Assembly (NCBI GenBank): GCA_020058085.1
Contig: JAGVER010000014.1
Location: 1-33,746, forward strand
Length of the DNA: 33,746 nucleotides
Direction of reading: 5' to 3'
Source: Candidatus Omnitrophota bacterium
GTDB taxonomy: Bacteria > Omnitrophota > Gorgyraeia > Gygaellales > Profunditerraquicolaceae
The position numbers and the translations under genes were made by a program. The notes below the pieces were generated by a model. It did no database searches, had not been told where the DNA came from, and was given only the letters and a program-made list of their open reading frames with translations. Shown in pieces: positions 1-33,746 of this stretch (the first letter of the stretch is position 1; each line of letters starts with the position of its first letter).

Positions 1-160
1 GACTTTTGCTGCTCCCGGGGCTAAGCTCTCGGCTGCACTTGGAAGTGCACTTTCAACTCTTGCTACGCCTGGAGCTGCTCCTTCAACCCTAGATGCTCCA
101 GCACCCAAGCCTTCAACTCTTGCTGCTCCAGGAGCTAAACTTTCAACTTTTGTAGCAGCT
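1..160 (-). repeat. 30-nt / 10-aa tandem repeat (VE[SG]LxPGAAR) in the giant protein, running to the window edge
   Basis: ttcaac anchors at 52, 82, 112, 142 (exact 30-nt period). Translation KVESLAPGAARVEGLGAGASRVEGAAPGVARVESALPSAAESLAPGAAKV. Confidence 0.85.
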
Positions 161-3100
161 GCCACTTTATCTGCTGTTTTACCACTCCGAGCTAAAACTC
201 CCAATCCTGTAAATGCATTGTGTATAGTTAAACCTTTGGCAGCACCGCCTACTGCTGAAGCAATAAAATCGTCAGTACTCTTGATATTACCCGTCATAGC
301 ATCTGCGGCTAAATCAAACCCTGTAGTCGTAGCAACAGTCCCACCTAAAGCAGCCACTCTCGTTAAATTAACTTCTGTTATCCCAGCAACGCCCAATTTA
401 AGTGCTGTAGCACCCAATGCCAAAGGAGCAGTTACTGCAGCAGCTGCTAACTGGCCTGCGCCACTTTGTAATTTCTCCGCTTGAGATACATAATATAATG
501 TTTCTTTTTGGCCATCTGCTATACTCGCTGCACCCATCAGAATATCTCTAGCCTGCTTCTGCACCGCGGGATCATTGCTTAAAATATTTCCTCTTGCCCA
601 CAATACACCTTTACCATTATTGGCGCCGTCTAGTAAAACATCAACTCTGCGCGCTTCAGTATCTCGAAGATCTTGCGCTGTAGCTTTAGTATTTCCTATA
701 TTAGTGTAACCACCTAACCACAAACCAGCTTTTTCTGTCCATGTATGTTCATATAAAGCATTAGCTTTATTCTCTTGCAGAGAAGAAATTACATTCTGGC
801 TGCTTCTTAAGACACCTATATCTTCGTTAACGCTACTTAAATCTGCTGCACCATCTTTCTTATACACCCCGGGGACTTCGACCTCTACCTTCTGAAAGCC
901 GCCTGACGCATTAGGTTCCGAAGCCTTAACTGTTAAAATCGGAGAATCTATTGCACCATTCAATTGAGAAATGGAAGTTTTACCAACCACCTTACCAGCG
1001 CCATCTGTTTTAGTTACTACTGCTTCATTAGTAGCCGGCATAACTACTCTTTTTGTTTGTGTACCATCTGCGGCCACAGTAGTACGTTCTTTAGGAAGTG
1101 TTTTTAAATCTGCTCCGAACAAAACTCCTGTATTCACCCAGCAAGATTTACCATCCGCGTCTTTTGTTTCAACCCATCCCCTTGCATATGCACCAATTGG
1201 TTTCTCATAACTTACCTCACCCTTAAGAGGATACGCTAGAACAGAACGGTTCTCAGGATTCTGAACCGGTACTCTCCCTTGTAAAACATCTTCGCTAACT
1301 GAGATTTGCTTTAACATAGCTTCATCTCTTAATCGCTGCCCAGCTTCAATATTACCTGCTGTTCCTTTTAAACCAGAAGAAACTAGTAAAGCGTGTATTT
1401 GGCCTTTTGTAGATGTCTTACTAGCAGGATCATAGGTCTGCTCTAACGTCTGCCTTGTCTCACTACTTAAGCCTTTGCCAGATTCAATTTCGCCTATGGC
1501 CTTATCAAGAAGGACTCTTCTTTCATTAGCTATATCAATTCTTGAACGATCAACACCTTCGGGACGAGTAGCCCATTCAACCAACTTACCAGCATAATTC
1601 CAGCTACTATTAGCCCATAGCCCCTTGGCGCCATCGCCTAGAGCGATTATGTCTTTTTCTTTCTTTAACTCAGTTAATAATTGACTGTTAAATTCGGACT
1701 TAACGCGGTCCGTATTGAATTTATCTACAGCTGCTTTAAAAGCATCGTCATTTTTAACATCACCGGCAAAGCCGATCTGCTGTGCAAGTTTCTGACGTTC
1801 AGCCATAAAGTTCGCATTCTTAGCTACAACATCAGCATTAAATTTATCTATTGCGGATCTAAAAGCATTATCATCTTTAATATCACCGGTAAAGCCGATC
1901 TGCTGGGCGACTTTTTGACGTTCAGAAAAAATCTCAGCATTACGTGTTGCAATATCAGCATTAAATTTATCTATTGCGGTTCTAAAAGCTTTGTCATCCT
2001 TAACATCACCAGTAAAACCTATCTCCTGTGCGACTTTCTGGCGTTCGGCCATAAGGTTTGCATTCTTAGTTGCGATGTCAGCATTAAATTTATCTATGGC
2101 TACTTTAAAAGCATCGTCATTTTTGACATCACCGGTAAAGCCGATCTGCTTAGCTAGATCTTGACGCCTTAACAATAAATCAGCATTAAACTTATCAACT
2201 GCTGCCTTCAAAACAACATCATCTTTAATATCACCAGTAAAGCCGATTTGTCTAGCGAGTTCCTGACGCTTACCTAATAAATCTTTTTCATCTGCAAGCC
2301 CAGCCGCCATCGGCTCCTGCATTTTTCCTAACGTTAAATCTGCTTTCGGAGGCTCGGTCATTGCAAGTTTGGTATTATCTACTAAACCTGTTTCCATATC
2401 CCAAGTCCTGCCGTGCTGATCAAGTCCAAAATTATCACCGTAAGGAGATTTACTAATAGTTAATAATTCGCCGGTAGCCTTATCTTTGTATGCCGCATTT
2501 TCTATCTGCGTAATCTTCCCACCAGTAACCAAATAATTACCAGATATATTCATGTTGCCTCTTGATTCATCGCCCTTAAATGATCCGTCGGGCAATAATA
2601 TATTGCTATCCTTCACAGAAATTATCTTGTCATTACCCATCTGCAGAGTAACAGGCCCCATCTTTACATCGTTAAAAGAATTATATTTATAACTTAAATT
2701 ATCTGCCATGGTTACGGGATTAAAATTGAAACTACCTTTTTCATCTAAACCCATAATCAATGGCATCTCGGCGTTCTTACCAATAACAAAATGGTTTACG
2801 TTCGGGAAAACGCTATTGTGTTCCAGCGCATAACCCAACGCATATCCACCAGCAGCACCACTAGTTGATCTTCCTGGTTCATCAAAAAGCAGATCCCTAG
2901 CTAAATAATGGAATATCGGTTGGTCTTTGTTGACGACCTGGCCGTCTTTAGTAAAGAGACGCGTATCCTGAGCTACGATAGTAGTATTTTGCGAAGCGAT
3001 CCCCGGAGCAGACTGCTGTATAGTAAAACCTTTACCAGTCTCCCCTAAGTCGCCAAAATTAACTCTTGTGTCCGGAGCCTTCCAACCTTTATCACCTAAA

Positions 3101-6100
3101 GCAGGATTCATCATCTCATCATAACGCCAGAGGTTCTTAGCCTGACTAACAAGACCTGTCTCTGTAGTATGTGTAAAATAATTATCCTTACCTAAAGCGG
3201 TCTGCTGGATAAGCCTACCGGTATCTTTACTTAAGACTAGCTGATCGATTGCAGCGCTATAATTAAAAGTAATAGTATTATTCTTCTGATTAGTCCCAGC
3301 GCCATACCAGATTGTCTCAAGATGGCTCTTACCATTTGCATCTTTAATCTCTATTTGTCTAAGCGGCAGGGCAAATGTACCATCTGGAAATTTAATCCCT
3401 GCCTCGAGCATACCTTTTTCATTGATTCCGGCGCGCACATTGCTGTAACTTAATTTTCCTGCCTCAAGTACAAAAGACCCACTATATTTACCAGTCTTCT
3501 GATCAAAATTTTCCTGCAGGAGAATTCTATTTAAGGTAAAGTTTGGAGTAATTCCACCATTAACATTTAATACTCTCGCCTCAAATGGATCATTCAATCT
3601 AAGCGGCGAAGAACTCACTCCACTTTTAGAGAGACGCGGAGTCTGCAAAGTGGCTTGGCCAAATACTGCCACAGGAAGTAAAGTATCCTTGCCTTGTATT
3701 TTTTGCGTAGCTAAAATCTGGCCTAAGCGAGGAGCAACTTGATTGCTTTTTTGCATGCTCCACCAATTAGCCATTGGCCCGGCAAAACTTGCATTAACTA
3801 ACTTTTCACCCTGAAGGACACTAACTGTATTCTTAGTCATCCAGCCCTGATCAATAGCCTGCATCTTCGGGAACGCTCTATCCTCTATACGAATACCACT
3901 CTGATAATCAATCTTGCCAGGAGTTGTGGCTGCCCAGAAATTTCTCTGGGTGTAAAGTTCTACCCCTGAATCATTGACAAACTTTGTAGCTATAAGATCT
4001 GGCATTGACGAATTCATCACAAAACCATTACGTATACCAGTACTCTTCTCAAAAGCAGATCTTGTTGCAGTCGGAAGATTACCTGTCCAAGTAGCACCAT
4101 TAGATATTGCTAAATCATTAAAGAAAGGTTTGGCTAAAGCCCATTTGCCATTTTCAAGTTGTACCGGTTCCTGCAAGCTAAAGCGCGCTGAATTAAACTC
4201 AACCCAAGCTGGATTATTCATTGGAGTGCGCTCGTAGTCTTTTACTACGCCAGTGCTACCATTAGAAATAATCTTTACTGAAGAATCTCCTATAGGAACT
4301 TTCGCAACAAGAGTTTCTTGATTGGCCCTAAACGCCTGGCTACTATGTAACCACATACTGGGAATTTTAGTTCCATCAATAGCATCAATTTTCCCTCCCC
4401 ATATATTAAATTGCGTCCCGCCAGGAGTAATCGCCGTACCTTCAAAATGAGCGCTATACCAAGAATTGCCAACTATTTTATTCCATTGATCAGTACCCTT
4501 CTTAGCAATATCCGAAGCAGTAAGCATGTTGAATGCTTTATTATAGGTATAATCAAATTTATACTGCTCATTAGGAAGCGTGCTATCGAATAATTTACTT
4601 TCAGTAGTGAACTGATTGCGTCCGGCTAATAATCCACCCATCTGGCCGCTAGTTACGGCTGCAAAAGCATGTGGGTCCGTAGGCTGACCCACAATCTGCA
4701 TTGAGCCAAGAGTTGGACTGCCAATTTTTGTGCCCAGGCTAAAATTATCAGTTATTCTTACACCACCAGCAGGAAGAATCACTGGTTGCTTTGTATAAGG
4801 ATCGATCTTTGTTTCTTGGGAGAAAAATCCTACATTATTCCATTTTGCTCCGGGGGAATATGTAGGCGCGAAGTCTGCGCTATAATTCGTGGCACCTGTT
4901 TTATTATCAAGGCCTATTGGAGTAACTAACATACCCGCAACGCCTTCATGTATATTAACGCGAGAATTTAAGGCGATTGGACTAATCCAATTTAACTCTA
5001 CCCCTTCTCCGGATATAGCTGGTGCAGACATACCGGAACCACTCATCTTAAAAAATGGTGAACTACTATAAAGTATCTGATTTTTTGGGCTAAATAAATT
5101 TATTGAACCATTGGAAAATAACTTTGCATCCCATTGATTCAAATCAATCTTAATCATCTCCGGTGCGGTAATTGATCTTCCGCCGAGCATCTTACTAGCG
5201 AAGGCGCTCATTTCAGTTGAAGTCAAACCAGTTATATTCTGCGTAAATGTTCCGGAGATATTCTTTGCCGAGAAAGCATCTTTACCTACAAAATAATTTT
5301 CAGCAAAGACTCCAGCGTTTCTAACATCTGTGGTTAAAAGACCTTTGCCGTTATCAAATACTGTCTCTTGGAAATGGATATCGCCAATTAGATTTCCGTT
5401 AATAACTCTTTGTGGCAGAATATTCCCTGAGTGGTCTTTGTAATTAAATCCAAATCCCGGGCCCGTAATCTGGCCGTTCATAATAGCTGCGCCGTTTAGA
5501 TTAATCCCGGCACCAGTCTGGAAAGGAATAACGTTTTTATTATTTTTAAAAGCTTCAAAGGTCTTTAAATCAAAGGCCTTATTATCAACAAAGCCCACCT
5601 GGCCAGCCAAGCTCAAACCGTTTATCTGGTTAACTTTTTTGGTCCAGACAAAACCATTAGTGATAGTATTAGTTATTTTAGTTAAATCTGGGCTAAGTGT
5701 TGAAACCTGCCATAAACCAGTATTAGGCCCAATTTTATGGCTACTTAAGAAAAGATCCTTATTCACTCCCGAAGCAACTTTAGCCACATTAAAGGTGCTC
5801 GACAAATCGCTGCCAAAAACATTAAATTTGTAAGGCCCCTCAACTACAAATCCGGCAGCTGCGCCTGCTCGGTTAAAGTAATCTCCGGAAACCTTTATAT
5901 TGCCAATCTTTGGCTCAAAGAAAGTAAAATAATCCGTATTTCTCGGGGTTGCAATTCTTAATTCCGCTATATTATTGCTGTTAACTTTATTGGCGAATTT
6001 AACCGGATCCCATTGATACGTTTGGCCTGTTGCGAAGTTCTTCCCAAAAACTCCATTTTTCGCTATATTCGGAGTTTGCATGAATAATCCGGAATTATAT

Positions 6101-8991
6101 TTCCCTGCCTGATCTTGGAAAGGTAAATGCGCTAAAGTATCGCCTAAGCGAATACCTAATGTAGGAGCCATAGGAGTAGAGGCAATAAAAGTCGGCCCAT
6201 TTTTAGTATTTACGCTGATACCATTACCAACGGGTGTCCATTTAGAATGTAGCGAAGTGGCATTTAAATTCCAATTGCTTTTTGTCCAATTAGAGTTATT
6301 GTAGCTGCCAGTATGGAAGAAATTAAGCTTACCCCACGTATCCCATCCTCCTTGTAAGGAAGGCCCACCTGCGCCTGCCCCAGCGTTACCTTTATTTTTG
6401 CTAAGGCTGTTTAGCGAACCAAACAAAGCCGCGTCTGCACGGCTATAGCCTTGAGAATAAAATTGGGGGTTAGAAAAAGGAGATTGTACAATATCAGCGG
6501 CTTTCTGATAAAAAGGATTTGTGTTGGCAACATTAAAAGTAGCAGCTCCATAAAAACCTCCGTTATCAAATATACTTTTCCCTGGAGTAGCCGCCACATA
6601 ATAAGGGCTTATCATTCCTGCGTGGTTCTGACTGAAAGTCCCCATATTTACGTTACCTGCCCTTAAAGCATTATCCCATCCAACGACTCCTGTAGGCATA
6701 GTTCCTGCTTTAGAAATACTAGGCATTCCGATCGAGTTGGGTGCTAAAACACCCGCTTGCATAAATTTAGTCTCGGCAAAAGTCACTCTCTCGCCGCCAG
6801 GCAGAAATGATTTTGGAGTTGTAGCATATCTAGTCTGCCAATTTGAGCCAGTAATAAACCCTGTATTAGGAGCTGTTTGCTTTAGTTTACCAACATCAAG
6901 AGCCACCCAATCAAATACCTCATTAGTCCCCTGCTTCTGAATATTCCAACTGTTAGACATATTATAAGTAGCAGAGCCATTAAGGGAGGTTACAGAGTAT
7001 CCATCAACAACCCCTGGTCTTCCGGTAAGTTGAGCACCTAAATTATTTTTCGCTCCTGAATATGGAGAATGGGTGCCCATATTAAAAGACTGGCCTATAT
7101 TAGGCCCAACGGTTAAAATCTTTTGTTGTTCCAAGGCCCGAGTTTGTGCAAGAGAGCTGTTATCCCGGAATATTTTGCTGGCAGCTGTACTTGTTGCGTT
7201 ATATTGTTCTGGGGTTAAACCAAAATCTTGTGTGAATGTTTTTGCTAAATCCCTATGCAGAGATCCATCTGGACCGCCTGATATGACTGCGTTTGTGTTA
7301 GGTAGCGCTCCAACCCCAGGGCCGCTTATATTAACACCGTTCCTGTTCTGCATAACAGCGAACGGACCTACGTTTTGCAGTTGCGGTGCTCCGTTACTAT
7401 TAGAAGACATAAGACTTACAAGGCCGGAAAAATTATCCTTAAATTTATTTACTTCAGATAGAGTGGGGTTTCTGTGTAAGTCAGCCGTAAAACCATTAAC
7501 CATGGTACGCGCCTTCTCATCGGTATATCCGATATTCTTAAAAACTCCTACCGCATAATTCTCCACTTTAACAAGATTTCCTTGGATATTGTTACCCCTT
7601 GAAAGATCAAAATAAGCATTCCGCGTAGCAGGATCACTTATTCTTACTGCGATTTGGGCAAAAACATCATCACGAGCAATTAAAGGAGGAACCGATGATC
7701 CTCCTTGGCTTGTTGATCCCATAGACCTTGTTGATGGCGCAGACGTATAAGTTTGCGCCGGAGCTGTATAAGTATTAGTATTCGCGCGATTATTATTTAA
7801 AACTGATTGCACTGATGACTGAACCGGAGTTATCGGAGAAGTATAGGCTTTCGCGGCTGTTGGCACATTATTATTTAAGCCTAAATTCTGTTGCACACTA
7901 GCTGGTAACCTAGCAGTTGATACCGTCGGTGAATAAGTTCTTGTGGATGCGCTACTCGTAGGAGCAGTATATGTGTTATTCATATTCATAGCTGACTGAA
8001 CTGAAGCTGGCAGCCGCGCGGTTGAAACGGTCGACGCAGCCGGCGGCGTTGGCGGTGGAGTGGAAGCAGGAGCAGGATTAGGCGGACCCATAACATTCCC
8101 AGCTCGCCAGTTTGCTTCGCTGTAATCATCGCCAGCACCCATTACTTCCTTAGCTTCTTTATCTGACAAAACCTGTGTCGTTGGTATCGATTTGCTTACC
8201 AAGGCATATCCGCTAAAGCGATCCTGGAATTCATTTAAAGGCAGAAATTCTTCTTTATGCTCATCAGAAAAATAAACTTTGTCTTCTGTGATTTTAGTAA
8301 CTAAAACGTAATGATCACCTGTAAAATGCACAATAAAAGGCGCTAAATCCGCAAGCTCTTCAGGCTTAGCCAAAGCTAATTCTAATTTTACCGGGGTAAG
8401 TTTGGCCCCGAAATATTCTCCTGCGCGCGCAAGGGCATACAAAGAATTCTTGATAACCTTAGGCTCTCCTTCAGGCTTAACCACCCCATTAAGAATATCA
8501 ATAGTCAGGGCCATAACCGCTACATCCTGTTCAGCTACACTTAATGAACGATAACTTAAATAATCAAAAAGCGCTTTGGAACCACAAGGTTTGCCTTGTA
8601 GCCAATTATAAAGCTCATCAACTCTCTGATTGGACATTTCCAAGGGCTTATCTAACTCTATGGTAAGATTATATGAGATTTTGATGGAAGTTACGGGTTT
8701 ATTAGCTAAATCTTTAAGGATACTTCTAACTGCTTGGGGAATCTCTAGTGTTTCGAGGTTTTTAAGGCTACCCGGGATAAATCCAGAGTTTAGAGGCATA
8801 CCCATGGCTGGCTTATTCCAGAGTACGCGCCAATCATACTCTACGGCCTGGGCTACCTGCTCAGGTAAGAAGACAGCTATAACAATAAAAGCTACCACGC
8901 GGATCCAAGCCTTAAAACTAGAGCGAAATTCTAACTTGGCATCTTCTTCGGTAGCTATCCTGTCTTCAATATCTTTATTGGGTTCTATCAT
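1..8991 (-). CDS. Giant secreted/surface protein with N-terminal signal/TM segment and C39-like cysteine peptidase domain; 3'-truncated by the window edge (at least 2997 codons)
   Basis: ATG at 8991 (MIEPNKDIEDRIATEEDAKLEFRSSFKAWIRVVAFIVIAVFLPEQVAQA...). Frame checked triplet by triplet on about 20 scattered 60-nt lines and at both ends with no stop found; not every codon was checked. C39-like residues: GKPCGSKALFDYL (Cys), FTGDHYVLVT (His), VYFSDEHK (Asp). Absent from the ORF track because there is no stop in the window. Confidence 0.88.
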   Translation of the reverse strand, partial: MIEPNKDIEDRIATEEDAKLEFRSSFKAWIRVVAFIVIAVFLPEQVAQAVEYDWRVLWNKPAMGMPLNSGFIPGSLKNLETLEIPQAVRSILKDLANKPVTSIKISYNLTIELDKPLEMSNQRVDELYNWLQGKPCGSKALFDYLSYRSLSVAEQDVAVMALTIDILNGVVKPEGEPKVIKNSLYALARAGEYFGAKLTPVKLELALAKPEELADLAPFIVHFTGDHYVLVTKITEDKVYFSDEHKEEFLPLNEFQDRFSGYALVSKSIPTTQVLSDKEAKEVMGAGDDYSEANWRAGNVMGPPNPAPASTPPPTPPAASTVSTARLPASVQSAMNMNNTYTAPTSSASTRTYSPTVSTARLPASVQQNLGLNNNVPTAAKAYTSPITPVQSSVQSVLNNNRANTNTYTAPAQTYTSAPSTRSMGSTSQGGSSVPPLIARDDVFAQIAVRISDPATRNAYFDLSRGNNIQGNLVKVENYAVGVFKNIGYTDEKARTMVNGFTADLHRNPTLSEVNKFKDNFSGLVSLMSSNSNGAPQLQNVGPFAVMQNRNGVNISGPGVGALPNTNAVISGGPDGSLHRDLAKTFTQDFGLTPEQYNATSTAASKIFRDNSSLAQTRALEQQKILTVGPNIGQSFNMGTHSPYSGAKNNLGAQLTGRPGVVDGYSVTSLNGSATYNMSNSWNIQKQGTNEVFDWVALDVGKLKQTAPNTGFITGSNWQTRYATTPKSFLPGGERVTFAETKFMQAGVLAPNSIGMPSISKAGTMPTGVVGWDNALRAGNVNMGTFSQNHAGMISPYYVAATPGKSIFDNGGFYGAATFNVANTNPFYQKAADIVQSPFSNPQFYSQGYSRADAALFGSLNSLSKNKGNAGAGAGGPSLQGGWDTWGKLNFFHTGSYNNSNWTKSNWNLNATSLHSKWTPVGNGISVNTKNGPTFIASTPMAPTLGIRLGDTLAHLPFQDQAGKYNSGLFMQTPNIAKNGVFGKNFATGQTYQWDPVKFANKVNSNNIAELRIATPRNTDYFTFFEPKIGNIKVSGDYFNRAGAAAGFVVEGPYKFNVFGSDLSSTFNVAKVASGVNKDLFLSSHKIGPNTGLWQVSTLSPDLTKITNTITNGFVWTKKVNQINGLSLAGQVGFVDNKAFDLKTFEAFKNNKNVIPFQTGAGINLNGAAIMNGQITGPGFGFNYKDHSGNILPQRVINGNLIGDIHFQETVFDNGKGLLTTDVRNAGVFAENYFVGKDAFSAKNISGTFTQNITGLTSTEMSAFASKMLGGRSITAPEMIKIDLNQWDAKLFSNGSINLFSPKNQILYSSSPFFKMSGSGMSAPAISGEGVELNWISPIALNSRVNIHEGVAGMLVTPIGLDNKTGATNYSADFAPTYSPGAKWNNVGFFSQETKIDPYTKQPVILPAGGVRITDNFSLGTKIGSPTLGSMQIVGQPTDPHAFAAVTSGQMGGLLAGRNQFTTESKLFDSTLPNEQYKFDYTYNKAFNMLTASDIAKKGTDQWNKIVGNSWYSAHFEGTAITPGGTQFNIWGGKIDAIDGTKIPSMWLHSSQAFRANQETLVAKVPIGDSSVKIISNGSTGVVKDYERTPMNNPAWVEFNSARFSLQEPVQLENGKWALAKPFFNDLAISNGATWTGNLPTATRSAFEKSTGIRNGFVMNSSMPDLIATKFVNDSGVELYTQRNFWAATTPGKIDYQSGIRIEDRAFPKMQAIDQGWMTKNTVSVLQGEKLVNASFAGPMANWWSMQKSNQVAPRLGQILATQKIQGKDTLLPVAVFGQATLQTPRLSKSGVSSSPLRLNDPFEARVLNVNGGITPNFTLNRILLQENFDQKTGKYSGSFVLEAGKLSYSNVRAGINEKGMLEAGIKFPDGTFALPLRQIEIKDANGKSHLETIWYGAGTNQKNNTITFNYSAAIDQLVLSKDTGRLIQQTALGKDNYFTHTTETGLVSQAKNLWRYDEMMNPALGDKGWKAPDTRVNFGDLGETGKGFTIQQSAPGIASQNTTIVAQDTRLFTKDGQVVNKDQPIFHYLARDLLFDEPGRSTSGAAGGYALGYALEHNSVFPNVNHFVIGKNAEMPLIMGLDEKGSFNFNPVTMADNLSYKYNSFNDVKMGPVTLQMGNDKIISVKDSNILLPDGSFKGDESRGNMNISGNYLVTGGKITQIENAAYKDKATGELLTISKSPYGDNFGLDQHGRTWDMETGLVDNTKLAMTEPPKADLTLGKMQEPMAAGLADEKDLLGKRQELARQIGFTGDIKDDVVLKAAVDKFNADLLLRRQDLAKQIGFTGDVKNDDAFKVAIDKFNADIATKNANLMAERQKVAQEIGFTGDVKDDKAFRTAIDKFNADIATRNAEIFSERQKVAQQIGFTGDIKDDNAFRSAIDKFNADVVAKNANFMAERQKLAQQIGFAGDVKNDDAFKAAVDKFNTDRVKSEFNSQLLTELKKEKDIIALGDGAKGLWANSSWNYAGKLVEWATRPEGVDRSRIDIANERRVLLDKAIGEIESGKGLSSETRQTLEQTYDPASKTSTKGQIHALLVSSGLKGTAGNIEAGQRLRDEAMLKQISVSEDVLQGRVPVQNPENRSVLAYPLKGEVSYEKPIGAYARGWVETKDADGKSCWVNTGVLFGADLKTLPKERTTVAADGTQTKRVVMPATNEAVVTKTDGAGKVVGKTSISQLNGAIDSPILTVKASEPNASGGFQKVEVEVPGVYKKDGAADLSSVNEDIGVLRSSQNVISSLQENKANALYEHTWTEKAGLWLGGYTNIGNTKATAQDLRDTEARRVDVLLDGANNGKGVLWARGNILSNDPAVQKQARDILMGAASIADGQKETLYYVSQAEKLQSGAGQLAAAAVTAPLALGATALKLGVAGITEVNLTRVAALGGTVATTTGFDLAADAMTGNIKSTDDFIASAVGGAAKGLTIHNAFTGLGVLARSGKTADKVAAATKVESLAPGAARVEGLGAGASRVEGAAPGVARVESALPSAAESLAPGAAKV
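1741..2290 (-). repeat. Five in-frame repeats, about 123 nt / 41 aa (one spacing 102 nt), in the giant protein: RQxLAxQIGFTGDxKxDxAFxxAIDKFNADxxxxNAxxxAE
   Basis: Anchor tgacgttc/tggcgttc/tgacgcct/tgacgctt at 1793, 1916, 2039, 2162, 2264 (spacings 123, 123, 123, 102). Confidence 0.9.
8220..8610 (-). other. C39-like peptidase domain in the giant protein (Cys codon 8584-8586, His codon 8311-8313, Asp codon 8263-8265)
   Basis: Order Cys-His-Asp with motifs PCGSKAL, GDHYVLVT and YFSDEHK, as in the peptidase C39 family. Confidence 0.72.
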
Positions 8992-9128
8992 TTATTTTAT
9001 AATACTATATGCGAAACAGGGAGAGCATAACTCCCCCCTTACCCCCACCGCTTTCCTATATTGTGCGTGAGTATCTTTCATATGTCTTATAAAAGTGTTT
9101 GTAAAACCTTTTACTAAGCCACTAAAAT

Positions 9129-9165
9129 AAAAAACCGAACTGTCAAAACCTCGTCGGTAATTCGG
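9129..9165 (-). terminator. Terminator-like hairpin, probable riboswitch expression platform
   Basis: Minus strand CCGAA-(21 nt)-TTCGG-TTTTTT directly after the aptamer; TTAC in the loop could alternatively pair with upstream GTAA (P1-like). Confidence 0.55.
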
Positions 9166-9262
9166 CAGCTCGGCTATCCTCTGAAAGTATTTACTCTGAA
9201 TTTTAGGACCCGCGGCTTTGCGCCCCAAGATCTCTCTTGGTTTGCCATTTCGTTACTTGTTT
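9155..9262 (-). ncRNA. Cyclic di-GMP-I (GEMM-I) riboswitch aptamer in the leader of the giant gene
   Basis: Minus strand: GGCAAACC-(aagagagatctt)-GGGGCGCAAAGCC-gc-GGGTCCTAAA-...-GGATAGCCGAGCTGCCG. This matches the GEMM consensus GGCAAACC...GCGCAAAGCC..GG.CCTAAA...GG.AGCCG. Confidence 0.85.
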
Positions 9263-9275
9263 CAATTACATCCAA

Positions 9276-9303
9276 AGTATAACATGCAGATCGTCGCTGT
9301 CAA
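9276..9303 (-). promoter_or_regulatory. Sigma70-like promoter for the riboswitch/giant gene
   Basis: TTGACA-N16-TATACT on the minus strand. Confidence 0.7.
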
Positions 9304-9470
9304 GTAAAAAAATGGCTTTTTTCGGTACCGCTTTCTTCCTTAAAAGAGTGTTACTTATTGCAAACAAAGGGCTTTAACTCCATCCAGAAAACACTAGGAA
9401 TTTAGATATTAACTGCTCTAATTTACTAGTTTTCTAGATCTAAATAATCCCGATAATTCCTTATTTATTC

Positions 9471-9516
9471 AGAATGGACATTATTTAGCTGATTAAATAC
9501 AGAATGGACATTTATT
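9471..9516 (+). repeat. Two direct copies of AGAATGGACATTWATT (9471 and 9501)
   Basis: agaatggacattattt and agaatggacatttatt, 30 bp apart. Confidence 0.85.
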
Positions 9517-9553
9517 AAGCTTGAAATAAGATAGTTATCTATTGATCCCTGTT

Positions 9554-11545
9554 TTAATGACCTTGGTGGGTGGGGGTGAGGGAATAAAAAGATTCGGTGA
9601 TCACATTTTGAGTCGCTTCAGCATGATTTAAAGATTGGATACTATCGCTAACATTGGAAACCCTATCGAAGTATGAAGAATCAGGGTTTGCTTTCACGGT
9701 TAGCTCGCTTTCATATCTTACTGCGTTAACTGGATAATTACTAGAAGATACTGACTCTTCACTTTCATTTAATGGGGTACCCTCGCCTATGCGCACGTCT
9801 ATAGCTTGAATAGTGTAACTCTCCCCTCCAGTTTTAGTAAGAGAATACGGCCGATTATCTGGTCCTTTGGCTAAAGCGTTCTTACCATTATCATTTACTG
9901 CTGTAACCGTATAATTAGTAAGAGTCGTCTCTCCCTCTTTGATCAATGGGATAATGTCGCCAATGCGTACGTCTACAGGTTGGGCAATATAACCACCCTC
10001 GGCAGTTTTAGCAAGAGAATACGGCCGATTATCTATTCCTACAGTTGCAGTATATTTACCATCATTTACTGCTATAACATTATAATTAGTAGGCATTGAC
10101 TCTTCTTCTTTGGCTAATGGAATAATGTCGCCGATGCGTAAATCTACAGGTTGGGCAATATAACCACCCTCGGCAGTTTTGGCGAAATAATATGGCCGAT
10201 CATCTGATAATCTAGTTATAGTATATTTACCGTCATCATTTAGCGTTGTAATTTCGCAATCAGTAGGTACTCCGTTAATTATCGGCTTGATAGTTTGACC
10301 GACACGAAGACTTACCCCTCCTGTATCTTTACCTTTTTCGCCAGCATTAACACTTCTTTTTAATTCTATAGGAACAGGTTCTTTTCCTTTCATTCGTTCT
10401 GGAAGAGAAGGAACTACAACAGTCAAAGCTTTTGTAACAAAACCATCTACTCCCTTCTTAATTACTTTTGCTACTGGGTCGGAATTTTCATCTATCATTG
10501 ATCTTAATCCAACCGCTACCCCATCTGCTAACCCATCTTGGACAGACTTTATAGGTGCCCCGGGAGGCGACTCCCTAGTTTCCTTGTTATTCTCTACGTC
10601 AGCAGCGAGGGCATAAAGGCCGCCTAAGAAAATTTCTTGATTATCAATCTGCTTCTGTAACTCTTCTTTACGTTCTTCTTTTCGCGCCGAAGATAAATGC
10701 CACCATTCCTTACTCAACTGCTCCTGCTGCTTCTTTAGATTATTAATCGTACCTTCTGTAAGTGCGATACCACTAGCCAATTCTTCCCTAGTAAAAGTAT
10801 TGCTCCCTTCTTTTGTAGATTTATCCCCGCTCTTGTCACTTTCTTTATCCTTACTTTCACTCTCTTCACCTGCTTTAGTCGAGCCTTCTCTAAGTTTTTT
10901 TAGAAATCCTCTGGTATATTCTTGCTGCTTATCATTCGGATCAATCAATTCATCAAGCATCGTGCCTGCTTGAGGAACTATCCTAGTTATAAGATCCCAA
11001 TGTGCACTTACATAACTAGTTACTATTTGTGAAGCTATATTTGCCAAGTTTGGATCCAAACCAAATTTCTTAACCAATATTTGGGTAACCACGCTACCAA
11101 TAACTGTTCGGGTAAAACTATTAGTAAGATCATTCACCACAGAACCAAGACTTATACCTCCTCCCGTAGCAACCCCTGCTACGGTACCCGCGGCTACTGA
11201 AGCAACCATGTTAACCATCTGGCCCCTGCTTATATTTATATGGGTACCACCGATATTAAGAGAGATTAATGCCCTGCCGTAGTCGCTATAATGATTGGTA
11301 AAATAATAGAGATCCGCGTATCCTACCGCCACTTGTACAAATAAACCTACAGCCCACTGCGTCCAGCCAATGGTGCTCGAAGCCGTGGCGCCGTTAAAGG
11401 CTCCCAACGCCATGGCAGTCCAACCATTGCCCTCACCAACATTTCCCTCGCGGGCATAGGCAGGAGAAACAAGATTAAATAAAAGCGCAACAACTAATAT
11501 CGAAGCTATCACACTCTTAGCCGTTATTCTTTTATTCTTTTTCAT
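9554..11545 (-). CDS. Secreted protein with hydrophobic Gly-rich N-terminal half, charged middle and C-terminal tandem repeats
   Basis: ORF track 9554..11554 begins at TTG; internal ATG at 11545 gives MKKNKRITAKSVIASILVVALLFNLVSPAYA, a typical signal peptide. C-terminal repeats NRPYSLAKTAEGGYIAQPVDVRIGDIIPLIKE. Confidence 0.85.
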   Translation of the reverse strand: MKKNKRITAKSVIASILVVALLFNLVSPAYAREGNVGEGNGWTAMALGAFNGATASSTIGWTQWAVGLFVQVAVGYADLYYFTNHYSDYGRALISLNIGGTHINISRGQMVNMVASVAAGTVAGVATGGGISLGSVVNDLTNSFTRTVIGSVVTQILVKKFGLDPNLANIASQIVTSYVSAHWDLITRIVPQAGTMLDELIDPNDKQQEYTRGFLKKLREGSTKAGEESESKDKESDKSGDKSTKEGSNTFTREELASGIALTEGTINNLKKQQEQLSKEWWHLSSARKEERKEELQKQIDNQEIFLGGLYALAADVENNKETRESPPGAPIKSVQDGLADGVAVGLRSMIDENSDPVAKVIKKGVDGFVTKALTVVVPSLPERMKGKEPVPIELKRSVNAGEKGKDTGGVSLRVGQTIKPIINGVPTDCEITTLNDDGKYTITRLSDDRPYYFAKTAEGGYIAQPVDLRIGDIIPLAKEEESMPTNYNVIAVNDGKYTATVGIDNRPYSLAKTAEGGYIAQPVDVRIGDIIPLIKEGETTLTNYTVTAVNDNGKNALAKGPDNRPYSLTKTGGESYTIQAIDVRIGEGTPLNESEESVSSSNYPVNAVRYESELTVKANPDSSYFDRVSNVSDSIQSLNHAEATQNVITESFYSLTPTHQGH
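9740..10275 (-). repeat. At least three roughly 49-aa repeats in the secreted protein ([DN]xRPYxxxKTxxGxYxxQxxDxRIGxxxPLxxxEE)
   Basis: Copies DDRPYYFAKTAEGGYIAQPVDLRIGDIIPLAKEEE, DNRPYSLAKTAEGGYIAQPVDVRIGDIIPLIKEGE, DNRPYSLTKTGGESYTIQAIDVRIGEGTPLNESEE. Confidence 0.85.
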
Positions 11546-11613
11546 AGATATCAATATTATATTTTATCTTTGCTTATTTATAAACACTTTGCTAAAGATT
11601 TTCTCAATTCTAC

Positions 11614-11644
11614 AAAAAAAATACCGAGAATATAACTCGGCTAT
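11614..11644 (-). terminator. Intrinsic terminator/attenuator in the leader of the 9554-11545 gene
   Basis: Minus strand ATA(g)CCGAG-TTATATT-CTCGGTAT-TTTTTTT, located after the structured leader and before the start codon. Confidence 0.7.
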
Positions 11645-11664
11645 TTTGATCTCCGTGGCTATAT

Positions 11665-11753
11665 CCTCCTTGCGCAGAAGCGCACACGCCGCAGTAGCGG
11701 CGTACTTGCTCTCCAATAAAACAAGGTACCGGCCCTTCCAATTGGGCCGGGTA
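11665..11753 (-). ncRNA. Structured leader, copy D: 27-nt bulged hairpin (11727-11753), further hairpins (11685-11704, 11671-11684), AGGAGG
   Basis: TAC-C-CGGCC-CAATTGGAAG-GGCCG-GTA hairpin; TACGCCGCTACTGCGGCGTG; TGCGCTTCTGCGCA; AGGAGG. Confidence 0.7.
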
Positions 11754-11766
11754 TTGTTACACTAGT

Positions 11767-11794
11767 AATATAACATAATAATCAGTAATATCAA
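11767..11794 (-). promoter_or_regulatory. Sigma70-like promoter upstream of leader D
   Basis: TTGATA-N16-TATATT on the minus strand. Confidence 0.55.
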
Positions 11795-11903
11795 GAGCGT
11801 ACTAGTCACTCAAGGAAAGCTTTTTCTTTTCAAGAAAGATATGGAAGGTTAAGGATGCACCTACTAAGTATTAGTAAACTTGTCGCATTACCCAAGATGA
11901 CGT

Positions 11904-11944
11904 TAGAATGGACATTAATGTGCTCAAAATAAATGTCCATTCTA
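11904..11944. repeat. Inverted pair of the same motif (TAGAATGGACATT ... AATGTCCATTCTA)
   Basis: 13-bp perfect inverted arms at 11904-11916 and 11932-11944; aataaatgtccattct (11928-11943) is the exact reverse complement of 9501-9516. Confidence 0.85.
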
Positions 11945-12037
11945 GCTCATATTGAAACACCCTCCTCACACTCTGCTATCAAAAGAACCTATGCAATCTG
12001 CGCTAAGATAGAATAGTTATAGCTGATTTCTCAATCG

Positions 12038-12391
12038 TTACTCTTCGCTATTGTCTTGAGGGGGAGGGCGATTTGGCCTGCAGGTAAAATATTTCTTATC
12101 CGGACTATATCCGCAATCACCGGGCACATTCCCTCGGGGCCCTTGGAATTGACAGGCATCACCTTCTGCCTTGCCTGAACAAGCGTCTATGGCAGATTGA
12201 GGCGGTGGTTTTCTTTGTGTCCGATTCGTTCTACTCTCCGTAGCATTCGGAGAAAGGGGAGTATGTGCTTCAGTATTTTTTGTGCTATTTTGATTTTCAT
12301 TGGCATAGGACCCTGAGATTAAAAATAGACTAGCAAACAAGATCAAAAGCATGCTTTCCTTTTTGTATTGAATACGTTTTGAGGTCTTCAT
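12038..12391 (-). CDS. Small secreted Cys-containing protein (CSGKAEGDACQFxGPRGxVxGDC...FTCRP)
   Basis: Signal peptide-like N-terminus and four-Cys motif; complete ORF. Confidence 0.8.
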   Translation of the reverse strand: MKTSKRIQYKKESMLLILFASLFLISGSYANENQNSTKNTEAHTPLSPNATESRTNRTQRKPPPQSAIDACSGKAEGDACQFQGPRGNVPGDCGYSPDKKYFTCRPNRPPPQDNSEE

Positions 12392-12392
12392 T

Positions 12393-12905
12393 TTATCTGC
12401 CCCTTTCTTTACCCTCCATATAATACTCGCCCTGCGGACCTATATAGCCGTCTTTCTGTCTAATTAATGTAACAGGTATGTAGCTGTCGGTTGAATTAGG
12501 GACATTTATTGTTACTGTTTCTTGAGGTACAGTTGCAACATTCGAAGTTACTATAGGCGGTGAAACAACGATGTATCCGGAAGCACAGTCCGTGTAGTAC
12601 GCATTGTCATAATAATAGTATTTGACGCCTCCGAATACAATGATTCTATGTCCGATCGGAAGATGAGTAACAATTGCACCTATCGGAGGGACGACAAGAG
12701 CAACCTCAGATAGCCCAAACCAAGTCGGTCTATAAAATCTACCGTGATGATAATGATACCTCTCATGGCCTATTCTAATAACTTCACGCGGCCTGCGCGG
12801 CGGCCTACCTTTGTCCCAAGCAAAAGCATTTGTGGACTGCATAACAAGAGTTAAGCTAAGGCCAAGTAGCAGTAAAATCTTGTTGAAAGAAAATGTTTTG
12901 TTCAT
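12393..12905 (-). CDS. DUF6515-like secreted protein
   Basis: ORF 12393..12944; start likely at internal Met (MNKTFSFNKILLLLGLSLTLVMQSTNAFAW). Motif GHERYHYHHGRFYRPTWFG...GVKYYYYDNAYY. Confidence 0.7.
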   Translation of the reverse strand: MNKTFSFNKILLLLGLSLTLVMQSTNAFAWDKGRPPRRPREVIRIGHERYHYHHGRFYRPTWFGLSEVALVVPPIGAIVTHLPIGHRIIVFGGVKYYYYDNAYYTDCASGYIVVSPPIVTSNVATVPQETVTINVPNSTDSYIPVTLIRQKDGYIGPQGEYYMEGKERGR

Positions 12906-13092
12906 TTTGGCATCTTTGTTTGGCAATCCATATATTAGACGCAAGAATCAAAAAATTTATTCCCACAATTTTAAAGATTTTTTTGATACGTTCAGCGGCA
13001 TACAAACCTCATCCTTTAGGATTGGGTTAAGAAATACCGCTTGTTTCCTAAACTATTGTTTCGCAGGCAGTTATCGAAAGCGTCTCGGGAGG

Positions 13093-13617
13093 TTAATGGA
13101 TACTGAAGGATGAAATAATTTTTAGAATGACAGGTTCTATTTCCTGAGCCCTTCGTAGATTCATCACACACGTCAACACATACACACGCTTGCCTTTAAT
13201 CCAAACAGCACTTATTGTTCTTATTAGAATATCTTCACCTATCTGGGCATTAAAAGCAAACCACTGATAGCGTATTAATCCACTCATCCCCTGCCCTTCT
13301 TTAACATCAAGAAGTCTTTTGAAGACTTGCTCAAATTCCGCACGGTTAATATCGTAATAAGTACCCAAGGGAACTTCTGCGGGGAGATCATCCACAACAA
13401 CTCTCATATTACTAGCAAAATTATCATCTCGAGAACTAGGAGGTAAATATGCCACTAGAGCAGCATTAAGAGCATCTGCATCTATATCCCAACTACGCGG
13501 CATGCGAAGGGAAAACTTATATTCCGAATTACGATAATTACGCCAAGCAAACATATCGCATCCTGCTAGGCTTAAAGAAAACAGAATTATAAATAAAATC
13601 ACACCATATTTACGCAT
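13093..13617 (-). CDS. Lipoprotein (lipobox LAGC), PsbP-like region possible
   Basis: MRKYGVILFIILFSLSLAGCDMF followed by NSEYKFSLRMPRSWDID. Confidence 0.75.
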   Translation of the reverse strand: MRKYGVILFIILFSLSLAGCDMFAWRNYRNSEYKFSLRMPRSWDIDADALNAALVAYLPPSSRDDNFASNMRVVVDDLPAEVPLGTYYDINRAEFEQVFKRLLDVKEGQGMSGLIRYQWFAFNAQIGEDILIRTISAVWIKGKRVYVLTCVMNLRRAQEIEPVILKIISSFSIH

Positions 13618-13713
13618 ACGAGTATTATAATGCCTAATCAGTGTTTTGTAAATAATATTTCTAGAAGTCTAGGCTTATTAGTAGATAATTGGTTACGGAG
13701 AGCGTTTCGGAAG

Positions 13714-14601
13714 TTAGAAGGAAGTGGGAAGCATGTCGCCTTGGGAGAATTTGATAATGATTGGGCCGGCAACAATAATCATAATCGCCGGAAGAATGCA
13801 GAAAACAAGCGGAAAGAGTATCTTAAGCGAAGCCTTGATCGCTACACGCTCTCCATTCTGAAAACGCTGATTACGCGTATCATCTGAAAGGTTCTTAAAA
13901 GCTTCTTCTATCGGAGTACCCATTCGCTCAGCCAAAACAATTATCCGGGTAAAACTAGAGATATCAGAAAGTTGAAGCCTCTTAGACATATCCTTAAGCG
14001 CCTCGGAACGAGGCTTGCCTACCTGCACTTCGCTTAAAACAATGCCTAACTGTTCCATAAACGGATTATAAATACTTTTTTCAATAACCCATCTAATCGT
14101 CGAAATCAGGTCTGCTCCGGCGCTGATACACATATGCAGAAGATCTACGGTTTCCGGAAAACACCTCACTATATCTTCTTTTTTCTTCCTGATCTTTTTC
14201 CACATTAAAAAATCCAGCAGAAAAAACCCTATAAAAAAGGCAAAAATAACATAGAGAGGCGAAATATGCCTTAAAAAAATATAGGCCAAGGCGCCAAACA
14301 AAATAGAGAAAAAAATCTTTAGGCCAACCAAAACAAATAAATTCATCTCTATCCTTAAGATTTCAGCTTGATGCTTAAGCTTATTAAGATAGGTTAACCT
14401 TTTATAAACAGGGTTAATAATAAAAGCGAAAGGTTTAAGCGCCCTATTTAACACTTCCCCTTGAAGACTAAATCCAGCAGGCTTCTTCTTATCCGGATCA
14501 GCTTCTTCTCTTAAGCGCAGAAAAGTCTTAATTTGAATAAATAAGCCTGAGCCTATTAAGAAGACGGAGGAAGCAACTAAAATAAATATTACTACAAACA
14601 A
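13714..14601 (-). CDS. tadC: Type II secretion F-domain protein, TadC-like
   Basis: CFPETVDLLHMCISAGADLISTIRWVIEKS...ALKDMSKRLQLSDISSFTRIIVLAERMGTPIEEAFKNLSDDTRNQR, multiple TM segments. Confidence 0.88.
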   Translation of the reverse strand: MFVVIFILVASSVFLIGSGLFIQIKTFLRLREEADPDKKKPAGFSLQGEVLNRALKPFAFIINPVYKRLTYLNKLKHQAEILRIEMNLFVLVGLKIFFSILFGALAYIFLRHISPLYVIFAFFIGFFLLDFLMWKKIRKKKEDIVRCFPETVDLLHMCISAGADLISTIRWVIEKSIYNPFMEQLGIVLSEVQVGKPRSEALKDMSKRLQLSDISSFTRIIVLAERMGTPIEEAFKNLSDDTRNQRFQNGERVAIKASLKILFPLVFCILPAIMIIVAGPIIIKFSQGDMLPTSF

Positions 14602-14613
14602 ATATATCTCCTT

Positions 14614-15462
14614 TTAAAACTTCATTGTGCTGATTCTTTTAATAAAAATTATGCCGACTATCTCCAACCCTATGGCTAATGCCAAAAGTTTACGCCCCAA
14701 ATCTGTCTGTAACATTACATCGAAGTGGCCTGGGTTTTGCTTATATATGAAATAGGCAAACCCTATAGGCAGGATCATCATGATTATACCCTGCAACCTT
14801 CCCTGAAGGGTCAATGTCGCTATTTTCTCTTTTAACTTTAGATTATCACGAATAGTATCGGTTAAGCGACTTAAAACCAACGGAAGATTACCTCCCGATT
14901 CGCGGGCGATAAGTACAGCGGTAACAATAAGGTTTACTTCTTCAATAGGAATACGCGTCCGCATTTTCTTTAAAGCAAGCTCCATGCTCACACCCAATTT
15001 ATTCTCACTTATGATAAGGCCAAACTCTTGAGAGGTAGGCGCAGGCATCTCTTCACATAAAACTTCGATTGATTGTAAAAAACTTAAACCCGCCTTTAAT
15101 GAAGAGGATATAATCATCAAACTGTCGACTAGCTGACTACGGAATTTTTTAAGGCGTTGCTGCTTTGCTATACTGATTACTAGATTAGGCAAAATCAGGC
15201 CAATTATAAGGCCTATAAAAGCTCCAATCATATGCCTAGCCAGAATCAGGCCGAGCCCAGAAAGAATAAAAGGGAAAAGATAGAAAAGTAGCATTTTCTT
15301 CTTTTCCCAGAATATAAATGATTCCTCGAGTGTCGCAGAGATCTCTGTGGCTCTTTTATCTTGAGCCTTACCGTATTTCGTGGCAAAATACGGCAGAATA
15401 ACTTCCGAAATAAAAATTACCAATAATACTACCGAAGCAAAAACTGTTAAATTAAGCAACAT
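14614..15462 (-). CDS. tadB: Type II secretion F-domain protein, TadB-like
   Basis: FRSQLVDSLMIISSSLKAGLSFLQSIEVLCEEMPAPTSQEF...LIARESGGNLPLVLSRLTDTIRDNLKLKEKIATLT. Confidence 0.88.
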   Translation of the reverse strand: MLLNLTVFASVVLLVIFISEVILPYFATKYGKAQDKRATEISATLEESFIFWEKKKMLLFYLFPFILSGLGLILARHMIGAFIGLIIGLILPNLVISIAKQQRLKKFRSQLVDSLMIISSSLKAGLSFLQSIEVLCEEMPAPTSQEFGLIISENKLGVSMELALKKMRTRIPIEEVNLIVTAVLIARESGGNLPLVLSRLTDTIRDNLKLKEKIATLTLQGRLQGIIMMILPIGFAYFIYKQNPGHFDVMLQTDLGRKLLALAIGLEIVGIIFIKRISTMKF

Positions 15463-15468
15463 GCCTTT

Positions 15469-15645
15469 TTATCTTCGTGTCCCGGGAATGTATACTTCGC
15501 CTTGGCCAAATACATCTGCTGCTTCCCTGTATTTACCAGAGAGGCTATTTCTTACATAATACCCCATAATTAAGAGAACCGCAACAACTATTGTAAATAA
15601 TAAAACATAGTCCAAAAGGCTCTGTCCTAAGACGCCCTTACGCAT
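15469..15645 (-). CDS. Short Flp/class III pilin-like protein (58 aa), not in the ORF track
   Basis: MRKGVLGQSLLDYVLLFTIVVAVLLIMGYYVRNSLSGKYREAADVFGQGEVYIPGTRR*; ATG overlaps the upstream stop (TAATG). Confidence 0.8.
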   Translation of the reverse strand: MRKGVLGQSLLDYVLLFTIVVAVLLIMGYYVRNSLSGKYREAADVFGQGEVYIPGTRR

Positions 15646-16934
15646 TACCTTCTCCTCTCTTTTTTCGCGTAAAAAATATCCACGATAGAGCCTGAACCCG
15701 GACTAACATAGTTTTGATAAATCATAATCTTTGCCCCGGATGAATCCGAGTCATAATCAAGCAGGTAACTATTTTTAACTATCTCACTTAAATCAATCCT
15801 GCTCCCGACAAATAGGCTAGGCACCAAAACATCCCCGCTATAATTCTTAGTATACTCGTCAGAAGTTTTCTTTGCGTCCATCTCGAATATCAACTTCCAC
15901 CCCGAAGTAGCCATCTCCTCAAGGTAAAATTTACGTGCCTCTGATACCGTCATGGGCACAAGATAAGAAAGGTTCCCGTTCTTAGCTGCACCTGACCAGC
16001 GTACGCTCCCTTGGGGACGAGGAATATCGTTAAAATCAGACCCATCTACATTATCCTCTCTAGGCAATATCGCAAGAGCAAACGGATTAGCTTCCGCTTC
16101 GGTCGTCTCATTCCTATCTGCATATTTAACTATTTTAACTTCGCAGCTATTATCCGCTCTGGAAATTAAATATATCTCAACTGCCATATCACTTCTCTCG
16201 AACCTTAGGCGCCGATATACCAATAGTCTAAAATTCATATCGTCCCTTAGCTCAAATCCATTCCTTTGAAAAAACTTGTCATAAAAACTCTCCACCTGCT
16301 TAGAAGTATTTTTACTATGATATATCTCCCCCGGGCCAATTCCGGCGCATCCTGAACCACAAGATGAAAGTATATCTTCAGTTATAGGTTTAGAGTCTGG
16401 AGGGGGCGGAATATCAATCGGCGAAAGAGCCTTCGAAGGCCTTACCTTAGACTTAGCATAATGAGTATATTTTGGAATCTCTACATCCCTAGTTCCTAAA
16501 GATTGCTTCTCGACTAAAGAATGCATATCCTTTAAATCAAGGGGTAATTCCGAAGCAAGATATTCATCGATGACCACTTCAGTCCCATGGCCCTCTAAAT
16601 CAAAAAGGTTTATATCTATTACCAAGTTATCCCTGTCGAAACGCAAACGCCTCGACCCCTCAAGTCTAATCTCCTTATCTTGACGATAGAGAAAACCATT
16701 CTTCCCCAGAGAATCTTTAAATTCATGCTCCAGACGGCTTTGATCAAGCCCGCTATTTACACGGTATACCCCCATTTTGCCGAAAGAACCTCTTGCATCA
16801 TTATCTAAATCAATGATCTTCTCCAGGTTGGGAACTTCGAGGCTTAGCTCATCATAAGCATGAACTAAGGCAAGGGAAGATAATATTAAAACGCCTAAAA
16901 ATAGGCTAATTTTGAAACTATATTTCCTATTCAT
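15645..16934 (-). CDS. Exported protein with two clearly similar domains and a third more divergent one, embedded in the Tad operon
   Basis: N-terminal signal sequence. GFLYRQDKEIRLEGSRRLRFDRDNLVIDINLFDLEGHGTEVVIDEY resembles GFELRDDMNFRLLVYRRLRFERSDMAVEIYLISRADNSCEVKIVKY; third SGWKLIFEMD...KIMIYQNYV. Confidence 0.75.
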   Translation of the reverse strand: MNRKYSFKISLFLGVLILSSLALVHAYDELSLEVPNLEKIIDLDNDARGSFGKMGVYRVNSGLDQSRLEHEFKDSLGKNGFLYRQDKEIRLEGSRRLRFDRDNLVIDINLFDLEGHGTEVVIDEYLASELPLDLKDMHSLVEKQSLGTRDVEIPKYTHYAKSKVRPSKALSPIDIPPPPDSKPITEDILSSCGSGCAGIGPGEIYHSKNTSKQVESFYDKFFQRNGFELRDDMNFRLLVYRRLRFERSDMAVEIYLISRADNSCEVKIVKYADRNETTEAEANPFALAILPREDNVDGSDFNDIPRPQGSVRWSGAAKNGNLSYLVPMTVSEARKFYLEEMATSGWKLIFEMDAKKTSDEYTKNYSGDVLVPSLFVGSRIDLSEIVKNSYLLDYDSDSSGAKIMIYQNYVSPGSGSIVDIFYAKKERRR

Positions 16935-18271
16935 TATTGTATAAGCAGCGGATTCTGTACTAGCTCGGTCTCAAAAAGATGCCTATCTGCATCAAACCAT
17001 GAGCCCGGATCGCCCCAAGCGCCTTGCATAAGATTGTATAATGTCGGTTCAATGGTCGAACCATTATCCACAAAAGCATGGCCAGCAGATCTTGCGACTA
17101 TGCCTCTCGCCCCGCCGTATTGGAAATTCCAGATACTCATATTAGTATCCTTTTTATACCGTTTTACTCGCAGAGTAATAGGAGCATTTGTAGTATACTT
17201 TTCCATATCGCGCCCGGAAAATGTATAGCCAACAGGCAAATCAAGCATCACCTCGGCATAAAATCCAGCAACCGAAGCTGCATAAGCTAGGCATTTAATT
17301 TTTCCCCACCAACCATGACATTGGCCATTTCTCACGTACTTCATATATGCTCCCCAAAAAACAAGACCAGCACCGATAGCGGCAACCATCCCGTTTTCAG
17401 TCCAAGTTAATTTCTTAATCGGGTAGCTACTTCTTCCAGTTACCACTACCTCAACATAGTTATCTTCTAACAGATACAAAAATGGAACTCTTTTATCAAA
17501 ACTGTTCACAAAAGATTCGTCATCTTTCTGGCTCCAGCCATAGCCAGAAGTGACAATTGGCAGCGACGGCACCCCGGGTACTATCTGACCTATCATCCAG
17601 CCATATCCGGTAACAGGATGACTCATAAAACGAGAAAAACCAGTCTGGTTTATCTCGTGAGCCATAAATTGATTAGTATACCAATCATATGGAAGAGGGT
17701 AATAATTCTTATATTTCTTCCCTGGATCTATCCCTTCATCAACCCCTGCATTACCAAAAGCATCGGCTAATGCTTTTTGTTTAGCGCTAGACCAAGTAAT
17801 TACCCCATTCATGTTAGCTTTTATCAGGCTAAACTGAAAACCTATCAGGTAAGGAACATATAATTTTATCGCCGCAATCAGATCATTTGGATACCTACCA
17901 AGGTTTCCCGAGGCTGTATCACTGCCTCCCGTTCCCAAAAGGTGGCTTAATGAAATCCCTGGAAGTGTAATATGAAGAGTATCTCTACCCAAAATAAATA
18001 TCTCCGACATCCTCGCTATTAGAACTATTGCATTCGCGCACCAAGCGTCACTTTCAAGGCCTAGCCCTAGGAGAAAACCGCTTAGAACACTCGCAGCCCC
18101 CAGAGAACCCGCATCCGCGGCATTAGAGACATCTGTCTTAAATATGGCCAATTTACCCAAATTAGCAGTAATCATAGCCATGATAATAATGATAACAAGA
18201 ATAGCGATTAGGAAGGGAAAGATCTGCCCTTTCCTATAATTTGCTCTATTCTCCGCAAAAAAGATAAACAT
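16934..18271 (-). CDS. TadG-like pilus assembly protein
   Basis: N-terminus KGQIFPFLIAILVIIIIMAMITANLGKLAIFKTDVSNAADAGSLGAASVL, typical of TadG-like proteins. Confidence 0.8.
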   Translation of the reverse strand: MFIFFAENRANYRKGQIFPFLIAILVIIIIMAMITANLGKLAIFKTDVSNAADAGSLGAASVLSGFLLGLGLESDAWCANAIVLIARMSEIFILGRDTLHITLPGISLSHLLGTGGSDTASGNLGRYPNDLIAAIKLYVPYLIGFQFSLIKANMNGVITWSSAKQKALADAFGNAGVDEGIDPGKKYKNYYPLPYDWYTNQFMAHEINQTGFSRFMSHPVTGYGWMIGQIVPGVPSLPIVTSGYGWSQKDDESFVNSFDKRVPFLYLLEDNYVEVVVTGRSSYPIKKLTWTENGMVAAIGAGLVFWGAYMKYVRNGQCHGWWGKIKCLAYAASVAGFYAEVMLDLPVGYTFSGRDMEKYTTNAPITLRVKRYKKDTNMSIWNFQYGGARGIVARSAGHAFVDNGSTIEPTLYNLMQGAWGDPGSWFDADRHLFETELVQNPLLIQ

Positions 18272-18280
18272 GCATACTCC

Positions 18281-18544
18281 TTAACGCAAAATTATTCCGC
18301 TGGGTCTCCCTTCAAAAACCCAATCATCAGTTAATTCAAGCGGTACTTCTAAATAAATCCCAGCAGTCGTATCATTAGCTTTTCCTGCTATCATTCTTTC
18401 CAGCTGGTAATTATTATTGCGCCTGGCATAATTAGCATTAAACCAGATCCATATACGCACAAGCCCGACTACGAAAACTAAGAGGACCCCAAATAGAAGA
18501 ACAAAATCCAAAATTGCCTGTGACTTCTCTCTCTTATTAATCAT
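18281..18544 (-). CDS. TadE-like/class III pseudopilin
   Basis: MINKREKSQAILDFVLLFGVLLVFVVGLVRIWIWFN; likely true start is ATG 18544 (overlaps upstream stop), not the 18655 of the ORF track. Confidence 0.72.
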   Translation of the reverse strand: MINKREKSQAILDFVLLFGVLLVFVVGLVRIWIWFNANYARRNNNYQLERMIAGKANDTTAGIYLEVPLELTDDWVFEGRPSGIILR

Positions 18545-19247
18545 GTGGCACATCCCAACTTTCCGAATAGTTATATACTTGTACATCACCGAAAAGACGA
18601 GGCTCTTGTACGCTATAACGAGGTGTTGGAGTATTATCATCTCCAGGATTTTCATCTATATTTGTATTGATGCGCGTATGGAGAAAACCAAAAGAAGTAT
18701 CAACTACACTAGCATTTTTATTATAATCTATATCTTGATTGCTCTCTTGCTTGCTTAAATTATAATTATATACTCCAACCCTATTATCATCAACCTTATA
18801 CACAGAAGTAGGGGTAGCTATCTTATTGTCACTTTCTTGCCCTGTAGGGCTATAGTGATATTGATCGACCGTCGGAAGTTCTATGGCCGGCGCATTATTT
18901 ATCTGCCAATAAGCATACATGCCTTCATCTGATGTGCCGTGAGGGCCAGCCACGCCCTTTGACCAGGTTACATTATAAGAACTCTCAGCAGTAGACTCTT
19001 TTCCCTGAAAAAAACCAGAATCAGCACTGGCAGAATTATAGCTCTTCCTAAATGTATAAATCGCAGTCCCGTTCTGGTCATAAGCTGTTTTCAATGCCTT
19101 GCGAAAAGAAACCATCTTATTCTGTTGCGCCCTGCCTAGAGATTGGCCGAAATTCATTACAAATGAAAAAGACATTAAGATCAAGACGCCTAAAATAGCC
19201 AGCTCCGCCGCTGCCTGTCCTCTATTATTAACTAAACCTATCCTCAT
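18537..19247 (-). CDS. TadE/F-like pseudopilin, large
   Basis: NNRGQAAAELAILGVLILMSFSFVMNFGQSLGRAQQNK. Confidence 0.72.
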   Translation of the reverse strand: MRIGLVNNRGQAAAELAILGVLILMSFSFVMNFGQSLGRAQQNKMVSFRKALKTAYDQNGTAIYTFRKSYNSASADSGFFQGKESTAESSYNVTWSKGVAGPHGTSDEGMYAYWQINNAPAIELPTVDQYHYSPTGQESDNKIATPTSVYKVDDNRVGVYNYNLSKQESNQDIDYNKNASVVDTSFGFLHTRINTNIDENPGDDNTPTPRYSVQEPRLFGDVQVYNYSESWDVPHD

Positions 19248-19258
19248 TTAAGCCCCCT

Positions 19259-19576
19259 CTATTGCCAAGATGTAGAGTCTGATGTAGTAGTTGCGCTTGC
19301 ATCAATAACTGCCCGCACCTTACCTTTGCGCTCAAGAAGCTTAGAATCCACGTTATAAATAGTTGTGCTTGTCGCTGCGCCTTTCTGCTGATGGTTCCAA
19401 CCGCCTTCATCTTGAACATCATTGCCCCACATCGACCACAAGAGGTAATCAGTTGTATGCAGAGTCTTAGAGGTAATCGCCCTTTTGACAGATCCGATAA
19501 ACATTGCAGCTGCAATTGTAGCAACCGCAAAGACCGCTGTCCACATCACCAGGCTATATCCTCTCCGGTTAAACAT
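19259..19576 (-). CDS. Class III-like pseudopilin (divergent)
   Basis: MFNRRGYSLVMWTAVFAVATIAAAMFIGSVKRAITSKTLHTTDYLLWSMW. Confidence 0.7.
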   Translation of the reverse strand: MFNRRGYSLVMWTAVFAVATIAAAMFIGSVKRAITSKTLHTTDYLLWSMWGNDVQDEGGWNHQQKGAATSTTIYNVDSKLLERKGKVRAVIDASATTTSDSTSWQ

Positions 19577-19577
19577 A

Positions 19578-19880
19578 TTACCACTCCCTACTAAAAGAAT
19601 CGACGGTTTCAGTTTTTTGCGACGAAGCTATAGCCGGAAAAATTACTTCACTTTTTATCCCATCTGCTGAAGTAGTTATAGAAATACTACTATTATTAGT
19701 AGAGATTACTGAAGTAGTGTGCCCCGGAGCATATTGCTGCCCCACAGTATCCGCCTCTGCCTTAAGCCTGCCTTGATATCCTCTTTTAATATAGAACTGC
19801 ATAATCAGAATAGCGCTCAAGATCACAGCAAAAAGAATAGAATACTCTAGCAGGCTCTGGCCTCTCTTGCTCAAGCCCAT
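19578..19880 (-). CDS. Class III signal peptide pilin
   Basis: MGLSKRGQSLLEYSILFAVILSAILIMQFYIKRGYQGRLKAEADTVGQQY. Confidence 0.82.
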   Translation of the reverse strand: MGLSKRGQSLLEYSILFAVILSAILIMQFYIKRGYQGRLKAEADTVGQQYAPGHTTSVISTNNSSISITTSADGIKSEVIFPAIASSQKTETVDSFSREW

Positions 19881-19897
19881 AAGATCACTTCTCCTTA

Positions 19898-20338
19898 TTA
19901 TGGAAGATCGGGATCAGTAAAATCCGTTACGGTAGTAGTTGCATAATCGCTTAACCTTGCCTTCTCCAGGCTCGCAGATTCTGTCTTGCTCTGCGATTCA
20001 GCCGTTACTACTCCGCCTGTCCTAGTATTCAAAGAATATGCACTTTTGTCTAAAGTTCCTTGGACAGTAACACCAGAAGGCACTTGACCTGAAAATTGGC
20101 TCATCACCGCAGTAGTAGTAGCTACTTCAGTAACAATGTTTTGATCTCCTGCCATCTTCTGCTCATCCTTTATAGTCGTGCTACTAGCGGAGAATTGATC
20201 TCCCATGCTATCGGCAGATCTTTTTAAAGAACCCTGATAACCTCTTTTCACAAACGACTGCATAATCAGCAAAACAGCGATAACTACAGCCAGCAGGATC
20301 GCATATTCCAAAATTGACTGACCTTTTCTTGTAAACAT
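19898..20338 (-). CDS. Class III signal peptide pilin
   Basis: MFTRKGQSILEYAILLAVVIAVLLIMQSFVKRGYQGSLKRSADSMGDQFSAS; paralogue of the 19578-19880 product. Confidence 0.83.
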   Translation of the reverse strand: MFTRKGQSILEYAILLAVVIAVLLIMQSFVKRGYQGSLKRSADSMGDQFSASSTTIKDEQKMAGDQNIVTEVATTTAVMSQFSGQVPSGVTVQGTLDKSAYSLNTRTGGVVTAESQSKTESASLEKARLSDYATTTVTDFTDPDLP

Positions 20339-20358
20339 CCTCTCACCTCCTAAAAGAA

Positions 20359-20736
20359 TTAATCATTCACATTCGCCTCTAATGTCTCGACGCTAACTGC
20401 CTCACTTGCAGTAGTCTGTTTTTGATATTTCCTCTCTGAACCACCCTTCTCTAAAACCTGCACATTCTTATAAACATCGGCACCGCCCTGTAATGTAGTC
20501 TTTGAAACTTCCTGTGTATAAAGAGGAACCACATTATCCGCTCCAAATCCCGCCAACAAATCAGTACCCGACCTCGTATCAACAGCTGCTTTCATAAGAT
20601 AGTCGCTAGCTTGCTGATTTTTATTACGGATGGCTCCCTTCAGAGAGACTGACAAAAAACCCGCGGCAACTGCCGCCACCAATGCAATCAAAATAGCATA
20701 TTCTGCTGTTGATTGTCCTTTTACCTTTAATAACAT
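20359..20736 (-). CDS. Class III signal peptide pilin
   Basis: MLLKVKGQSTAEYAILIALVAAVAAGFLSVSLKGAIRNKNQQASDYLMKA; GGAGG upstream of ATG 20736. Confidence 0.82.
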   Translation of the reverse strand: MLLKVKGQSTAEYAILIALVAAVAAGFLSVSLKGAIRNKNQQASDYLMKAAVDTRSGTDLLAGFGADNVVPLYTQEVSKTTLQGGADVYKNVQVLEKGGSERKYQKQTTASEAVSVETLEANVND

Positions 20737-20763
20737 CTTAGCCACCTCCTTTTATTTTCAGAT

Positions 20764-20979
20764 TTACTCTGTCGGTGTAGCTGCAGTACCAGTAAATACC
20801 CCGGCTGTAAGATCATCTGCGGTCTTACTAATCGCGTCTCCTGATTTAGAATAAGCGTCTTGCACTTTTTGCTTAATTCCGGTTGGACTAAGCAAAACAA
20901 AGACGACCACCGCGATAACCGCACCCAAAACCAAAGTATACTCCAGTATGCTCTGGCCACTCTCATTTCTAATCTTCAT
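20764..20979 (-). CDS. Class III signal peptide / Flp-type pilin (71 aa)
   Basis: MKIRNESGQSILEYTLVLGAVIAVVVFVLLSPTGIKQKVQDAYSKSGDAI; AGGAGGT upstream of ATG 20979. Confidence 0.83.
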   Translation of the reverse strand: MKIRNESGQSILEYTLVLGAVIAVVVFVLLSPTGIKQKVQDAYSKSGDAISKTADDLTAGVFTGTAATPTE

Positions 20980-20998
20980 CTTTACCTCCTTTGATTTC

Positions 20999-21154
20999 CT
21001 AACGGTCATTTTTATAGGATAACTCTTCTTGTATTTGTTTTAAACGCGCGCTCATCGAACGCGAAATATACCTGTTTGTAATTGTAATTGCCGTAGCTAC
21101 AATCACAAAGAGCAAAACATATTCAATTATATTTTGCGCCTTTCTATTTTGCAT
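20999..21154 (-). CDS. Short Flp-like pilin (51 aa)
   Basis: MQNRKAQNIIEYVLLFVIVATAITITNRYISRSMSARLKQIQEELSYKNDR; start at internal Met of the 63-aa ORF. Confidence 0.78.
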   Translation of the reverse strand: MQNRKAQNIIEYVLLFVIVATAITITNRYISRSMSARLKQIQEELSYKNDR

Positions 21155-21155
21155 T

Positions 21156-21311
21156 TTAGTGCCCCACAATACGGACTTTAACCGTCTCAAAATGGTTAGA
21201 AAAACTATCCTTCACCGAGCCTTGCAAAAAAGAATTAACGGTAACCAATAACCCAACTAAGGTTACTGCTACTAAAAGTGTATATTCTACGAAACTCTGG
21301 CCTCTTTTCAT
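21156..21311 (-). CDS. Short Flp-like pilin (51 aa), first gene of the pilin operon, not in the ORF track
   Basis: MKRGQSFVEYTLLVAVTLVGLLVTVNSFLQGSVKDSFSNHFETVKVRIVGH*. Confidence 0.8.
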   Translation of the reverse strand: MKRGQSFVEYTLLVAVTLVGLLVTVNSFLQGSVKDSFSNHFETVKVRIVGH

Positions 21312-21318
21312 TTAAGAT

Positions 21319-21361
21319 CCCCATACGAATGGGGCACCAAACCATCCGATAGGTTTGGGTG
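21319..21361 (-). ncRNA. Structured leader, copy C: 27-nt bulged hairpin (21335-21361) plus second hairpin (21319-21334)
   Basis: CAC-C-CAAAC-CTATCGGATG-GTTTG-GTG followed by CCCCATTCGTATGGGG, 8 nt from the pilin ATG. Confidence 0.72.
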
Positions 21362-21521
21362 CCTCCAATAAAAAAACCGCACCGCCGATTCCTACCTCTC
21401 TCTCGACGATCCGGTCCGTTCTCGCCTTATGACCCCAAAGCGAAGATAAAATTGACGACGAGCAACGCACCGTGGCATTCTTTTTGTTGCTGCATCTTAA
21501 GCTTCTATTTTCTACACTTAA

Positions 21522-21550
21522 AATATAACACCCCCACAATATAGAGTCAA
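21522..21550 (-). promoter_or_regulatory. Sigma70-like promoter of the pilin operon
   Basis: TTGACT-N17-TATATT on the minus strand. Confidence 0.65.
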
Positions 21551-21580
21551 TACTATTAAACCTGCCAATGAAAACGCTTT

Positions 21581-23401
21581 CTATCCCGGTTTTAAATACA
21601 AACTTAAGCCATCAGATAATACGACCTCTTTCTCATTTATCCTGCGAGAGGCATAACTTAAATCCCGAACAAAAGAATAATCAGACGGTAAAGAAAAATT
21701 AGCTAAATAACCTTTTTCATTAACCTTATCTAATTTTACGCCGAGATTGTAAAATCGTTCACGGACCGTTAAAAATTCCTTATTTTCGTAACCAGCTGGC
21801 AGGCAATACCAGCGCAGATAGGCGTCTAAAACCATTAAATAATTCTTAAGTAAATCTTTAATGCTCGAAACACGCTCAAATTCAATATTTAAGCTTTCCG
21901 CAAGGGAAAAACACTGAGAATTAGCGGTATAAGTAAAAAGTTCAATTTTACGGCTATAATCTTGAAACGTCTCTTCTATGTTAGGCCAACGGCTAAGGTA
22001 TATCCCAGCTAATTCTTCCGCTTTCTTAGCGCCAGAAGGGAAATTACTTAGAATGGCTATCCGCGTTTTATCGCTTGGGCTTGCCTTTAAGGCACAACCT
22101 CCCAGAACCACCTGCTTACCCGCCTTAGGATAAGCTAGCTCCATCTCTATATCAGCAATATATAAATCTCTATTTTGTTCATTGATCCTAAAGCTCCTAA
22201 ATTCACCTATGCTCTTTACGCGGCGCGAAGTAACAAATTGCCAAGGCCAGACTCCAAAAATAATAAAGCGCTTTTTGGATTCAGCCACGGGCAAAACTGC
22301 TAGCTCCTCTAATTTATTGTTATAAAAGACAAACCTGGAAAACCCGTTATTATTAGTCTCTAGAGCGGAAAGAAAATCAAAAAAATCCTGCGAAGGTATA
22401 TCATAGCCAGGAGCGTTAAAAAGAATGACTGGAGAATCCTGATTAAAATATTTATCTATGCGTTTCTGTATATTCTGTATTGGTGAGGAAAAATCATGCG
22501 GGATATGCGGTGAAGACCAGACCGAATACATCTGGCCATCTAAATACATACTGCTTCCGTCGGAAAGCATGGCTTTTACGCAACGCACCTCCTGGAGAGT
22601 CGTTGAAATTACTCGAGCAATATCTAAATTAAGTGCTTTAATATTTTCTAATTCATCCAAATAAGTGGACAACCTATCCAAAATAGGCTTATCAATTTTA
22701 TCCTGGACTAAAGAAAGATAGATGAAATTATCGATTATTCCGCTAAGCCCGGGCCTCTCTTTATCGCCCCTCTTCTTTATCGCTTCAGTAATTAATTGGC
22801 TTGCTCCGATTACGTAATCCGCCGCCTTAAGCAATATAATGCCCGTGCCCTCTATCTGGGGAAATCTTTCAATCTGCAGCGCAGCGGCAAACTTTATCAT
22901 TTCCTCTTCTTGACGGCGCAGAGCTTCTTCCCTTGCCCTCATCTCTGCTTCTTCTTTAAGCCTCTTTTCTTCTTCGGCTAATTTTATCCATTTTTCTTCT
23001 TCGGCCTTTTTAGCTGCCTCTTCCTCTGTCTTAGCTTTTTCTTCCCTTGCCTTGGTCTCTTCCGCTTCTATTTTTAATCGTTCTTCGTCCACGACCTCAA
23101 TCTCCATCTTAAGATCAGTCTTTTCTATCATCTTAATTTCGGGCTGCTCAAGCTTACTCTCTATCAATATAGGTAAGACAGGCATAGCTATATGGCGCTT
23201 TTTCTTCTTGGAGGTCCTGCCTATAGGCGCACTTAACCCTGCTTCTTTTATAACCATATTAATGCTTGATTTGGACATCTTGATATTAAACTGCCCTAGG
23301 ATTAGAGCGGTAAGTTTGCGGCAGCTAAGGATAGGCTTATTCTTCTTTTCCTCTATAATAAAATCCCTGACTTCTGGCTTTAATTTATGTATTGTCCCCA
23401 T
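21581..23401 (-). CDS. Transposase-like/transposase-derived protein: N-terminal HTH, Lys/Glu-rich coiled coil, C-terminal DDE-transposase-like segment
   Basis: HTH-like KPEVRDFIIEEKKNKPILSCRKLTALILGQFNIKMSKSSINMVIKEAGL; Glu/Lys coiled coil; SNFPSGAKKAEELAGIYLSRWPNIEETFQDYSRKIE resembles the YxxRWxIExxFxxxK region of IS4-type transposases. Confidence 0.55.
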   Translation of the reverse strand: MGTIHKLKPEVRDFIIEEKKNKPILSCRKLTALILGQFNIKMSKSSINMVIKEAGLSAPIGRTSKKKKRHIAMPVLPILIESKLEQPEIKMIEKTDLKMEIEVVDEERLKIEAEETKAREEKAKTEEEAAKKAEEEKWIKLAEEEKRLKEEAEMRAREEALRRQEEEMIKFAAALQIERFPQIEGTGIILLKAADYVIGASQLITEAIKKRGDKERPGLSGIIDNFIYLSLVQDKIDKPILDRLSTYLDELENIKALNLDIARVISTTLQEVRCVKAMLSDGSSMYLDGQMYSVWSSPHIPHDFSSPIQNIQKRIDKYFNQDSPVILFNAPGYDIPSQDFFDFLSALETNNNGFSRFVFYNNKLEELAVLPVAESKKRFIIFGVWPWQFVTSRRVKSIGEFRSFRINEQNRDLYIADIEMELAYPKAGKQVVLGGCALKASPSDKTRIAILSNFPSGAKKAEELAGIYLSRWPNIEETFQDYSRKIELFTYTANSQCFSLAESLNIEFERVSSIKDLLKNYLMVLDAYLRWYCLPAGYENKEFLTVRERFYNLGVKLDKVNEKGYLANFSLPSDYSFVRDLSYASRRINEKEVVLSDGLSLYLKPG

Positions 23402-23410
23402 AAATACTCC

Positions 23411-23497
23411 AGTTTGGACATTTATTTACAATTATACTATAGTTTATAACTAAAAGTGTGTCAAGATATTCTGTTCAGAGATAGAATGGACATTAAT
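23411..23497. repeat. Further copies of the GGACATTWATT motif upstream of the transposase-like gene (23411 degenerate, 23482 exact)
   Basis: agtttggacatttattt and tagaatggacattaat; the latter is identical over 16 nt to 11904-11919. Confidence 0.75.
23436..23464 (-). promoter_or_regulatory. Sigma70-like promoter upstream of the transposase-like gene
   Basis: TTGACA-N17-TATAGT on the minus strand. Confidence 0.55.
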
Positions 23498-23498
23498 A

Positions 23499-23837
23499 CT
23501 ACTCTATGGCTATTTGATCGCCTTCAGTAGTATTGGTGGCTTGGATTGTACCTGCGGGTAATTCAATTACAAATTGGCTGGTAAAATAGATGGGACTCAA
23601 GCGAAAAGAAGGCATACCAACTATGCCCTTGACAACTTTACTCTCCTTATCAACAAATAATACATCTATAGGAAAACGCATAAAGAAAGTATGAATCGAA
23701 TTACAAGGTTTAATCACCATGGCCTCAAGAATCCCGAGGCTTCTTCTGCCAAGCAATCCCCTCATCCTCTTAAGCGGAGTATCTGCTAAGTAAACAATAT
23801 TAGCGATAGTTTTATTCTTAGTTTTATTAATAATCAT
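23499..23837 (-). CDS. DUF192 family protein
   Basis: RMRGLLGRRSLGILEAMVIKPCNSIHTFFMRFPIDVLFVDKESKVVKGIVGMPSFRLSP matches the DUF192 pattern. Confidence 0.88.
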   Translation of the reverse strand: MIINKTKNKTIANIVYLADTPLKRMRGLLGRRSLGILEAMVIKPCNSIHTFFMRFPIDVLFVDKESKVVKGIVGMPSFRLSPIYFTSQFVIELPAGTIQATNTTEGDQIAIE

Positions 23838-23842
23838 GAATT

Positions 23843-26011
23843 TTATAATGAAGAGCGGAAGATCTCTTCGGAGAGAGGAACACCTTTCCTCTTCATCTCG
23901 TCTATAAAGGAAGGCATATAGCCGGTGGCGTGAAAATCCCCGATGATATTATGTTGGGCGTCTATTCCCGACTGCCTGAAAATAAAAATATTTTGCAGCT
24001 CTACATGAAGCTCATCCCTCATCCCTACAACTTCAGCGATTTCAACTATCTTCCTAGTCCCGTCGGGAAGACGGGCGGTATGGATAATAACGTCTATGGC
24101 TGAAGCAATCATCTCTCTTATCGCTCTTATGGGAAGCTCGATTCCAGACATAAGTATCATAGAATCAAGCCTTGAGAGAACATCGTGGGTAGAATTAGCG
24201 TGTATTGTAGTCATAGAACCGTCATGTCCGGTATTCATAGCCTGCAACATATCCAAGGTCTCTATGCCGCGGCACTCGCCGATTATAATTCTGTCCGGAC
24301 GCATCCTTAAGGTATTACGGAATAAATCTCTTATCGTAATTTGCCCTTTACCCTCAATATTAGCAGAGCGCGATTCGAGCCTAAGCCAATGTGCCTGATG
24401 TAACTTTAATTCCGCTGCATCTTCAATGGTAATAATACGCTCGTCATTAGGGATAAAACCTGAAAATACATTTAATATTGTAGTCTTCCCTGAACCGGTG
24501 CCGCCGGATACAATTATATTCTTACGCGTAAGGACACAAGCTTGGATAAACTCTAGTATGTTGGCATTAAAAGTCTTTAAACCAATGAGCTCTTCGACCT
24601 TAAATCTTTCTTTACGGAATTTTCTTATGGTTAAGGTCGGCCCGCCAAGAGAAAGCGGAGGAATGATCGAATTGACGCGCGAGCCATCGGGGAGGCGCGC
24701 ATCTACCATTGGGACAGATTCATCAATGCGCCGGCCAATAGGAGCGATAATACGCTCAATAACTATTTTTACCTGGTCATTGGAGATAAATTTCTTATTA
24801 GTGGGTTCCAATTTACCCCTACGTTCAATATATATTTCGTCTTTATTATTAACCATAATATCGGTTATTTCGGGGTCAGCGAGAAGATCCTCCAGCGGGC
24901 CAAATCCCAAGGCCTCATCAGTAATCTCTTTGACCAACTTCTTGCGCACTTCCGGAGACGAAATAAATACCCCGGATTCTTCCACCAAAAGATTGCTTAT
25001 TAACATCTCTGCTTTATTCTTTAATTCTTTTTTCTTAACCGGATCACTAAATACCTTCATATCCAGCTTTTTTATATTTAATTTCTCGATTAACCGACTG
25101 TGTATGCGGCGCTTAAGAATAAGTATCTCTTCTTCCTCAACATGAGCGGAGACCGGCGGCTCGGCTAATCCAAATTTAACCCAAAAGTCATCTACCTTTT
25201 CTGCTTCTGTTTCTTTTAGCTTAAGCTGTTCAACATCTTTATGTTCAATAAATATTTTCGGATCGGAGACCAACTGGGCGCTTAATTTAGATATTCCTTG
25301 AGAAAATTTTATACGCGGATTATCTAGAACTACCGGTATTCCGCAGTTGACAGCTAAGCCTATTACCTTACCTTCCGAGGATAAACTGGTAATAATCTCT
25401 ATGGGTAATTTCGCCTTAATCTCATCTAAACTTATGCTCGAGATAGACTCTGCCCTATTCAAAACGATTTTGACCATGCTTAAGGGAATCTGTAAATACT
25501 GTAAGGTATCCAATGCCCAGCGCGTCTGATATATTGAAAGGATATCCGGAGTAACTACTAAAAGCACGAGATTGCATTGATTTAAAGTTGCGACAAATGA
25601 TTCGCTAAAACTCTTACCAACATCGACAATAATATAGTCGTAGTGATTGCCTAAGAAATTAAATGCCTCTTTTATTTTATCTGCTTCAAAATTATTTGCT
25701 TGCTGGGGTTTTAATACCCCGGGAAGAAAATCAAGACCAAAAGATGTTTTAGTTATAAAATCGTATCTTTTCTGGCTCGTCGGAGGGGTTAGCGCAGAGG
25801 TTGTTCTTTTAAGATATGCGAACAAATCCAATGCTGATTTTTCTGGATTAATATTAAGCATGCGCGCCATATCTCCGGGCAATTGCAGATCAAAATCAAC
25901 TAAGCAGACGCGCTTAAACTGATCCTTAACTAAAGATACAGCTAAATTTGTAGAGATTAAAGTCTTACCTACACCGCCTTTTGTGCTAAATACCGCGATT
26001 GTCTTAGCCAT
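23843..26011 (-). CDS. Fusion of CpaE/TadZ-like ParA/MinD ATPase and TadA/CpaF-type secretion ATPase (722 aa)
   Basis: N-terminal MAKTIAVFSTKGGVGKTLISTNLAVSL (deviant Walker A); C-terminal IIVSGGTGSGKTTILNVFSGFIPNDERIITIEDAAELKL...RMRPDRIIIGECRGIETLDMLQAMNTGHDGSMTTIHANS. Confidence 0.93.
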   Translation of the reverse strand: MAKTIAVFSTKGGVGKTLISTNLAVSLVKDQFKRVCLVDFDLQLPGDMARMLNINPEKSALDLFAYLKRTTSALTPPTSQKRYDFITKTSFGLDFLPGVLKPQQANNFEADKIKEAFNFLGNHYDYIIVDVGKSFSESFVATLNQCNLVLLVVTPDILSIYQTRWALDTLQYLQIPLSMVKIVLNRAESISSISLDEIKAKLPIEIITSLSSEGKVIGLAVNCGIPVVLDNPRIKFSQGISKLSAQLVSDPKIFIEHKDVEQLKLKETEAEKVDDFWVKFGLAEPPVSAHVEEEEILILKRRIHSRLIEKLNIKKLDMKVFSDPVKKKELKNKAEMLISNLLVEESGVFISSPEVRKKLVKEITDEALGFGPLEDLLADPEITDIMVNNKDEIYIERRGKLEPTNKKFISNDQVKIVIERIIAPIGRRIDESVPMVDARLPDGSRVNSIIPPLSLGGPTLTIRKFRKERFKVEELIGLKTFNANILEFIQACVLTRKNIIVSGGTGSGKTTILNVFSGFIPNDERIITIEDAAELKLHQAHWLRLESRSANIEGKGQITIRDLFRNTLRMRPDRIIIGECRGIETLDMLQAMNTGHDGSMTTIHANSTHDVLSRLDSMILMSGIELPIRAIREMIASAIDVIIHTARLPDGTRKIVEIAEVVGMRDELHVELQNIFIFRQSGIDAQHNIIGDFHATGYMPSFIDEMKRKGVPLSEEIFRSSL

Positions 26012-26012
26012 A

Positions 26013-27599
26013 TTAATCCAATTTATAAGCTATTGGTACTTCTATCCAAAGATCCTCTAAATCTATTGCCGGCGGGAATGGTGGATAAGAAGGTATGTCT
26101 CTGGCAGTTTTTAACGCATTATCATCTAGTGTCTTATAACCTGAAGAACTTACCACCTTAGCCCCCAGAAGCTCTCCTTTATAGGAAAGTTTGAGGCCTA
26201 ACTTCACTGTTCCCTGGAAACCTGCGCCTTTCCCGGCAACAGGATAAGCAATATTCTCTAAAATGCGCATCTGCACTACTTGAGAATACTTAAGAGTCGG
26301 ATCAAGCGAAGCTTCATCTATAATAGGCTTTTTAGTTTCAGCCTTAGCGTCGGTTACTCTTTTGCTATCAGCTTTTTTCTCACTGACTATCCTAGGTGTA
26401 AGCGTGATAAAAAGCTCTGAATCATCTCTTGTCGAGGCGCCTTTTCCCGATTTGGTTTCTCTCATCCTAAAAAACATACCTAATACCGGGACATCAGCAA
26501 GCCAAGGGAATTTACGTAAATCTTCCTCGGTCTTCTGCTTTATTAATCCTCCTATAGCCATAGTCTGGCCATTATCAAGATAGAGCTCTGTATTGGCAGT
26601 ACGCTTAGTAAATGGATAAGCCAAAGCATAAGACGTGCTAACAGCTGTACCTACCTCGCTCACCTCTACCCCTAAAGCAATGTATATACGATTATCTTCT
26701 TTTACAGTGGGTTTTATATTTAATTTAATACCATATTCCTTATATTCGACACTGCCCGGCGTAGCTGTTGTCCCTGTGGTACCTCCGCCAGTTACCGAAG
26801 CGCTAAGAATTGGGACTTCTCCTCCGACCAAGAGCTTTGCCCCCTTGCCGCTGAGACAGGAAAGGCGCGGACGGGAGAGAACACGGGCCTTTCCTTCTTG
26901 GACTAAAGCATCTAATGTCAGATTAAAAGCGCCGCGGCTAACATTACCTAAGCTAAATAACTTACCCCATGTCGTCCCGGTTGTAGCGCCAGAGGCTAAT
27001 TCAGTAATGGTCATCGAGCCTGGCCAAGTAAATCCCAGTTTTTCACTGGACCCTTTATTTAATTCCAAAACCTGCACATCAATTTCAACCACGGTCTCAT
27101 CTTCTTTAGTAGTAGTTAAATCTACTATCTTTTCTTTTAAAGGGCCCATTGCCAAAAATACCTTATCCCTATCTGCAGATGTGTTAAACTGGCCCAAAAG
27201 AAAAACTTTACCTTCCTCATCTTCTGCTTTAGTAGAAATCTCCGATAAATTAAGCTTAGCGATAGCTTTATCGATGCGGACTTTTAACTCCTTTGTATTC
27301 TCACTGAAAACCCTAATTGTATAAGCTTGCTCACCGAAATTATCCCAGAATACTAGCGTGGTATCTCCTACGGCTTTAGGCATAATAGTCATCTCTTTAT
27401 TGCTTACCTGCGCCACATCAACGATACTTGGATTACCGATAGCAATACGCGTGGGCTTATTTACAGAGATCACGTGCGTCGCGCCCATATATATTTTAAT
27501 TTCTTCTTTCGCTGTCTCGCTTAAAATGCGGCTTTGATTTAGGAGGAAGAGCACGTTCACTGCGGCCAAAAATATAACACCAAGGATTTTTTTTATCAT
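26013..27599 (-). CDS. cpaC: CpaC/RcpA-type outer-membrane secretin with C-terminal TonB_C-like domain
   Basis: IYMGATHVISVNKPTRIAIGNPSIVDV; VLSRPRLSCLSGKGAKLLVGGEVPI...GGLIKQKTEEDLRKFPWLADVPVLGMFFR; tail FQGTVKLGLKLSYKGELLGAKVVSSSGYKTLDDNALKTARDIPSYPPFPPAI. Confidence 0.9.
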   Translation of the reverse strand: MIKKILGVIFLAAVNVLFLLNQSRILSETAKEEIKIYMGATHVISVNKPTRIAIGNPSIVDVAQVSNKEMTIMPKAVGDTTLVFWDNFGEQAYTIRVFSENTKELKVRIDKAIAKLNLSEISTKAEDEEGKVFLLGQFNTSADRDKVFLAMGPLKEKIVDLTTTKEDETVVEIDVQVLELNKGSSEKLGFTWPGSMTITELASGATTGTTWGKLFSLGNVSRGAFNLTLDALVQEGKARVLSRPRLSCLSGKGAKLLVGGEVPILSASVTGGGTTGTTATPGSVEYKEYGIKLNIKPTVKEDNRIYIALGVEVSEVGTAVSTSYALAYPFTKRTANTELYLDNGQTMAIGGLIKQKTEEDLRKFPWLADVPVLGMFFRMRETKSGKGASTRDDSELFITLTPRIVSEKKADSKRVTDAKAETKKPIIDEASLDPTLKYSQVVQMRILENIAYPVAGKGAGFQGTVKLGLKLSYKGELLGAKVVSSSGYKTLDDNALKTARDIPSYPPFPPAIDLEDLWIEVPIAYKLD

Positions 27600-27609
27600 T
27601 CTCGCTCTC

Positions 27610-28464
27610 TTATTTAGATATATTAATTTTTTCTTTCTTTAACCCACGGTAAATATCTATTGACTCCGCCTCTTTCTCTTTTAAGGCCGGAATCTGTTCT
27701 AAAACGCTCTGCCAAGTTGTCGTTTCAACTGTTTCTATAAGAGAATCATTGGTTGAACGTAATGAAATACGAATCTTTCCTTGCTCTTGCAGAAAAGCTA
27801 AGATATTAGCCTCTGTAGGGCCTAAGGCAACAGTGATCTGATCAACTTTTTCCTTTTGGGGCTTTCCCGGTTTAAGATTAGAATCGGTCTCTTGGCCAAC
27901 GGCTAAAATCAGCACATTTTGAAAAGCAGGAACAATTGTTTGCTCTATAACCTTCTTGCCTTCCGAATTTTCCCTAGTAAGAGACAAAACAGCAATTAAA
28001 TCCACGTTGTCTCCGGGCTTGATTAAACCAACGACATCACTAATATTTTCTGCGGAGACACTAACTGCTCTCTTGCCAACAGGAGTAACTGATGCTAAAT
28101 CACGGTGCTTAACTATTTGATTAGAAGTAGATAACTTCGTAAAACTAATTTGTTCCCCTCTAGATATAGGGGCAATAGTGATCATTCCGCTAACATTATC
28201 CAAAGACGCAGCTACTTGAGGCTGTACATATTCCCTAGGGACAATGGATGTCTCTATCATCCCACTCTGAATAACTGTATCAACAGGGATATCCTGCTTA
28301 GCCACTAAAACCACAGCCTGGTTCCGGCGTATTTTCTCTAGTTCCTTTTCTGCTCTCCTCTTGGCATCCGCGGACATATCGTTAACGTAAACATTAACCA
28401 TTACCACAGCGATCAAACCCAAGATAACCCCAACGATTACAATAATCAATCTTTGTTTTTGCAC
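27610..28464 (-). CDS. cpaB: CpaB/RcpC-type pilus assembly protein (SAF domain)
   Basis: VVLVAKQDIPVDTVIQSGMIETSIVPREYVQP...ISRGEQISFTKLS...GKRAVSVSAENISDVVGLIKPGDNVDLIAV. Confidence 0.9.
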   Translation of the reverse strand: MQKQRLIIVIVGVILGLIAVVMVNVYVNDMSADAKRRAEKELEKIRRNQAVVLVAKQDIPVDTVIQSGMIETSIVPREYVQPQVAASLDNVSGMITIAPISRGEQISFTKLSTSNQIVKHRDLASVTPVGKRAVSVSAENISDVVGLIKPGDNVDLIAVLSLTRENSEGKKVIEQTIVPAFQNVLILAVGQETDSNLKPGKPQKEKVDQITVALGPTEANILAFLQEQGKIRISLRSTNDSLIETVETTTWQSVLEQIPALKEKEAESIDIYRGLKKEKINISK

Positions 28465-29372
28465 TATCTTATCTCCCCTTCGTTAATAACTATCTTATTG
28501 GTTTTAGAGAGCCGACTAATTAAATCCTCTAGCTTTTGCTGCTTATCTAAGAAAAGAAGCCTTCTCTTGATATCTTCATATAATTCTGAAAGAGATTTCT
28601 GTTTACCGCCTTTTTTTGCTTCTAATTTTAAAATATAATAACCATCCGGGCCCTTAAAAATATTGCTGGTTTTGCCTGCTTCCAGCGTATCTGAAAAAGC
28701 AACCGCGTCAAATTGGGTAAACTTTTTACCCTTACTAATAAAACCTAAGTCTCCCCCGTTTTTGCTGCTTGAGGACTTTGACCTCTCTTTAGCTAAGGTA
28801 GCGAAATCTGCGCCCTGAAGAAGCTGGATTAGAATATCTTTGGCGTCTTGTTCGGTACTTAAGACTATCTCGCGGATATTCCTTTCTTCCGGCTCTTTAA
28901 ACTGCTCCTTATTAGTATTGTAAACTTCTTCGATCTCTTTTGGCGTTACCTCTATCTTATCGGTCTCATCCCTCATCAACTTTAGGACTGTAAGTTCCAT
29001 CCTGGTCTTCTCAAGAATAGAAGCAACCTCTTCATCTTTATCCAACCCGCGATTTAGTGCTTCCTGATACAACAAGGCCCGACGAACCATCTCATTCTTG
29101 ACATAATCGATTTTTTGGTCACGAGTAACGATCTTCTTTTCAGGCTGGTCATTAGGAATTATTTCGTTGTAATTGATAACATCCTGATTTAAATCTTCTA
29201 GAGTAAGAGGGATATTCCCTACTTTTCCAATAAGCGTGCCTCTGGATCCCCTGGTGCCCGCTTTTTTAACGGCCTGTATTTTCCCGGGATTTAAGAAATC
29301 TAGCCTATCGCAGCCAGAGGACAAAAGAGCAAATAATCCTAGAAATACCAATAGACTAAAACTTTTTTTCAT
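28464..29372 (-). CDS. Parvulin/SurA-PrsA-type peptidyl-prolyl isomerase lipoprotein
   Basis: Lipobox LLSSGCD; EERNIREIVLSTEQDAKDILIQLLQGADFATLAKERSKSSSSKNGGDLGFISKGKKFTQFDAVAF. Confidence 0.88.
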   Translation of the reverse strand: MKKSFSLLVFLGLFALLSSGCDRLDFLNPGKIQAVKKAGTRGSRGTLIGKVGNIPLTLEDLNQDVINYNEIIPNDQPEKKIVTRDQKIDYVKNEMVRRALLYQEALNRGLDKDEEVASILEKTRMELTVLKLMRDETDKIEVTPKEIEEVYNTNKEQFKEPEERNIREIVLSTEQDAKDILIQLLQGADFATLAKERSKSSSSKNGGDLGFISKGKKFTQFDAVAFSDTLEAGKTSNIFKGPDGYYILKLEAKKGGKQKSLSELYEDIKRRLLFLDKQQKLEDLISRLSKTNKIVINEGEIR

Positions 29373-29383
29373 TTACCCCCCCT

Positions 29384-29424
29384 TGCCCATAAGGGCACAC
29401 CGGCCTCTCAATTAAGGCCGGGTG
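29384..29424 (-). ncRNA. Structured leader, copy B: 27-nt bulged hairpin (29398-29424) plus second hairpin (29384-29397)
   Basis: CAC-C-CGGCC-TTAATTGAGA-GGCCG-GTG then TGCCCTTATGGGCA then AGGGGGGG and ATG 29372. Confidence 0.75.
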
Positions 29425-29667
29425 CTATCCCTTCTTAATTTCATTGATAATCTTTATTAAAAGATCGGCGATCTTGGCAATAAGATATAGGAAGAAAAAA
29501 AAGAAAACATATATCACCAAAATCAATACACCCATCCAAGAAGGATTCCCCGGAACCTTGCCCATGATTACGGATACTCCTCCCAATAATCCGAGCAATA
29601 AAAAAATCCAGGCAGCAATCTTAACGACTACGCTGGATACTTTCAAAAATCCTAAATGTTCTCGCAT
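29425..29667 (-). CDS. Small membrane protein (two TM helices)
   Basis: MREHLGFLKVSSVVVKIAAWIFLLLGLLGGVSVIMGKVPGNPSWMGVLILVIYVFFFFFLYLIAKI; AGGAGG before ATG 29667; the GTG start in the ORF track lies inside the leader hairpin. Confidence 0.75.
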   Translation of the reverse strand: MREHLGFLKVSSVVVKIAAWIFLLLGLLGGVSVIMGKVPGNPSWMGVLILVIYVFFFFFLYLIAKIADLLIKIINEIKKG

Positions 29668-29678
29668 TGGCTCCTCCT

Positions 29679-29720
29679 TGCACAGCAAGTGCACACCGGC
29701 CCATCAAATTAGGCCGAGTG
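29679..29720 (-). ncRNA. Structured leader, copy A: 27-nt bulged hairpin (29694-29720) plus second hairpin (29679-29693)
   Basis: CAC-T-CGGCC-TAATTTGATG-GGCCG-GTG then TGCACTTGCTGTGCA then AGGAGG and ATG 29667. Confidence 0.75.
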
Positions 29721-29776
29721 TATTATTCTAATTTTTATCACAAATCCTAATGGATTGCAAGAAAAATATTATTTAA

Positions 29777-29851
29777 TAGCCCCAACGGGATTTGAACCCG
29801 TGTTTACAGACTGAGAATCTGACGTCCTAGACCAGGCTAGACGATGGGGCC
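29777..29851 (-). tRNA. tRNA-Glu (anticodon CTC)
   Basis: GGCCCCATCGTCTAGCCTGGTCTAGGACGTCAGATTCTCAGTCTGTAAACACGGGTTCAAATCCCGTTGGGGCTA; acceptor stem, GTTCAAATC T-loop, anticodon loop TTCTCAG. Confidence 0.92.
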
Positions 29852-29925
29852 AAAAGATCTTTAAGTTATGCCTGCCTACGGGCAGGCGCGCATTTGATCA
29901 GACGATGAGGACAAACCTATTTAAA

Positions 29926-29953
29926 ATAATACCACAATATATTAAAGGGTCAA
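29926..29953 (-). promoter_or_regulatory. Sigma70-like promoter for the tRNA
   Basis: TTGACC-N16-TATTAT on the minus strand. Confidence 0.55.
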
Positions 29954-29969
29954 TGAATTTTGTTTATTG

Positions 29970-29997
29970 TTGATTTCCTAATCATTTGTTGTATATT
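29970..29997 (+). promoter_or_regulatory. Sigma70-like promoter for the FIST-HK-RR operon
   Basis: TTGATT-N16-TATATT on the plus strand, about 35 bp upstream of ATG 30032. Confidence 0.5.
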
Positions 29998-30031
29998 ATA
30001 GTAAATGAATCCATAACCATAACTATACAAA

Positions 30032-31222
30032 ATGTCCATAAATGTTGGTGTAGGATTAAGTACAGCCAAAGACCCTATCCATGCCGCCCAAGAAGCGTTG
30101 CAACGGGCTAGAACACGATTCTTACGGGAAAAGATTGATCTCGTCTTCGTATTTTCCACGATTAACTTATCAACCCTTGTAATACTAGAAACTATCCAAA
30201 CATTTATTCCTGAAGTGCCAATTATAGGCTGTAGCGGCGCAGCTATAATACATGATAAAAACTCTTATAATAACGGCTTGATAATCATGCTCTTGGGATT
30301 CTCGAAAGAAGTTTATTTTAATACCGCATGCGTTAGTAATATAAAAAATAAAACGCCGATTCACGCTGGTGAAGAACTTGGAGAAAAACTTCTTTATGGA
30401 TTTAAAGATATCCGTCGTGATTTGGGCCTCATTTTTTGTGATGGGCTTATCGATAACACACAAGACCTGGTAAACGGCATGCAAGAAAGGCTAGGAAAAA
30501 GTTTCCCCCTTGTTGGCGCCTGCGCCTCCGATAACCTAAAATATATAAGAACAAACATTTTCCATAACGCCGAAACCTTGAGCGATTCTGCATGCGCTAT
30601 GTTATGGGGCGGTAAGATTAACTTTGGCCTTGGAATAAAGCACGGCTGGAAACCGCTAGGCAAACAACATTTAGTCACTAAATCGCGCGGAAATATCATA
30701 TACGAAATTGACTCGCGGCCAGCTACATATTTATACGAAGAATATCTTGGATGCGATGTTAAAAAGCTACAGAATGAATTACGTTTTATTTCGGTATTAT
30801 ATCCTATCGGCATTTATGTCCCCGGGGAAGAAGAATATTTGTTAAGGAATATTCATTCAATAGAGAACGATGGCACTTTAATCTTGCAAGGCAGTATTCC
30901 AGAAAATAGCCAAGTACGCCTTATGATCGGAACTAAAGAATCCTGCCTTCAAGCTACAGACCAAGCAATAGACGCTGTTAATAAAGAGCTTGCCGGCAAA
31001 TCAGCGAACTTTATTCTTGTCTTTAATTCTATATCTAGGCACATTCTTTTAAGGCGAGATGCAGAAAAGGAACTAGAAATTATAAAAAAACAGTTTGGAG
31101 ATGAAATTCCTGTGGTAGGATTATATACGTACGGAGAACTGGCGCCGCTCACAGCCATAGGTTACCACGGTAAAGCATACCTACACAACCAAACGGTAAC
31201 CCTCCTTGCTATTGGAGGATAA
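30032..31222 (+). CDS. FIST domain sensory protein (FIST_N + FIST_C)
   Basis: VGVGLSTAKDPIHAAQEALQRARTR...VPIIGCSGAAII; C-terminal FNSISRHILLRRDAEKELEIIKKQFGDEIPVVGLYTYGELAP. Confidence 0.9.
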   Translation: MSINVGVGLSTAKDPIHAAQEALQRARTRFLREKIDLVFVFSTINLSTLVILETIQTFIPEVPIIGCSGAAIIHDKNSYNNGLIIMLLGFSKEVYFNTACVSNIKNKTPIHAGEELGEKLLYGFKDIRRDLGLIFCDGLIDNTQDLVNGMQERLGKSFPLVGACASDNLKYIRTNIFHNAETLSDSACAMLWGGKINFGLGIKHGWKPLGKQHLVTKSRGNIIYEIDSRPATYLYEEYLGCDVKKLQNELRFISVLYPIGIYVPGEEEYLLRNIHSIENDGTLILQGSIPENSQVRLMIGTKESCLQATDQAIDAVNKELAGKSANFILVFNSISRHILLRRDAEKELEIIKKQFGDEIPVVGLYTYGELAPLTAIGYHGKAYLHNQTVTLLAIGG

Positions 31223-31225
31223 ACA

Positions 31226-32716
31226 ATGTTATCTTATGAATATCTAATTAGTATATTAGGGGTAATCTTTCTTATAACCATTATATCCCTGATTGCCTTT
31301 GTTATATCCAAAATGGAAAAAATAAAACAACTCTCATCAGTAATTGAATCCCTTAGTAAATCGCTTGATGAAATGGATGAACAGGCAAAGCTGATAGTAC
31401 GTACTGACATCGAACTGAGCAAAACCCAAGAAGAGCTTGACAAAAAAATAGCCGGGCTTTATACACTGCAAAAACTATCCCGCGCAATCAGCACAACTCT
31501 TGAAGGAAGCCAGATTTTTAAAATGGTTGAGGCAAACTATCTCGAAAATCTTGGTTTTGAAAAAGCCTACGGATTCCTTTGGGATAACCAGAAAAACGAA
31601 TTCAGCCTTCAGATGTCTATCGGTTATTCTGAAGAGGAAATTTCAACTACTAAAGCTGCAATAACTACAGACAAAAATTTCTTTTTGAATTTAATTCGTA
31701 ACGAAAAAACCACATCATCTATGTCATTGACGGATACCACCTTAAAAACCAAAATTGAAAACATCCTACGCTCTCCGGCATTCGTGGTAACTCCTATATT
31801 GCCAAAAGAAGGCGAAAAGGGTTTTTTTGCTGTGGCTACGGAAAATACCGATACCCCGATTACTGACGGAGACGAAGAATTAATTACGATTTTGGCCAAT
31901 GAAATAGGCCAGGCGCTTGAAAACGCCCGCCTTTTTGAAAAAACCTGGCACACACAACAACAGCTTGAGCAAAAAGTTGAAGAAAGAACCCGCGAACTAA
32001 CCAATGTACTCAACGCCGTTAAGACGATAAATAAACGTAAAAGCGATTTTGTATCTAACGTATCTCATGAATTGAGAACCCCGCTTACATCTATAAAAGG
32101 ATACGCGGCAATACTGCTTACCGGAAAATTAGGAACCCTGCCTCCGGAGGCAAAAGAAAGATTGGAAAAAATAAATCGGCATAGCGATGAACTCGGGCAT
32201 ATTGTGAACGATCTTCTAGATATATCGCGCATAGAATCAGGCAAGATGATAATGAATTTAGGAAAACACAACCTAAAAGAAATAATCAGCAAAGCAGATG
32301 ATTTATTATCCGGTCAATTAAAAGAAAAGAAAATAAATTTCAATATTAATATAGACCCGGATGCTTCTGTATTAGTAGATCCCGAGCAAATAGGACGAGT
32401 ATTTATCAATCTTATTGGAAATGCTATGAAATTTACTCCAGCTGGCGGGAAGATAAGCATATCCGCACGAAAGCTAAACGACGGAATGGTCCAAGTAGAT
32501 ATATCTGATACCGGATGCGGAATACCATTGGGAGATCAAGAAGCAATATTTGAAGAATTCTTCCGAGTAGAAAACGCAATAAACCAGGAGGTCAAAGGAA
32601 CCGGATTAGGGTTGGCATTAGTTAAGCGCATAATTAAAGCCCACCAAGGAAAGATTTGGGTAAAGAGCACGCTGGGTTCTGGATCAACCTTCAGTTTTAC
32701 AATACAACAAGGATAA
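31226..32716 (+). CDS. Membrane-anchored GAF-HisKA-HATPase sensor histidine kinase
   Basis: N-terminal TM; FVSNVSHELRTPLTSIKGYAAIL (H box); NLIGNAMKFTPAGG; DTGCGIP; GTGLGLALVKRI. Confidence 0.95.
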   Translation: MLSYEYLISILGVIFLITIISLIAFVISKMEKIKQLSSVIESLSKSLDEMDEQAKLIVRTDIELSKTQEELDKKIAGLYTLQKLSRAISTTLEGSQIFKMVEANYLENLGFEKAYGFLWDNQKNEFSLQMSIGYSEEEISTTKAAITTDKNFFLNLIRNEKTTSSMSLTDTTLKTKIENILRSPAFVVTPILPKEGEKGFFAVATENTDTPITDGDEELITILANEIGQALENARLFEKTWHTQQQLEQKVEERTRELTNVLNAVKTINKRKSDFVSNVSHELRTPLTSIKGYAAILLTGKLGTLPPEAKERLEKINRHSDELGHIVNDLLDISRIESGKMIMNLGKHNLKEIISKADDLLSGQLKEKKINFNINIDPDASVLVDPEQIGRVFINLIGNAMKFTPAGGKISISARKLNDGMVQVDISDTGCGIPLGDQEAIFEEFFRVENAINQEVKGTGLGLALVKRIIKAHQGKIWVKSTLGSGSTFSFTIQQG

Positions 32717-32719
32717 AAT

Positions 32720-33655
32720 ATGGCCATAAGAATTCTTATTGTTGATGATGACCCGGATATACGGGACGTATTAAAGCTTACCTTATCAGAGGAAAATTAC
32801 GAGATACTTGAAGCCGACAATGGAGAAGATGCCTTAAAGATCATACACAATAACCAGCCCGACCTTATATTATTGGATTATAAAATTCCCAAGATTGACG
32901 GCCGCGAGGTCTGCCGCAGAATAAAAAAAGACTTACTCTTGCGCCACCTACCTATAATAATGGTAACCGGCAAAGGCGACATTAACGATAAGGTTGACGG
33001 CATTGATTCCGGAGCAGATGACTATGTAGTTAAGCCTTTTGAACCTAAAGAATTACTTGCGCGCATCCGGATGATTTTAAGACACACCGAGCGCGACCTG
33101 GAAGCTAACCCCCTGACCCGCCTGCCGGGTAATGTCTCTATTCTAAAGGAGCTATCCCACAGGCTAGAAAACAAATCTTTCTTCGCCGTCTGTTATTTAG
33201 ATTTGGACAAATTTAAATCTTATAATGATAAATACGGATTCGAGCATGGAGACGAAGTAATCCGCGAAACTGCCCGCCTCTTAATCAGCTCCACGAAAGA
33301 GTTTGGAAATCCGGATGATTTCATAGGGCATATCGGAGGAGATGACTTTGTCATCCTGACCACTCTTGATAAAACAGATTTATTATGCCAGAAAATAATC
33401 CTTAACTTCGAAAAACTTGTCCCTTCTTTTTACAATGAAAAAGACAAAAAAAATGGCTTTATAATGGCCAAAGACCGTAAAGGTAAGGAACAAAAGATAC
33501 CGCTCCTCTCAATATCTATAGGTGTCGTCACAAATGAACACCGTAAGATTACCCACGTTGCCCAGATTGGCGAAATCGGTGCAGAATTAAAATCTTACGC
33601 CAAGAGCCTCGAAAGAAGCAATTACGTAAAAGACCACCGCAAAGTCATAAGATAA
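32720..33655 (+). CDS. Response regulator with REC and GGDEF (diguanylate cyclase-like) domains
   Basis: ILIVDDDPDIRDVLKLTL...DLILLDYKIPKIDG...GADDYVVKPFEPKELLARI; CYLDLDKFKSYNDKYGFEHGDEV; HIGGDDFVILT. Confidence 0.93.
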   Translation: MAIRILIVDDDPDIRDVLKLTLSEENYEILEADNGEDALKIIHNNQPDLILLDYKIPKIDGREVCRRIKKDLLLRHLPIIMVTGKGDINDKVDGIDSGADDYVVKPFEPKELLARIRMILRHTERDLEANPLTRLPGNVSILKELSHRLENKSFFAVCYLDLDKFKSYNDKYGFEHGDEVIRETARLLISSTKEFGNPDDFIGHIGGDDFVILTTLDKTDLLCQKIILNFEKLVPSFYNEKDKKNGFIMAKDRKGKEQKIPLLSISIGVVTNEHRKITHVAQIGEIGAELKSYAKSLERSNYVKDHRKVIR

Positions 33656-33659
33656 ATAA

Positions 33660-33734
33660 TAGTAAATAATAGGGACGGTTCTAATTTTGTCCAAATAAAC
33701 CAAAGAAAATTAGAACCGTCCCTATTATTTACTA
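33660..33734. repeat. 29-bp perfect inverted repeat with 17-nt loop
   Basis: TAGTAAATAATAGGGACGGTTCTAATTTT / AAAATTAGAACCGTCCCTATTATTTACTA around gtccaaataaaccaaag. Confidence 0.95.
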
Positions 33735-33746
33735 CTGGTGCGCGGG

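What the first reader, a model, noticed from the sequence alone, without database searches (positions are those of the whole stretch)
1..8991. Giant ORF (at least 2997 codons) omitted from the ORF track, with N-terminal C39-like peptidase
A continuous minus-strand frame runs from 8991 off the left edge. It combines a signal/TM segment, a C39-like peptidase with intact C/H/D, an S/T/P linker with a duplicated VSTARLPASVQ motif, a long Asn/Gly-rich body, 41-aa repeats, hydrophobic Ala/Gly helices and a 10-aa tandem repeat. C39 peptidases usually process double-glycine leaders in ABC exporters, so one at the N-terminus of a giant secreted protein suggests self-processing or cleavage of other surface proteins. 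Giant genes are reported from Omnitrophota; membership here is inference.
Basis: partly seen in the sequence, partly recalled or inferred. Interest (0 to 1): 0.7.

Follow-up and report, generated by a model that had tools for sequence, protein, structure and literature searches.

The report
Giant Tad-linked protein with self-cleaving front end
The window holds the start of a giant bacterial protein gene that sits behind a pilus operon, appears to be switched on by an RNA sensor for the messenger c-di-GMP, and begins with its own cutting enzyme plus that enzyme's recognition site, which suggests how these mysterious giant proteins are turned on and released.

Summary
In detail: one open minus-strand frame from ATG 8991 off the contig edge (2997 codons, no stop), with an N-terminal signal/TM segment and a C39 peptidase-like domain (Cys136, His227, Asp243). 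The organism belongs to the Omnitrophota, where giant ORFs are already known. New here are four linked features. (1) Right after the C39 domain lies a double-glycine-type leader motif (aa 275-286, LSDKEAKEVMGA) with the published -12/-7/-4/-2/-1 pattern. It is present in all 37 close relatives, and conservation collapses immediately after it. In 23 of 24 genomes this is the only C39 domain. (2) A c-di-GMP-I riboswitch (9160-9255) lies just upstream, as in 33 of 36 close relatives; its 3' arm pairs with a terminator, predicting a c-di-GMP ON switch. (3) The gene sits behind a Tad pilus operon, phylum-wide, with a divergent FIST-kinase-GGDEF regulator in close relatives. (4) Relatives' bodies reach 35,006 aa (complete), are unrelated beyond ~288 aa, and carry intact cytosol-type enzymes. 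Best reading: a c-di-GMP-gated, Tad-linked giant surface protein whose N-terminal module cleaves itself off. Cleavage, export and ligand binding are inferred, not shown.

The parts
1..8991 (-). 5' part (2997 codons) of a giant ORF, open at the contig edge
8845..8991 (-). aa 1-49: basic N-terminus, single TM-like segment, conserved FxSxFKxWIRxxAFIVxAVFLPEQVAQA; AQA-type signal peptidase site (inferred)
   Evidence: alignment of 24 orthologs; hydropathy
8188..8694 (-). aa ~100-268: C39 (double-glycine) peptidase-like domain
   Evidence: Pfam PF03412; Foldseek 6mpz/PCAT1/ComA
8584..8586 (-). codon of catalytic-type Cys136
   Evidence: 24/24 conserved
8311..8313 (-). codon of His227
   Evidence: 24/24 conserved
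8263..8265 (-). codon of Asp243
   Evidence: 22/24 conserved
8134..8169 (-). aa 275-286 LSDKEAKEVMGA: double-glycine-type leader helix; predicted cleavage after Ala286
7961..8133 (-). start of the variable passenger (from aa 287): Ser/Thr/Pro/Asn-rich linker with the first VSTARLPASVQ copy (aa 322-332)
1714..2283 (-). 41-aa (123-nt) repeats
52..152 (-). 10-aa (30-nt) tandem repeats at the visible end
9276..9303 (-). promoter-like TTGACA-N16-TATACT
   Evidence: same arrangement in 30 of 33 loci
9160..9255 (-). c-di-GMP-I-GGC riboswitch aptamer (RF03167)
   Evidence: 60.7 bits, gathering 59
9123..9175 (-). predicted terminator: 5' arm AGCCGAGCTGCCGAA inside the aptamer pairs with TTTGACAGTTCGGTT, then TTTTATTTT
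13714..15462 (-). TadC and TadB (two T2SSF proteins)
16934..20745 (-). TadG/TadE-like proteins and Flp-type prepilins
23843..28464 (-). ParA-TadA fusion, secretin (with TonB_C), CpaB-like protein
30032..33655 (+). divergent FIST sensor, histidine kinase, response regulator-GGDEF (motif GGDDF)

Best explanation
The frame is the 5' part of the lineage's Tad-linked giant protein. A divergent FIST-kinase-GGDEF regulator and other sources set the c-di-GMP level. c-di-GMP binds the 5' riboswitch, holds the aptamer's 3' arm and so prevents a terminator, and the giant gene is transcribed. The N-terminus is led to the Sec pathway by its signal segment. Outside the inner membrane the C39-type domain folds, captures the leader-like helix that follows it in the same chain, and cuts after Gly285-Ala286. 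This separates a conserved ~290-aa front module from a hypervariable passenger of thousands to tens of thousands of residues, used at the cell surface together with the Tad pilus for contact with other cells. Shown by sequence: frame, fold family, motif, riboswitch and terminator, synteny, variability. Inferred: ligand binding, export, cleavage, surface role.
For: Fold and residues. Motif: -12 L/I/V, -8 E/Q, -7 A/S, -4 V/I, -2 G (24/24), -1 A/S/G; found in 37/37 close relatives; canonical GG in G041 (ISDTEAKGVLGG); it matches the published C39 recognition rules GG/GA/GS with hydrophobic -4/-7/-12 (PMC10885120). Pairwise column identity is 1.00 and 0.88 at -2 and -1, then 0.17 and 0.11 at +1 and +2. 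Window and 35,006-aa ortholog share only aa 1-290 (66%). Single C39 per genome. Riboswitch in 33 of 36 distinct close loci within 1.5 kb, in two more at 3-7 kb between Tad and giant. Terminator pairing beats shuffles in 30 of 33. Tad before giant in close and distant families. FIST/HK/RR-GGDEF in relatives, RR 88% identical in G157.
Against: The papain-type oxyanion Gln is not conserved near Cys136 (W at C-6). Asp243 is E or S in two orthologs. In one group of distant families the motif has drifted (FVWG[SND]xW), so cleavage is not universal there. AlphaFold confidence is moderate (mean pLDDT 55-67, 70-89 in the C39 core). No riboswitch was found within 4 kb in 20 distant members. The C-terminal halves of relatives carry cytosol-type enzymes, odd for a protein exported whole. 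The RR-GGDEF motif is GGDDF, so activity is uncertain. No transcript or peptide data.
Confidence: 0.56

Rival explanations
1. The C39-like domain is not a protease but a binding module: it holds the leader-like helix in cis (or another partner) as an anchor or folding gate, comparable to the inactive C39-like domains of HlyB-type exporters.
For: Oxyanion Gln not conserved, Asp not invariant, leader motif drifted in some families while the domain stays.
Against: Cys136 and His227 are invariant in 24 of 24, and Cys/His/Asp are kept in the distant families too. Inactive C39-like domains usually lose the Cys (own knowledge). The -2/-1 residues are kept as GG/GA/GS with a sharp drop after them.
Confidence: 0.25
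2. The C39 domain processes other proteins in trans (other surface proteins or peptides with double-glycine leaders), and its own site is only one substrate.
For: C39 enzymes act in trans in ABC exporters (PMC10885120).
Against: The site in cis is the one that co-occurs with the domain in every close relative. No trans substrate was searched for genome-wide. The bodies are not enriched in further sites.
Confidence: 0.1
3. The giant is a predation or contact weapon whose distal enzyme modules act inside the partner cell, in the manner of large multi-effector proteins. The N-terminal module is only a secretion handle. (This concerns the role of the body and can be true together with self-cleavage.)
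For: Distal parts of G157 and G014 hold intact GGDEF, MalK-type ATPase, radical SAM, acetyltransferase, patatin and sigma-like domains, and Cys content rises along the chain. Tad pili and giant ORFs are proposed predation traits in the phylum (PMC10066038).
Against: No delivery domain or target is identified, and 46-103 TM-like segments in the long bodies also fit a membrane-woven coat. The window shows only the first 2997 codons.
Confidence: 0.25
4. The ORF is an assembly product or a decayed gene.
For: The relative in L023 is split by a frameshift in a duplicated stretch, and two relatives carry 100-N scaffold gaps.
Against: 10^-88 chance of no stop, coding bias throughout, 183 of 386 genomes with the module, many in long frames, a closed 35,006-aa frame on one contig in G157.
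Confidence: 0.02

Closest known systems
Giant ORFs of Omnitrophota, including the 39,678-aa protein of Velamenicoccus archaeovorus LiM (PMC10066038; up to ~85,800 aa per the preprint cited in PMC12057145)
   Same: Same phylum, very long ORFs, TM segments, few annotated domains, proposed role in contact or predation.
   Different: That paper's main text names no peptidase module and no c-di-GMP control, and I found no statement there that the giant gene sits behind the Tad operon. The preprint on giant genes could not be read.
C39 peptidase domains of PCAT/AMS exporters (LahT, PCAT1, ComA; Pfam PF03412)
   Same: Fold, Cys-His-Asp, GG/GA/GS leader rules.
   Different: Here the domain lies at the N-terminus of its probable substrate, behind a signal segment, with no ABC transporter, and the motif follows the domain in cis.
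c-di-GMP-I riboswitches (RF01051/RF03167)
   Same: Aptamer at gathering score, G in the GGCAAAC core, terminator as expression platform.
   Different: Target is a giant Tad-linked gene; the search 'riboswitch' plus 'Omnitrophota' gave no paper.
c-di-GMP-controlled adhesin systems: LapA/LapD/LapG (own knowledge); C. difficile riboswitch-controlled CD2831 (PMC6447587, PMC6200980; abstracts)
   Same: c-di-GMP level decides display of a large surface protein; a protease is part of the logic.
   Different: Here the protease is part of the same chain; no LapG/LapD or type I exporter was shown.

Membership tests
C39 peptidase (PF03412) | C39 papain-like fold and family profile | tested here: met
   PF03412 34.2 bits vs cut-off 22; top PDB fold match 6mpz, then PCAT1 and ComA
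C39 peptidase (PF03412) | catalytic Cys, His, Asp | tested here: met
   C136 24/24, H227 24/24, D243 22/24
C39 peptidase (PF03412) | oxyanion Gln before the Cys | tested here: not met
   W at C-6, no conserved Gln; so 'active C39 peptidase' is not claimed as proven
C39 peptidase (PF03412) | substrate motif GG/GA/GS with hydrophobic -4, -7, -12 | tested here: met
   in cis at aa 275-286; -7 is Ala or Ser
C39 peptidase (PF03412) | peptidase activity | not testable with these tools
   needs the purified domain
PCAT/AMS exporter | C39 fused to ABC transporter TMD and NBD | tested here: not met
   no ABC domain in the visible 2997 aa
Omnitrophota giant ORF (>20 kb) | ORF longer than 20 kb | tested here: inconclusive
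   9 kb visible, cut by the contig edge; relatives 35,006 aa complete, 57,756 aa open with one 100-N gap
Omnitrophota giant ORF (>20 kb) | phylum | tested here: met
   closest named relatives are Omnitrophota MAGs
c-di-GMP-I riboswitch | covariance model at gathering score | tested here: met
   60.7 bits vs 59
c-di-GMP-I riboswitch | G at the ligand-contact position (GGCAAAC) rather than A as in cGAMP variants | tested here: met
   33 of 33 loci; numbering from own knowledge
c-di-GMP-I riboswitch | ligand binding and ON response | not testable with these tools
   needs in-line probing or a reporter
Tad pilus locus | TadA ATPase, TadB/TadC, secretin, CpaB, Flp prepilins, TadE/G | tested here: met
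   prepilins and CpaB rest on sequence inspection and synteny
LapA-type adhesin | LapG site, RTX repeats, type I secretion | not tested
   no LapG search was made; no Pfam RTX hit in the 2997 aa

The most novel reading that the evidence does not exclude
A cell-contact system in which c-di-GMP, through an antitermination riboswitch, releases transcription of a Tad-operon-linked giant gene. Its product carries its own double-glycine protease and cognate site in cis, so that an otherwise unrelated passenger of 10,000-50,000 residues, with distal cytosol-type enzyme modules, is cut free of a constant front module found across the phylum.
Probability: 0.4. Interest if true: 0.88.

Novelty: new variant of a known kind. 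Interest (0 to 1): 0.73.

Why it matters
Giant genes of Omnitrophota are among the largest known, and how they are regulated, exported and processed is open. A constant ~290-aa module with a defined cut site, a defined inducer (c-di-GMP) and a defined partner (Tad pilus) turns this into questions that can be tested with short constructs, without expressing the giant itself. It also gives a profile for finding the starts of such genes across a phylum, and a cis arrangement of C39 enzyme and site that I have not seen described.

Tried and rejected
PHROGs and PADLOC not used. Polyprotein idea (many internal double-glycine sites): 5, 3 and 4 motif matches in three bodies against 3.5, 4.6 and 4.7 in shuffles, so rejected. 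Riboswitch in distant families: none within 4 kb in 20 loci. G130's 39,687-aa frame is not cited as verified, because 40 kb of it reads N. G041's 42,913-aa and G014's 57,756-aa frames contain one 100-N gap each. Structure runs were limited to four sequences, because only those loci were permitted; both models are of moderate confidence. The preprint on giant genes is not held.

Full report
OBSERVATION. The minus-strand frame starts at ATG 8991, directly after an in-frame TAA, and runs 2997 codons to window position 1, which is the end of the contig. At the gene's base composition the chance of no stop is about 10^-88, and codon-position bias persists throughout. Only one segment is clearly TM-like, aa 24-42. 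The closest named records are Omnitrophota MAGs.

THE FRONT MODULE. Pfam finds PF03412 at aa 183-267. Two AlphaFold runs on four aligned sequences (mean pLDDT 55 and 67; 70-89 in the core of the first) both give LahT's double-glycine protease (6mpz, solved with its leader peptide) as best PDB match, with PCAT1 and ComA domains further down the list. In 24 aligned sequences Cys136 and His227 are invariant and Asp243 is kept in 22; the usual oxyanion Gln is not conserved. The N-terminus carries a strongly conserved signal-like segment, FxSxFKxWIRxxAFIVxAVFLPEQVAQA, with an A-x-A end.

THE SITE IN CIS. Right after the domain lies LSDKEAKEVMGA (aa 275-286). Counting Ala286 as -1, the columns are -12 L/I/V, -8 E/Q, -7 A/S, -4 V/I, -2 G (24/24), -1 A/S/G. 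[quoted passage not shown] The motif is in 35 of 37 close relatives by script and in the other two by eye. The more distant G041 has the canonical ISDTEAKGVLGG. Pairwise identity is 1.00 and 0.88 at -2 and -1 and falls to 0.17 and 0.11 at +1 and +2. The complete 35,006-aa ortholog in G157 shares only aa 1-290 with the window protein (66% identity) and nothing detectable after it. In 23 of 24 genomes exactly one C39 domain is found, the one on the giant. Self-processing in cis is therefore the simplest reading; it is not shown. In some distant families the Cys/His/Asp remain but the motif has drifted to FVWG[SND]xW.

THE SWITCH. A c-di-GMP-I-GGC riboswitch (RF03167, 60.7 bits) lies at 9160-9255, between a TTGACA-N16-TATACT promoter-like site and the ATG. 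Of 36 distinct close loci (three duplicate records removed; duplicates judged from matching contig lengths and aptamer scores), 33 have a c-di-GMP-I riboswitch within 1.5 kb of the gene. Two more, G040 and G117, have it 3-7 kb upstream between the Tad genes and the giant. The remaining one, L018, has only about 640 bases upstream. Genomes of this group carry a few such riboswitches each, so chance placement is below 1% per locus (own estimate). In 30 of 33 loci the aptamer's 3' arm forms a helix with downstream sequence that ends in a T run, reached or beaten by at most 2% of shuffles; arms differ between loci and keep pairing. Terminator and aptamer exclude each other, so ligand should allow read-through. 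All 33 keep the GG[C/T]AAA core, which points to c-di-GMP rather than cGAMP (position assignment from own knowledge).

THE NEIGHBOURHOOD. Upstream on the same strand are TadC, TadB, TadG/E-like proteins, Flp-type prepilins, a ParA-TadA fusion, a secretin and a CpaB-like protein. Divergent from them are a FIST sensor, a histidine kinase and a response regulator with a GGDEF domain (motif GGDDF). The same order recurs in relatives. G157 has the whole set, with the regulator 88% identical; G016 and G033 have FIST and kinase, G148 has FIST (these last stretches end there). In distant orders and classes TadC lies within 4 kb upstream of the giant in 13 of 17 loci with enough sequence. In G041 the giant follows the TadB-TadC pair directly, and the riboswitch lies about 10 kb upstream, ahead of most of the Tad cluster. 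The module occurs in 183 of 386 sampled genomes of the phylum.

THE BODY. Pfam finds nothing else in the visible 2997 aa. In relatives the first thousands of residues are Ser/Thr/Asn/Gly-rich and nearly Cys-free. Further along the chain intact cytosol-type domains appear in frame. G157 has PEP-utilising enzyme, HMGL-type synthase, GGDEF, MalK-type ATPase with Walker and signature motifs, ROK kinase, acetyltransferases, radical SAM, sigma-70 regions, patatin and glycosidase domains. G014 has starch synthase, CoaE, radical SAM/SPASM, glycosyltransferases, phosphorylase and others. Cys content rises along all three long bodies examined (Spearman 0.69-0.85, p <= 5.2e-6). The MalK-type copy is about 61-66% identical to the stand-alone MalK of each genome examined, its own included, so it looks like an old separate lineage and not a recent copy. 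What these modules do, and on which side of a membrane they lie, is open. Whether the window's own gene carries such modules is unknown, since its 3' part is missing.

CONCLUSION AND LIMITS. The best-supported account is a c-di-GMP-gated, Tad-linked giant surface protein with a self-cleaving front module. The family (Omnitrophota giant ORFs) is known; the main text of the main paper mentions neither a peptidase nor c-di-GMP. The dedicated preprint on giant genes could not be read, so priority for single elements is uncertain. Catalysis, export route, ligand response and function are inferred.

Noticed in passing
L102-L107 (G157:C9:33540-138560, minus): A single closed 35,006-aa ORF contains many intact cytosol-type enzyme domains in frame, including two sets of sigma-70 regions, a GGDEF domain with GGEE and a MalK-type ATPase.
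   Followed up: partly
giant ORFs of G157, G041, G014: Cysteine content rises steadily from the N- to the C-terminus (about 0-0.2% to 1.2-1.5%) while Asn falls in all three and Ser/Thr falls in two of them; this could mark a change of compartment or growth of the gene by capture at the 3' end.
   Followed up: partly
window 9020-9050 and upstream regions of L010, L011, L020, L021: A G-rich element (GGGGGTAAGGGGGGAG with a possible hairpin) recurs shortly before the start codon; in other relatives a similar element seems translated as an N-terminal extension (GVRGKFYxxLLHIG).
   Followed up: no
L023 10001-11700: A close relative's giant frame is broken by a frameshift inside a duplicated stretch; either decay or an assembly fault.
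   Followed up: partly
window 9554-11554: A 666-aa secreted-looking protein without any Pfam match lies between the Tad genes and the riboswitch; a homolog is at the same place in L023.
   Followed up: partly
window 21581-23401: A 606-aa protein without Pfam match, rich in charged coiled-coil-like sequence, is kept inside the Tad operon of all relatives examined with that region.
   Followed up: partly
G000:C5:49607-49701: The genome's second c-di-GMP-I riboswitch lies upstream of a short secreted protein and a 528-aa protein with beta-propeller-like repeats.
   Followed up: partly
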